Below, in pieces: positions 1 through 64,000 of a DNA stretch of 64,000 bases. The stretch is from assembly GCA_905160935.1 (NCBI GenBank), contig CAJHZI010000713.1, forward strand, positions 124,001-188,000, in the 5' to 3' direction. The stretch comes from Enchytraeus crypticus (Eukaryota; Annelida; Clitellata; Enchytraeida; Enchytraeidae). Under the pieces are notes generated by a model, which was given only the letters and a program-made list of their open reading frames with translations, did no database searches and was not told the origin of the DNA. The stretch's first letter is position 1. Each line of letters begins with the position of its first letter. Position numbers and translations under genes: made by a program.

Positions 1-86
1 GGAGGAGTGCGGAGCTGGAGCGACCAAGCTGATGGCGGAAGAACCCTACTTCGTGGACTTCCTAAGGGATGCCCCTGAAGCCACAG
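1..86 (+). CDS. DNAH5/DNAH8: Dynein heavy chain exon 1 of 28 (5' partial)
   Basis: The window opens inside this exon, on the last base of a codon. It encodes residues 1-28 of the visible fragment, including [19 protein letters not shown], the stretch just before AAA4 in DNAH5/8 proteins. It ends at donor cacag|gtctgc in phase 1, matching the next exon. Confidence 0.88.
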
Positions 87-2937
87 GTCTGCTATATACT
101 GCCAGTCTATTTCTTTCCGTTTACCGTCTGTTTGATCGCCACTGACTGGAGCCAGTATGTGCCAGTATGTGTTAACGTCAGTTTCCTCACTCGAAAGCAA
201 TGTCAGTGAAGGGCGAGCCCAGGATTTGAGCCCTGCACATACTGATCCGGATAGAAATGTGTGAAAGAGGAGAGAGAGAGAGAAATATATTGTAAAAAAA
301 AATATTAGCGTTATTTTCATCGTCTAAAGTAAATAATAAACTAGAAAGCTAATATTAACGTGAGTTTCCTCACTGGTCAAGCGCCTAATTGACTCACGTT
401 TACTATATTCAGGAGATGAACCCGAGGACGCTATATTCGATGCGCCAAAGATCTACGAGCCCATCAGGGACTTCCGGCAGCTGACAGATCGTCTTCAGAT
501 GTTCCAGGCTCAGATGAACGAGTCCGTCAGAGGTTCCAACGTCGACCTCGTCTTCTTCGCCGATGCGATGACTCATCTCATAAAGATCTCGAGGATTATT
601 CGCACGGCCAAAGGCCACGCCCTGCTGGTGGGAGTGGGCGGGTCAGGCAAGCAGAGTCTCACCCGCCTGGCGTCCTTCATCGCTGGGTACAAAACTTTCC
701 AGATCACTCTAACGAGGTCAGTACACGCAGGCTTATATAAAAGAGCTAATGTCAGTTTCCTCCCTCGAAAGCGATGTCAGTGACGGACAGCCTAGGATTT
801 GAACCACGCACCTACTGATCCGCAGTCGAATACTTTACCGACATCGCCACTAGCTCCAGCCAATGATATATTGATGATACTTTAGTTGCAAAGATTAGTA
901 GTGTATAGCGTTTTGTATAATTAGATGTAGTTTTAATAATTTTCATAATATTATAGCAATAAGAGGACTATTGTCATTTGGCTCCGTGGTCTTCACTTTT
1001 ACTCAGCTGTCTATGCTAAAGCTGCTTCACTTGTAAGGCGACTTAGCGTAGACCACCAGGCAGGCAGGCAGGCAGGCTAGAGAGCACTCCTCGATGGTTT
1101 CATGGGCTGAGATTGGCCGTAGTCACAATGTGGTGAATCATGAATATCCTGCGAAACTCATTTTCTCTGCATCCACCATGACCCGTACGGAAACGATATA
1201 GGAGATGATGTACAATGTATGTACATAATGTATTACATACTTCTCAGCATAATTCTTTCCAGTACCTTATAACGTACACTCATTGGTGAAAATGTTAATG
1301 ACAAGGTTATTTTTTGCTGCGACTAAAACCAGCATTTGTACAGATTCACAAAATTGGGCTGGAAATGTTATGCCAATTGTACTATTAAGTACGTCCTAAA
1401 TCACTAGTAGGAATCTTTGCCTGAGTAATAGAAATGTCTCATTTCAAAGGTTGCAAGCTCCTTTCAGTTGATGATATGGCTAAATTATTCATTGATTTTT
1501 AGTTATTTGATGGACTGATTTATTAATTAAATTGCTTAAGGATTGACAGATTAATTAATTTATTAATCTCTCAATTTATGGATTGATAGTTTTAAAATTA
1601 AGAAAAATTACGATTGATTAATTAAAATTAAAATCTTACAAATTAATTTAAAAATTAACATTAATTAATTAATTAAAAATTAATTAAAATCAAAATCTTA
1701 ACTAAAATTGATTGATTGATTGACTGGTTGCTTCATAGATCATATGGTATAAGCAACCTAATAGAAGACCTCAAGATCTTGTATAGAACCGCTGGTCAAC
1801 AGGGTAAAGGAGTTACCTTCATATTCACAGACAACGAGATCAAAGACGAGGCTTTCCTGGAGTATATGAACAATATACTCAGCTCTGGGGAGGTAATATA
1901 TAGTAGCTTGTGTAGCCTAGTCGGCTGCATATTTCTTGTTTGACACGACGCTAAGGTTTCAGTTCTCAGCCGATCCTATTTGATCGGCTGGCATCTTTCA
2001 TTCTGAAATTCTATGAATATTAACTTCCAGTTTGCCACATTTAAATATTTGAATTCTTTATGAACTCGTAGAATTATTATTATTATTTTTATTTTTATTT
2101 TTATTATTATTATTTAAATTGCACTGGGCTGTATAGGGCCCTGGGCAAAAAATATGATACAAGAATAATAATGTGAAATTCGTCATTTATGTTTCCATTT
2201 AAACACAGTTTTGTATTTTGTTACTGTTGTGTTGATATTTATCCTTGTTTCATTGCAATTTTTGTTCTATATTGTGTTCTATAAACTTATTTTTAGCATT
2301 TCAGCGTTGCAATGCAATTTGCTACATTAGGGCTTTCGTTTAAATGGCCGTAGTGAAAATATTATGGAAAATCATCCTAGCTAAGGGGATATAAATTTGA
2401 GAATGTTGACGAGTATTATTTCTGTTTGTAAAATATAATTCGTTAAGTGATAGTAAGGACACCCGAAAAACTAGCCTTTTCTTTCTACGAAGTTCAAGCT
2501 GTCATTGGCCTCTTTAACCGAATGTACTTGATGAGGTGGTTGATAGATTTTTTATTTATGGGTGAGATAACTGAAAACCCATGACACCAGAATGTTTGAC
2601 TGATTGATTTATACTGTTACTTGTTTGACTTTTGACTGTTTGTTATGTCCCTATGTCCCTCGCTACGGTTATAGGTTCTGATGAATACTGTACATGTATA
2701 TGTCTGTGAGACTTTATCGATTGTGTATTTCGAAAGAGACATAATGGTAGAGGGATATACATGTAGGTTAAATATGGCATTACATTTATTTATTTATTAT
2801 ATCTATTATTGCATATAATTATGTTTTACTTTCGTTGGAATTAAAAATAGTGACTGAAGAAATGAGTGAGACTCTAAGAAAATGACGAATTAAATTAATC
2901 CTCTCATTATCTCCTTAGTTCTATATCCGCTTCTCTC

Positions 2938-2990
<53 letters not shown>

Positions 2991-5748
2991 CTGTATGAAC
3001 CTACATGCACGACGTTGAAGAGTGTCCTTACCTGTAAGTTTGTGTGTGTGTCTGTCATTCTGTAGGTGTCTAACCTATTTGCACGAGATGAGATGGACGA
3101 GATACTTCAGGAGTTGATAGGACCTATGAAGATAGAGCTACCACGCAAGCCACCGACCAACGAAAACCTCTATGAGTTCTACATGAGTCGAGTGAAGAAA
3201 AACCTGCACGTGGCTCTTTGCCTCTCTCCGGTCAGACAGTATTTTCTATTAGTAATAATAGTTAATATTAATAGTTGACAGTATTATCTATCTATTAGTA
3301 ATGTTTAACCTCATGATTCCCTGTTTTAACTTTTCCAGTTTGAATTTGCTGTTCGCTTATTTTTTATTTTGTCCAATTAATTCCTGTTTAAATGGCATTA
3401 ATTATTTGAATTAAATAATGTTACTTAATATATAAATCTTTATTCGCCACTTGGGCAACCAAAACACACACAGAAGAGGAACAGAAAAACGCAAACGCGC
3501 AATAAACAAAGAAAATTAAACATAAAGAAAAAAACAACAGACTGCACCTCTAGAAGCATGCAACTATAACACCAATATCATCAATATTGAAACCGCATAG
3601 GTAACATTTGACAAATTTCCAAATCTATAATTATTGGGATGATATGCCATTTTTTTGTTTCAAAATTGTTTCAAATTAATGTTATCATGTTAATGTTATA
3701 ATGTTAATGTTATGTTATGTTATGTTGTTGTTGTTTTCTTAATGTTATTTGAAACTTATTCTTTATTTATCTTGTGTTTTTCAATTGCTGATCGTTCACA
3801 GTCTGATATACGCTAACTATATAGGATGGCTTCAAACAGTGATAATTATTAATAAGGAAGGTTATGTGCGGGGTTCAAATCCTGGGCTCGCCCGTCACTG
3901 ATATCGCTTTCGAGTGAGGAAACTGACGTTAGCCTTAGCTGTACCAGCTTTAATAATAAGGAATGCTCACATCAACATTTTATTTGTAATATCACTGTAG
4001 TGCCGAACTGTCGATGTCTTGTTCCCATGCCGCCATCCATAAGAATTGTGAATTTGCCTGTAACTAATGCATCAAGACAACAAATTATTTACGGATTACT
4101 ATGCCTGGAAAGAGGTAGGATGTAGTGTGTTGCAACGATAGCCCATCAAAAGTCAACAAGTCTTCTCTTCAATACTACTCGACACACTCGAGCTACCGTC
4201 AAAGAGAGTAATTCACGCTTGTTATAGCTTTCAAACGAAAAAGCACGCGGCAGTCTAGTATTGAAATGAATATTAAGACAATCTTCTGCCAGAGTAAAAC
4301 GATGAGCTACGAATATTTAAGCTGGAATTTATAAAAACGGCATGTATGTTAGCAAACATTGTAAGGAAAACGCGGACAAGGTTTTAATTTAAATTTTATG
4401 CTACAAAGAAATGGTGTTTTGTGTGCTAAACCGGATATGCAGAATATTTAGGCGATCAACCATGATGGTCTGATATTTAGGATGGCCTACTTCAGTTTTT
4501 ATTAGCTAGTCATTTACGAAATTTTTTCGTTTAATATAAAACTGTTGGGCAATGTTTTCATTTGATTTTTTGCAATTTAATCAATTGGCATGCGTATAGA
4601 AGATGATGACCTCTGGGATTGCCAACAGTAATATCTCTAATAAGCTGTGGGAAATTAAAGCTTGATTTAATCGTCTGTGAATATAGTGTGCTTGAATTTT
4701 CCGTACCTAACTGTTGTCTCTAGCTAATTAATACGTGTCTTCTAATGATTTCTATCATCTTTCCCGTTGTTTGCTTAGTAATTTCTTATTACTTGCACTA
4801 TTTACGGTTGGTCTTTTATGAACTATCCCGAACACAAAACAGACAAACATTTAATTATGGTATGGCTTATTAGGCTAATTATAGTGCTTCCGCATAATTC
4901 TACGATGCAACCATTATTTTAAATTTGAAAGCATCTTCTATGTTGAATTTCAATGTCAATATTTGATGTTAATTCATATAATCAAATTATAAAGTGTTCT
5001 TATATTCCGGGCATTACTGACGTGTTAAAATAAATTAGTTTATACCTCCCATGCTTTCATCATTTCTTTTAGCTGCTTTTAGCCTATTGTAAATTCCAAT
5101 AATTCCACAAAGTTCCAATGTTTTCACGATGTTTCAATGTTTCCACAATATTTCAATGTTTCCATAATGTTTCTAAAATGTGCTAATTCCGCAATGTTCC
5201 ACTATTTCCACAATGTTTCACTTTTCCCTAATGTTCCCGCACTGTTCCAATGTTTCCACAATGTTTCATTGTTTCCACAATGTTCCTATAATATTCCAAT
5301 GTTTCCACAATTTTTCACTGTTTCCACAATGTTTCCCGAATGTTCCCATGTTTTCACAATGTTTCACTCTTTCGATAATGTTTCCCGAATGTTCCCATGT
5401 TTTCACGATGTTTCACTGTTTCTACAATGTTTCCGCAATATTCAAATTTTTCTACAATGTTTCACTGTTTCCACAATGTTTCCACTATGTTCCCATGTTT
5501 TAATAATGTTCCAATGTTTCCACAATGCAGGTTGGAGAAAAGTTTAGAAGTCGATCCCTGAAGTTTCCAGGATTGATCTCAGGCTGCACGATGGACTGGT
5601 TCCAGAGATGGCCAAAGGACGCCCTGGTGGCCGTGTCCAACCACTTCCTGTCCAACTATGACCTCGTCTGCTCTGACCAGGTCAAACATTCCGTTGTGGA
5701 GGTCATGGGAGAGTTCCAGGTTTGTACAGTGTTATTATTACTTTACAC

Positions 5749-5779
<31 letters not shown>

Positions 5780-8700
5780 TTCCCTTGAATCTCAGTTCAA
5801 CTAGGGTCGTGATATGAATTGACTGTCTCAATTCCTCTCTGTCCTACATCATCATTACATGTACTTTAAATTTTTATTTTTATTGCCACTCTTTCTCTCT
5901 CTCTCTCTCTCTCTCTCTTAGTGCACTGTTTATTGGCTGGTCCATAGCTTATAATTCTTTCAAATATTTCTACTATACTCTGATTTGACACAACAAACAC
6001 GTAGTTTAAGTATAAAAAGTGAAAGCAATACATATGAAAGAAGCCGGGAGGTTCCTGAAGATTCCAACATTATTGCCATTATCACTATTATTATTTTTAA
6101 TTTTTAATTTATATTATTATTTCTATTATTAATTTTGAAAACTAATATGGAAGTCTTGTGGATTAAATTGGACGTCGAGATTGATTTATAGAAAATGTTT
6201 TAACAATAATATATTGATTGCATCGGTTAGGATATGATAGCGGAAATGTGCACGACGTACTTTCAACGGTACAGACGTCAGACGTACGTAACGCCAAAAT
6301 CATTTCTATCCTTCCTTGGAGGCTACAAAGCCACGTATGAGTCCAAGCGCAACGAGATCGGTGTATTGGCTGATCGAATGAACACAGGTATGCGAGATAA
6401 TTAAGTGATTAATTAATTAAGGTTATAATTGCTAGACAAGTATTATGGTAATGAGAGTTAACGAAGGCATTGGGGACCCACCTCGTCAAAAGCCTAACCC
6501 CGAAGAAAAGAATGGTAAATCACAACCCACGCATATATGGAAATGAAGGGGAAATCGGAGGACTGAGAAGAGTGGAGGCGTTATATACAATGGACCTGCC
6601 AGTAGGCAGTGCACTAAGAGAGAGAGTTAGCGAAGTATTTAGGTAATTAGTTACACTAGGTATTTAGACGATTATAGTTAACTAGGTACATGTATTTGGT
6701 AATCATGGTTAACTAAATAATCTGGCTATGATTATTAAAAGGCTGAAGCCTAGTTTGAGATCATTTGCCTCGCTAGCAACTATATGACTAAATTTAAACA
6801 ATAAATAGCAGTAACATAAAGATACTGGATCAGAAAGCACATCATGATTACTTCATAAGACCCACTAATACGTATTGTAGTATCCAATTCCATAGTACAT
6901 TCGCATTAATAATTCGGTCTGTAAAATTCAGTCTATAAATCTGCATCTAGTGATTAAAAGTTGACATGCTCTGATATGCTTACGCCTCAGCCTATGTTAA
7001 GCATCGCAGTTATCTCGTAAGAGGGTTAATTTAAATTTAAATTTAATTTAGTTTGTCGTGCAATAAAATCGCATGTAGACATTAATGAGACATGAAATAG
7101 CTAAGTCAGGGTAAACCTTAGGCACCAAGGCACTTACAAGGACCCTCAGAAGAAATTCTATAAACTTATAAGCGTTATAAAAGATGCAGTATTAATTAGT
7201 ATGCAGATATAAAATGGTCAATGGTTAATAAATGGTTAATAAAGGGTTTACACTCATCCGAAGTTTAGTAATTAATGGTAGTATGTACTATTATGGCAAG
7301 AGATGTAGCGTTTTCTTTAAACTGTATGTTCGGATATTATGTATAGAAATCGCCATATGCTGTAATATTTTTCCTACAAAAATTCGAAAATATGTCGATG
7401 TCCTGATTTTAAATGATATTAATATCATTTATTATCATGACATCAAAAACAATAATTTGTCCTTCGGCATTGTATGAACGACTAGCAGTTTCGACATGAT
7501 GGAACCATTAAGATAAGTTTAACGCCTGTTTGTATGCCTTTTGGGATACCGTCAGAGATGTTCAGGCTAGAATTCAAACCATTGACTTCCTGTTTGCATT
7601 CTGAATAATTGTTTTTGTGCTTTTTGTATTACTTACTGATTCACCCACCTTAGCTGTTTAATTTTAAATATTTCAGTGATAACTAATTGATTTAGCTAAC
7701 TGATTGGTTGATTTCAGGTTTGAAGAAGTTGATAGAGGCGACCAATGCAGTTAATGAGTTATCCAAGGAGCTGGTGATCAAGGAGAAAGAGCTGGCTGTA
7801 GCCTCCAGGAAGGCTGACGAGGTTCTAGTGGAGGTCACCAAGAGCGCTCAGGCTGCCGAGGCTGTCAAGGTTCAGGTGCAGAAGGTCAAGGATAAGGCTC
7901 AGAAAATCGTCGACGAGATCTCGGTGAGTTTCTAAACATTTGCCTTCGATGTGTTCGTCGAACGATGAAAAGATCTTACGGCCAATCTTATTGAAGGAAA
8001 ATTACGATTCGCTTGTTCTGTGCATAGTTATTGACCTTATAATATTAATAATAATAATAACAACAATTAGAGTGCTACAGTCATCAATGATAACATCGAG
8101 CACTACTGAGAAAAAATCAAGCCGACGGAAGATTCAAAAACGGTGCAATTCCAAAATTCAGAAAATCAGTCCAAAGGCCGCGTGTTGCAGATGGACAGGT
8201 AGAAGCTTAGAACAAGCTTAAAGTGTAGCTATTGGTTTCTATATTGCATTGTTTCGTAGTACATTGTATTATAGTATATGAAATTATTGTGTATTATGTA
8301 GTATTCCATTATATTGTACTAAAATGCATTTTGCGCTGTAGTGCATCGTATAGACTCATATTTTATTATATTGTATTGCAATTATTATTATAATATTTGT
8401 ATTAAATCTTAAAAAAGCTGGTAAAGCTAAGGTTAACGTCAGTTTCCTCACTCGAAAGCAATGTCAGTGACGGGCGAGCCCAAGATTTGAACCCGCACAT
8501 ACTGATCCGCGGTCGAGTGTCTTACCGACTTCGCCACTGGCTCCAGCCAGTGGCTTACTGTTGCTCATTCTTCTATATGGGGTTTTTTATGTTTTGTTCC
8601 ATTGCATTTTATTCCCGGTTATCATGGACACTAATTGCCCTGCAGGTGGATAAGTTGAAGGCGGAGAGCAAGCTGGAGGCGGCTAGACCTGCTCTAGAGG

Positions 8701-11700
8701 AGGCTGAGGCAGCTCTTCAAACCATCAAACCAGTCCACATCGCCACAGGTGAGCCATTCCTATATTAGTAGGATCTACTTCTGATTTTTAGGAAGATCGT
8801 TTGTGCATTATTATCTTTCTTCTGAGCGTATGTCGCACTCGTTCAGCTCTCGCTTTGCAGCCTCATCAGCAGTGTTAAAGTTGGTATATTACTTATTTAA
8901 CTAGTTTAATGATAATACTAACAATAGTAGTAATAATAATAAAACTAATGATAAAATCTCTAATAATAATAATAATAATAATTATTATTATTATTATTAT
9001 TTAATTTTTATTATTTATTTACCCCGGGTGTAAAGAACCCAAAGTTTGATAAAAAAATGATTCGAGCAATATGTGCTGAATCGCTGCCCGGCTACTCGAG
9101 GGCATCTAGCTGCTTAAAAGAATTGCTGAAGCAGATGAATTAAATATTTGCAAAGTCATGGAAAGCCTTTGCCAAAGAAATAAGGTCTCTCGTTTATCGC
9201 CGGTAATTTATTATTATTACTATTAAATTATTATAATTATAATTATATTAGATTTTTTATAATTATTAACGTCACTCTTTTAAATTTATGTGTATGATTT
9301 TCTAGTTAGAACACTAGCTACTACAGATTTTTGTATTTGTTGCTTTCCAGCAAATTGTTTTGGATGTAGCCAGTTGGCGAAGTCGGTAAGATACTCGACC
9401 GCGAATCAGTATGTGCGCGATTCAAATCCTGGGCTCACCCGTCACTGACATCGCTTTCGAGTGAGGAATCTGACGTTAACCTTAGCTTTTTTAGCTTTCT
9501 CCAGTTAGGAGACTGGGGGATATATGTTTTCCTCTTTGTCTGTTGTTTTCCAGTTAGACTTGCTGGTATATGTTTTCCTCTTTGTCTGTTGTTTTCAAGT
9601 TAGGAGACTTGCTGCTATATGTTTTCCTCTTTGTCTGTTGTTTTCCAGTTAGAAGACTTGCGAACCCTCCTCACCTGATCCAGAGGATCATGGACTGCGT
9701 GCTGCTGCTCTTCCAGAGACACGTCGAGCCCGTGACCATAGACTACGAGAAGCATAGCGTCAAGCCATCCTGGGCCGAAGCCCTCAAGGTCATGGCTTCC
9801 GGAAACTTCGTCCAGGCTCTCCTAACCTTCCCCAAGGTCAGGGTCAAGACACTTAGACTTGAGTAGTTGATCTAATTCTAACCATTACGTTAGCTTCTGA
9901 TGTTAAATGTCATAGCCATTTAAGAAGCAATAGTGGATACGATTGTGTCCTTGAAACCTTCTTACCATTATCTACTGTTCCAGAAACAAAATAATTTTAG
10001 CCTTTTACTTGAGACTATAATGAGAAAAGTGCTGTTAAATTTTTATCAGCAAATATTTTTAAGTTGTGATTTTGAAATTTCCAAAAGGAATTTTCCAATA
10101 TAATACGGTGCATAAAAACTTCTTTTATTAGTGCCATCTTTAGGTTTGGCAAGAAGGAATTGTTTAGTAAATACTTTTACAGCACTTCATATTGTAATTT
10201 TGTGTAAATTAATCGACTTACCATCGATGGCTATTGTATTAATATAACCAAGAAGTTAATTACTTCATAAAACATGAACTAATATTTATTCCATTGCAGT
10301 ATATTTGCAGTATATTTGTGCATTTGTACAACTCGAATTTAATTTATGGATTCATAATATATCTACAAACATTGTGGTAGGGCATTTTTGTTGTATTATC
10401 AGAATGTAAGAAGGTAAAAATCAAAGTATTTTTATCTATATTTCTATTACTTTATTCCACCACCGTCATCATGATCAACATCATATTTCCTTGGTTCCCA
10501 GTGTAACCAGGGTCGGGATACAAATATACCTCCTCCACTCCTCTCTGTCTCATACCATGTCATTAGTCAATCCCCTATTTTTCATAGCTCTCTCAACCAC
10601 CAAATCCCAAGTCAGTTGAGGTCTATCTTTCTCTAAAGTAACTCCATTTCTTTGTATTCTACTATACCAGGAGACAATATAACTCCATCTCTTTACATTC
10701 TACTATATTCCACCAGGACACAATATAAATCCATCTCTTTGCGTTCTACTATATTCCACCAGGGCACAATAAAACTCCATCTCTTTACATTCTATTATAT
10801 TCCACAAGGGCACAATAAAATTTCATCTCTTTACATTCTATTATATACCACCAGAACACAATGTAACTCCATCTCTCTACATTCTACTATATTCCACTAG
10901 GACACAATCAAACTCCATCTCTTTACATTTTGCTATATTCCACCAGGACACAATAAACGAGGAGACGGTGGAGCTGATGAAGTCCTACCTGGAGATGGAG
11001 GACTACAACATAGAGACAGCTCGACGGGTGTGTGGTGACGTAGCAGGTCTGGCCTCGTGGACTGTCGCGATGGTAGACTTCTACTCCGTCAACAAGGAAG
11101 TTCTGCCTCTCAAGGTACGAGTGATGATTAGCTTTAAGAAGATGGGCTGGTGCTGGTTTAACTAGTTTTAGTTGTAGTTGTGACTTCAGCAGCCAAAACA
11201 TAGAACTTTGGCAGTCAGGGGCGTTGTGCCATTGAACCATTTATGCATCCAGATGAATCAAAAATATTTGTTTTGATAAAATTTTGCTGAACTTACATCT
11301 GAAATTGTATTAAATTGTGTGCTCTTTATTTCAATTATACTGATAATCGTAAGCATCAAAATTTAATATTTTGATATTAATGCCGATCACTGAAATAAAG
11401 TTGTAGCTTTACAGTTGCGCTTAAACGAATGAATGTTGACTTTGGAACTTAGTTGGAGGTTTTTGATTGGGATCAATTTTGCTTTAGTTGGCTTGTAGCT
11501 CATAATTAACGGAGTCAAAATAATAGTAGCTGTTAAATGTAATCGATTAGATTTTGTTGTCTTATATAATCTCTAATCTTCAAATACAGGTAAATTAATA
11601 TTGTTAATATTGTTATTCAATTAACATTTTTGATTATCATGTAAGTGAAACTTACACGATAATTATAATCAATAATAACCAAACGTACAAATTCAGTAAT

Positions 11701-12378
11701 TACACTGATTAATATCGAACACAATTGTAACCAGGTTATTGTAATGTGACATGTAGAGTACATGTAGTGCGTTAAGACTAAGAAGGGCAAAAGTTGAGTT
11801 TAACGTCAGTTTCCTGTATCAAAAGCATGTCAGTGACGTGGCGAACACTGCAGCTACTGATACCTGGTCGACGTCCTAGCTGATTACAGTACGCTTTGCA
11901 CGAGTCTCTTTTGTTTCTCTTGCAGGCTAATCTCTATTGTTTCTCTGCGCCTGCAGGCTACTTTCTGTTGTTTCTCTGTGCCTGCAGGCCAACCACTATT
12001 GTTTCCCTGTGCCTGCAGGCTAACCTCTATTGTTTGCCTGTGCCTGCAAGCTAACCTCTATTGTTTCTCTGTGCCTGCAGGCTAACCTCTATTGTTTCTC
12101 TGTGCCTGCAGGCTAATCTCTATTGTTTCTCTGTGCCTGCAGGCTAATCTCTTTTGTTTTTATGTGCCTGCAGGCTAACCTCGCAGTACAGGAGGCGAAG
12201 TACGAAGCAGCCATGAAGGACTTGAACAAGGCTCAGGCGACTCTGGATGAGAAACAGAGAGAATTGGATGTTGTGCAGGCATTATATGAACAAGCTATGT
12301 CTGAAAAACAGGTGTGCCGAACTTGATTAGTATATATAATGGAATAACTAATATATATAATAATATATATTATATTTA

Positions 12379-12415
<37 letters not shown>

Positions 12416-12422
12416 GAGAGAG

Positions 12423-12503
<81 letters not shown>

Positions 12504-15500
12504 CTTGAGCTTGAATAATTTATATATATATATTTATTATTTTTTTCATGCGTAAACATGCAGGAATCATGCAAATTATGTGACATCACCAAGATCGGTG
12601 ATGGCGCGTTAAGGTTGTGAATGTTTCTAACGTGGACAAAGTGTGTTCTTGAAAGTTTTCATTTTAGTGGCTGACTCCGTATGGACCGACCTAAAGGTGT
12701 TTAGTTTTTACGGTTCGAGTCTAACCGTAGCTTTTAGTATGATCTATTTAAAGTTGCACTGTGGAAATTTGGCTTTCGTAAACTGAGTTATTAACATCTG
12801 TCAGGCTCAGCGTATTAGTTAGTGGGTCGAGTGGACCTGCCGCTCCGCAGAACACTAGAGACATCTACTAATAACTGTAGTTTCACAATCTCTTGATTGA
12901 TCGGTGTCATAAAGATATTGTCATTTCATATTATTAAAGGAATGACGCAATTTTGTCATTTCATGTTATTAAAGTAACGACACGATTTTGTTAACTCGTG
13001 TTATTGAACTAATGCCACAATTTATTAAAGAGTAACCTTTCTGTTGTAATCAATATAGACGTTGGTGGACGATGCTAACGCATGTCGTAGAAAGATGAAC
13101 AACGCAACAACTCTGATTGACGGTTTGTCTGGTGAAAGGTTGCGCTGGACTAACACTCTCAAAGGTGAATTTAATACCTTTTTGTGCAGATTAACATAGT
13201 TTACTTTAGGCCAGCTAGCAGAGTTATATTTCAATTGTATGATTCGTTGTGGCATCTTAAAGTATGAATTTTAAATATTTAATGACGCCATTCCATTCGG
13301 GCTATTAAAAGACTTATGTTTGTATATTCGTACTTGTTTAAAATAAGTGAAATCTATTTAATTAAAGCTTTAGGCTAGCCAGTGCATTACTAGCAGATGC
13401 AATATGGTATTACATTTTCACAGTAGTGCTTGATGTTTTCCTGGATGACAATAGCACTATAGCAAATTGTTGCTATGTTATGTAACGATACCGAGCTCTG
13501 AAATTAATAGAAAATATAGAACATCTGAATATCCATGGTATATCTGAAGGGATAGTAAATTTCACAGCAAGCTTTAACACAACTTATTTTAGACTAGACG
13601 TACTCAATTAATATGGAGCTTGTGTTCGGGGTATTAGATAATTTCTCAGACAGTCAGTTTACAACCTAAAAAGCTTATCTAATCCTACCCTCTTAAATTC
13701 AGGGTTTAATTATAAGATTAAATAGGTCAAATTTAACAAACAATAACTTTGAAGAACTTTAAAATCTCTGAAGAGGTAAGCAATCTTTAGTGATTTGAGA
13801 TGATACTCCATTTAACAGTCACTTTCTAGTTTTTGGTAATAAGTTTGTGTACGAATGTGCAGAATTGGATGTTACCTTGGATGACAGTAGACTCTAATTG
13901 AGTTGTTGCTGTTGCTTAGGCTGTTATTGTTGTCGCTATCGTTGCCTTAGTCGTTGTCGTGGTTATTGTTGTTGTTACTGTTGTTGTTGTTATTAGTATT
14001 GTTTTTGTAGTGCCGTTGTTATTGTTGTTGTTGTCTCTTTGTTGTTGTTACTGTTGTTGTTGTTAATAGTGTTTTTGTGGTTTTTATCGTGGTTATTGTT
14101 GTTGTTGTTGTTGCTACTGTTATTTTTTAGCTTCAGAAATTGTGCTTTTGTTGAATGTTAGGATTCGAAGCTCAGACTGGTCGTCTCGTTGGTGACGTCC
14201 TCCTCGCCACGGGATTTCTCTCATACGCCGGACCCTTCAATCAGGAGTTCCGCAACCTGATGCTGCGCAACTGGAGGAAAGAGATGACCAAGAAACACAT
14301 TCCTTTCTCTGATGTTAGTGCCGTGGATAATATTATAGTGCATTGTATTGTACCGGTTGATGGTCGAAATAGTAAGGCGCTTGTCTGGTAAGCAAAAGGT
14401 TAGAGATTTGAAACCCCACTGTACCGTTTCTGAAAGTATATTGGTGGAACGCGTTAACTATTGCTTTATTGCTATATAGCTCTAAATCTATGGCTTTATA
14501 TCCGTAGCTTTATAGCTACATAGTTTTATAGCTGCCGTTTTTCTTCAAATGAATTACAGCTACTAAACTCACGCATCAGAAGTACTAAACTATGCGTCTA
14601 CTTCTAGTGACAGTAATTATCATGTAATTGTTTGCATACACTTGAACATAACGTCAACATTAGTAATTATCATGCTCGTCTTATGCATGCAGGACTTGAA
14701 CATAACATCAACATTAGTAATTATCATGCTCGTCTTATGCATGCAGGACTTGAACATAACATCAACATTAGTAATTATCATGCTCGTCTTATGCATGCAG
14801 GACTTGAACATAACATCAACATTAGTAATTATCATGCTCGTCTTATGCATGCAGGACTTGAACATAACATCAACATTAGTAATTATCATGCTCGTCTTAT
14901 GCATGCAGGACTTGAACATAACATCAACATTAGTAATTATCATGCTCGTCTTATGCATGCAGGACTTGAACATAACATCAACATTAGTAATTATCATGCT
15001 CGTCTTATGCATGCAGGACTTGAACATAACATCAACATTAGTAATTATCATGCTCGTCTTATGCATGCAGGACTTGAACATTACATCAACATTAGTAATT
15101 ATCATGCTAATTTTATGTATGCAGGATCTGAACATAACATCAACATTTTTATTTATTGTCAGGACAGGATCTAAGTCTGAGTCATCACTTGTCAGACACG
15201 GACGTTAAACCCTATTCTGGCCTCAATTTACTCAGTACAGACTATAATAATGAGAACATAACAAACTCAGTGTTTATAAATTAAATAATAAAGTAGTATT
15301 TAATACAATAAAATACGAACACTAATTCATGAATTAGGGCATAATTAAACCTGAACCAACATCGATCAGAACTTAATAAATTACTTTAACCACAAAAATA
15401 GAAATCAATATATTTAGATCACCTTCAACACATAATCTTTTATTCAATACAACCTAGCTAAACTATAACTTAAAAGAACCACACTTAAAACAACCACTAT

Positions 15501-18500
15501 AACTAATTTATGAACTAGACGATTAGATTAGAACTAACCTATGCAGCTTGGTGCTATAGCGAATTAGAACTAAAACTAGCGTGCTAATCCTAAACTAACT
15601 ACTAATATAAAACCTTCTGTAATACTATAGGCTCCTAGGCCTTAAACGCACTGCCACACGGCTATAACTATCCCAATAGTATCCTGGTACTATAGACCAA
15701 AATATCTACGACTAGTATCCTGGTACTGTCGTCTATAACTCAACAATTGACTTGGAAAATTACCTCAAAACTAAACCTAACTATTCCGCACGCCATTAAA
15801 AAATCAAGTCCTCTAATATCGCTCACAACAAACCGCATCATCTTCTTTGCCGCTACGCCCGACAACAACAACAATACAGTAATTTAATATAGCATATTGA
15901 AAACACAAAGAAACTTATATATATAGAAGCACGAACCCTGACAATTATCATGCTAATTTTGTGTTTGCAGGACTTGAACATAACGTAAAAATTAGTAATT
16001 ATCATACTAATTTTTTGTATGCAGGATTTGAAAATAACGTCAACATTAGTAATCAGCATGCTAGTTTTATGTATACAGGACTTGAACATAACGTCGATGC
16101 TGGTGGACAATGCGACGGTGAGCGAGTGGAACCTGCAGGGGCTGCCCAGCGACGAGCTATCCATACAGAACGGGCTGATCGTGACCAAGGCTGCTCGGTA
16201 CCCACTGCTCATCGACCCTCAGGGGCAGGGCAAGATCTGGGTCAAAAACAAAGAGGCGGCTAATGAACCACAGGTTGGTGAGATTAATATTTTTTAATTC
16301 TTACAAATTCTATCAAACGTTTTGTATCATAGTATACTTTGCATAATATGTCCATCCCGTAAATGTTCTGTCAAGTGACGGATTCAAGGAACGTTTCAAA
16401 GTCTGCAGTTCTTCACGGAACTAAAAACTAAAGGACTGCAACATCCAGAAATTTGATGTATTTGACATTGACACATGCATTTTTGTATTGTCTTGATTGA
16501 GGAAAACATGATTTCTGATGTGATTTCCCGTTATCGGCTTTGACTTCCTTAGTTACCCCTATGATAAATGTAGTTTCATGACTTATTTATTCTACAATGA
16601 CTGGAACTATAGCACAAGATGATGATTTTGATCATATAACAATAAACTGCCTCCTAGTGGCTAGGCTATTTATCGAACAACTCCCTTCCCTCTCATTTCT
16701 TTTATTTTTTTCTGCCTGTCTCTCTCCTGCTCTCTTTCTCTCTCTCTCTCTGTCTCTTTCTCTCTCTTTGTATAGAGAATATGTGTATATTATTCGAAGT
16801 AATGTCTCAATTAACTCAGATTTAATTTCTTTAAGTCAACCGTTTTTACTAAACAAACAAATCCAGTGATCTAGTTGTTGTGCGTTTAACATCTAGTTAA
16901 GAAATACATGAATATTCTGAAAGATGATTCTAGCTATTAAATCTGCAATCAACAGCCCGATTTGAACTTATTGCAGCTTTTGTTCAGGATGTGTCTAGCA
17001 ATCGTATCGTTGAAAATGTAAATTCGTATACCCGCATACTCTCATATATGCCCCATTTTGCACGTCTTATGTAATCATATTATATCACTGTATTAATTTT
17101 CATTGTTTTTTTACATTTTTTATTCTTGTGATTTGTGCTCTATTAGATTACTAATTTAAACCACAAGTACTTCAGAACGCACCTCGAGGACGCTTTATCT
17201 CTGGGCCGACCTCTAATCATAGAAGACGTCGGAGAGGAACTTGACCCTGCCCTAGATAACGTCCTTGAGAAAAACTTCATTCGCTCGGGGAGTTCTTACA
17301 AGGTCAAGGTCGGAGACAAAGAGGTAGACGTTATGTCAACGTTTAGACTGTACATTACCACGAAGCTGGGTAACCCTGCCTACACCCCTGAGGTCAGCGC
17401 TAAGACGTCCATCATAGACTTCACGGTGACGATGCAAGGTCTGGAGGATCAACTGTTGGGTCTCGTCATTCTGACTGAGAAGAAGGTGAGCAAGGCTCGA
17501 TGCCATCATCAATCAATCAATAAATAAAAATTTAACGTCCGTTTCCTCGCCATAAGGCAATGTAAGGGACGTATCCTGCAGACTCTACACAAACAGGCGC
17601 CAAAGCATTCTCATGTTGTGAGCAAGACTAAATGTCATCATGACTTAGGTGAAGTGTCAGTGAAGTTATTATCATGTTGTGAGCAAGGCTCTATGTCATC
17701 ATGGCTTAGGTGAAGTGTCAGTGAAGTTATTATCATGTTGTCTTTTGAGTACAGATATCGGGACGGATGAGCTTGTAAATATTTTGCTGCTTGACATATA
17801 CGCTGATGCCTGAAACAAAAAAATAGTTTAAACTCATTTAATCTACTAATTTACTCCTATTCTTTAAGCCAGTTGATAGAATTATTTAAACCTGTTAATT
17901 AATTAAAAAATAATTATAAAACTTACTATTCTATTACAATTATTTATAATATATACTTCTCCTCAGCACACTTCTTTTGCAGATTGGTCGGGGTGAATTC
18001 ATCTGTAATGATGTGTGCTGCTGGGGACGTCCCTGACATCATCCCTGGATGAGGAAACTGACGTTAAACCTTTATTATTATTATTATTGTTATTATTATT
18101 ATAATATTTTTTTTAATTACCCCGGTGTAAAGAACCTGGGGTTTGATAAAAACGATTCAAGCAATACGTGCTGAATCGCCGCCCGGCTACTCGAGGTCAT
18201 CAATCGGCTTAAAAAAATTGTTGAAGCAGACTGCATTAAATCTTTGCAAAGTTATGGAAAAGATGTCTCTTGTTTATCGCCGGTTTGCTCTGCAATAAGA
18301 CTGCCTATGCCATTAATGACGTCAACTTCTTCGGGATTCATCGGGCCCATGGTTTCAATGGCCACCGGAACAACTTCATATCGTAAGGACAGATTACGGT
18401 ATTTATCCAACTTCCTAGAGGCGGCATGAACAGCTGCTCTACCGGCTGTTACTGAAGTCGTATTCAGGTAAGAGTTTGCCATGGTGTCAATGACCGTGAC

Positions 18501-20770
18501 GTCTCATACGGCACATTTACCGTTGCACCAGGGCACTAAAGTCATGCCGTCCGGACGCTTGCCGTCTGATCTGGACAACCCACTAGGTTCCTTAGACGAA
18601 GGGATGCCTGCTCTTGAAAGTGCTCGCCATATTAAGTCATTTAAATTGTGATGGCGAGATATTCTACCTGAGCTTCGTTTGCAGGAGAGGCCGTGGAGAC
18701 CAAAAGCGTCGACTTCATGATCGCAGGGGCATATGTGAGGCTCGCAAGTTTTCGCCCCTAAACGGAAACTAACGGCTACTCGAATCGCCTCATTGTCTAA
18801 AAAATTATTATTGTTATTATTATTATTATTAGTAGTAATATTATTATTATTATGAAATTATGTTTTCAATTTTATTCCGTTTGTTCATGGTTAATTCACC
18901 AGGAGCTGGAGGCAGAGAGAACCAAGCTTCTGGAGGAGGTGGCGGCAAACAAGAGGAAGATGCAGGAGTTAGAGGATAACTTGTTGTATCGCCTCTCATC
19001 GACAGAGGGCTCACTCGTAGAGGATGAGTCACTCATCGAGGTGCTACGCGTAACCAAGGTAACGGCCAGTGACGTAAGCGAGAAGTTGACCGTTGCCGCG
19101 GAAACCGAACTGAGAATCAACAGCGCTAGAGAGGAGTTCAGACCCGGTAACAACCATTTGTTAAATATCACATTTCATGGTGCCTAAGTTAATAGCGCGC
19201 TTGTGTGATAAGTAAGACGTCTTGATGTCCGAGATCCGCAAGACCACCAATTTCGGCCCACTTATGTTACTGAAACAGACGTTCAAATTTATTTAATTAT
19301 GTGACAAATATTTACGCATTGAGAAAAAAGCTTTAATATATTGTAGAGATTTTAACATTAATGCGAAATTATTGCAAATCAGTCTCGAATTTGTTCAATT
19401 CATAGGTGTATAATTGCTAAGTTGAGAATATACTGGTATCCATCTAACATTATATTTAAAATGCTTTATCATTAGAGACTTAATCACATTTCTAGATCTC
19501 GGAGACGACGTAACCCAATGTATATCTCGTTATGACACTGTATCTATTTCCGGCTTGATTTTGTCTCAATAGTGCTCGATGTTGTCATTGATGAATGTCT
19601 TTGAATGTTGTTGTATATGGACCTCTATCCCCGTTGAAATGCGCAACTTAAAGTCATATGTCTCATTTAAATGATATTACAAAAGTTTTCTTACAGATTC
19701 ATAACAGTGTCACCTGTCCGCTCTTGGCAGAATAGTTTGCCATTTTGCTTGCTCTGTTTGATAACTTCATTTTTCTTAAGTTCATATTTGCTAATTTTAT
19801 TAATTTTACTAGTATTTTGGCTATTTGTATGTTATGCAATTTTGCTGTTATACTAAGTCTTGCTATTTTGAAAGTCTGTAGACATATAGTTTTAAACTAC
19901 CAATAACATTACTCGGACGTATTTCCTGTGGTGGTCAGCTAGATAGAGCACCTTATGCCCTCTCTGATGGCCACAGAATTCAATGAATAAGATGTTTGAT
20001 TTTAACTGGAATGATTGGTGAGATTTAAATGTCTGATGCATGTATTTATTTTTTCATTTATATGATGTTTGCATGATATGTCTGTGTACTGTGATTTCTC
20101 TGATATTTTTTACTTTTGTTCTAATAAATTCTTCTTCTTTGATGACTGTAACAATCTAGTTGTTGTTATTATTATTATTATCTAAACTAAATTGCTACTA
20201 AATTGCCTAATCCCGACCCTAGTTAAATTGGGATTCCAGAGTAGATAAAGATGACGATGAAGTAACTTTGAAGTTATATTTGATTTTAGATTAAGTAGTT
20301 AAATTTTGTTATTTCTTGAAATGTATATCAATAGTGATTATATTTATTTAAACCTTGTAATCTGATACTATTTGTTTTTATTGTTACAGTGGCCACTAGA
20401 GGATCGGTGTTGTACTTCCTGATAGTAGAGATGAGCATGGTGAACGTGATGTACCAGACGTCTCTGCGTCAGTTTCTACAGCTCTTTGACAAGGCCATGG
20501 CAAGATCTACCAAGTCTCCCATACCAGCACGCCGCATCGTCAACATCATAGACTACCTGACGTACAGTACGTTCGTCTACACCACCAGAGGTCTCTACGA
20601 GAAAGACAAGTTCATCTTCACCATTCTGATGACCCTCAAGATACAGCTGCAGGCCAGAGCACTCAGGCAGGAGGAGTTCCAGTGCTTCATCAAAGGTTGG
20701 GTACTTTCCTTTTTTTTTTCTCTCTCTCTCTCTCTCTCTGTCTATCTGTCTGCCCGTCTGTCTTTCTCTC

Positions 20771-20827
<57 letters not shown>

Positions 20828-23800
20828 TTCTCTAGCGTTCTGCCGAAGGACAGGTCCAAATGACTCTACTACTATACTTTCATATATACTTGCCTTTTCC
20901 AATATCCGTCTAGTAGACTTATCCAACCGGCCACACCCACTAGTGGAATTTACTACACCACTGCTAGAGTTACACCCCCAACTATACGTGCCGCGCTCGA
21001 CAACAACACAATTTGGGAATTTGGGTGCTACTGTTGTCAATGACAACAGTAAGCTCTACGGAACCAAATCCAATCCTAGAGCAGAGCGTGGTGTCAATAA
21101 CGGTGCTATCCAAAATCCGGGAAATCAGTCTAAGGAAGGGTACTAGTGGAATGAATGTTTACGTGTTGGTCTCAGTTTATGTACATTGGGGGTGGGTGGG
21201 AAAGATCAGAGGAAAGCTTTTAACCGTCTATGAAACTGTTAGTAATGATGGAAAGGCTCATCAGGAATAGATGAGTGTGTGTACAACGTGGAAAGAAGAG
21301 AATTACAGATCTGTGGAGCATTATATTGGAAGGAGCGATTGGACAGCATGCTACGAGAGGGAATGCTCGGTCTACCTACAGCAGTTAACTTGGGAACCTA
21401 GTTGATGACCGCACGAGGAAGACCGCTTAACTTGTAATAAGTGGGACGTATAGTCTTTACCAGATGTTATGATTGACTTGTATGTCAGAGAAACTGTTGT
21501 AGATAATGAACTACCTGACTTGAGTCAGAGCAAGGACTTGAAGACTGGAGTCACATAAGAGCTACGAAAGACTGCCCGTGCAGTGGAATAATTCTGAATG
21601 AACCTGCCAATCCCGCAGCTAGGAAGATTCGAAAGCAGGGGGTTGCAGCAGTCATTCAATGACTACTTGAGGAATGACTGGTTACAGCAGTCATTCAATG
21701 ACTACTTGAATAATGACTGGTTGCAGCAGTCATTCAATGACTACTTGAGGAATGACTGGTTACAGCAGTCATTCAATGACTACTTGAATAATGACTGGTT
21801 GCGGTAGTCAAGAGCGTTCATTAATAAACTAACCCACACGGCCACGCCTTCTTCTAGGGTAGACATTAGAACAATGACAAAAATCGTATTGTTTATTTTC
21901 TAAATGTCATCTAATCTAACCCTAATTCCATCAATATAGCCCTAATTCCATTCAAATTAAACCCTAACCCTAACCCTAACCCTAAACAGCAAACATACAT
22001 GTATATCTAATCCTTAAGTAAACTTAATTTAATAACTTCCAGGAGCGGATCCAGGAATTTTTAAGGGGGGCCGAAATTTGTTTGAGAGTGTACACATTTT
22101 TTGCGTGCGCCCGGTCCCGCCTTCTTCGGAACATGTGACACAACCAGAAAAAATGCTGTGGGGGCGCGTTCATTTTTTTTTCACTACTGCGCTCGGCTCA
22201 TAGAGTGAGTGTATCCCCGTATCTTACCATCCCCCCACTCATACCCGTACTAAAGAGAGGAAAACCTAAAATGCCAAAAATCCTACATTTATTTTTGAAA
22301 AGAAGGTTAATTTTTTATCTCTTAAGAAACTCAGCGGAACTGACGAATTGCTAAAGTGATCTAATTTTGGCGGTAGTACCTGAAGTAATATCTCATGTCA
22401 TTGCAAGTCTTATGTAATTGTATTATATCAATGTATTTATTTTCATTGTTTTAAAAAAATTTCTTAGTCGTGTGATTGATGCTCTTTTCGATTACTAAAA
22501 GAGCATAAATAATACAAGGGGCGTGTGAGTACCTCCCAGCCAAGTCTGTTTGCACCACTGCTCCGGGACAGAGTTCACATTTTTCTTACACCCTTTTTTC
22601 CCCTTGTACAGTAGTTAAAGTGAAAATTGAGAGCTAGTGAAACGATCAAGCCTTTTCTGGCCCCCTTCCGTTATATAGGGCTCCTAGGATACTGAAAATG
22701 GGCCCCTAATCCCGTAGTTGAAAAATGTTAATCTAGTGGAACTGAGTTCCCTCTTGTACCCCGCCCCAATCTCTGCCTTTACAAATATATTGACACATGG
22801 AAATTGCCTTAGATACAATAAAAATATATTTTACTTTTTTTTTATCGCTGGGCCTAAGGAGAGGGCCCGGGCCCCCCTCCCCCTGGACCCGCCACTGATA
22901 ACTTCCACACACCAAGTTAAATAAACAAAACGATTTTTGTTATTGATCTAGTGCCGACCTTCTTCTAGACTTTATAGCTTTACTTAGCACAACTTTACGA
23001 AACAATTCTACTCTCAACAGGTGGCGCAGCGCTGGACTTGAACGCCGTTGAGCCAAAACCAAAGAAATGGATCTCCGACATGACGTGGCTGAATCTCGTT
23101 GAGCTGAGCAAGCTGGGCCACTTCTCTCAGATCCTAGCCCAAGTGGCGCAGAATGATAAAGTGAGTAGATGTGGCATTAGTACTAATACTAGTTATAGAA
23201 CTAGTGCAAGTGCTATAATTACTTAACTAGTACTAGTTATAGTACTAGTTCTGTTTAATTTGTACTAGTACTAGTACTAGTGCAGTACAAGTATACAATT
23301 ATTATTATTATTATTATTAGTATAATAATAATAATTATTATTATAGCATACAATATGTTATAGTATATTATATTATATATTATATAGTGTATATATATAT
23401 TATTATTATTTATTAATTTATTATTATTATTATTATTATTATTAGTATAATAATAATTATTATTATAGCATACAATATGTTATAGTATATATAGTATATA
23501 TTATATAGTATAGTATATTATATTATATTAAGTATATTATAGTATACTAGTATACAATTATTATTATTATTAGTAGTAGTATAATAATAATTAGTAATTA
23601 TTATTATTAGTATAGTACTAGTGCTAGTGCTAGTACTAATTCTCTTTAAGTTGCATTTGATTTTCTGATAACCATCTTTATGTTAATATATTATTATTGA
23701 ATCGCTTGTTTAGTTCCTCAAATTGTCTCTGGCTACGTATTCGCTGTTTGATAAGCTCGGCAGTAGCATTCTTACATAGAAATTTAGAGCTAGAAATTTA

Positions 23801-26800
23801 AAATTAACCTGTGAACTTGTTAATTATCCATTTAGCTTCTAGAAAATAAAATACGTTTAATTTATACAAATGGCATGATGGATAATTAAAAGCTTAAAAT
23901 TAATAATATTTTCATTAATTGTGTGTCTTTATATTAATTCGGAAAACACCCATATTTTTAAAGCTCATACATAGGCCTATATTAAAGATATACGCTCAAA
24001 TATTTATTAATCGCCGTTTCATTTTGATCCGTTAATTTATTCAACGTGTCGCCTTGTCCATATCCGTGTTCAGGAAAAACAATTTAAATAGACTGACACA
24101 TTCGTGCAGGTACTTCTTAACTATCGATTTATCTATTTATTTATTTATTTATTTTTTTATTCATTAAGTCGATGATAATCACATAAATCATTGAAAACAT
24201 CAAATAAAGTAAATAAAACTACTACTTCAAATGAGAAATTTAGAAGAGATTGAGAGTACGGAAAATACAGGCCATGGAGGCACTTATATATTCCGGACAT
24301 ATACAGCAGATTGTTTAAATCAAGAAATAATTTTAAAGAGCTTAATTGATTTAATTGAAGTGACTTATTCACTATTCCCTTTCAATTAATTTTTATATAG
24401 ATGATTTAATTCAACTATAAAATTCAAAGTAATTAAAGATTATATAAAATTATTAAATATCGATTGTGCTATCATGATGAAAATTGTTGGATTAGGTGGA
24501 TCGAATGTAGGTCAGATTGATTAAAAGTCCAGTAGAGTAGTAGAACGTAGAAAGGTATGATGTGATATGATATGATATTGTCTGTAGTCCTGGAAGGAAT
24601 GGTGGGACTCGGACGCTCCGGAGGAATCTTCCATTCCAGACGGATACAATTCATTGAGCACATTCCACAGACTGCTGTTGATCAGAAGCTGGTGCGCTGA
24701 TAGGATTCTGCCAATGGCTAAGATCTATGTGGCTGAAATAATGGGAAAAGAGGTATACTGATGGTCCTATTCATTGTAAATAAGATATTTACACGATTAA
24801 TAATTGCCCTTGTTGTGTTCGAGCCACTGCAGAAGAGACCAACCGTAAACAACTCATGCCCTAAGAAGGCGATTGAGCAAGGAACGGAGGAATGCATTAA
24901 GAAACCACATCGGAAGCCATATTTTCTCAAGATAACATCTGCATATAATTTCATAAAAGATTAACCTTTGTGATTGGATCAACGCTGATCAATGGTGTGC
25001 TCATACTGTTTGTCAGACTGAGTTTTAATATGTATCTTGAACCAGCCACCTTGCAGAACACGCGAGGGAGACTATCAATAATATTTATTATTGTTTTAAT
25101 ATTTATTCTTCTTCTACCAAATATTTAATTAAAATGATAGTTTACATTTTATGTGGGTTTTGGATTCGACCCTCAGTTACTCAGTCTCGATCAAGTGGAT
25201 AGATCTAAAAAGGGAGAAATGGGAATGAAAAATGAAGATTTTCGTGAATTCATCTCCTACCTTTCGTTGAAAGAATTACTAAAACATTTGCAGTAGGTAC
25301 AGAGGACTAAAAATGTTAATAAAGTCGTATAGATAATAATCCTGAAATCTATTTATTTTACTTACATTTGCATAGGTTTGGACTCTAGGCAATGAATTCA
25401 AACATTTTGTTATAGTTATTTCAGAGTGGCTATGCCACTCTATATATCTTAGAATTTACTCTTTAAGAAAAAGATAGATAGCTTGTGTCTAAATATCCTT
25501 GCTCTCAATGATTGATCCAACCTAGGTTCATGGCGTTTGTTTTGAACACTAGAGTTTAATTCTAAATGTAGCAATACATTTTTGCTTTTATCTAATTATT
25601 ATAACATTTACATACAACGTGCATAATATGTGCAATCGGACATACGTAAGGTCATAAAGTTTGTCATGAAACTTTCGTTCATTTTCCGCTTAATTATAGC
25701 CTATGAGATACTTCTAATATTTGAAAAGGTAAGCATTCTAGATATTAATTGACGACCCAGTGTTTATAGGTATAATTCAAAAGTAGAAATGTACTAATTT
25801 AATTTCATATGTAGTACAGTGTAAGTTTACTTTTAATGTTATGAAATTTGAGCCATTAAATTGTTGTTTTGTTTTCAGTACGCAGAGGGCGTGGTGTTGG
25901 ACATGGAGTCTATGTGGCTGGAAAGTACCAACCGCACCCCACTGATCTGCTTCCTCTCCATGGGATCAGATCCCACTGAGAACATTGAGAGATTCGCCAA
26001 GGCCAAGGCAATAAGTAAGATTTGTATGACAATAAGTTTTGTATGGCAATAAATAAGTTTTTATAAGAATAAGTTGTCCAAGACTATAAGTAGGTTTTGT
26101 GCGCGAATAAGTTCTGCAAGGGAATGAGCTAGCTGTGCGTTGGATGAGGATGATGTTGGATTGCAAAGCATTTCGGATGATTTTGATGACAGACATTGCG
26201 CTATTTCATTTAAGATTAATATCAAAATACACAGACGATGAGAGTGTCAAGGTTATACAGGGATGTAAATTGAAAAATATATAGAATAATATTGAATAAT
26301 ACAAGATTAAAACAGTATGAAGCTGCAAATATCGTGGGCACGCTATTTCGAATGACGTAAAGTGTGAAATAGAATTAAATAAAGAATTTCAGAGACAAAT
26401 GAAAGTTTAGGTAAGAGAAAAGTACTCCTAACAGAAGGTATTGGAAGAAATGCGAAGAATTTCTAGGAAATGTTTCGCATTTCTGTATGGATATGATACG
26501 TGGACGTTAAGGAAAGAAGATATCAGAATACTAAAAGCATAGGACATGTGGTTAGGGAGAAATATGGAAAAGATAAGTTTGACTCACAAAATTAATTGAC
26601 TTTAGAGATCTTAACGTAGGTTAATTTTATCTTGGTAAATCATTTTTATACGTTATTTTAAGATTTTGCCAATTCATATTATAATTTTATCTGTAAATTT
26701 CCTTTCCGTACCTGTTACATAGTTTATGTTATGTGTTTCATTGTTACAATCTGCGGTTTGTTAGATTGATGATGGAAATAATAATAATAATAATAATAGA

Positions 26801-29800
26801 GGTTTAACGTCCCTTTCCTATAAAAGGATGATGTCAGGGACATCAAACTAAATTATTTAAGGAATAAATAGAAAATGAAGAAAATAAATAGAAAATACTT
26901 AGAAAAAAATAAAAAGTAGCTTATTATTAGAACAGTAGAGAGAGAGAGATAGAGAACGATAATCATTGCTTTATCCACTATAATATCCACTCGCTATGAT
27001 ATTCAGAATACGGAGCGATATCCATGGGTCAAGGTCAGGAAGTTCATGCCAGACGTCTGGTGAGTCAGTCGATGATGGAAGGAGGATTCGTCCTGCTCCA
27101 GAACTGTCACCTCGGACTCAACTATCTGGACGAAGTCCTGGACACTGTTCTAAACACTGAGAACGTCCACGAGTCCTTCAGGCTCTGGATTACAACGGAA
27201 GTCCATCCCAAGTTTCCAATTAATCTTCTCCAGGCGTCGATCAAGTTCACCGCGGAGCCACCTCAAGGAGTCAAAGCTGGACTTAAGAGAACCTATGGAC
27301 TCATTACACAGGTTAGCTGATTGCGCAGATAAATTTCTCATTCAGTATTTATTGTCAGTTAAAATCTATTACCAACAATTAATATTTCAATTCCAATATT
27401 AAAATAATATTATAGTATATTAAAAATATTTTTTCAAAATAATATTAACATAACTAAAAATACTAACAATTAATACTTCAATTCTTTTTGAAGTGCTGCG
27501 AAAATAATTCAGCGACATTTATTTGCTAATATTAACTAATTGATGCGTTTTCAAGGCAATATTTAATATCGTGGCGTCTAAAGACAAATTGCTAAAAATT
27601 CCAGATATTTCTACAAACTTTTATAATCGCGACCCTAGTTAAACTAGGACTCAAGGGAAGATGATGGTAATGATGACCATGATGATGATGGTATCTAAAT
27701 GAAAAAGTGATTTCCTAATACTTATAATAGAACATTTTCAAGGTCTAATTATTCAAGCGGGCATGCGTCAGAGCCTTCGGGTCACAATGTCCATTTCTCA
27801 TGTCGTTCTATGCATAGTGTTCAGTATCATTATCATTTTCGTGCAAATAAAATATCTGTCTATCTATCTATCTCTCTAAGCTACTTTTTCGCTCTTCATA
27901 TTCGAGATATTTAAACATTTTAAAATCAACATCATCTAACATATGGCGTATATGGATTCAACAGAACGCATTAAACGTTTCTCATTAAACAAATCTCCAT
28001 TCTGCATTTTTCACGCATTGGAATGCAGGATTTGCTGGAGGTCAGCAATCTTCCACAGTGGAAACCTCTACTCTACGATGTGGCATTCCTGCATACAACT
28101 GTTCAAGAGAGGAGAAAGTTTGGGCCAATAGGATGGAATATTCCATACGAGTTCAACCAATCAGATTTCACTTCTACTATACAGTTCATTCAAAATCATC
28201 TAGACACTGTGGATGCAAAACGGGTATTGTAATTTAATCTTGCAATAAATATCATTTTATGTTATATATTTTCACTTTATAGACTATCAAGAAAACGTTA
28301 TTTCAGTATTCTGTTTTCGGGTAATCCAGTTAACTTATTTTTAGCTTACCCTTTGTGACGTTCGTTCGAGTGTGTCGAGTGATCTTGAAGAGAAGCCTTG
28401 TGCTTCTGAGCCTTGGCATTAAACATACTATCGCCTACCTTCACTTCAGTGAAAAGCACTTTGTAAAGTGAAATTTCGCTTGTTTCTCAGTATCTGCTCC
28501 CAAGTATCTCAGGATATTCCCAAATCCCAAGTATCTCATGATATACATCGTCTGTCATCCCCTTTCATACCTGACAATCACGTCATATTCGTAGGTCACT
28601 TAATATCAATTTTGCCATCGTTTAAGCTAATGCGCGTTTTAATCCCATCCCGTGTTGTGTTCGGTAAGCTGAATAGACCAACCGTAAAGTGCACGTGTCG
28701 TAAGAGGCGACTGAGCAAGAATTGAGGAAGGCAACGGGAAACCACCTCAGAAGACAGATTATTTTCAAGCTATAGATTACATTAAGATGTGGACAAGGCA
28801 CAGTCTTTTGTGACGGAATTAACTTTAGATCGATGGTGTGCTCTTTATGGTGCGTGAAAAGCAGTATAAGAGTGGGAATATGTACCTTGGACCTTCTACT
28901 TGAAGAACACTAGAGAAAGAGAGAGATTAGGAAATAGACATTGAATTTTAGACTGTCCTGTTTAGAAATCCTAAACCTAGCGCAATTATTTATATTAGAA
29001 CAGAAAAACAGTTTTAACGTTTGCTTTGCTCGATTTAAACTCCAGTGCTTTAACAGTATATATTATGTAATTATTATGTTTCTCGAAACAGATCTCGTAA
29101 ACTGACATTTCATTTTAACATTAAAATAAAAATCCCTTAAAACTTGTAGGATCACTGCACAGAGCTTTGTTTTGTCATGGACGACGTTTAGATATACATG
29201 TGAGATTAAATGACTGCGGATAAATATATATCACATCATCTGGAGTAGATGCAAGGACGTTAAACACTAATCTTACACTGTGTTGATATTGTGCAGGGTT
29301 TGTCATGGACGACAGTGAGATATATGATAGGAGAGGTGCAGTACGGGGGCAGGGTAACAGATGATTATGACAAGAGGCTCCTGCTCACGTACGCCAATGA
29401 GTGGTTCGGTGAACTCATCTTCGAGGACAACTTCAAATTCGCTCAGGGTGAATTTCCCGACTTAATATTTTGATACAATTAATTTGATTTTAATCGACAT
29501 TTAACGTAACAATACATAAGTTTCAAATACAGCCATCACTTAATCTGAACCATGCACCTGCTGATCTGTAGTCGGACAACTTCTCTAAACAGCCATAGGT
29601 TCTACTGGTGTAATTTCATAAGCTAAACATTAAACCAATCTGCTCTATAAATTTCATCGGTGTTTATAGAGAAACTTCAATGTTATCATTGTTATGTATA
29701 TATAATAATGAAATGTCTGTACCGCCTTGTGCATAACACTGCCACTATTTCTAGTTAAGTCTCTGTCACATAATAATGCACAGATTCCTAATAGTTTATT

Positions 29801-31129
29801 ATATGAAATTCATCAACTGTAATATCGGTTATGGCGCTATTATTATTATTATTAATTTTTATTGTAGATTTATGCATTTGGCAAATTTTCATCGACGGCT
29901 AATGCACTTCGGTTAAATGATTGAAGGCTTGCTTTAGACTCTATGGTATTCATGAGTTAGTTAATTGATGAAATATGAAACTACTAATTAAATGGCTCGA
30001 GAAATGTTTGTTATTTAAAGTAACATTTTTACTTTACTTTAGGATACACAATACCCAAATCTTCCAAGTCGCTGGATGATTACAGAAACTTTATAGAAGA
30101 ACTTCCGGCCACGGACTCGCCTCGTGCTTTCGGTCTTCATCCAAATGCCGATATTACGTAAGTGACGCTATTGATTGGTTTAATTGAGAAAATATTGTCA
30201 AACAAATGTCCTGTAGAGTGAGAAGTAAATCAAACATCTAAGGGCCGAAAGTTATCATTAAAATCAGTCAGTGGAGTAAATTAAGGATATGGGTCAGTCA
30301 AGTTTTATTACGTCCGTCTTTGGAGAATGGATTTGCATGCATTGAACTAGTTTTAACTGTTTTAATTAATCTGATTTACCTTGTTTATTTGGTTTACCTG
30401 GTTTGTATGAGTTACCTGGTTTATTTGGTTTGTCAGGTTTATATGATTTACCTGGTTTATATGATTTTTTTCTTTCTTTCCAGTGCCCTCCCTGAAGGCC
30501 GGTCCAGAAATACCTACACAATACTGGTTCACTACATGACGAACACATTGTTTAAATAAAATTCTGATTTCTTTAATGACTTCTTATTTTTCAGTGCCTT
30601 AGCTTGTCAATACATTGGATAATTTTATTTGAACTACTTTCAAAATTCATCCAAAAAGCATTAAATATGTCTATTTAATATTGATTGATAGAACGGTTGA
30701 ATACAGACTGAATTAAAGTATTGATTGATTTGAATGGAATTGAATTGAAATAAGTGATTCAACTGAATCGAACTTACTGACTGATAAATCGATTGATTAA
30801 TTAATTAAATGATTAAGTAATTGATTGATATATTCATGCCTAATGCACAGATATCAGACTAACATGGCTAACGGGATGCTCGATACCATCGTAAACATTC
30901 AGCCTAAGGACAGCGTGGGAGGATCGGGAGAGACGAGAGAGAGCGTGGTCTACAGACTGGCCGAGGATATGCTCATGAAGCTTCCCAACGACTACAATCC
31001 TCACGAGGTGATGCTCATTTACATCTCTTCCATATAATTCTTTAAGAATTACCTTTTAAATTAAGGCTATTACCGTTAATATAATTATTCACTTAGACTA
31101 TAATTATAATTATTCTAATTGTCATAACA

Positions 31130-31164
<35 letters not shown>

Positions 31165-34100
31165 TATTATTATTATTATTATTATTATATTTGAGCTGTA
31201 GGCCTATTGGCAATAATTTACTGTGAATATTTGGTATAGAATCTATTCTTCTATCCTGAATAACTTCTGAGTTATTTTGAATTACTACTAAATTGACTTG
31301 ATTACTATTGAGCCTACTACTGAAGTAATTTTGAATTGCTTCTAAATTAACTCGAATTGCTTTTGACTCTACTTGAATTAACGCTGAATTACTTTGAATT
31401 GCCGCTAAATTAATTTGAGTGTAGATGTATTGTTGATGCAATAAATTATTTCATTATTTTCTTCTTTAATAAAAAGATTTTGTTATTTTCCTGTCACTGA
31501 CACACAGACTTTTAATAAGGCTACACAAATTGTCTCAATAACATTATGAATACTTCAGTATGATCAATCCAGGTAGAGATCGAATTAACGAGAGAGCGAA
31601 AGAGAAAGAGTGAGAGAGAGAGAGAGAGGGAGAGAGAGAGAGAGAGAAGAGAGAGAAGGAGAAAGTAAACGAGAGAAAATATATTTATTTCAGTAGTACA
31701 CGACAAATACAACATCAAGGCAGTATAATTTGCATATAAATGAACTGTATGTCAGCTATATTCAACTCTATACAGTATGTAACGATGTGTTACAATTAGA
31801 CACCTACTAACTAGTTAATATTATGATCATTGAACTAAGCACAGCTCGCTGTCTCGCTAAACTGGTTTATTAATTGATTGATATACTAGTTGATTTTGGG
31901 TTGATTTACAGTGTTTTCCCTATGCACATGTTAGGTTAAGGAGCGCCTGGTTAAGATGGGACTGCTGCAGCCTCTCAACATCTTCCTGCGACAGGAGATA
32001 GACAGGATGCAGAAGGTGATCACTCTTGTCAGGACCACTCTTTCTGATCTTAAGCTGGCCATTGATGGAACGATCGTCATGTCAGAGAACCTGAGGGACG
32101 CCCTGGATTGCATGTTCGATGCTCGTATCCCTGACGCCTGGAAAAAGGTAGGCCTATCTGCTTCCGTTTTGGAATAATTAATTGTACTGTTTAACGGTTA
32201 CTTGCAATTACTTATATTTCTAACGTTACACAGATAATTTTTATTTGAGATAAATAGTTATATACACGTGTATTATCTTCTTTTACTTTTTCTAAAATTT
32301 TTTAATTTATTTTTTTAACTGCCTAAAGTTCACAAATTGCTTACAATATATCTCAGTCAGGATTTTAAAATGCGCCCCTACTGATCACATGTTGGGAATT
32401 TAGTCCCTCGAGCCAATTCCAGATTAAGCGCTGACTTAATTTTATTGCATATTCTATATTTAAATTACATATTATTTAATTTAAAGCTACTTATTTCAAT
32501 TAAGAAAAACTATATGTTAACGATTTGCTACTCTAGCATAGAAATACCAAAGGAAACAATCTCGCTTGATTATCAACCAGTTACCTCTAGCTTTGTAGGC
32601 AAGACTAGCGTGGTACTAATTCTTAGAATTTATCAGATTGCTTGAAATCTCAATGGATTTGCGCCAGATTTAATCTATGACAAATATTTCTGATTTATTT
32701 ATGACAAAAATTTAATTTGTGCCAAATTTAATTTGTCTGAGAACTCAGACAAATTAAAGTTAGCTAACTAACTTCGTTTCATGAGTGCTTAAAAGTAGTA
32801 AAGTAATGAATTTCGTGATCGCATTTTAAGCTTTTGACGTCCCTATCTAAGTGCTGGCTGCGTCTTTTCTGACATTCAAATACCGAATTCGTCAGTTAAA
32901 GACGTGTTTACCTGATTAATCGATGCGAAAGATTTAATCAGGGATTACTTTGAAATAATGTACATTGACGATGACTACAGAACTCTTAGAGCAAAATATT
33001 TAAATTTTAAAGTTGTTCAGTTCATCATCTATTTTTCGATCCTGAAAATGTTCGGTATATATTATTATGAGCCTATTCGGACATCCGTCGATGTAAGGAT
33101 TAATGCAAGAGATTAAGTAGGTGTTGAATTACTAGTTAAGTAGATGGAATAATATGAGCGTTAATCATGTGAAATTATATTTCGAATAGAGTAGGTCGTA
33201 TCATATTGTGAGAAAAGCAGATGAGAATGTAGTAAAGAGAGCTTGGAGGGAAGAGCTGGACGTTAAGCTAGACAGAGGTAGACCACAACTGACGTGGGAT
33301 GCCATGATTAAGAAGGACATGAAAATAGGGGATTGACTGATGATATATGGTGGAACAGAGAGAATTGGAGAAAGTTTATTCGTATCTTGACCCTAGTTAA
33401 ACTGGGATTTACGGGAGGAAGATGATGATGATGATGGTCGTATCATATCCACTTTCTATTTATCCGGATTAACTGGTACAAATATCTGCTTTAAGCTGCG
33501 CGTCAATTGAACGAAGTTAAGTTATACCGCGCCCGGGTAGTACCTTGTGGGTGGGTGACCACCTTTGAAGACTGAGCGTTGACAGCTTTAAAAATGAAAC
33601 ATCCTGGGGGTGTTGGGAGGTTATTCTTATATCCGCGCCGGATTTTGATGCGCAAGCAAGGCCATCGATTACTACTACCATGTAGAGGAATGAAGGAAAC
33701 AACGAAATCTACAAAAAAACAGCAACTAAGAAAGGAAACTATGTAGCACATGCGGTACGTCATGTCACATTTGTGAAACTATACGAACAAAAAACTGTCT
33801 TTTATTTTTTTACAGCCATCATGGGACTCAGCTACTCTTGGATTCTGGTTCACGGATCTGTTGGATAGGAACACTCAGTTCAACAGCTGGCTGCAGACAG
33901 GACGTCCCAACGCTTTCTGGATGACTGGATTCTTCAATCCACAGGGATTCCTGACCGCAATGCGGCAAGAGATTGCTCGAGCCCACAAGGGCTGGGCCTT
34001 GGATACTGTCATACTGGCTAATGAAGTCACAAAGTTCTCCAAAGAAGAAGTTAACTCCGCCCCGGCAGAAGGTAGGCTGTACTTAGACGTTCAATCAATC

Positions 34101-35573
34101 AATAAGAATTTAACGTCCGGTTCCTCGCCATAAGGCAATGTCAGGGGCGTCTCTTCATTCCTCACCTGACTGTGTCTGCTCACTCAGCGAGGCACTGGAT
34201 TGATCTTATGTCCCTCGCGTCATCTTTGAGGAAATGAAATCTAGATCTACATTACTTTTTTATTTCTTAGTAGAGTCTTAGACTGTCCATTGTCAACAAT
34301 TAGCATGGCTTTTCCGCATCGTACAGGAAGCGTGTTGTATCATATTCACTGATCATAAATATTTTCGCTGTATCCAACCTTCCAGGTGCCGCAGTCATGA
34401 CATCTGCTGCACAATGGTGTCATGGACATCACTTTGTCATGGAGAAACGCGTTTTGTCTCAATATGTTCTCATCGTTGTCATGGACAACGGCAGCACTCT
34501 AATCGAGTTGTTGTTGGTGCACTTTATTTTCTTAGAAATGATGACAAGAAAGTGATAATTAGGCCATACAGTTGTGTCGCAGTCGTTAATTTATTTTTAT
34601 AAAATAATGAATACATATATGTAACTAAATAATTATTGACAAAACAAAAGTAGTGCAGTAGTCAAGGACTTGAATTGAACTACTACATCATTAGAATAAT
34701 TAATTGATTATTTATTTAATTAATAAATTTAATTAATTAATTACATTAGTGAAGTGAAATGAACTAATAATCAAGTATTCAGTAAGAGAACCGAATCTGA
34801 TTGATTGATTAATTAATGGATTCATTTATTGGCTTTAGTTTGCGTTTTTCGGCTAGTATTTAATATCATTCATGTATTGCTGTATTTATGAAGTATGTCT
34901 GAGAATCTCCGCAGTGCTTAAATCGCCAATTAAAATCTATAAAAAAATTAGTGATTTCAATACTATAACCTCAACAGTATAACCCGGGTTGTGTCCTGGA
35001 TACTGAAGAATAGACCAACCGTGGACTGTGCGTATTATAAAAGCGACAAAGCACGAAGATCCAAACCAACGCTAGAAAGGACATTCGGTTAGGAACGCCT
35101 AGGCTCCATAAATTGTTACAACATTTACAAATCCCGACCTTTTTTAAACTGGGATTCAAGGGAGGATAATGATTAATAACATAAGCCCCTCTATCGAATA
35201 TTATACATGGAATTACTAAGGACAGACAGATCTATTCAATAATTTGATATTGCATGTAACATATCAATCATTTTCTGACTGACCAGGTGTGTACATCCAC
35301 GGCCTCTATCTGGACGGAGCGGGATGGGACAGACGTAACTCCAGACTCACCGAGCCCCCAGCCAAGGTTCTCTTCACCCCCGTGCCCGTCGTCCATGTCT
35401 ACGCCGTCAACGAGGAGCAGCGGAGGAAGACCCAGGCATTCTACGAGTGCCCTGTCTACAAAAAACCACGGCGTACCGATCTGACCTACATTTTCCCGCT
35501 TCAGCTGCGCACGGCTAAGGACCCGAATCACTGGATCCTGAGAGGGGTAGCTCTGTTGTGTGACGTCAAGTAG
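1..35573 (+). CDS. DNAH5/DNAH8: Axonemal outer-arm dynein heavy chain, 3' part of gene (28 exons)
   Basis: This is the heavy-chain ATPase motor of the ciliary outer dynein arm, which drives microtubule sliding in cilia and sperm tails. Joining 28 exons (listed separately) gives 5320 bases: one leading base, 1772 codons and a stop, with every splice phase matching. Order seen: pre-AAA4 linker, AAA4 with P-loop GVGGSGKQS (631-657) and Walker B FIFTDNE, coiled-coil stalk strand 1, microtubule-binding tip, stalk strand 2, AAA5, AAA6 and C-terminal domain. The protein ends in [11 protein letters not shown], the usual ending of this subfamily. Family heavy chains have about 4600 residues, so roughly 38% is here and the rest lies upstream. 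Similarity to vertebrate DNAH5 and DNAH8 is judged from memory and does not choose between them; protostomes often have one co-orthologue. No frameshift or premature stop is seen, so the gene looks functional. Confidence 0.95.
171..257 (-). repeat. tRNA-derived SINE fragment (family A)
   Basis: A reverse-orientation partial copy of the repeat found at 748, 3862, 8428, 9365, 39279 and 58280. It holds the shared tail (ttaacgtcagtttcctcac) and a B-box-like segment. A short extra scrap of the same tail is at 361-376, just before exon 2. Confidence 0.7.
413..716 (+). CDS. DNAH5/DNAH8: Dynein heavy chain exon 2: AAA4 P-loop
   Basis: Acceptor atattcag|gag and donor acgag|gtcagt; phase 1 in, phase 2 out; residues 29-129 plus a split codon. 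It begins [17 protein letters not shown] and carries the AAA4 nucleotide-binding loop GVGGSGKQS at fragment residues 102-110 (631-657), followed by [11 protein letters not shown]. The Walker A lysine and serine are intact, so AAA4 should bind nucleotide. Confidence 0.95.
748..862 (-). repeat. tRNA-derived SINE copy (family A)
   Basis: A nearly full copy on the - strand, starting 31 bases after the exon 2 donor. Read on the - strand it has an A-box-like head (gctggagctagtggcgatgt), a B-box-like ggttcaaatcctag and the tail ending in ctgacattag. It is degenerate relative to the copies at 8428 and 9365. Confidence 0.75.
893..1738 (+). other. Intron 2, unique AT-rich sequence
   Basis: No gene is seen. 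There is a short (aggc)n run near 1061-1077. The last 250 bases are very AT-rich, with repeated attaattaa words leading to the exon 3 acceptor. Confidence 0.6.
1739..1892 (+). CDS. DNAH5/DNAH8: Dynein heavy chain exon 3: AAA4 Walker B
   Basis: Acceptor cttcatag|atc, donor ggggag|gtaata; residues 130-181. The split AGA codon is completed across the junction. The AAA4 Walker B motif FIFTDNE sits at residues 157-163, followed by [18 protein letters not shown], very close to vertebrate DNAH5/8. Confidence 0.95.
1893..3065 (+). other. Intron 3, low-complexity tracts
   Basis: No gene is seen. A (tta)n tract lies at about 2075-2115 and a long (ct)n microsatellite at 2933-2990, close upstream of the exon 4 acceptor, where it may add to the polypyrimidine tract. 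Confidence 0.6.
3066..3230 (+). CDS. DNAH5/DNAH8: Dynein heavy chain exon 4: AAA4
   Basis: Acceptor tctgtag|gtg, donor tctccg|gtcaga; phase 0 at both ends; residues 182-236. It encodes [13 protein letters not shown] through [20 protein letters not shown] and ends HVALCLSP, the conserved strand before the AAA4 sensor region. Confidence 0.94.
3231..5096 (+). other. Intron 4 body, AT-rich with one SINE
   Basis: Apart from the SINE at 3862 and short ttgttg and gttat repeats near 3690-3735, I see only AT-rich unique sequence with no open frame worth calling. Confidence 0.55.
3862..3952 (+). repeat. tRNA-derived SINE fragment (family A)
   Basis: A 3' partial copy in + orientation: ggggttcaaatcctgggctc (B-box-like), then cgcccgtcactgatatcgc, then tail gaggaaactgacgttagcc. 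The A-box half is missing or decayed. Confidence 0.75.
5097..5527 (+). repeat. Pyrimidine-rich minisatellite abutting exon 5
   Basis: About 430 bases of diverged short units (17-20 bp) built on ccacaatgtttcactgttt, with variants such as cccgaatgttcccatg. The array runs right up to the acceptor, where the last unit ccacaatg is followed by cag|gttgg. The open frames across it are by-products of the repeat. Confidence 0.9.
5531..5719 (+). CDS. DNAH5/DNAH8: Dynein heavy chain exon 5: end of AAA4
   Basis: Acceptor acaatgcag|gtt, donor ttccag|gtttgt; phase 0 at both ends; residues 237-299. It encodes [19 protein letters not shown] then [20 protein letters not shown], the highly conserved AAA4 small-domain segment of axonemal heavy chains. 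Confidence 0.95.
5747..5870 (-). repeat. Retroelement 3' tail with (cat)n
   Basis: A (cat)n run followed by cttgaatctcagttcaactagggtcg. In reverse this is the tail (gaccctagttaaactgggattcaag, then gatgatgatg) seen at 20205, 27625, 33385 and 35125. It probably marks the 3' end of a non-LTR element on the - strand. Confidence 0.6.
5889..5920 (+). repeat. (ct)n microsatellite
   Basis: A run of about 15 ct dinucleotides in intron 5. Confidence 0.9.
6231..6387 (+). CDS. DNAH5/DNAH8: Dynein heavy chain exon 6: AAA4 to stalk
   Basis: Acceptor cggttag|gat, donor aacacag|gtatgc; phase 0 in, 1 out; residues 300-351. It encodes [20 protein letters not shown] then [19 protein letters not shown] and LADRMNTG, the conserved lead-in to the stalk coiled coil. 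Confidence 0.93.
6470..6640 (+). repeat. Decayed non-LTR retroelement 3' fragment
   Basis: The stretch ends in atggacctgccagtaggcag. It resembles, in opposite orientation, the retroelement end at 59640-59870 (both share ggacctgc and the preceding charged-peptide coding pattern). It is strongly decayed. Confidence 0.4.
6641..7717 (+). other. Intron 6 remainder
   Basis: AT-rich unique sequence. An 81-codon open frame at 7232-7477 has no coding features and looks like chance. Confidence 0.5.
7718..7923 (+). CDS. DNAH5/DNAH8: Dynein heavy chain exon 7: stalk coiled coil 1
   Basis: Acceptor atttcag|gttt, donor atctcg|gtgagt; phase 1 in, 0 out; residues 352-420. It encodes a continuous charged heptad pattern ([20 protein letters not shown], then [19 protein letters not shown]). 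This is the outgoing helix of the antiparallel stalk that links the motor ring to the microtubule-binding tip. Confidence 0.95.
8045..8215 (+). repeat. Interspersed repeat, family C
   Basis: Shares attagagtgctac, a catgacatcatcgagcac-like core and aacggtgc...cagtccaagg with copies at 20997-21195 and 58905-59105. Each follows a short trinucleotide run. Family unknown. Confidence 0.55.
8428..8555 (-). repeat. tRNA-derived SINE copy (family A), near full length
   Basis: On the - strand: head ggctggagccagtggcgaag then tcggtaagac (A-box-like), tcgaccgcggatcagtatgt, gcgggttcaaatc (B-box-like), cgcccgtcactgacattgc, and tail gaggaaactgacgttaacc. This is one of the best copies in the window. It lies about 90 bases before the exon 8 acceptor. 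Confidence 0.85.
8646..8748 (+). CDS. DNAH5/DNAH8: Dynein heavy chain exon 8: stalk/tip junction
   Basis: Acceptor ccctgcag|gtg, donor gccacag|gtgagc; phase 0 in, 1 out; residues 421-454. It encodes [20 protein letters not shown] then [14 protein letters not shown], the end of stalk helix 1 entering the microtubule-binding domain. Confidence 0.95.
8920..9010 (+). repeat. (aat)n/(tta)n low-complexity tract
   Basis: Imperfect aat repeats turn directly into tta repeats, which could fold back. The tract abuts the retroelement tail that starts near 9002. Confidence 0.7.
9002..9210 (-). repeat. Non-LTR retroelement 3' end fragment
   Basis: Resembles 18110-18290 closely: ccccgggtgtaaagaaccc, tttgataaaaa, gattcgagcaatatgtgctg, gcccggctactcgagg, and gtttatcgccggt at the end. 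At 18 kb this tail adjoins clear reverse-transcriptase C-terminal coding sequence on the - strand, which fixes the orientation. Confidence 0.65.
9365..9497 (+). repeat. tRNA-derived SINE copy (family A)
   Basis: A near full-length + strand copy: tagccagttggcgaagtcgg (A-box-like), actcgaccgcgaatcagtat, gattcaaatcctgggctc (B-box-like), cactgacatcgctttcgag, then ctgacgttaacc. It ends just before the acceptor array of exon 9. Confidence 0.85.
9495..9648 (+). repeat. Tandem array of exon 9 splice acceptor copies (46-49 bp)
   Basis: Each unit reads tatatgttttcctctttgtc tgttgttttccag|ttagg-gacttg. The base after AG falls at 9505, 9554, 9600 and 9649, and the last is the true exon start. The earlier units copy the pyrimidine tract, the AG and about 10-14 bases of the exon edge. 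The unit ending at 9599 has caag instead of ccag. Confidence 0.92.
9649..9836 (+). CDS. DNAH5/DNAH8: Dynein heavy chain exon 9: microtubule-binding domain
   Basis: Acceptor gttttccag|ttag, donor cccaag|gtcagg; phase 1 in, 0 out; residues 455-517. It encodes [20 protein letters not shown] then [15 protein letters not shown] and ends QALLTFPK. This is the globular stalk tip that contacts tubulin. The last acceptor of the array is chosen because it alone keeps the conserved protein continuous. Confidence 0.95.
9837..10457 (+). other. Intron 9, unique sequence
   Basis: AT-rich, with no recognised repeat and no open frame of note before the retroelement tail near 10458. Confidence 0.5.
10458..10640 (-). 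repeat. Non-LTR retroelement 3' fragment
   Basis: In reverse this carries the end seen at 33190-33445 and 44530-44850 (aggtagacctcaactgac-like coding, then gaccctggttacactgggaa and a gatgatg run). It ends where the 46-bp acceptor array begins. Confidence 0.6.
10645..10946 (+). repeat. Tandem array of exon 10 splice acceptor copies (46 bp)
   Basis: Exact 46-bp spacing: the base after AG falls at 10671, 10717, 10763, 10809, 10855, 10901 and 10947. Units read tccatctctttacattctac tatattccaccag|gacacaata. The final one is the true exon start (gacacaataaacgag), so the six upstream units copy the acceptor and about 10 exon bases. Confidence 0.95.
10947..11114 (+). CDS. DNAH5/DNAH8: Dynein heavy chain exon 10: microtubule-binding domain
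   Basis: Acceptor attccaccag|gac, donor ctcaag|gtacga; phase 0 at both ends; residues 518-573. It encodes [20 protein letters not shown], then [18 protein letters not shown], ending NKEVLPLK, the conserved end of the tip before the return helix. Confidence 0.95.
11115..11798 (+). other. Intron 10, unique AT-rich sequence
   Basis: No gene or clear repeat. The - strand open frame at 10923-11240 is the antisense shadow of exon 10. Confidence 0.5.
11799..11872 (-). repeat. Decayed SINE fragment (family A)
   Basis: Contains tttaacgtcagtttcctg, then gcatgtcagtgacgtggcga and cagctactgatacctggtcg, a degraded reverse copy of the SINE tail and middle. Confidence 0.6.
11921..12173 (+). repeat. Tandem array of exon 11 splice acceptor copies (31 bp)
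   Basis: The motif tgcag (one copy tgcaag) recurs at 11921, 11952, 11983, 12014, 12045, 12076, 12107, 12138 and 12169, exactly 31 bases apart. Units read tgcag|gctaacctct attgtttctctgtgcc. The last AG (12172-12173) is the true acceptor, and the exon begins gctaacctcgcag, so every unit copies pyrimidine tract, AG and about 9 exon bases. Confidence 0.96.
12174..12311 (+). CDS. DNAH5/DNAH8: Dynein heavy chain exon 11: stalk coiled coil 2
   Basis: Acceptor gcctgcag|gct, donor aaacag|gtgtgc; phase 0 at both ends; residues 574-619. It encodes the heptad-rich return helix ([20 protein letters not shown] then [18 protein letters not shown]). Using any upstream decoy acceptor would add multiples of 31 bases. 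Confidence 0.95.
12340..12535 (+). repeat. Long (ta)n microsatellite
   Basis: An almost pure at/ta tract, broken by gagagagct at two places, directly after the exon 11 donor. Expected to be variable in length. Confidence 0.95.
12540..13058 (+). other. Intron 11 remainder
   Basis: Unique sequence. There is a scrap of family B repeat end near 12829-12857 (gtggacctgccgctccgcag then aacactagag). The motif tttgtcatttcatgttatta recurs loosely at 12915-13020. Confidence 0.5.
13059..13164 (+). CDS. DNAH5/DNAH8: Dynein heavy chain exon 12: stalk to AAA5
   Basis: Acceptor caatatag|acg, donor ctcaaag|gtgaat; phase 0 in, 1 out; residues 620-654. It encodes [20 protein letters not shown] then [11 protein letters not shown], the end of the stalk and start of AAA5. 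Confidence 0.94.
13165..14161 (+). other. Intron 12, with (ttg)n-rich tract
   Basis: Unique AT-rich sequence to about 13900, including pieces like family C (ctggatgacaatagcac at 13440 and ttggatgacagtagactcta at 13877). Then an imperfect (gtt)n/(ttg)n tract at 13905-14125 runs towards the exon 13 acceptor. Confidence 0.55.
14162..14313 (+). CDS. DNAH5/DNAH8: Dynein heavy chain exon 13: AAA5
   Basis: Acceptor aatgttag|gat, donor tctgat|gttagt; phase 1 in, 0 out; residues 655-705. It encodes [20 protein letters not shown] then [20 protein letters not shown], a conserved AAA5 segment. The donor is GT followed by tagt rather than aagt. Confidence 0.94.
14639..16078 (+). repeat. 54-bp tandem array of exon 14 acceptor copies, split by an insert
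   Basis: The base after AG falls at 14693 and every 54 bases to 15125, then at 15971, 16025 and 16079 (true exon). The unit is gacttgaacataacatcaac attagtaattatcatgctcg tcttatgcatgcag. Exon 14 begins gacttgaacataacgtc, so each unit copies the acceptor and about 17-20 exon bases. The 54-bp unit is in frame and open ([18 protein letters not shown]). Central units are nearly identical, suggesting recent growth or homogenisation. Confidence 0.96.
15150..15944. mobile_element. About 792-bp insertion inside the 54-bp array
   Basis: One 54-bp unit is split: the copy starting at 15125 resumes near 15945, which is 792 bases longer than expected. The ends show short inverted sequence (ttgtcagg at 15156-15163, ccctgacaa at 15937-15945). 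Inside is AT-rich sequence, with a pair of tatcctggtact copies at 15680 and 15717. No transposase is seen, so it may be a non-autonomous element. Confidence 0.5.
16079..16273 (+). CDS. DNAH5/DNAH8: Dynein heavy chain exon 14: AAA5
   Basis: Acceptor tgtatacag|gac, donor ccacag|gttggt; phase 0 at both ends; residues 706-770. It encodes [20 protein letters not shown], then [12 protein letters not shown] and [19 protein letters not shown]. The start is the last acceptor of the array, where homology to the family begins. Confidence 0.94.
16274..17146 (+). other. Intron 14
   Basis: Unique sequence with a (ct)n-rich tract at 16722-16770. The open frame there is low complexity. Confidence 0.55.
17147..17485 (+). 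CDS. DNAH5/DNAH8: Dynein heavy chain exon 15: AAA5
   Basis: Acceptor ctattag|att, donor aagaag|gtgagc; phase 0 at both ends; residues 771-883, the largest exon here. It encodes [60 protein letters not shown] and [20 protein letters not shown]. This is the most conserved block of axonemal heavy chains after the P-loops. Confidence 0.96.
17525..17600. repeat. Repeat family D (SINE-tail-like module)
   Basis: Carries ttaacgtccgtttcctcgcc ataaggcaatgtaagggacg, also seen at 34096-34230 and more loosely at 18035-18070 and 26804-26850. The module parallels the tail of SINE family A (ttaacgtcagtttcctcac ... gcaatgtcagtgacg). Confidence 0.55.
17618..17760 (+). repeat. 61-bp tandem copies resembling the exon 15 donor
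   Basis: gtgagcaagactaaatgtca at 17618 and gtgagcaaggctctatgtca at 17679 repeat with 61-bp spacing. Both match the sequence at the exon 15 donor (gtgagcaaggctcgatgcca at 17486). A third, truncated unit ends near 17750. Confidence 0.75.
17995..18110. repeat. Repeat family D fragment plus (tta)n
   Basis: ggggacgtccctgacatcat ccctggatgaggaaactgac gttaaacc followed by (tta)n. This again joins the gaggaaactgacgttaa module to a tail. Confidence 0.5.
18112..18790 (-). pseudogene. Non-LTR retrotransposon ORF2 C-terminal remnant
   Basis: The - strand encodes a decayed C-terminal region typical of many invertebrate non-LTR reverse transcriptases. From 18780 down it reads [52 protein letters not shown], then (18482-18252) [20 protein letters not shown] and [21 protein letters not shown] stop interrupts it near 18510. 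The 3' tail shared with 9002-9210 follows. It is inactive, and its insertion in intron 15 is antisense to the dynein gene. Confidence 0.75.
18903..19146 (+). CDS. DNAH5/DNAH8: Dynein heavy chain exon 16: AAA5 to AAA6
   Basis: Acceptor attcaccag|gag, donor gacccg|gtaaca; phase 0 in, 1 out; residues 884-964. It encodes [20 protein letters not shown] then [20 protein letters not shown] and [10 protein letters not shown], the conserved helical stretch between AAA5 and AAA6. Confidence 0.95.
19147..20204 (+). other. Intron 16
   Basis: Mostly unique sequence. A scrap at 19560-19600 (ttgtctcaatagtgctcgat gttgtcattgatg) resembles family C in reverse. Confidence 0.5.
20205..20262 (+). repeat. Retroelement 3' tail fragment
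   Basis: cccgaccctagttaaattgg gattccag followed by a gatgacgatg run, the tail also seen at 27625, 33385 and 35125. Confidence 0.6.
20390..20695 (+). CDS. DNAH5/DNAH8: Dynein heavy chain exon 17: AAA6
   Basis: Acceptor tgttacag|tgg, donor atcaaag|gttggg; phase 1 in and out; residues 965-1066. It encodes [40 protein letters not shown] and [20 protein letters not shown]. Confidence 0.95.
20711..20835 (+). repeat. (ct)n/(ctgt)n microsatellite
   Basis: A pure pyrimidine-rich tract with ct and ctgt units starts 15 bases after the exon 17 donor. Long open frames on both strands here are artefacts of the repeat. Confidence 0.95.
20997..21195 (+). repeat. Interspersed repeat, family C
   Basis: Aligns with 58905-59105: caacaacacaa, gctactgttgtcaatgacaa, ctctacggaaccaaat, aaggaagggtactagtggaa and tttacgtgttggtctcag. 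The family is unknown; there is no coding capacity. Confidence 0.7.
21643..21798 (+). repeat. 39-bp tandem repeat, 4 copies in an ABAB order
   Basis: Units start at 21643, 21682, 21721 and 21760. Odd units have ttgcagcag...gaggaatgactgg and even units ttacagcag...gaataatgactgg, so a 78-bp pair was duplicated after an earlier 39-bp duplication. Each unit contains cagtcatt and aatgactg, which can pair. Confidence 0.92.
21958..21987 (+). repeat. Interstitial telomere-type repeat
   Basis: Four consecutive ccctaa units (taaaccctaaccctaaccct onward), the complement of TTAGGG, inside intron 17. It lies 53 bases before the MITE at 22040. Confidence 0.85.
22040..22897. mobile_element. hAT-type MITE, copy 1
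   Basis: The ends are inverted repeats: caggagcggatccagg at the left and the complement of cagtggcgggtccagg at the right. It is flanked by a perfect 8-bp target duplication ataacttc (22032-22039 and 22898-22905). CAG-type ends and 8-bp duplications are typical of hAT elements. No transposase is seen. Its interior (ttgagagtgtacacatt, cattttttt, ggggccgaa) aligns with copy 2 at 56444-57414. Confidence 0.88.
23021..23160 (+). CDS. DNAH5/DNAH8: Dynein heavy chain exon 18: AAA6
   Basis: Acceptor ctcaacag|gtgg, donor gataaa|gtgagt; phase 1 in, 0 out; residues 1067-1113. It encodes [20 protein letters not shown] then [20 protein letters not shown]. Confidence 0.95.
23161..23640 (+). repeat. Degenerate actagt / (tta)n / tatatt low-complexity region
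   Basis: A tract of actagtactagt-like palindromic words, (tta)n and tatata-rich sequence. The block ttagtataataataattatt attatagcatacaatatgtt atagtat occurs twice (about 23317 and 23442), a 125-bp duplication. Confidence 0.8.
23641..24587 (+). other. Intron 18 remainder
   Basis: AT-rich unique sequence with a (ttta)n run near 24131-24160. No gene is seen. Confidence 0.5.
24588..24752 (+). CDS. DNAH5/DNAH8: Dynein heavy chain exon 19: AAA6
   Basis: Acceptor gtctgtag|tcc, donor aaagag|gtatac; phase 0 at both ends; residues 1114-1168, 55 open codons. It encodes [20 protein letters not shown] then [20 protein letters not shown] and ends EIMGKE. It was found by family pattern ([11 protein letters not shown] is nearly invariant). 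Confidence 0.93.
24815..25085 (+). repeat. Interspersed repeat, family B
   Basis: Resembles 28655-28930 and 37997-38295 (+) and 55604-55885 (-): agaccaaccgtaaac, gccctaagaaggcgattgag, gaaaccacatcggaagcc, tgatcaatggtgtgctcat and ttgcagaacacgcgagggag. About 270 bp, no coding potential. Likely a SINE or MITE of unknown type. Confidence 0.7.
25086..25878 (+). other. Intron 19 remainder
   Basis: AT-rich, with no gene or clear repeat. Confidence 0.5.
25879..26014 (+). CDS. DNAH5/DNAH8: Dynein heavy chain exon 20: AAA6
   Basis: Acceptor gttttcag|tac, donor gcaataa|gtaaga; phase 0 in, 1 out; residues 1169-1213. It encodes [20 protein letters not shown] then [20 protein letters not shown]. The donor is followed by copies of itself (next entry). 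Confidence 0.94.
26009..26120 (+). repeat. Short tandem copies of the exon 20 donor (17-20 bp)
   Basis: Starting from the true donor gcaataa|gtaagatttgtat, similar segments follow: acaataagttttgtatg, gcaataaataagttttt, agaataagttgtcc, actataagtaggttttg and gcgaataagttctgc. Units of 17-20 bp each keep aataagt or ataagta, so several carry a GT in a donor-like setting. Confidence 0.8.
26390..26640 (+). pseudogene. Non-LTR retroelement C-terminal remnant
   Basis: A decayed + strand peptide pattern: [18 protein letters not shown], a stop, then [17 protein letters not shown]. This matches the usual YGxExWTLxKxDxxRLxAxExWxxRRM stretch after the reverse-transcriptase domain. Frames are broken. Confidence 0.55.
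26775..26860. repeat. (aat)n plus repeat family D module
   Basis: An (aat)n run then aggtttaacgtccctttcct ataaaaggatgatgtcaggg acatc, the same module as 18035-18070 in the opposite orientation. Confidence 0.5.
27007..27311 (+). CDS. DNAH5/DNAH8: Dynein heavy chain exon 21: AAA6
   Basis: Acceptor gatattcag|aatac, donor acacag|gttagc; phase 1 in, 0 out; residues 1214-1315. It encodes [40 protein letters not shown] and [26 protein letters not shown] is the near-invariant AAA6 core of dyneins. Confidence 0.96.
27312..28028 (+). other. Intron 21, with retroelement tail at 27625-27690
   Basis: AT-rich. At 27625-27690: tcgcgaccctagttaaactag gactcaag then a gatgatg run, the shared retroelement tail in + orientation. 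A (tatc)n run is near 27857-27875. Confidence 0.6.
28029..28223 (+). CDS. DNAH5/DNAH8: Dynein heavy chain exon 22: AAA6 to C-terminal domain
   Basis: Acceptor gaatgcag|gat, donor aaacgg|gtattg; phase 0 at both ends; residues 1316-1380. It encodes [40 protein letters not shown] and [19 protein letters not shown]. Confidence 0.95.
28655..28930 (+). repeat. Interspersed repeat, family B
   Basis: One of the clearest copies: agaccaaccgtaaagtgcac gtgtcgtaagaggcgactga g, gggaaaccacctcagaaga, atcgatggtgtgctctttat and cttgaagaacactagagaaa gagagag. The ga-rich end looks like a tail. Confidence 0.75.
28931..29296 (+). other. Intron 22, 3' part
   Basis: Unique sequence. At 29171-29197 the words tttgtcatggacgac and agatata match the start of exon 23, 128 bases upstream of it. 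Whether this is a decayed junction copy or chance is unclear. Confidence 0.4.
29297..29447 (+). CDS. DNAH5/DNAH8: Dynein heavy chain exon 23: C-terminal domain
   Basis: Acceptor ttgtgcag|ggt, donor gctcagg|gtgaat; phase 0 in, 1 out; residues 1381-1430. It encodes [20 protein letters not shown] then [20 protein letters not shown], the conserved [14 protein letters not shown] block. Confidence 0.96.
29448..30042 (+). other. Intron 23
   Basis: AT-rich with no clear gene. A weak SINE-like scrap near 29535-29590 (gaaccatgcacctgctgatc tgtagtcgg) suggests a decayed family A copy. Confidence 0.5.
30043..30157 (+). CDS. DNAH5/DNAH8: Dynein heavy chain exon 24: C-terminal domain
   Basis: Acceptor ctttag|gat, donor gatattac|gtaagt; phase 1 in, 2 out; residues 1431-1468. 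It encodes [20 protein letters not shown] then [24 protein letters not shown] is a signature of axonemal heavy chains. Confidence 0.94.
30370..30470 (+). repeat. Short (tttacctggtttatatga)n tandem tract
   Basis: Diverged 10-20 bp units of ttacctggtttatatgattt in intron 24, ending in a strong pyrimidine run and ccag at 30480-30483. This could be a cryptic acceptor, but no conserved exon follows. Confidence 0.7.
30851..31007 (+). CDS. DNAH5/DNAH8: Dynein heavy chain exon 25: C-terminal domain
   Basis: Acceptor atgcacag|ata, donor cacgag|gtgatg; phase 2 in, 0 out; residues 1469-1521. It encodes [20 protein letters not shown] then [19 protein letters not shown]. Confidence 0.95.
31128..31192 (+). 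repeat. (att)n microsatellite
   Basis: About 20 att units with one act. The asparagine-rich open frame on the - strand is an artefact. Confidence 0.95.
31590..31680 (+). repeat. (ga)n microsatellite
   Basis: Imperfect gagaga tract in intron 25. Confidence 0.9.
31935..32147 (+). CDS. DNAH5/DNAH8: Dynein heavy chain exon 26: C-terminal domain
   Basis: Acceptor catgttag|gtt, donor aaaaag|gtaggc; phase 0 at both ends; residues 1522-1592. It encodes [40 protein letters not shown] and [17 protein letters not shown]. Confidence 0.96.
32148..33189 (+). other. Intron 26, unique sequence
   Basis: AT-rich, with no gene recognised. Loose internal repetition of aatttgtgccaaatttaatt near 32655-32755. 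Confidence 0.5.
33190..33445 (+). pseudogene. Non-LTR retroelement 3' remnant
   Basis: The + strand reads [20 protein letters not shown] then [18 protein letters not shown], the usual C-terminal RGRPxxTWxxxxKxD motif of non-LTR elements. Then come the shared tail gaccctagttaaactgggat and a gatgatgatg run ending at 33437. The same peptide is encoded on the - strand at 44530-44847. Confidence 0.7.
33503..33592 (+). ncRNA. 5S rRNA-derived sequence (pseudogene or 5S-headed SINE)
   Basis: Follows the 5S rRNA pattern from the box A region on: gaacgaagttaagttatacc, gcgcccgggtagtaccttgt and gggtgggtgaccaccttt, ending gttgacagcttt. The order and spacing of gaagttaag, cccgg.tagtac and tgggtgaccacc match metazoan 5S rRNA, but many positions differ and the 5' third is missing. 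It is a decayed copy or the head of a 5S-derived SINE. Confidence 0.75.
33816..34071 (+). CDS. DNAH5/DNAH8: Dynein heavy chain exon 27: C-terminal domain
   Basis: Acceptor ttttacag|cca, donor gcagaag|gtaggc; phase 0 in, 1 out; residues 1593-1677. It encodes [20 protein letters not shown] then [39 protein letters not shown] is nearly invariant in the subfamily. Confidence 0.96.
34090..34235. repeat. Repeat family D copy
   Basis: aatttaacgtccggttcctc gccataaggcaatgtcaggg gcgtctcttcattcctcacc. It matches 17525-17600 over about 50 bases, and both begin with tcaatcaataa. Confidence 0.65.
34395..34515 (-). repeat. Repeat family C fragment
   Basis: In reverse: caacaactcgattagagtgc tgccgttgtccatgacaacg. 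This matches the start of the copies at 58905 and 8045. Confidence 0.5.
34516..35286 (+). other. Intron 27 remainder
   Basis: AT-rich with (aatt)n words. A retroelement tail scrap is at 35125-35180 (aatcccgaccttttttaaac tgggattcaagggagg). The sequence ends at acceptor ctgaccag. Confidence 0.55.
35287..35573 (+). CDS. DNAH5/DNAH8: Dynein heavy chain exon 28: C-terminus and stop
   Basis: Acceptor gaccag|gtgt; phase 1 in; residues 1678-1772, stop TAG at 35571-35573. It encodes [40 protein letters not shown] and the terminal [14 protein letters not shown], the expected end of DNAH5/8 proteins. The last 13 codons and stop lie in a tandem duplication. Confidence 0.97.
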
Positions 35574-35616
35574 AAACCTGAGAGGGGTAGCACTGTTGTG
35601 TAACGTCAGGAAGACC
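35537..35616 (+). repeat. 40-bp tandem duplication across the stop codon
   Basis: cctgagaggggtagctctgt tgtgtgacgtcaagtagaaa (35537-35576) is followed by a diverged copy at 35577-35616 with caagtagaaa replaced by caggaagacc. The second copy lies in the 3' UTR and has lost the stop. Confidence 0.93.
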
Positions 35617-36132
35617 CTAATATTAACTAATAACTAATATTAACTAATATTATTTATGTAATATCATTAAAATTAGGTTATTGGTAAAAACATATTACTA
35701 TTTGTTTTTACTTACTGATTACGTTTATGAGCTGCGCTGATAGGATCGAGCAATCAACGATATGAGCAATAACATTTATCTTACTAGAAGATGAACAAGC
35801 TATTTGCATATGTATGAAACTACTGATCTGCTTTGCAATATATCTTAAGATTCTCAATGTCAGTAGAATGAAGATGAAATTTATAAAAAATTAATACTAA
35901 GTATTTGAGACTACCCAGAGAGAGAAAGAGACTATTGTAATAGGTTGGTGTTAGTTACTCATGTCGCACAAACGTTTTAAAACCGTCTGTTGCCAGGCAT
36001 ATACATTATATAGTACGTTTTAAAAATTTAAAGTTAATGGCTTAAGCTAAAACCTTTCGGTTGAGGAAAATATTGCGACAATTTTTTTTAATTGATATAT
36101 ATGCCTATTAAATAAGTAGATCAATTTAAAAG

Positions 36133-36138
36133 AATAAA
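36133..36138 (+). terminator. Candidate poly(A) signal of the dynein gene
   Basis: AATAAA 560 bases after the stop is the first exact hexamer I found on the + strand downstream. No transcript evidence; an earlier variant attaaa lies near 35668. Confidence 0.3.
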
Positions 36139-36268
36139 GTCGCACTTTCAAAATTTTAAAAGAAGCATTTTAATTAATAATAATGTCACACAGTATATTT
36201 GTGTATAGGTTTAACGTCAGACTCAAGAATGATGATGATAAAACGCTGACTGCTGATGTTAGGTTCGT

Positions 36269-36460
36269 GATCAGCTGTCACTGAAGCCATTTAGGTACGG
36301 GATCAGCTGTCATTGAAGCCATTTAGGTACGGGATCAGCTGTCATTGAAGCCATTTAGGTACGAGATCAGCTGTCATTGAAGCCATTTAGGTACGGGATC
36401 AGCTGGCATTGAAGCCATTTAGGTACGGGATCAGCTGTCATTGAAGCCAGACGGGCAGCT
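36269..36460 (+). repeat. 32-bp tandem array, 6 copies
   Basis: gatcagctgtcattgaagcc atttaggtacgg repeats with starts at 36269, 36301, 36333, 36365, 36397 and 36429, exactly 32 bases apart with few changes. Each unit holds the palindrome cagctg. Confidence 0.95.
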
Positions 36461-36479
36461 GACAATGTTAGAGACCGGG

Positions 36480-37996
36480 AAGAACACACTTGACTTGTAA
36501 CGAGCGAAAATTTATTATTTCTGTACTTTATAATTACAATTCTAGATTTTGTGAAAATGATAGTCAATATAACGCTCAGAAAGCCTTGGCGTCGACCCGG
36601 TTCTGCTTACACTTGCTCTCACGGTGGGCCTTATCTCTCCTGCAGATGTTAGAACTTGCCTGAAGGCTCATTCGCTGCCTGAGCTCAAACGCTTCGCCTT
36701 CCGGCCAGCAGCCACTAAACTAACACTTTCGTTTACTACATGCATGTGTTTATTGACTAACATCTGAGCCAAATACAGGCTCTAATAGGTTAGGCCCACA
36801 CGGGTTTATATATCAATCAACCTAGCATCTACTCGCCTAACTAGCCTAGGATAACTCAATATTCACCGTATATGGCAGAACAGCTTAATTGCGGAAACAT
36901 TGCCATAAACGTAGCCAACTTGTAGGCCTATATCACTTCAAGATATAACATAACTACGCAGTTTTTCGTAAAGAATAGCTCATAGGATATGCAGTTTCCC
37001 GGACAATGCTCACTGTTCTATTAATGGCAATCAAATTAAGCAATGTCCTATTTATAGTTAAATTTGAATAATTTACATGCGAGTTATCCCCATCGTTGCA
37101 ATAAATAAAAACTAATAAGAATTAATCTGTCATTATTCGAATTAAAATGAATCCTTTATTAACGATAAACGACTAAAATGAGTAACTCTGTAAAATTTGG
37201 TAAAATCTGTAGGCCTCTATGATATTGACTGTAATCAATGACTAAAAATAGAAATATTATAGCAAAATCGGGGTCCAAAATTGCAGAATTATATATGAGT
37301 TTACAAATTCAGTTATTTATCGGCAGAAATGTTTATTCTGCCATACGAGTGCCATAAGATTCAGATTAGATTTCTTTCGAAGTCAAAAATCTAAAGGGTT
37401 AACTTACCAATATTTTGAGTATTTGTCTCGTTTCTGGCAAGTTTCAACAATTGCTACCTCCCCCAAGCTCCACCGCGTCAATTCTTTAATAATATTAAAG
37501 GTTTCTGCTCAGTTGTGTGTGTATATACGCTAATGCTAGTACATGTAGCTGCTGAAGATAAAATCTTCAAAAAGAAAAGCAGCTTCTGCAAATGTTGAAC
37601 TAAGACGATAGCGTTAGGGGCAATGCATGCAAGCTAGGAGAACATATTCTTTTATAAAACCTTGCATGTTTCTGTAAATCTACATGTATCTGCAAGAAGA
37701 TATTCGCTCAAAATTCCTTAAATACCATTCAAAGTTACTATATTTTAAAAGGGCTTTTAAAATCATCTAGTCATCTTAAAAATAGTCTTTGTGATCGTTC
37801 ACTAAGAGGTAGGGTGGGTCAAATGAAGGCTAATGCCAAGCCCAAACGTCTGGCGAACCCGGTACGTTTGTGTGTGTAGGACTATGTGTGTATGTTTGTG
37901 TGTGTATGTGGTGCATATGTTTCGAGTTTTTCGTATAAGTGCATAAAAATTAAGGTAAATTTCGTTTTATAAATACAATTATTATTCCTGTTTTTA
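36480..37996. other. Intergenic sequence
   Basis: No gene recognised. The part at 36575-36720 is less AT-rich than its surroundings. A (gtgtgtat)n-like tract is near 37868-37912. Confidence 0.5.
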
Positions 37997-38295
37997 TTGG
38001 GCTGGTGAAGAATACAACAACCGTAAATTGAACGTGTCATAATAGGCGACTGAGCCAAAACTTAGGAATGCAAAGGGAAATCCCCCAATCAGCAATAATT
38101 TTCTCAAGCTACAGGCTATATTAACATGTTGGTGAAGTTATATTAAGGTATGGTGTTGTCATTTTTGAAATTAATAATTCTTTAATAGATGGAGCGCTCT
38201 TTGTGAAGCTTGAAAGTAGAATATGGGTAGTAATATACATACATTGGGCCTACCACTTCGCAGAACACTAGAGAGGGAGAGAGAAAGAGAGATAG
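37997..38295 (+). repeat. Interspersed repeat, family B
   Basis: Matches the copy at 28655: caaccgtaaattgaacgtgt cataataggcgactgagc, agatggagcgctctttgtga and ccacttcgcagaacactaga g, ending in a gagagagaaag tail. Confidence 0.7.
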
Positions 38296-38395
38296 TGAGC
38301 GAAATACGATTAATTTGGCATACTTTCGTGGTGGAAATGTTTCAGTTTATATTGCTGCATCCAGCCCGTACAGTCTCTTTGTAGTGTTCTGACAA

Positions 38396-38530
38396 ATGGC
38401 AGGTCCATGGTACATACATGTATTCATACAAAGAGTTGGCTTTCATGCTTCATTGCGAGCACTCCGTCGATCAACAAGTTAATCTCTTCACAAAGGGCAA
38501 TTAAGAAAGGCCTTTATTTTCCCCAAGCTA
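38396..38530 (-). repeat. Interspersed repeat, family B (partial)
   Basis: In reverse orientation: gcaggtccatggtaca, gagcactccgtcgatcaaca and ttcacaaagggc, matching 55630-55720. It forms an inverted pair with the copy at 37997. Confidence 0.6.
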
Positions 38531-39278
38531 TGATACTTAAGATATAGACCTTATATAACGTAACATAACTTGGGAAAAATATATTATATACATGCATAAT
38601 GATCAAGTTCTCTCTGTCTCTCTGTCTGTCTGCACGTCTGAAGTAAAGACGAGCTTCATAACATCATATTTAAAATTTCTTAATAAGCCTAATGGTTACG
38701 CTAATTAGAACAAAGTCATTTGACGAGTATAACCTCAAGGCTAGTAGGTGACTGTATATATTTAAACTTTATCTTGTGGTCTCAGTGTACTCAATCGTCA
38801 TCGTGTGGTGCTTTGGCGCCTGTTTATGTAGAGTCTACAATTGGCGTCCCTGGTATTGCCTTATGGCGAGGAACAGCAATAGCCAGTAGATGCTCAAAAT
38901 GACCAACATCGGCTTGAATGCATCCTGCAGTCTTTTAAAAATGCAAAAATAGCTCGATTGATTGTCTCTTGCGGTCAGGCCAGGCTTGTTATTTCGGCGC
39001 GGTAATTTACTTGCATGTTGCCAAAGTTATTGAGATTTCGTAAGGGTATATTTTTTATGCCTCAGTCAGTATATTTATATTTTATCGAGACTCGCGATAT
39101 TTACATACGGTACATTGGTAGAAGGACCGCCTTAGAATTTAGATGTTAAAGTTCAAAATCACGTTCTGTTAAAAGTAGCCATTTTCCTAGATGTGTTTTT
39201 TTGCACACAGGTAGCCTATATTATAGTGGCTTTAGTTTCTAAACTTGAGTTAAACTAGAGTTTCTTAACTTTAGTTTG
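38531..39278. other. Intergenic sequence
   Basis: No gene seen. A 60-codon open frame at 38720-38902 lacks coding features. Confidence 0.5.
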
Positions 39279-39408
39279 GCTGGAGCCAGTAACGATATCG
39301 GTAAAATACTCGACCGTGGATCAGTATGTGCAGGGTTCAGATCCTGGGCTCGCCTGTCACTGACATGGCTTTTGAGTTTGAAAACTGACGTTAACACTAG
39401 CTTTTTCT
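39279..39408 (+). repeat. tRNA-derived SINE copy (family A)
   Basis: A + strand near full copy: ggctggagccagtaacgata tcggtaaaat, actcgaccgtggatcagtat, agggttcagatcctgggctc and tgacgttaacac. Confidence 0.8.
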
Positions 39409-40960
39409 ATAACGTAGAAATAAACGTTCTTTAGAGCTTGAATCATTGTGTAACCTAATTTAAAGTAACTGAGTTACTTATAATATTTATTTTAAAATAA
39501 GTGAAAGCAGAAACTGAAGGAACTGAAACGTAAGTTTACATTTGAAGCTCGAACTGTATTGTGTATGTATTTTAATTAGTCTATAGGCCTACTGTATGTT
39601 TTAATGTTATTTACAAAATACTGTCTCCGTTATTTCATAATTTTTAATTAAAGCGGTTTTTCAACAATTCCTATTGTTAGAGAAGTCTAGAAGAGGACAC
39701 TGTACCTGTGGGACATAACAGGGTTCGAATCCAAGCCGCCGTAAGGGTCAACCCAGCGTAGCCGATGCTATTATTTTTTATTTCCTGTTCCCTAATAGCA
39801 TTAATCCATATTTAAACCTTTGTTAATTAAATTTTAATCGTCAATAACTTCTGTTAATAACAAAATAGCACTAATGAAGTATCTCAGTGAAATAAGTGAA
39901 GCATTTGCCGTAAACTGAATTTAAAGGGCGGAACAATCAAAACAACAAAACAAAACAAAAATTTTATACGTCTTCTAAATAAATAATGAAACAATAACTA
40001 AACTAAACAATCGTGTTTGAGAAATTGTACTTCACTGTACTATTCTCGATCCAGTGAGACTATTGCATTCATCATTCTCCATTTTCCATAGGACAAGTAA
40101 CATGGACAACTGACTAAACTCTCTCGTGGTTAAAATTGCGGTACCAAAAAGGGATAGATATCATCTAAGATAACCATATCATTATAGTATATGCGTAATT
40201 TTAATTACAGTTAAGTGTTCTATACGTTGAAAGTTTCTAATTAAATGAAACTGACTTGGATAGCAAAGATATAAGAAAGCAATAAACTAGTAGACTAAAG
40301 GAACAAGCATCAAAAAGCAAAACTAAAACAAGAAATTAAAAATTAATTTGAAAAACAGCTGAACTAAGGCTTATTTGTTATCTTGAATTTAATTCTACCT
40401 TATAAACTTAATTCTAGCATAGGGCCTATACACAGACCCAGCAATATAGACCCGCAACCAGTTAGGGGGCTTAGCCCTCTTAACATTTTAAAGCCCCATT
40501 ATTTAATTTGAGAATTGTATATTTATCAATGTTTTAATATCTTATACTGAAAAAATGCATTTCTGTATATTTCGTATATTAATAAGACCCAAAATAATAT
40601 ATATAAGTAAATTGTATATTCGTAAAAACAGATTTAACCCGCAGAGTTAAATCTCGTTACGGGCCTCTAACTACTCATCTACAATTACATTGTCATAGAA
40701 TCATGAAATTAATATTTGCAGTAAGTTAAATTTTAATGAAATCTACAATTGAAACCGGAATAATCAAACAAAAACATTGCTTCATGGCAAATATCTAACA
40801 ACTAGCTGGTACTCATACAATAGAAAATTTCTAAATGTAAAAAGTTATAAATTGTTGAAAAAATTCTACATTAATAGGCATATATACTGTATATATACAT
40901 CAATATACACTTGTGTATATAGGCCTATATACAGTATATATATCAGTAAATAAAAAAATA
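39409..40960. other. Intergenic AT-rich sequence
   Basis: No gene or well-defined repeat. A short palindromic ataggcctatatacagtata region lies near 40880-40940. Confidence 0.5.
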
Positions 40961-40997
40961 ATTAATATATATATATATATATAAATTATATATATAA

Positions 40998-41085
<88 letters not shown>

Positions 41086-41090
41086 CAGTA
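40961..41090 (+). repeat. (ta)n-(ga)n compound microsatellite
   Basis: A ta tract passes directly into gagagagaga at about 41054-41082. Open frames on both strands are artefacts. Confidence 0.95.
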
Positions 41091-41349
41091 TATAATCTGT
41101 ACATGCATGTATGTATACACAAATTATATATTCGCAATTACATATTCACCTGTGAACGACAAAGCATGATGGAATTCGAGAATTCTCCTTAATAATCAAG
41201 CAAATATTCCATAATACACGCAAAATACTCTCATACAATTGTAAAATGCAAATTTTTACAGATTTTATATACACTACAAATATCTCATAGCAAAAGTTTA
41301 GAATAACATCATATTCTAAAATGGCAAATAATTGAACGGTAACGATGCC

Positions 41350-41877
41350 TTACTCAAAGCTTGCCTGGGTCTTCTTTGCTTTCGATGCTTCAGCACAGGG
41401 GCTACATTTACAGTTAAACTCGACCTTGAACTCTGCATCGGCAGCGTTTGCGATTGTGTAGCTGCAATAGAATTTATCACCCACTTGACCCCCTAGCACA
41501 GGTTTATTGCAGACTCCAGTTCCGTCCTCCATGTCCTTAGAGCTCATGGCAGATCTTCCAACGTGAAGATTACAGAGTGGCTTATTCCAACTCATATCCA
41601 TCGGGATACATCCGAAGACGCTAAGTACCATTCCAGTGTCTCCAATCTTGAAGTGGATCGTTCCAACCGCGCCAAGCCACGCTCCAGTTGTTTTTGTCCA
41701 AATGAACTTCTCCGTTTTTCCAGGTTTGACTTCCTTCAATGTGGTACGTAGTGATCCAGATGATTCGCTGGTTCCTAGCGGAATGAGCACGTGAGAGCTT
41801 CCATTCCTCAAGAGCAAGGTCCACTTACGATCTTGGAAACTATAAACACCGGCATATCCAAGCCATGATAGTGACAT
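41350..41877 (-). CDS. Small cysteine-rich protein, possible actinoporin-like fold
   Basis: A single-exon 175-residue ORF beginning MSLSWLGYAG and ending at TAA (41352-41350). I chose the ATG at 41877 because upstream codons give only a non-ATG start and a TATA-like box sits about 45 bases upstream. The sequence alternates short polar and hydrophobic strands and includes WTKTTGAWLGAVGTIHFKIG (60-79), then LSVFGCIPMD (85-94). The GTIHFKIGDT...VFGCIPMD stretch weakly recalls the membrane-facing segment of actinoporin-like cytolysins, but the usual N-terminal amphipathic helix is absent and there is no signal peptide. Seven cysteines (90, 102, 123, 138, 156, 158, 161) include a C-terminal CKCSPC. 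It lies 1.2 kb downstream of the DUF4781 gene on the same strand. The function is a guess; the gene itself looks real. Confidence 0.6.
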   Translation of the reverse strand: MSLSWLGYAGVYSFQDRKWTLLLRNGSSHVLIPLGTSESSGSLRTTLKEVKPGKTEKFIWTKTTGAWLGAVGTIHFKIGDTGMVLSVFGCIPMDMSWNKPLCNLHVGRSAMSSKDMEDGTGVCNKPVLGGQVGDKFYCSYTIANAADAEFKVEFNCKCSPCAEASKAKKTQASFE

Positions 41878-41920
41878 TTTAAGTAGGTTTAGTGGTAGAA
41901 GATCGTAGTCCAAGAATTTA

Positions 41921-41930
41921 CTTTATATCC
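41921..41930 (-). promoter_or_regulatory. Candidate TATA box of the 175-residue gene
   Basis: On the - strand, ggatataaag lies about 45 bases before the ATG at 41877. A start site 25-30 bases downstream would give a 5' UTR of roughly 20 bases. No splice acceptor is evident between, fitting an intronless gene. Confidence 0.4.
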
Positions 41931-42607
41931 AGATACAAGATTTGGAACTTTGAGTTTCTTATAAATATTTCAAAATCAACAGTTCAAAATAATCACTCTA
42001 CAAAATATCAAAGAATAATTACTAAACGATGTACTTACAGGTGTTCGATAATTCATTATACATTTATATTATTAGCGTCTGTCACATTGCTTTCTAGTAG
42101 ATATCAAGAATGATATCATAATGCTTCTCTATCGAAACAAACTCTAAATATTTCTATTGAATGAGTTACAATCAAATATCTTAAAATTTGTTCCTTGTTC
42201 GCTTTCTTCAATAGCAATTTTAATCAATTAAATGAGACTTCGCACCTGAAAGGTCCCTAATCATATAGGTGTATGTACATGTATATTTGCCCGGAAAACA
42301 GGCGATAAACTTATCTTTCTACATTTATTTCCTCGTTTCCTTTAAAATTCATAAAGCATATTACTCGTACTACTGAGTTTGGATTTCTCCAACGGTGTCC
42401 TCTTTCCAGATACCGTATTATTCTAACTGTGAAATATTCAGCCTTTGCTACTGTCCACATCTCAACAAAGCTGCTGTTGAAAATGTTAAGATTTTCTTGA
42501 TATCAACATTCATATTCGTTTTAATTTCCTCTTCTATTCTACAAGAGAGGTACATTAAATTACATTACTTTTGCACTGAAAAAACTAGACTGAATTTTCA
42601 TGAAGAA

Positions 42608-42613
42608 TTTTAT
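42608..42613 (-). terminator. Candidate poly(A) signal of the DUF4781 gene
   Basis: AATAAA on the - strand, 487 bases past the stop at 43100. Confidence 0.3.
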
Positions 42614-42875
42614 TGAAAACATAATACTGAATTACACTTTTTAAAATGTCTCATCTTCTCTGCCATTGCCAACATTTCCAAAGCATTCAGCTAACTTTTA
42701 CGTTTTGCTTTTACTCCACTGACAGTTCAATTTAAATCAGAATGGATTTTATTTAAAGAAGGATCTGATTACGGTAGACGTAATTGAGCATATGCATGGT
42801 ATATGTATAATACATAAATAATATAATATATTTCCTACTTTAAAGTACCAATTGTAATATCGAGACCTGCGCAAA

Positions 42876-42938
<63 letters not shown>

Positions 42939-42965
42939 TGTATATATATATATACATATACATAT
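42876..42965 (+). repeat. (ca)n-(ta)n compound microsatellite
   Basis: acacac passes directly into tatata, then catgtatata words. It lies in the 3' flank of the DUF4781 gene. Confidence 0.95.
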
Positions 42966-43099
42966 ACATGTATTTTTACATTTTTACTGACAACTGCTTT
43001 TACATTTTTCTAAAAATTAAAACAAACAGACACCTAGCTCGTTGACCACCAGCCCTCGACATATTAGAACAAAGTGCTAAATGATGCCATTTCTTGCAG

Positions 43100-44215
43100 T
43101 TATCTCCTTACTAAACGCTGATTGTAGTACATGGTTGCGACGAAGACACCGCTGGATCCCGACAAGTGCCTCGGTTTAATGAGTACACCGAACAGGCCCT
43201 TGGCTGGATCTTCGTATACCATTCGCACATTAGTACCCTCCTGAGTCAACCTAACCTGAGTCATATTTACCTCAGCCCCAAACAGCTCATTCAGGATGCT
43301 GAAGTATTCCCTTTCGTTGACCAGTCCATGCTGGAAGTTATCGTGTTTGTAGATGTGATAGGTCAAAGATTTCTGACACTTAAACTGAAACTGACTCGAA
43401 TCATTTATCTGTGACAGAGTTACTTCAAGTTGATTGAATTTTGCATTCATACTACGAAACTCTGCACTATTTGGATTCAGCATGCCTTCAAGCAATTCAG
43501 TTTTCCACTGCGTCCAGCTTTGATTCGGCTTCAATGTCGCATCGTCTTTTAACTTGGATACATGCTTGGTCACAAATTCGATCATTGCACAGTATTCAGC
43601 CGATTGCGTGCAATTCTGCGATTCAGCTAGTTTCAGCGCAATCTTAGCTAATCTAGGATCAATCTGGCTTTCTGATGCAATCATCACGTCGTATAATCTA
43701 TCTTTCTCAAACGGTCGCAAATCTTTAAAGATTTCCTTACCACCAATTTTAATCTTGGTTAGGTGTTCAACTTCTAGCACCTCGACAATTTTGTTCTCCG
43801 CCATCTCACGCTGAAGCTCAAACTTGATTCGTTCAGTTCTGCACACGTTTTTGATTGCTTTCAAATATTCGGCTGTGTTTTGGTTAGCCGCAAATTTTCT
43901 GGTAGCTTGCATGGCTGCAGCCTGGTTATCTGCTGTCATCTCTGCGAAAGCGTCCGCGTGGATTGATAGTTGATCATTTATGCGAATTTTTCCTTCTCTA
44001 TCAAACTTCACTTTATCCTGCTCTCCATATGTAGATTGTACTAGACTGGTCATGAACTGTTGCAGGTTTTCTATCTTGTGAAGATTTTTAATGACCCGCC
44101 CATTGCCATGCATCTGACGATTTCCCCGAGTGTCAGCTGCTATTCTATCAAAGACGACCCTATCATTATCTGAGCTGAGCCTCGCTTTAAATTCAGCCAG
44201 AACTTGGTTCTGAGT
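43100..44215 (-). CDS. DUF4781-family protein, exon 2 (C-terminal half)
   Basis: On the - strand, acceptor tattttag|ACTCAG opens a frame of 371 codons ending TAA at 43102-43100. It begins TQNQVLAEFKARLSSDNDRV, VFDRIAADTRGNRQMHGNGR and continues VIKNLHKIEN. In DUF4781 proteins as I remember them, a similar charged helix plus an RxNGxxxVI stretch follows the membrane-like core, supporting the join to exon 1 (GAA|ACT, phase 0). The rest is mostly charged helical sequence with no motif I know. The region after the conserved core is likely specific to this gene. Confidence 0.8.
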   Translation of the reverse strand, partial: TQNQVLAEFKARLSSDNDRVVFDRIAADTRGNRQMHGNGRVIKNLHKIENLQQFMTSLVQSTYGEQDKVKFDREGKIRINDQLSIHADAFAEMTADNQAAAMQATRKFAANQNTAEYLKAIKNVCRTERIKFELQREMAENKIVEVLEVEHLTKIKIGGKEIFKDLRPFEKDRLYDVMIASESQIDPRLAKIALKLAESQNCTQSAEYCAMIEFVTKHVSKLKDDATLKPNQSWTQWKTELLEGMLNPNSAEFRSMNAKFNQLEVTLSQINDSSQFQFKCQKSLTYHIYKHDNFQHGLVNEREYFSILNELFGAEVNMTQVRLTQEGTNVRMVYEDPAKGLFGVLIKPRHLSGSSGVFVATMYYNQRLVRR

Positions 44216-44523
44216 CTAAAATACAGTGAAATATTCACATTCTTTTACTATTACTGATAGCAACCATCATCAAGATAATGTTAAGATGTAAGAAAATACC
44301 ATTAAATATGCCTGCTTTCGTTTTAGAGATAAAAATAAACGAGGTAGGCTCATAGAAGAATTGAACAGAGAAATGCGAATAAAGTTAAGAGACAAGATGT
44401 ATATTTTCAAGATGATTTTATTTGTTCAATTTTCCGTAAACTCTGTCATATCTGTCCATAATACTAAGATTAGATTAAGGTACATTAGATCAATAACATT
44501 GCTTCTAAAAACACTCAACATCA

Positions 44524-45790
44524 TTATCATCATCTCTTGAATCCCAGTTTAACTAAGGTCGAGAGAGTCCTTCTCCAATCCTCTCTGTCCCATACAATAT
44601 CATCAGTCAATACCATATTTTTCATGCCCCTCTTAGTCACCGCATCCCATGTCAGTTGTGGTCTACCTCTCTCTTGCTTAATCTTCAGGTCTTCCTCAAA
44701 ATTCTCTTTAATACATCCTCGTATGGCTTTCTCACAATATACCCATAACATCTCAACCTCGACTGAGCCAAATATCCCCGATGCTTCAACACTCAAATGC
44801 CTTCTCAAAACGCTATTACCTTTCTGTCCTTCCAAGTTTTGCCACATATTAGACGCAGTATTCTCATTTCTGCCACATGCAATTTCTGCATTCGTTTCCT
44901 TCTAAATGCTCAACACCACAAATCATACGTCATTACATATTAGATGGCCTATTTGCCTTTCAATCATAGCGATATTCTCTTATCGCACAACACTCCATTA
45001 GCCACCTTCCACTTTTCCCACCCGACCTGAATTCTACATGTAACTTTTTTTAAACTCCCCATCATCCTCTATTATAGACCCTAAGTATAAAAAATGTATC
45101 ACCTTTTCTAGCTTCACCCACTAACTTATTACTCTATCACCGTTTATCTTCTCATCCTTCTATTTTTTGCTGTCCAAATGCTCGGTTGCTTTTATTCACC
45201 CTCAGCTCTATACTTCCAAATGTTTCCAATATCTCTCGCTTTCATTTTACAAAATCTTGCTGCTTGCACTCTCTCTCTCCTACTATCACTAGATCATGCA
45301 CCACTGGCCTGCCTACTGAACTTCCTTGCGCCACTCCTTCATATTCAAAAGAGTAAATAATGACTTAGGGCTGATTCTTGGTGTACCCCAATCTTCACCT
45401 CAAATCTCTCCGAGTGTCCGCTCTCCACTTTTGCTCTAGTCCTCACCCTGCTTTACATATCAGTGATTACCTCCGAACATCTTTTGTTTACTTTCCTATT
45501 CCTCAGAACTTCTCAAACTAACTCCCACGGAGGAACCCTATCATGGGCCTTCCATATGGCAACAAACACAATCTGCATCTTCCTTCCCCTTCTACTTTTC
45601 TTCTCCTTAATTTGCCTATCATAAAGATCGCTTATGATGCCGACCTTGTTGAATTCCTCCTACATATATGCCCTTAGCAACTCAACCTTCATTCTTCTGG
45701 CATCCTGTCCTCTACAGAACACCTTGTTAAACAGATGACATAAATACTTCACCGCTGTCACACTTACCATCTTCTACAGTTGGACCAATA
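44524..45790 (-). pseudogene. Decayed non-LTR retrotransposon 3' half in DUF4781 intron
   Basis: The - strand carries the shared tail (gaccttagttaaactgggat tcaagag, gatgatgat) and upstream an RT C-terminal peptide (44847-44530) with GCIKENFEEDLKIKQERGRP then LTWDAVTKRGMKNMVLTDDI. From 44850 to 45790 the - strand keeps reverse-transcriptase-like composition in broken frames. It is in the same orientation as the host gene and fills most of its 1.8-kb intron. Confidence 0.75.
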
Positions 45791-46035
45791 AAAACAAAAT
45801 ATTTAAAAAATTCAAAAACAAAATTTAATTTCCAAAGTATTTCAGAAAAACTTGCAAGTATTTCTAAAAAACTTACTGATTGCTTCTAAAAATACTCAGG
45901 GAATTAAATTTTGCTTGCATCAAGTACAAACTAAATATTTCAGTTTTGCAAAAAATTGGTTACAAATTATCACGGATGAATAAATATCACCAATGAAAAA
46001 AAGTATTACGAATCAAAGGTAGAATAAAGACTTAC

Positions 46036-47145
46036 TTCTTTTATTATAGTACTTGCTGTTTTCATATTCATTACTCCATTTGTGAAAAACAAGATGCCTA
46101 GCGTGAACTGATAAAGATCCAATGGCTTGAGTTCGTTGTGAGTCATTTTGTCGATCAGATGGGCAAGACCGTTAGCGAGTCCTATTCCATTGACAGTCAG
46201 ACTTCCGAAGTTTGCTGCAGTAACTGCGATACGACCGGCCATGTTGAGTACATTGCCTGATCTTGCGCTAGCAACCATTGCTTTTGTCGCTCCGCCTGCA
46301 GCAATACCCAACAATGATCCCACTAAACTAATCCAGGCGGCGCGAGCTTCTGGATCCAATAAGGATGTGCTCTGGTCGTGTTTACCGCGATCCACAAGTA
46401 CTTCGGCTGAGCGATAGGTGCCGTAAACTGCAGAACCCGCTCCGACTGCAGCTGATGTTGTAGCCAATATAGGGCCAACTGGGGTGAAAAATGAGGCCAC
46501 CAAAATTCCAGCTGAAAAAGAGCTGCCTGCCATTCCGGTGAAATCAAGAACAGTCTTTATCCTGTTGGATAAATCGCAGGCTGGAGAAGTGCCGTAGGAA
46601 ATATCAACTTTACCGAATTCATCGTCATCACCAGATTCTCTATCAGTGTAAAAGCCATTTGTTGGGTAACAATACATACACTTGGGAAGAGTATTATTGT
46701 CTAGATAGTCCTTCCAATCCTTATACACTCTTCCAGTTGAATCAATGTATGATGCCTCGTCTTCGTCTCTATCAGTGTCAATGCAAACTCGAAAAACTGG
46801 CAACGTGAAATTCTTTTCGTGCATCTTGATGCAAACGAATACTATGGCCATCAGAACACCTTCGTTTTCGATGTGTCGAAAACTGAGCTCAACAAGTTTC
46901 TCGCAGATCTCAGCCGCCTTTTTCTTCTGCTCTTCGGTGTAGCCAGGCAATTCCTCGTCAGTGTCTTCGTATTCTTCAGGGCTTCCAAACAAAGCGAAGC
47001 AAATCTTTGCGCGCAAATATTTTAACTGGGATTCATAAAAACAATCCCAAGTTCTGTCTGAGAGTGAGATGTGATACTCTTGCTGAGTCTTAAAAGCTTC
47101 CTCCTTCCACTCTAGTACATCTGGTGCGCTCCAGTCTGACCCCAT
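46036..47145 (-). CDS. DUF4781-family protein, exon 1 (conserved core)
   Basis: ATG at 47145; 370 codons; donor AAAGAA|GTAAGT at 46035, joined in phase 0 to 44215. Landmarks: LKYLRAKICFALFGSPEEYE (41-60), ELPGYTEEQKKKAAEICEKL (65-84), VFRVCIDTD, then CxxC in LPKCMYCYPTNGFY (153-166), and a glycine-rich hydrophobic core SAGILVASFFTPVGPILATT (211-230) with VYGTYRSAEVLVDRGKHDQS. I recognise this as the DUF4781 family known from arthropods and other invertebrates; its function is unknown. The hydrophobic core could insert in membranes, but that is inference. The total protein would be 741 residues. TAG at 47157-47155 closes the frame upstream, so translation should start at 47145. Confidence 0.85.
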
Positions 47146-47159
47146 CGCTCGATGCTATG

Positions 47160-47168
47160 CTGAGAAAG
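47160..47168 (-). promoter_or_regulatory. Acceptor-like site between the two ORFs
   Basis: On the - strand, ctttctcag ends at 47160, 14 bases before the DUF4781 ATG. It could be a cis-splice acceptor from an upstream noncoding exon or a spliced-leader acceptor. This is a sequence match only. Confidence 0.35.
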
Positions 47169-47672
47169 TTACCACCAAAAGTGTGTTGACGGCACTCCAG
47201 TTAAATCAGGAGGATTCTCATAGGAAGCAAGTGGATCACAGCAGGTTTCCTTCCAATGTACTATGGAGGATGTAAGTTCCGTCACTTCTTCCAGCTCGAT
47301 CAATGAGTCCAATTTATTATATGAATCCGAAGACTTGACTAGGTTGTAATCCTTGACCTCCTTTACAAAGAACTCCAGTCCAGATCTCAGGATCTGAGCA
47401 GTTATTAGCTTCTCGGCTCCTAAATCACTAAAGCTATAAGTCACTCCAGCTGTTATATTGTCCAGGCTCTTGGGAACTAGCTCATTCACTGTCTGCTTTT
47501 CTTCTTCAGTGAACTGAATGTTCTGTTTGCCGATCTCGAAGAATTCAAAAAACAGTTCATTTGTAGTATGAGCATTTAAATATCTAGCATTGCGCGTTTG
47601 TAGCTCGGACGGAAGATATTCTGAGAGCTTCTTCAAAGTCCCTAAAAAGTTTGATTTCAGTAGCTGAGACAT
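47169..47672 (-). CDS. 167-codon ORF just upstream of the DUF4781 ORF
   Basis: ATG at 47672, stop TAA at 47171-47169. It encodes MSQLLKSNFLGTLKKLSEYL, ELQTRNARYLNAHTTNELFF and a regular helical charged sequence ending GVPSTHFWW, with no motif I can name. It looks coding, with even composition and similar codon use to its neighbour. It ends 23 bases before the DUF4781 ATG in another frame. It may be the N-terminal part of the same gene in a form I cannot join, an upstream cistron, or a broken exon. A possible splice acceptor (gatttag|gaagaac at 47695) precedes its ATG. Confidence 0.6.
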   Translation of the reverse strand: MSQLLKSNFLGTLKKLSEYLPSELQTRNARYLNAHTTNELFFEFFEIGKQNIQFTEEEKQTVNELVPKSLDNITAGVTYSFSDLGAEKLITAQILRSGLEFFVKEVKDYNLVKSSDSYNKLDSLIELEEVTELTSSIVHWKETCCDPLASYENPPDLTGVPSTHFWW

Positions 47673-48750
47673 TCAGTCTCACAATGCAGTTCTTCCTAAA
47701 TCATACAATTTATTACAGCAAATAGAGCAATTAAACAAAATTTATTACGGCTGATTTGATGGAAACACAAAAATGTTATAAATTGTAAATATATTTCTTT
47801 TCCAAAAAATGAGTAAATTTAAACCACATTATGGACTATAGGAAGATTCATTACTACAGGATGGATTTGAGATTTAATAACATAGCTGAATAAATCTAAC
47901 TTATAACTTTCAAGTATTGGAAATCTAACGTTAATTCCGACTGTGATTTTGTACATGCTTTGTCATTTATCAGAAACAACGACAAAATGACGATTACAAA
48001 AAAATTAGTAGCTACGAAGTATATCTTTGTATATGTACATGTAGAATGTATACGGAGCTTACGTCTTATATTTGCATTGATTTACAAGAATTTAGATCTC
48101 CCAAGTAAAATTAATTTGCAAAATTTAATCAAAAATCAAAATTACATTTGCGAAAGAATGAATTTATAAAAATTAGTTTATGACTCAAGTATCCCTCTGC
48201 ATTCTATCAAATATCGTCTAAACGGTATTAAATGACAATAATTTAAATAAGGCGTCAAAATATTGGCCTATATTCTATAAATGTAGGCCTATATTTTGAG
48301 CAGTTAATGTATTGAACTCTGTAACCTTCTTTCAATTTACAGTTCATTTTTATTACAACTATCAAAACTCTACAGTTTTTATAATGTATGTAGATCTATG
48401 TTGTATTTTAGATCATTATTGCATTGGGCTACAGTTAGAATACATGTGAATAGTTTTGCCCAATGCAGTTATGTTAACTGCAACAGTAGCACAAGGCACA
48501 AAATTCTTATTTCTACCAATATTAAGCACGCAGTTTTAATAGTAAGAAGTTCACCAAATTACAGTTTATAATGCTAATAGTATTTAAAAGATTTTTTTTG
48601 ACGATACGATAAAATCAATCATTATAGCTTTTATATCATTGTTTGCATACTGAAAATGCTTTAACGTTAGTATTTTGCACATTGTTAACATTATTTGTGC
48701 CACTGTTGTAGAACAATTCGGTATAATCGTCTTCTTTATATGAAGCATGT
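47673..48750. other. AT-rich sequence upstream of the - strand ORFs
   Basis: No gene is seen. It includes ataaatgtaggcctatattt and a loose attgcattgggctacagtt / tgcccaatgcagttatgtta pair near 48418-48480. Probably intron or promoter of the - strand gene. Confidence 0.5.
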
Positions 48751-48759
48751 TATATAAGG

Positions 48760-49150
48760 ATTTAGTATCCGATGAAAAAGTGAAGTCCTTTACTAGAATT
48801 TACCAGAATTTTCCAGAACTGCTGCCACATTTCGTTGCTACATTCCTTCTTCCAACTTAGGTAGCAGAGAACAAAGGGATGAAAGCCAATGGCTTATTTC
48901 AATCCCCAATCATACATGATTACATCATCCAGCTTCTCTTTTATAACTATTCACTGACATCGCATTATCAACTTCCTCACACAAAGAGTTCCACATATCA
49001 ATTACCCTATGAGAAGAAGAAAACTTAAGGACAGACAAAGAAAAAGTGAGGACAGACATAGCAATGTCTGTCCTCACTCTGGGCTTAAGCAACTTATACA
49101 GAGCTCTATGACCATTGGTTTATATTATGACCATTAGTGGAGAATTGAAA
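48760..49150 (-). pseudogene. Non-LTR retroelement C-terminal remnant
   Basis: On the - strand, ending near 48900, it reads FSSHRVIDMWNSLCEEVDNA then MSVNSYKR. This is the common closing motif of non-LTR reverse transcriptases (R.xxxWNSLPxxVxxAxSVxxFKRxLD), followed by a 3' UTR-like stretch. Upstream is a perfect hairpin (49046-49077). Confidence 0.6.
49046..49077. other. Perfect 14-bp hairpin
   Basis: gtgaggacagacat, loop agca, atgtctgtcctcac: a perfect inverted repeat in the decayed retroelement. No Rho-type or other known role is implied. Confidence 0.85.
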
Positions 49151-49555
49151 AAATCCGTTCTTTTTAATTCGGCCAGCCCATGCAGTATTTCCTTTAGTAA
49201 TGTCAGAATATGCCATGCAAGGTATATGTATTTTAATAATAATAATAATATTATAATAATAATAATAATAAAAGATAAAAGAGACTTTATTTAATTAAAA
49301 ATTTTAAAAAAGCGATTAAAATAATTCCTCTGCACTCTGGGAAGCCGCTTTAGCCAAAGTGCCACTGAAGCAGACTGCATTGAATCGCTGGAGAGCAATA
49401 TGGATGGTAACACAGCCAATATGGCGACGTGCTTATTTATTAAATAAAGTAAAATATACAGTGTTATTTAAAAACTCCGTACTAGAGATTAGTCTATAAT
49501 ATATAGTCGTGTATATTATAGTTTACACTACTATTTATTTCGAACGCTTGCCATT

Positions 49556-50697
49556 ATGGCTGAAACAACTGCTAGTAATGTAGATATAACCGACAACAAT
49601 AGGCCTACCGCAATGATAGCCTGCGAGTTACTCTGCTACTTACAATGTAAATTTGGAAAACTTACTAAAACCAAGCTACAGAGCATTATAGGCGACTTTT
49701 ATTCTGCCACAGATATCACGGAAGCAAAGGAGAAATTAGTTGAATCTGTGGACGGATTAGGATTAGGTAAGTGGCCTAAACCTGCGAAGAGGAAGCTAAG
49801 CGAGAACAAGACTAAGACGGAGCTGAATGACATTTTCAATGTTTTCAGCTTCATTGATGAAAATTTACTTAAGGATAGGCTTCCTAAATTTGTTACGTTA
49901 AACGTGGATAATCTTCCTTCGGCAAGACTTGAGGAGGGGGACTTGCGGTGCGTCCTGAACAGGTTGGATACATTGGATAAGAAGTTGGATAGTGTTGCTC
50001 ACTCATCTACACTCAAACACTGTGATCTTCAACCTGAAGGACTTGGGGTGGTATTGGCAAATTAACAAGTCTTGAGAACAAGATACTGTCACTCAATGAT
50101 TTTGAGGTGGAAGGATCAACACGGGTAAAACAGGCGTCGGTCAAGGTGAGGCATCAAGTGATGGATGATGTCGGTGGTTCAGTCCGAAAGTGGTCAGAGA
50201 TTGTAGAGTCAGGTGCCAGGAATGACAGCAGAGCATCGGTCTCTTACGACACCGACAATGATGGTTTTACTAAGGTTTCCTACAGTAAAACCAGACAAGC
50301 ACCTAACAAGAGACCTCGATCATCACCAGGTCTACAACAACCACCTAGACCTCAACCACTACCTAAGACTAATTCTTTCAGAGTCATCGGCACCAATACC
50401 TCTTGTGTTTTGAAAGCTGTCAAAGAGATAAAGAAAAGTAAAATTTTCTTTGTAAGTAATCTGTCTACTGAAACCACATGTGAGCAAATTCATCAATATT
50501 TAAAGAGTTGCAGTATTAAAATAAATAATGTTTTTCTAGTCAAATGCAAAAATACTGATTCATACGCCTTTCGGGTAAATATTGATGCTGATGACGTTGA
50601 TAAATTCCTGTCAAAGGAAGTGTGGGCACCCAGTATTAAGATTCGAGACTGGGTATTTAAAGTAAAACAGGGAACAACTAATTCTGATAATGAGTAG
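49556..50697 (+). pseudogene. Retrotransposon ORF1, frameshifted
   Basis: The first part (49556-50065, 169 codons, MAETTASNVDITDNNRPTAM onward) stops at 50063, and a second frame (50107-50697, 196 codons) continues in the same element. The second part ends with an RRM-like fold pattern (KSKIFFVSNLSTETTCEQIH then NVFLVKCKNTDSYAFRV), as in the RNA-binding ORF1 proteins of such elements. Its stop overlaps an ATG (atgagtag), a usual ORF1/ORF2 junction. Confidence 0.75.
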
Positions 50698-50768
50698 TGC
50701 TGAGCGAACCAATACTGAGTCTGAAATCAGCCTCAATGGAATTGATGCTACAAAAATTGTAACATAAC

Positions 50769-51680
50769 ATGCATGGACTTAATCAGGGAATTTTGATGCT
50801 AAAAAACTTATGTTTCACTAGTAAAGTTGACATAATATATTTACAAGAATATTGGTTAAAAAATGATCAGTTATCTAACTTTGATTGTTTTAGTACCGAG
50901 TATAATATTTATGTATCTTCTGCCATGGACCATGTGTTAGGTAGAGGTATTTTAAGAGGTAGAAATTATGGAGGTGTTGGTATGTTTATAAGAAAATCAT
51001 TTTGTAATATTGCATCGAATGTTAATGTAATTATGTGCAGCAAGCGATATATTGCTATAACAATAGATAAACTACTGCTGGTCAATGTATATCTGCCAAG
51101 TTGTAAGAGTGCTGCCGACCGCAATGAGTTGGAGTTTACACTTCATTCAATTGAGTCAGATATTGCTAATGTGGAATTTAATTACGCGATAATTGGAGGT
51201 GATATTAATCATAATATCCTATTGAAATCCGACCTAGCAAATTATATAAAAAATTTCTTTAGAAATATGGGGTTAATAGTTAGTAACCGTCTTATTGATG
51301 ATTGCCTTATTCAATACACCTTTGGAGTGAAAACTCGAAATGCGTATTCGTATATTGATCATTTCCTAGTAACAGATACACAACCTAGTTTCATTACGTC
51401 ATTGGATGTCATTGAGCAAGCAGATAATTTCTCTGATCATCTACCAGTTGTATTAAATATGAAACCAGATGTGTTAAAGCATTGCTTTAAAATTATTAAC
51501 ACTAATGACTCAAATGTAAATCGTTTTGTCTCCACATACAACTTTGATTGGCGTGGCTCATCTACCTCTGATTACTATGAATTAACTAGAAGTGCGTTTT
51601 ATAATTTATACATACTGCTCAATAATCATGATCTTGACAAGTTATACGAAATATCTTTAATCAAGCTGGTATTAATATGA
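50769..51680 (+). pseudogene. Retrotransposon ORF2 endonuclease part
   Basis: 303 codons of an AP-like endonuclease: MHGLNQGILMLKNL, the metal-binding glutamate in YLQEYWL, GGDINHN, YIDHFLVT and closing SDHLPVVLN. The catalytic order E...D.N...SDH is kept. The frame is broken upstream (taa at 50764) and at 51680. Confidence 0.8.
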
Positions 51681-53663
51681 TATATAGAAATGTAATTAAT
51701 ATTTTAAAAACCTGTGCTATCAGAACTATAAAATAAAGAGGTAAAAATGGTGTACGAAAATTTTGGTGGGATGAAAATTTAGATACATTTAAACACGATT
51801 CCATTGAACATTTTAATAATTGGAAAAATGCAGGTAAACCAAATGAAGGCAACCTGTTTGATTTGAAAGTTAAAGCTCACAGAAACTACAGAAATGCCTT
51901 AAATGAGAATAAGCTGAAGTATAAAAATAATGTATCAGCTGAATTACAAAATAATCTACTAAATTCAAATGGTTCAAAATTTTGGAAATGCTTGAAGGTT
52001 ACTTCTTTAAACAAGAACATACCCAAAATGATGTTACTGTAGAAGGATTTTAAAAAAATACTGAGATTGCCAACGCTCTTGCTAATAATATAAAAAATGC
52101 CTGCACACAAAACTCATTAGAAAACACCAAACTTTTCGGGATAGCTATTTTTGTAAAAAGGGGTTTATGAAAATACAGAAAATGAATGCTATATTGAAGT
52201 TGAAGCCATTGATAAAGCAATTAATAGCATTGAAGCAAACAAAGCTCCCGGCGCAGATGGGTTAACAATTGAGCATATTGCTTATGCGCATCCGTCTTTA
52301 ATTATAATTCTAAGAACTCTGTTTAATATAATGTTGAAGTTGGGAAAAGTTCCTGATGAGTTCGGGGTTGGCATTACTACGCCAATACCGAAATTTAAGG
52401 ATCACAAAAGAAACATGTCTGCTGACGACTTTCAAGGCATAACGATATGCCCAATAATATCAAAAAATTTTGAATACTGTATTTTAAGGTATGTTAGTTT
52501 AGAAACCTCCACACGGCAATTTGGATTTAAACAAAAAGTCGGATGCACTAACGCCTTGCATAATCTTAGAAAAGTTGTTAATTACTTCAATAATAGAAAC
52601 ACTACAGTAAATATTGGGGTAATTGATCTGAAAAAAACTTTTGATAAATGCAATGGTTATGGAACTGTATGTATGCTGCAGAACAGAGGTGTAAATAAAT
52701 GTGTATTAAATGTGCTAGAAAGTTGGTTTACCAAAAACTCTACAACTGTTAAATGGAAAAATTGTATGTCTAATTGTGTGCCTCTATTATCTGGTGTTAA
52801 ACAAGGAGGAGTTCTGTCACCCATTTTATTTACGTTATTTATGGATAATATATTGAGTGTAATAGAGCAATCTAATTTAGGATGCATTGTTAATTATAAA
52901 TGCTTTAACAGCTTCATGTATGCTGATGATTTAATTTTGATTAGTGCATCGGTTACTGATTTACAGCTTATGTTTGATATATGTGATAATGTTTTCAATG
53001 AGTTAGATTTGCCAATAAATGTGTCAAAATGCCATTGTATAAGAATAGGCCCAAGGTGTAGCTATTCATGCTCACCTTTAAGTATTCAAGGAGTTGCAAT
53101 TAATTGGGTGGAATCTATTAAATACTTAGGAGTCACTATTTGTAAGGCAAAAAATTTTAAATGCCAATGGGAAGAATCAAAAGGGAAATTTTTTAGAAAT
53201 GCTAACACCATTTTAGGAAGGCTGGGAACAAAAGCATCTGAAGATGTCATTCTTAAACTGATTGATAGTAATGGTGTATCAGCATTGCTTTATGGCACTG
53301 CTGCTGCCACCCTGCGAGATTCAGACTTAAAGAGTATGAGTAGAGCATATGACAGTATCTTTGCGAAGATCTTTCGTACGACTGACAAGGAAGTAATTAT
53401 GTGGTGTCAATATTATTTTGGTTTTTGGCCATTGAGTATCTTATATGAATACCATAGATATAATTTTGTTAACAAATTAGCATTAGATGCCCAAATTATT
53501 AAAGGGATCGAAATTAGATCATCCAGATTATTTAGAATTTGAAAGTTTGCAAAGGAAATATAACATTTCGTTTGTTGATTCTGTTGCTAAAGTGCGATTA
53601 AAATTTTGGATCTACGTTGACAAAATGCTACATATTGAATATTCTAATGAATAATTGAGTTGA
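51681..53663 (+). pseudogene. Retrotransposon ORF2 reverse transcriptase part
   Basis: 51681-52330 is frameshifted but shows IEANKAPGADGLTIEHI, the RT entry motif. The open frame 52331-53542 (403 codons) gives PIPKFKDHKRNMSADDFQGI, SGVKQGGVLSPILFTLFMDN and the catalytic FMYADDLILIS, then ESIKYLGVTI and LIDSNGVSALLYGTAAATL. It is followed by tag and stop at about 53650. YADD is intact although the ORF as a whole is broken. Confidence 0.88.
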
Positions 53664-53863
53664 TTTGATTCTGTTTGTCACTTGTAAACTACTAGGTTTG
53701 CATTGCTTAGCTGTACTTGTATGCAAAGTGTGATTTCTTTTCGTTTATTTTTCTTTCCTTTTTCTATATCTTTGTTCGAAACTATCATGCATTGGTGAAA
53801 TAAAGTCTATAATAGACAGTCGCTGCCACAGAAAAGATTTTTCGCGCTAATAAAATTTTTCTA

Positions 53864-53864
<1 letters not shown>

Positions 53865-53900
<36 letters not shown>
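53865..53900 (+). repeat. (aat)n tail
   Basis: The 3' tail of the retrotransposon, followed by a reverse scrap of the repeat tail seen at 9002 and 18112 (tttttatcaaacatcggg, acctggggta) at 53905-53945. Confidence 0.8.
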
Positions 53901-53945
53901 CGTTTTTATCAAACATCGGGTTGGTTACACCTGGGGTAAAATTTA

Positions 53946-55340
53946 AAGAAAAATTATAAAAATAATAATAATCATCATAATAATTTGTTAATTATTAATA
54001 AAGAAAACTGCTTTAGAAATGTCATGACCGAAATCGGTCTATTAGATGGCTTAATTAACAGAATGATCGATTTAAATAATAGTACATTAAATTAAAACAG
54101 GAATAAAATTTACTATATGAGGTTGCAAGCTAAGTCCATACACATTTAGCATTTGGATACAGAAAAATATGTGCAAGGGTTATATGCCAGGGTACGTACC
54201 TGCCAATAGGCCCTACACTAAGACAGTAAATAGGATAGTATACTATAATAACAAGGGGAGAAGCAACAGGACTTAATTTCAAAATGTTTAAATGAATCAC
54301 TTTAGAATGACTAGTAGGTAAGTTAATAAATAAATAAATGCATAAGAAGTATATAAATAAATAACAAGTAAATAGGTCTAAATGATTAATAATTTAGCGT
54401 GTAAACTGTAAAGCGTCAGTTAAAAACAGGAATTTTTCAATTTCTGTTCCAAAGGTCACGAGATCAACACTTAGTCATTCTAATCACTAGTTCAATTCAC
54501 AGGACTGTAGCATGAGCAGTAGGCTTAAACATTGATAGATAAATGTCATCATGAATGAACACTTTAGTATGTTGTATTTTTAATCTTTTAACCTATAATT
54601 GCATGATAGCAGTTTAATGTGAAAAGCGTAATAGCAAAATTCAATAATTATAACAGCCAGTACGCTTGTACACTTGTATAGCTAATTCTATTTCGCATTA
54701 TCCTGCTAAACGCAGTTTCACATTCTCTAAAATCTACGTAAATAACCTTGTTTTAGACTGTCTGGTTCACACGGTTGATCAACACTGTTTCACAATGTGC
54801 AGTCAACACTGTTTCGCATAGACAAATCAGCAATGTTTCGCAAAGTACAGTCAACACCGTTTCTCATATTGAACATGTACAAGGGGAAAGTCTAAAAGTG
54901 GCACATCTCTTGTTAAATAAAATCAACTTTACAATCTCACTGAAAATATTGATATACTATATATAGCGATATTTAAACATTAACTAAGTCGAAGAACGAC
55001 TTTTACTATAAGACTATATAACAAAAAGAGAAGGTAGATCATATCAAGTACATTTGTGAAACACATTAATGCATGTATAATACTTTGTAACGTATTTTGA
55101 ATCACAGTTTTCAAAATGCATTCATTCAGAAATAAAAACCAAAAATTTAAGCAAACTATAACTAATTGCCTACTTACATGTACTTATATTTACAAATATT
55201 TAATTGTTTCTAACAATGATAAGAGAAACAAAAATGTATGAGGTCAGATATGTAGGAGTCAACTATCACGAAGCAAAGGCTATGGCTATATATCGTATTT
55301 TTCCAGTTTAAATAAAAATAATTGACTAAACTGAAAATAT
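53946..55340. other. AT-rich sequence, no gene seen
   Basis: Contains a small diverged repeat at 54770-54870 (gttgatcaacactgtttcac aatgtgcagtcaacactgtt tcgca, about 30-bp units, three to four copies). Nothing else recognised. Confidence 0.5.
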
Positions 55341-55350
55341 GTTAACTTAC

Positions 55351-55403
55351 CTGAATCAGTTATAAGTTCTCAGTCCACTTGATTGAAAGGCAACCCATTT
55401 ATA
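55351..55403 (-). promoter_or_regulatory. Candidate promoter and noncoding first exon
   Basis: On the - strand, TATAAAT (55403-55397) is followed after 45 bases by a strong donor gattcag|GTAAGT with GT at 55350-55349. A start site 25-30 bases after the TATA box would give a 20-25 base first exon. It could splice to 47695 or 47159 as the 5' UTR of the - strand ORFs, placing the retrotransposon in an intron of about 7.6 kb. Inferred from sequence only. Confidence 0.3.
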
Positions 55404-55603
55404 GAGCATTTATCTAGCAGCAACAGTTTATCAAAGTGAAATACAAGTTTCATCTTGTTTATCGGCTTGCATTATACTTTAAACGAAATGTTTATCGCGA
55501 TGGTTGTTTCCGGCTGTCTATAGGTTAGATGTCCCATGCGTCAATCGTAATCAGGGGAGGATCAGGAGAGAGCTCTTAGCTGCAGTACAATAAGGCCATT
55601 ACA

Positions 55604-55885
55604 CTCGTTTATTGCCGAGAGGCAGGTCCATAGTACGTATTAATACTCTCGAGTCTTCTTTTACGCTCTATAGGGAGCACTCCATAGATTAGCAAGTAAA
55701 TCCCTTCACAAAAAGCTATATGCAACATCTATAATTCTTGAAAACATAATCTGGGGAAAATATGGCTTCTGAGGTGGTATTCCGTTGCCTTCCCCTGTTT
55801 ACTCTTTATCGTCTCTTTCGACACGTGTAGTTAACGGTAGGTTTATTCTCGATTTTCCGGACACAACACGTGAAGCGGACCAGAT
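55604..55885 (-). repeat. Interspersed repeat, family B
   Basis: Reverse copy: gcaggtccatagtacg, gagcactccatagattagca, tctgaggtggtattccgttg cc, tctttcgacacgtgtagtta acggtagg. Aligns with 28655-28930. Confidence 0.75.
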
Positions 55886-55912
55886 GTCCAAACATATAAA
55901 GCCCAAAGTCAG

Positions 55913-56011
55913 CCCTTCTCTCTTCTCTCTCTTTCTCTAACTTTCTATCTCTCTCTATCTATCTCTCTCTCTCTCTTTTTCTCGCTCTCTCTCTACCTTC
56001 CTTTTTCTTTC

Positions 56012-56052
<41 letters not shown>
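55913..56052 (+). repeat. (ct)n microsatellite
   Basis: Long imperfect ct tract with tctat and cttt interruptions, adjoining the family B copy's ct-rich end. Confidence 0.95.
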
Positions 56053-56056
<4 letters not shown>

Positions 56057-56443
56057 ACTTTTTCAGTACAGTGAAGACGGCATCATTCAAGGGAGGGCGC
56101 GCCATGTCTGTATTCTAAAGCATATGAGATCTTCAATGAACGCTGCTCCCCAAGAGAGGGCACAAACAGTCTGTCTGTCTGTCTTTAAAGCTACATCCAA
56201 ATTTTCAATAAGAAACCATATACCCCATTCTTTTAGTTTATTTTATAATGTTTGCAATGTTCCGTTTCAATTTTCTTGATCAATAATTCTATTTATTATA
56301 TAATCATGTTTGTTTAACTGTAACTTTTTCACAACTGCATTAGGCAGAGTTCATTTTATTATTAAATTTGCGTAGATATATTAAGAGAAGAGAGACAAAT
56401 GTCGTTAATATTGCCCGTGTTGCGGGCTACGGATGGTAATTGT
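56053..56443. other. Short unique stretch
   Basis: AT-rich, a (ctgt)n run at 56170-56185, nothing else. Confidence 0.5.
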
Positions 56444-57414
56444 CAGGGGCGGATCCAGGAATATTTTAAGGAGGTGCCCGACATTTTTTTGAGAGTACAT
56501 TTTTTTGCTTTCTTCGGGACATGTGACACAATAAGACAAATTTCTGTGGGGGGAGGATGGCTCAAAATTTGTTCACTACTGCGTTCGGCTCATAGAGTGA
56601 ATGTATCCCCGTACCTTACCAAACCCCCCCCCCCCGCTCATACCCGTCAGGGGAAAACGTAAAATCCTACATTTGTTTGGAAAAGTAGATTAATTTTTTC
56701 ACCTCTGAAGAAACTCTGCGGATCTCGACGAATTGCAAAAGTGGCCTAATTTTGGCGTTGGGGGGGCTTAAGCCCCTTCCAGCCAAGGCTGTTTGCACCA
56801 CTGCTACGGGACAGAGTTCATATTTTTTACTTACACCCATTTTTCCTCTAATGCAGTGGTTATGCATTGTTTCAAGTGAAAATTGAGAGCTAGTGAAACG
56901 GTCAACATTGTTTTGGACCCCCTTCCATTATACAGGGCTCCTAGGATATCCTAGAAAAAAATTAAGCTATTGGAACTGAGTTCCCTGCTCCCCCCCCCGG
57001 GCCCTCCATAACCATTGCCCTAACATATTTTTAACATCGAAATTGCCATAGAAACAATGAAATATACCCTGTCTTACCATCCCCCAGGCCCCCCCAACCA
57101 CTGCCATTACTAACATATTTTCACATCGAAATTGCCATAGAAACAATGAAAATATACCCTGTCTTACTCTCCCCCCGGGCTCCCCCCCTAACCACTGCCA
57201 ATACTAATATATTTTCACATCGAAATTTCCATAGAAATAATGAAAATATACCCCGTCTTACAACCCTCCCCCCGGGTCCCCCCTAACCACCTCCATTACT
57301 AACATATGGTCTATTTTCACATCGAAATTGCCATAGAAACAATGAAAATATAGTTTAAAATTTTTTATCGGCGGACCTAAGGGGCCCAGTGGCGGCCCCC
57401 TGGATCCGCCACTG
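56444..57414. mobile_element. hAT-type MITE, copy 2, with internal satellite
   Basis: Ends caggggcggatccagg and the complement of cagtggcggatccagg; perfect 8-bp target duplication gtaattgt (56436-56443, 57415-57422). The left half matches copy 1 at 22040. Inside, at 56950-57355, a unit with catcgaaattgccatagaaa caatgaaaatatac and a c-rich run is repeated four times (cgaaatt at 57038, 57127, 57221, 57323), where copy 1 has one. Confidence 0.9.
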
Positions 57415-57422
57415 GTAATTGT

Positions 57423-58279
57423 TTAATTATATTAATATTGAAGCATCGAAAACGGTCAAAATGTTGTGATTCTGTATTTTATATCTTGATATTTGAGAAT
57501 ATCTCAAAATATCTAATTACCCAATAACTAGCATAATACTACAGTTGTGTTGTAATTGTTATTTCTTTACGAATGTATGAATTTAGAAGAAAAACTAGAA
57601 ATCGTGGCATTAAAACGCAGTGTGTAGAGCCCTAACAAATTTTGTATCACGAAAAAGACGGGACCGTAACCCTTACTCTCTGTTTATATAGTGCTAAATC
57701 TTGCGATAAACTGTCGACGTTGAAACAAACAACAACCTAGGACTTCATTTGGGGAAATTAATTCAATAAATCAGTTATTGTTTAGTTTCAGTTTCTTGGA
57801 AGTCAAATAAACGGTTCCAGAAACCTTTGCCATTACTGTATAGGCTTAATACTTGACACAAATTCATCGTTTGAAATAACGTATATCAATAAAACATTTA
57901 AGAATTTATGAATCTGTGTGAGTGGAACTCACTTAATTTTATAGCATTTCAATAAAAGGTTAGCAATTTTAAGTAAATACTGGAATTGCATATTTAATTT
58001 AGCTTTTAGAAAATTGTGACTACAAAAAAAACGAGAATTAATTTTTGATTTAATTTTAGATTTTTTGTATCGATTTGGCTGGTACCGTCCTTCCTTAAAA
58101 TTTGATCTAACATAAATAGCATAAAATATAGGCATAACTATTGCTTAGAAAAGATTGTAGAAAAGGATTACTCAAAATTCCGTTAATCTCCTGGCCTTCT
58201 ATTTTCTTCTACATCGTGCTACCGAATAAGCTGTGGTTTGAAATTCGGTTTGGGCAAATTAGTAGAACTTGATATTCGA
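57423..58279. other. AT-rich sequence, no gene seen
   Basis: No repeat or coding signal recognised. Confidence 0.5.
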
Positions 58280-58445
58280 TCACGCAAGATATTTGATCGC
58301 GAATCAGTATGTGCGGGTTTCAAATCCTAGGCTCGCTCGTCACTGACATCGCTTTCGAGTGAGGAAACTGACGTTAACATTAGCTTTACCACACATACTG
58401 ATCCGCAGTTGGATAATTTACCGACATCGCCACTTACTGGAACCG
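58280..58445. repeat. SINE family A, two partial copies head to tail in opposite sense
   Basis: A + strand copy (gatcgcgaatcagtatgtgc, gggtttcaaatcctaggctc to gacgttaacattagc) at 58280-58390 is followed at once by a - strand fragment of the other half (acacatactgatccgcagtt ggataatttaccgacatcgc cac). Together they form an imperfect inverted repeat. Confidence 0.75.
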
Positions 58446-58904
58446 GTGACGATGAATATCGTCTTACCTTAATGAACTGTTAACTGTAACGTTTTGTTTG
58501 TATTCATTCCAGGGAATAGGAAAACTCTATGCACACGAAAACTAGGAAAAATGTTTGAGCGTCACAACTATGCACACCGTGGTAATAGTTTACTGCGCCT
58601 CTCTCCATATAGACAACATACTACGACTAGATAGAAGTTAGTTAGAATGTATTGACGGTAATTAAACGCCTCAGAATACATTTCTTCCCAAAATAAAGGT
58701 TCTACGTGCATTGTGAAACCAAGGTTAATTCGCATAGTCAAAACGTTTTGGGTGTGATTGTTGCGCAGGTAGTTAAATAGTGTGAAGACCATACAGGGAT
58801 TGGAAGTTGTACTTCGGGTCAGCTAACTGTGAAAGTGAAATCTAATTGTGTTGCAAATACAGTTCACAAAGGAATTAAGGCCCTAAGTGACGCCTATACA
58901 TCAT

Positions 58905-59105
58905 ACTACAACAACAACAACAATACGATTAGAGTGCTACTGTTGTCCATGACATCATCGAACACTATGGAACCAAATTACAACCTATGAGCAGAGTGAG
59001 GGGTCCATATACGGTGCAAGCCAACATCCTGGTGGTCAGTCCAAGGAAGGGTACTAGCGGAATGGAGGTTTACGTGTTGGTCTCAGGTCATGGACATTTG
59101 GTGGA
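58905..59105 (+). repeat. Interspersed repeat, family C, best copy
   Basis: caacaacaacaatacgatta gagtgctactgttgtccatg acatcatcgaacac, then gtccaaggaagggtactagc gg and gtttacgtgttggtctcag. Matches 20997 and 8045. Confidence 0.7.
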
Positions 59106-59635
59106 TACGAAAAGTCGAAAAGAATATATAGATTTACGATGATTTATCTCGTTAAAGTAGTTGCTGGAAGATATTTCGTAAAAGAATAATTGACACCAAC
59201 ATAGAGATTGGCTTTTGTGCACTATTATATTAATTTACAACGAAATAAAGATTGACTGGTGTGTGCACTTCTATCACACACAGTGACTAGTGATATTCTA
59301 TAAGCAGGCATATAAAACGTGAACTCTGTTGAGACATTATTGATTTAGGCCTAATTAACGTTGCAATTAGACTCACTGTATTTCCTTTGAAAGAACTTAA
59401 AAAAATATCGTCTCATGAAATTAGCTGATGCACATGATATAACGGTTGGCTGATATTAAATACTTTCATATAGGCCTCTCTAAAATACAGGTCTACTACA
59501 AAGAAATGAAAGTAGTTAAGCCACGTTAAGCTACTTGAAATAAGAGAATAAGTTGTAAAAAGTAGGTTAGCTATCAATAGATAGATAAGCGTAAAGCTTA
59601 AGTATCAATTACTAGCTGAAATCTCTATCTCAGTT
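59106..59635. other. AT-rich sequence
   Basis: No gene or repeat recognised. Confidence 0.5.
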
Positions 59636-59870
59636 CACTGCCTACTAGCAGGTCCATGGTATAGCGCCTCCACTCATCTCTATCTTCCGTTTTCCTCTTC
59701 AAGTCCACATACGAGCGAATCCTTAAATCATTTAACATTCCTTTTTCATCCCTTTTCCATATCATTGTTCTTGGGTTATTCCGTTCATGCCGAGGAGTCC
59801 CCCTATGCCTTCCTCCGCTTCGACTAACCTTTACATAGCTTGGGCGTCATTCCCTGAGTATACTATCCTG
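59636..59870 (-). pseudogene. Non-LTR retroelement 3' coding remnant
   Basis: The - strand reads GTPRHERNNPRTMIWKRDEK, GMLNDLRIRSYVDLKRKTED then WRRYTMDLLVG, a typical basic C-terminus of a non-LTR ORF2. It ends at the ggacctgc motif also found at 6580 and in family B ends. Confidence 0.55.
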
Positions 59871-60155
59871 TTTATCCAAACTAGTCGGAATAAACAGTTA
59901 ATGCCAGTTTAGCCAATTTTAATTTATTTTTATTTTTTATTATTCATTTATTTAAATTATTCAATTGTTTCATACAATACAGCTACCAAAAAGTTTCACG
60001 CAATACAGTAATTCACATGAAATGAAAAGGACACAAAGGTCAGAAGACTCTAACATGTACCCTAATAAACGAATAAAAGAATTACGCGCCATTACTATAT
60101 CATACATGCACAATTGTACATGTACATGTAGAATGGCTTTTACAACATATCGAGG

Positions 60156-61001
60156 GTAGTTCATGGCGTGAGAGGTAAATCGTATTGCCACTTATAAATG
60201 GATTAGATTGATCAGTAAACTATTGATTTTCTGCCAATTTAATTAATTTTTAAAAAAAGGTTTGAATGAGACATTCTTAGTATAGTGAGTGTAAGTGAGA
60301 GTAAGAGTGAGAGGTCGACGCTGTTTGAAGTAGCCTATACATGACAAGACATACATTATATAAGTAATGTTATTAAGACATATATAATATCCCTGTGTAT
60401 GATTTGGTTAAATAAATCGACATTTGAGGTATTACGTTTCTTCTAATATAAGTAATTTTAAAAATCAGTTTTAAATGGAAAATTATTCGCAAGAGAGTAA
60501 GTGATCGATCCGTATTTTTGTATTGCATGACACTGCATATCTTATTAGAAATGCTATTAAGAAAGATAGCACTATGTAGTAGTTTATGGCGTGAGCGGTA
60601 AATCGTATTGCCACTTATAAATGGATTAGATTGATCAGTAAACTATTGATTTTCTGCCAATTTAATTAATTTTAAAAATAAGGTTTGAATGAGACATTCT
60701 TAGTATAGTGAGTGTAACTGAGAGTAAGAGTAAGTGAGAGGTCGACGCTGTTTGAAGTGGCCTATACATGACAAGACATACATTATATAAGTAATGTTAT
60801 TAAGACATATATAATATCCCTGTGTATGATTTGGTTAAATAAATCGACATTTGAGGTATTACGTTTCTTCTAATATAAGTAATTTTAAAAATCAGTTTTA
60901 AATGGAAAATTATTCGCAAGAGAGTAAGTGATCGATCCGTATTTTTGTATTGCATGACACTGCATATCTTATTAGAAATGCTATTAAGAAAGATAGCACT
61001 A
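60156..61001. repeat. 423-bp tandem duplication
   Basis: Two copies (60156-60578, 60579-about 61001) beginning gtagttcatggcgtgag and ending aagaaagatagcacta. They differ at only a few positions, for example one a lost in a run and gtgagagtaag against ctgagagtaag, so the event is recent. Confidence 0.92.
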
Positions 61002-61067
61002 GAAGTGAGTTGTATGTGTATCACTTAAATATCTAATACATAGTCTTTATAAAGTGCTTTAGCTGCT

Positions 61068-61420
61068 TTACAGTATGTTGTGAACAGCCTTGCTGCCTGT
61101 TCGTCCTCGAGCGGTTGTCCACTTCTGGACTCGCTCCGAGACGGCAGCTTTTTCGTCGAATGTTTTACTAAGGGTACCGCTTGTCAGGAGGAACCGAGTT
61201 GCTGCGTCTTCGGATGATACTTCTTTCCCGGTATCATCCGTCTCGATAGGCCTTTCTTGTTCATTTCCGACTGAATAGGCCAAGGTCCAACCCCCTTCCC
61301 TACTTCGTAATTGGGTTCTCGGGAACCTGGTGCACAGCGTCGACGCTGGCCCGAGTCGGGAGTAGAAGCGTACTCCACGTCTTCTACGTATTTAGGCGAC
61401 GACGGTTGAGTTTCTGCCAT
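61068..61420 (-). pseudogene. Gag-like N-terminal fragments
   Basis: Two overlapping - strand frames: 61420-61184 (MAETQPSSPKYVEDVEYAST, then DSGQRRRCAPGSREPNYEVG) and 61283-61068 (NEQERPIETDDTGKEVSSED, then RVQKWTTARGRTGSK). They look like one basic, proline-rich protein split by a frameshift. No zinc knuckle is seen and the identity is unproven. Confidence 0.4.
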
Positions 61421-61450
61421 GCCCCCTTGTTAGATTCTATTCCGTAATAT

Positions 61451-61858
61451 ACGTGGTTCTCGGGGCGAAGTGATATGGTGACCCAAACCGGGAGTGGAAG
61501 CGTACTCCACGTCTGTTATATATTTTGAGCGATTATGGTTTGATTTTCTACCCTGCTTCCTAGTTTTACAAACTGGTATAGTAGATAATTATATGATTGG
61601 TTGTTTTAACTGCGACGAACTTTATCTTCTTTACCCTAATAAAACCCTTTTTAGACGTGGTTCTCGGGGCGAAGTGATATGGTGACCCAAACCGGGAGTG
61701 GAAGCGTACTCCACGTCTGTTATGTATTTTGAGCGATTATGGTTTGATTTTCTACCCTGCTTCCTAGTTTTACAAACTGGTATAGTAGATAATTATATGA
61801 TTGGTTGTTTTAACTGCGACGAACTTTATCTTCTTTACCCTAATAAAACCCTTTTTAG
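61451..61858 (+). repeat. 204-bp tandem duplication
   Basis: Two copies (61451-61654, 61655-61858) starting acgtggttctcggggcgaag and ending cctttttagac, nearly identical. Each holds, on the - strand, a diverged copy of the gag-like start (DVEYASTP), so that coding segment is present three times in a row. Confidence 0.93.
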
Positions 61859-62130
61859 ACTTATTCTTCCCTATCTCTCTCCTATACTGGTCTTTCCGTA
61901 GTTTCTACTCTCGCCTTTGCTGAAGGTAGTATAATTGGCCTTCCGTGTAGTCGATAAGAAATTCGTTGATAGTAAACTGGTAAGTGGTAATCACGCTTTT
62001 CCATCCTTTTAATACTGGTCTTCCCGTAGTTACTTCTATCATCCATTGTTGCTGAAGGTGGTACAATGGCTTTCGTGTAGTCACTATAAAATTCGTGGAT
62101 AGTCAACTGGTCATTAGTAATCCTGCTCCC

Positions 62131-62310
62131 GCCTGCGGTGATGAACTCTATCCAGGCGCTTAGCAAATACCCGCAGACACGAACTCGACCCGGGTATTGC
62201 CGTGGACTACCAGCCTCCTCGCCTGCAGAGACACACTCGACCCAGGCGCTTAACAAATACCCGCAGAGACGGACTCGACCCGAGTAGTGCCGTGGACTAC
62301 CAGCCTCTTA
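62131..62310 (+). repeat. 90-bp tandem duplication
   Basis: Two units at 62131 and 62221: gcctgcggtgatgaactcta tccaggcgcttagcaaatac ccgcag... ending gccgtggactaccagcctc. Diverged at about ten positions. Confidence 0.9.
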
Positions 62311-62877
62311 CCTGGGCCTACACAGGAGGACACCGAACTCTCTTGCCTCCAATTAGCCTTCGCGGCTTGGGAAACTAGTCAACCTGAGGGGCTACGAGCC
62401 TAGGCTAACAAGCGAGTTTGAAAGCTTTCGGCTAGACGAAGACCAGATTTCTGTATACTAATCCTACTTTTGCCTTGGGATTGGGATATTACGTATACAT
62501 CCTCCCTCGGTTCCCAGTACTTTCGCGTAGAAGGTTCTGGCCTCCCTGAGTTACTGCGCAGACGAACCACGCAGAACCCAATCTGATTTTCTACGTATCG
62601 ACGGCCGCTTTATATACTATTCTCGTGATCGGCTTCAGCCATTCACAGCACTTCTCGCTTAATCGATTTACGTGCTAGCTGCGTCACTTGGAAATACCCA
62701 GCGTAATAATCTAGTTATGCCCACTTACAACTTCGGCTTATATCATTTATTATAAATCTTTGGAAAAACCCTACGTCACGTATTATTTATAAATACCAGC
62801 TGTATAATATTTGCTTTTCGATCTATAATATATATTTCTTAATACATAAATTGTGAACAAGGCGTGTTCATTACACA

Positions 62878-63320
62878 GTAAGTATGTAAATCCCGGTCAT
62901 TTTTTAAGTAATTAGGCATATGTTACGAAAGCTTTTATTTTTATTTCCTTAAGCAGTCCAAAATTTGGTAATATTTCAGCTTTCCTCAAAGTGAGAAGCA
63001 ATTAAAGGGCTTAATGTATTCATATGATGAGCTCAATAGCCCAATATGCATATACATGTATAGTACACTAAAATGAACATTTTAAACGCTGATATTGAAA
63101 TGCCATAAAATTATCTAGGGTACTATTCAGAGAATTCAAATCTTTCTAAAATCACTGATTAGTGTACCTCATATTATACTGCATGTACAGTGTACACTGT
63201 AGTTTCATGCACTTCAAAATTTCTAAATTACTTATACCTGCTCATGCATGCATTTACAAGCAAGTACATGCATGTACAATATGTGATAACGATAACACAC
63301 ATAAAAACAGACATTCTCTT
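62878..63320. other. AT-rich sequence, no gene seen
   Basis: Contains tgcatgcatttacaagcaag tacatgcatgtaca, a palindrome-rich patch, and no coding signal. Confidence 0.5.
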
Positions 63321-63324
63321 ACTT

Positions 63325-63352
63325 TCTCTTTCACTCTCTCTCTCACTTTCGA

Positions 63353-63385
<33 letters not shown>
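63325..63385 (+). repeat. (ct)n microsatellite
   Basis: ct tract with short interruptions. The serine/leucine-rich open frames are artefacts. Confidence 0.95.
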
Positions 63386-63501
63386 TTCTCTACATTGCCT
63401 ATTGTCAGGTTCAAGCATATATCTCCAGTGAATCAGTGAACTAAACCAATATTAAGCTAATATCAAACTAAACATAGTTGGCATAAAGTCGAAAAAAGAA
63501 G

Positions 63502-63950
63502 TTAGCCTACGTACGTGTATACTGTAGTGTCGGGTAAATTATTCCATCGTTTAGGACCACGTACATTCAAGCCTTTCATGCGCATACGTGAAAAGGGAAT
63601 TATATAGTCATTTATTGATCTAAGATAATACGATCTATTAGATATAGATTTAGTAACTGTTAAGAATTGGTTATATAGGCCTAATGCAATTAGATAATTA
63701 TGTTTAAATTTAAGTATTAAAACACCGGATAGTAAAAATGTATATCTGACAATTTTAACAAAGATCTTTAAATATTGGAGAAGTAGGCCTATGTGATAAA
63801 TAGTCAGCTTTAGACTATTTATTATTCTACCAGCTTGCTTTTGCATTAAAAATAAATCTTTTAGTACAAGTGCAGATGCACAACCCCACTAAATGTTGCA
63901 ATAATTTAGATGAGGATATATCAGACTATAGTAGCGGGATAAAAGTGCTT
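63502..63950 (-). pseudogene. Non-LTR reverse-transcriptase C-terminal remnant
   Basis: The - strand frame (63846-63502) reads MQKQAGRIINSLKLTIYH, then LKFKHNYLIALGLYNQFLTV, RSYYLRSINDYIIPFSRMRM and GPKRWNNLPDTTV. QKxAxRII and GPKxWNxLP are standard closing motifs of CR1/Jockey-type reverse transcriptases. The element may continue past the right edge. Confidence 0.65.
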
Positions 63951-64000
63951 TTTTGGGTAATTAAAATTTCACTGGCCTAAATGCATGTAGGCCTAGAGAT

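Follow-up and report, generated by a model that had tools for sequence, protein, structure and literature searches.

We analysed a window of 64,000 nucleotides from Enchytraeus crypticus (contig CAJHZI010000713.1, positions 124,001 to 188,000). The forward strand of the window carries, at 412-35570, the 3' part of a gene for a DNAH5/8-type axonemal dynein heavy chain, which was recognized by homology and modelled by spliced alignment in 27 exons; further exons of the same gene were found upstream of the window. All 26 introns showed GT-AG boundaries in the spliced alignment to the homologous protein P0002, made with an aligner that admits GT/GC-AG introns only, and by homology the encoded motor protein is strongly conserved. 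Four of the 26 modelled acceptors (exons at 9649, 10947, 12174 and 16079) form the ends of tandem arrays, whose units of 46-49, 46, 31 and 54 bp, respectively, hold the acceptor and the first 9-19 bases of the exon. The initial annotation had described acceptor arrays of this composition at four introns, and they proved real. However, the introns that it numbered 8, 9, 10 and 13 are introns 7, 8, 9 and 12 by the window count, ending at exons 8, 9, 10 and 13.

The arrays lie on the plus strand. The exon-8 array (9495-9661) has three upstream units of 49, 46 and 49 bp and runs over the acceptor at 9648/9649. The exon-9 array (10661-10957, acceptor 10946/10947) contains six upstream 46-bp units, and the exon-10 array (11921-12182, acceptor 12173/12174) contains eight upstream units of 31 bp. 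The exon-13 array is split: a distal part at 14640-15147 consists of 54-bp units, seven of them identical, and a proximal part at 15943-16094 consists of two diverged 54-bp units and the real junction at 16078/16079. Between them lies a non-repeat insertion of ~795 bp (15148-15942), inside which no array remnant was found (P = 0.21). The exon parts determined by TRF were 13, 11, 9 and 16 nt for exons 8, 9, 10 and 13, respectively, and the last reaches 19 nt if single mismatches are allowed. Units are 78-92% alike within the exon-8 and exon-9 arrays. With a 20-nt junction test (10 intron and 10 exon nucleotides, at most five mismatches), 4, 6, 7 and 11 upstream junction copies were counted at 9649, 10947, 12174 and 16079, respectively, and none at the other 22 of the 26 acceptors of the window gene. 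One diverged edge copy of exon 22 (29297), near 29169, was missed by this test. In addition, 3 bp separate exon 4 from the end of a 49-bp array without exon bases (5094-5527, plus strand), and a weak donor-side array of a ~17-bp unit in 3.4 copies (26009-26074, plus strand) lies over the end of exon 19 (26014). A search of Rfam gave no matches.

The exon parts encode residues common to homologues (DTIN and ANL in P0002; V-R-R as against V-R-K), and DLNIT is present in Ephydatia, with SINIV as its P0002 counterpart. The direction of copying was therefore most likely from exon to intron. The exon-13 array combines old proximal and young distal copies: its youngest copies, the seven identical units at 14693-15070, lie ~1 kb from the acceptor, and the two copies adjoining the exon are 81% alike, which speaks against the earlier idea that the live acceptor is a continuing source of copies. 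In this one assembly, the seven identical units suggest a recent change in copy number. The exon-8 and exon-9 arrays and an array at 17607 begin no more than 14 bp from the ends of dispersed repeats, the exon-9 array starting 9-14 bp past a repeat at 10445-10652. The dispersed repeat at the exon-8 array, SINE-like by eye and with at most five overlapping matches elsewhere in the window, lies within the older array (9359-9498, plus strand). Upstream of this insertion, an older array unit survives as a diverged remnant at 9298-9350 on the plus strand (score 29, reached in 0 of 200 shuffles, maximum 26). The repeat at this site thus probably came later than the array, and transposon ends are only a possible seed of the arrays. 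The scan of six array flanks for remnants gave P values of 0/200 for exon 8, 0.005 for the left flank of exon 13, 0.025 for exon 9, and 0.12, 0.21 and 0.85 for the others.

It had been argued that the exon edge fixes the phase of the unit, as random minisatellites would not do four times. Phase is not an intrinsic property of a tandem array; what can be tested, and what stands, is that the 3' end of the array lies 9-19 nt inside the exon. The non-random placement itself was borne out. When the 16 intronic arrays of the window were placed at random, 0.31 were expected at acceptors against the 4 observed (P = 1.7e-4), and a wider null gave 0.42 (P = 6e-4). These placement tests exclude arrays with a period below 15 bp, an A+T content of at least 85% or low entropy; overlapping rows were merged, and the distal and proximal parts of the exon-13 array were counted separately. 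At the level of positions, however, 4 of 26 window acceptors is within expectation (P 0.07-0.49 with two nulls and three thresholds), since tandem copies abound all along the introns of the window, and this result is evidence against a targeting of junctions.

The same analysis covered three dynein genes on three contigs, namely the window gene, a second gene (C294) modelled with P0098 for its first 9 exons and P0002 for the remaining ones, and a third gene (C230) with 31-58% identity to the reference, in which some boundaries may be wrong. In C230, modelled exons shorter than 26 nt (3829-3837, 11063-11070, 20018-20026 and 25379-25393) were excluded before counting, as was the exon at 19394-19549, the meeting point of two partial models. 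Among the 67 arrays in 83 further introns (82 of them outside the window), 17 overlapped an acceptor where 6.1 were expected (P = 3e-5), which replicates the result from the window, and 10 overlapped a donor where 6.2 were expected (P = 0.08). All ten donor-straddling arrays lie outside the window; the 17 acceptor-straddling ones are concentrated in one paralogue, with 14 in C294, 2 in C230 and 1 in the 5' part of the window gene. The C294 array at 20026-20546, which extends over a donor as well as an acceptor, was counted in both groups. Tandem arrays occupy 10%, 31% and 7% of the intron length in the three genes. Same-strand blastn matches between adjacent exons and introns occurred on the acceptor side in 20/109 cases and on the donor side in 8/109, compared to 3/4012 non-adjacent pairs (1 plus-strand, 2 minus-strand), with a method that detects one of the four arrays in the window, since the exon parts of the others are too short. 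Copies became rarer with depth in the exon: on the acceptor side they were found for 23/109 at 0 nt, 10/109 at 20, 5/109 at 40, 0/102 at 70 and 1/97 at 80, and on the donor side for 14/109 at 0 nt, falling to 0/108 at 60, whereas in control introns a copy was seen at one of nine depths (1/106 at 40 nt). The exon fractions of the acceptor-straddling units are non-uniform (KS P = 0.013).

That ordinary minisatellites happen by chance to end at exons is very improbable: the position-level test in the window agrees with such a coincidence, but the placement tests in the window and in the further introns, and the adjacency of 20/109 against 1/4012 on the plus strand, do not. Introner-type mobile introns occur as similar copies dispersed over unrelated introns. 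They were rejected as a source, since the exon-10 array matched a single place in the genome (in a search that passes over simple repeats and words of very high frequency) and non-adjacent matches were as few as given above.

Over all 83 arrays, 21 overlapped acceptors against 6.5 expected and 10 overlapped donors against 6.7. The acceptor excess of ~3-fold exceeds the expectation for uniform breakpoints, and its cause is unexplained. Junctions, chiefly acceptors, could be mutational hot spots that a process linked to the 3' splice site duplicates preferentially, with low-complexity branch-point/pyrimidine sequence, R-loops, or repair from lariat or nascent RNA as candidates. Consistent with such a process, (TTGA)2 motifs occur in the last 40 nt of 28/109 introns compared to the first 40 nt of 3/109, and, out of 109 sites of either kind, the 20-nt test found copies at 24 acceptors and 12 donors (P = 0.065). 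Per position, however, the 24/109 acceptors equal the ~24 expected from pseudo-junction rates within the same introns. Furthermore, donors take part as well (8/109 by blastn, 12/109 by the 20-nt test), so acceptors are not the sole nuclei that the initial annotation made them. We regard the hot spot as unlikely, and equally so the corollary that acceptors are preferred duplication sites and a sizeable share of introns is partly built from the edges of neighbouring exons. If it were true, the boundary repeats called mirages in amphioxus would belong to a mutational process more widespread among animals.

The homology model places the true acceptor in the last unit, as previously claimed. The AG is kept in 27/29 window copies and in 71/76 acceptor copies across 109 introns (at most three mismatches), where the query contains AG and so favours retention. 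Use of an upstream copy would lead to a stop for 27/29 window copies, which fits the proposal that the arrays are nearly neutral if the last copy is used; read-through would be stop-free at the two copies at 10809 and 16025. The lags of the nearest copies were spread over the three frames without preference (10/8/6 for 24 acceptors), and this, with the retained AG, is the expectation if upstream copies are not exons. Upstream copies might serve as alternative acceptors or exon extensions, the arrays regulating or diversifying the protein, as the retained AGs, many with ordinary scores, and the two stop-free copies would allow; given the stops, the lack of frame preference over 24 acceptors and the strongly conserved motor, we find this improbable. 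In a simple matrix, the best upstream copy and the real site scored 8.6 and 7.8 for exon 8, 10.1 and 9.6 for exon 10, and 9.9 and 9.3 for exon 13, and the real acceptor had the top score in the exon-9 array. Site strength was therefore rejected as the cause of last-copy use, the real site being strongest in only 1/4 arrays, and a neutral model needs an additional last-copy rule because of the higher-scoring upstream copies in 3/4. In the exon-10 array, the real site has its best branch-point-like match in the previous unit, an exon-derived GCTAAT located 27 nt upstream of the exon, and exon copies may supply a branch point in this array only, as the sequence suggests.

The claim that such arrays ratchet intron length upward found no support, the median being 898 bp for introns with edge copies (n = 32) and 847 bp for those without (n = 77; P = 0.30). 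Arrays or array lengths produced by misassembly are slightly less probable still than upstream use. One amphioxus mirage is reported as mis-assembled in a draft genome (PMC3087553), but here units differ within arrays, insertions split two arrays and the pattern appears on three contigs; we also infer from 524 Mb in 802 contigs that the assembly is long-read.

The data are likely best explained by mirage-type boundary minisatellites, that is, neutral turnover of minisatellites under a splicing filter. Duplications in tandem, tens of bases in length, would be frequent across introns of the E. crypticus genome, and some breakpoints would fall inside an exon, giving a unit with a splice site and an exon edge. 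Such a duplication would survive as long as a functional splice site remains in the copy that borders the exon body, since identical bases are then still joined. The remaining copies would turn intronic and evolve as an ordinary minisatellite. Splicing would use the exon-proximal copy, probably by way of exon definition; retention would be neutral, with slippage or repair generating the copies. The ~3-fold acceptor excess, the non-uniform exon fractions, the higher-scoring upstream copies and the concentration of cases in C294 count against this reading.

Canestro et al. 2002 is reportedly cited for amphioxus mirages. According to two reports, these are tandem units across intron-exon boundaries of the Adh3, globin, troponin C and PGBD5 genes, with units of 10-72 and about 150-160 bp, many copies keeping AG/GT, undisturbed splicing and somatic instability (PMC3087553, PMC3902484). 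The statement that no system of this form had been described is thus incorrect (PMC3087553). Amphioxus mirages and the dynein arrays share units made of an intron end and the neighbouring exon edge, duplication of both 3' and 5' boundaries, splice signals kept in many copies, and occurrence in several genes. In these reports mirages are described for a handful of amphioxus genes and for cephalochordates, whereas here three genes have copies at 20/109 acceptors and 8/109 donors, the acceptor excess was measured, and the host, an annelid whose mitochondrial gene order matches the annelid pattern, probably represents another phylum. A dynein tree did not place the host, and neither a reverse transcriptase nor a DUF4781 protein gave a useful named match. 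What is new is the prevalence, the replicated acceptor excess and a host outside amphioxus. A human minisatellite reportedly supplies an interferon-induced transcript with several splice donors (Turri 1995); like the dynein arrays it contains splice sites, but the sites concerned are donors. For potato RdRp, an intron gain is described in which a boundary segment with its branch site, pyrimidine tract and acceptor was duplicated (PMC4974935). The dynein arrays have such a segment in common with it; however, a new intron arises in potato, whereas in the dynein genes the copies sit in introns already present, and no additional exon was seen.

With edge copies at roughly one acceptor in five across three long genes, mirages become countable. 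The arrays are natural tests of how the spliceosome chooses among many near-identical acceptors. They may also give rise to new introns and exons, and they are a trap for gene prediction, because exon-edge copies resemble exons.

Among solved structures, the best match to the joined exon translations bears the name dynein axonemal heavy chain 5; the translations also matched DNAH5- or DNAH8-named proteins of many animals. Spliced alignment to a homologous protein (P0002) gave 27 stop-free exons (412-35570) in the window (G000:C617:124001-188000, from a 524-Mb assembly of 802 contigs), and the borders were GT-AG in 26/26 introns, the aligner permitting GT/GC-AG only. A 20-nt junction query (10 nt each of intron and exon, up to 5 mismatches allowed) detected upstream copies at 4 of the 26 window acceptors, with 4, 6, 7 and 11 copies, and downstream copies at 1 of the 26 donors. 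The corresponding tandem arrays end at the acceptors of the exons beginning at 9649, 10947, 12174 and 16079, and are termed here the exon-8, -9, -10 and -13 arrays. Their units were phased, with periods of 49/46/49, 46, 31 and 54 bp, and contained 13, 11, 9 and 16 nt of exon (TRF), respectively. The copied edges encode residues common to homologues: DTIN and ANL are found in P0002, DLNIT is found in an Ephydatia homologue (P0005; P0002 has SINIV), and V-R-R stands against V-R-K. The intron copies would therefore derive from the exon sequence, which is most likely the ancestral one.

When the 16 intronic arrays of the window were placed randomly, 0.31 were expected to straddle an acceptor and 4 were found (P 1.7e-4), whereas the same placement gave 0.31 expected and 1 found for donors (P 0.27). 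A wider null raised the expectation for acceptors to 0.42 (P 6e-4). Tests by position were less decisive: 7.7% of intronic positions in the window had an upstream copy at ≤3 mismatches, so that 4/26 acceptors gave P 0.07 (shifting) or 0.13 (binomial), and P 0.38 and 0.49 at 5 mismatches. The two kinds of test disagree because tandem copies are frequent all over these introns.

We then modelled the 5' part of the window's gene and two dynein paralogues in added sequence (C617 flanks, C294:210001-260000 and C230:70001-100000), giving 109 introns in total, the 26 of the window and 83 more, one of which (87-412) lies inside the window. In the 20-nt test at 3 mismatches, copies were found at 1/16 further acceptors of the same gene, 17/41 in the C294 gene, 2/26 in the C230 gene and 4/26 in the window; the respective donor counts were 1/16, 11/41, 0/26 and 0/26, and control positions 60 nt into the exon had copies at 2/108. 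Same-strand blastn of each exon against its own intron matched 20/109 on the acceptor side (3/42 in the window's gene, 15/41 in C294, 2/26 in C230) and 8/109 on the donor side (1/42, 7/41 and 0/26), while the 4012 pairs of exons with non-adjacent introns yielded 1 plus-strand and 2 minus-strand matches. On both the acceptor and the donor side, the signal weakened further into the exon. In the C294 gene, matches extended to nt 79 of an exon, and the first part of exon 35 (to nt 63) had two copies 100% identical. Among 67 new arrays, 17 overlapped an acceptor versus 6.08 expected (P 3e-5, placement test) and 10 a donor versus 6.22 expected (P 0.075). The C294 gene held 14/17 and 9/10 of these, respectively, so prevalence differs strongly between genes.

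Pseudo-junctions inside the same introns had upstream copies at rates of 6.5-38%. Weighted over the 109 introns, these rates predicted ~24 acceptors, and 24 were found, together with 12 donors. Repeat richness at acceptors thus equals that of intron interiors, even with exon sequence on one flank, whereas donors reach about half of it. Arrays pinned at the acceptor would fit this, and so would a plain high duplication rate combined with a selection filter. The acceptor-donor difference was modest (20 vs 8, Fisher P 0.025; 24 vs 12, binomial P 0.065). The initial annotation had proposed that such duplications may ratchet intron length upward; this is not supported, as introns with edge copies, that is, intronic copies of a splice site and the adjoining exon end, were no longer than those without (898 vs 847 bp, P 0.30). 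(TTGA)n tetranucleotide motifs occurred in the last 40 nt of 28/109 introns versus the first 40 nt of 3/109 (20/41 versus 2/41 in the C294 gene; 13% of interior windows). TTGAT resembles a branch point.

Seven distal units of the exon-13 array were identical, whereas the two exon-adjoining units were 81% alike, and ~795 bp of unrelated sequence (15148-15942) interrupted the array. A diverged remnant of the exon-8 array (9298-9350) lay on the far side of a dispersed repeat (9359-9498); its score of 29 was matched by 0/200 shuffles. The exon-8 and exon-13 arrays therefore look like old arrays that later insertions have broken up. One of the two looks to be amplifying now or recently, at a distance from the acceptor. 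The pattern is that of minisatellite turnover, not of repeated copying of a live acceptor. By eye, the 15148-15942 insert ends in TGTCAGG/CCTGACA, a possible short terminal inverted repeat; no origin was found for it. The exon-8 and exon-9 arrays nearly abut dispersed-repeat ends, and a 61-bp, 2.2-copy array (17607-17741) starts exactly at the end of the dispersed repeat 17513-17607.

The AG was kept in 27/29 upstream copies in the window, and 27/29 would gain a stop if used as the exon start, the exceptions being 10809 and 16025. With a score matrix built from the other 22 window acceptors, the real exon-8, -9, -10 and -13 acceptors scored 7.8, 5.2, 9.6 and 9.3. Some copy outscored the real site in 3/4 arrays, and strength alone therefore cannot explain the choice of the last copy. 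The likely selector would be exon definition.

Large tandem duplications also occur outside the dynein gene, as two-copy duplications at 60156-61001 (427-bp unit, 97%) and 61451-61860 (204-bp unit, 99%). The window further contains a DUF4781 domain protein at 46006-47672 (-) (PF16013, E 6.9e-76, within 46006-47151) with a second open frame adjoining at 47169-47672, and LINE-type retrotransposon remnants at 50763-53542 (+) with a reverse transcriptase (PF00078) and an endonuclease-like frame under the Pfam cut-off.

The fetched part (L030) of the 15,205-bp mitochondrial contig C802 has nad3, a nad2-like frame, cox1, cox2, putative atp8 (0 Pfam families) and cox3, all on the same strand. tRNA anticodons S, N, D, Y and G were seen by eye in its spacers, and ARAGORN with the bacterial code found no tRNA in this part. 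AGA in its COX1 falls at sites presumed to be serine, and its gene order, for which no named match was found, is probably the annelid ground order. The DNAH tree gave the host no definite place. COX1 fragments above the family cut-off on C361, C424, C796 and C373 of the assembly, 3/4 with TAA or TAG stops, are probably nuclear copies of mitochondrial DNA.

The initial annotation knew of no described system of this form. The arrays in fact belong to a described kind, the mirages of amphioxus (PMC3087553), minisatellites spanning intron-exon boundaries, to whose reported cases PMC3902484 adds the troponin C and PGBD5 genes. Titles and abstracts among the matches listed for annelids and duplicated splice sites described no such annelid arrays. 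Earthworm metallothionein genes have large intronic minisatellites and exon-4 duplications (PMC12783039), and exon-edge arrays are absent from the description in the passages of that study. The observation of exon-edge arrays at acceptors in the window holds up, on firmer ground than could have been known at the first reading. The prevalence of edge arrays and the replicated acceptor excess are worth pursuing.
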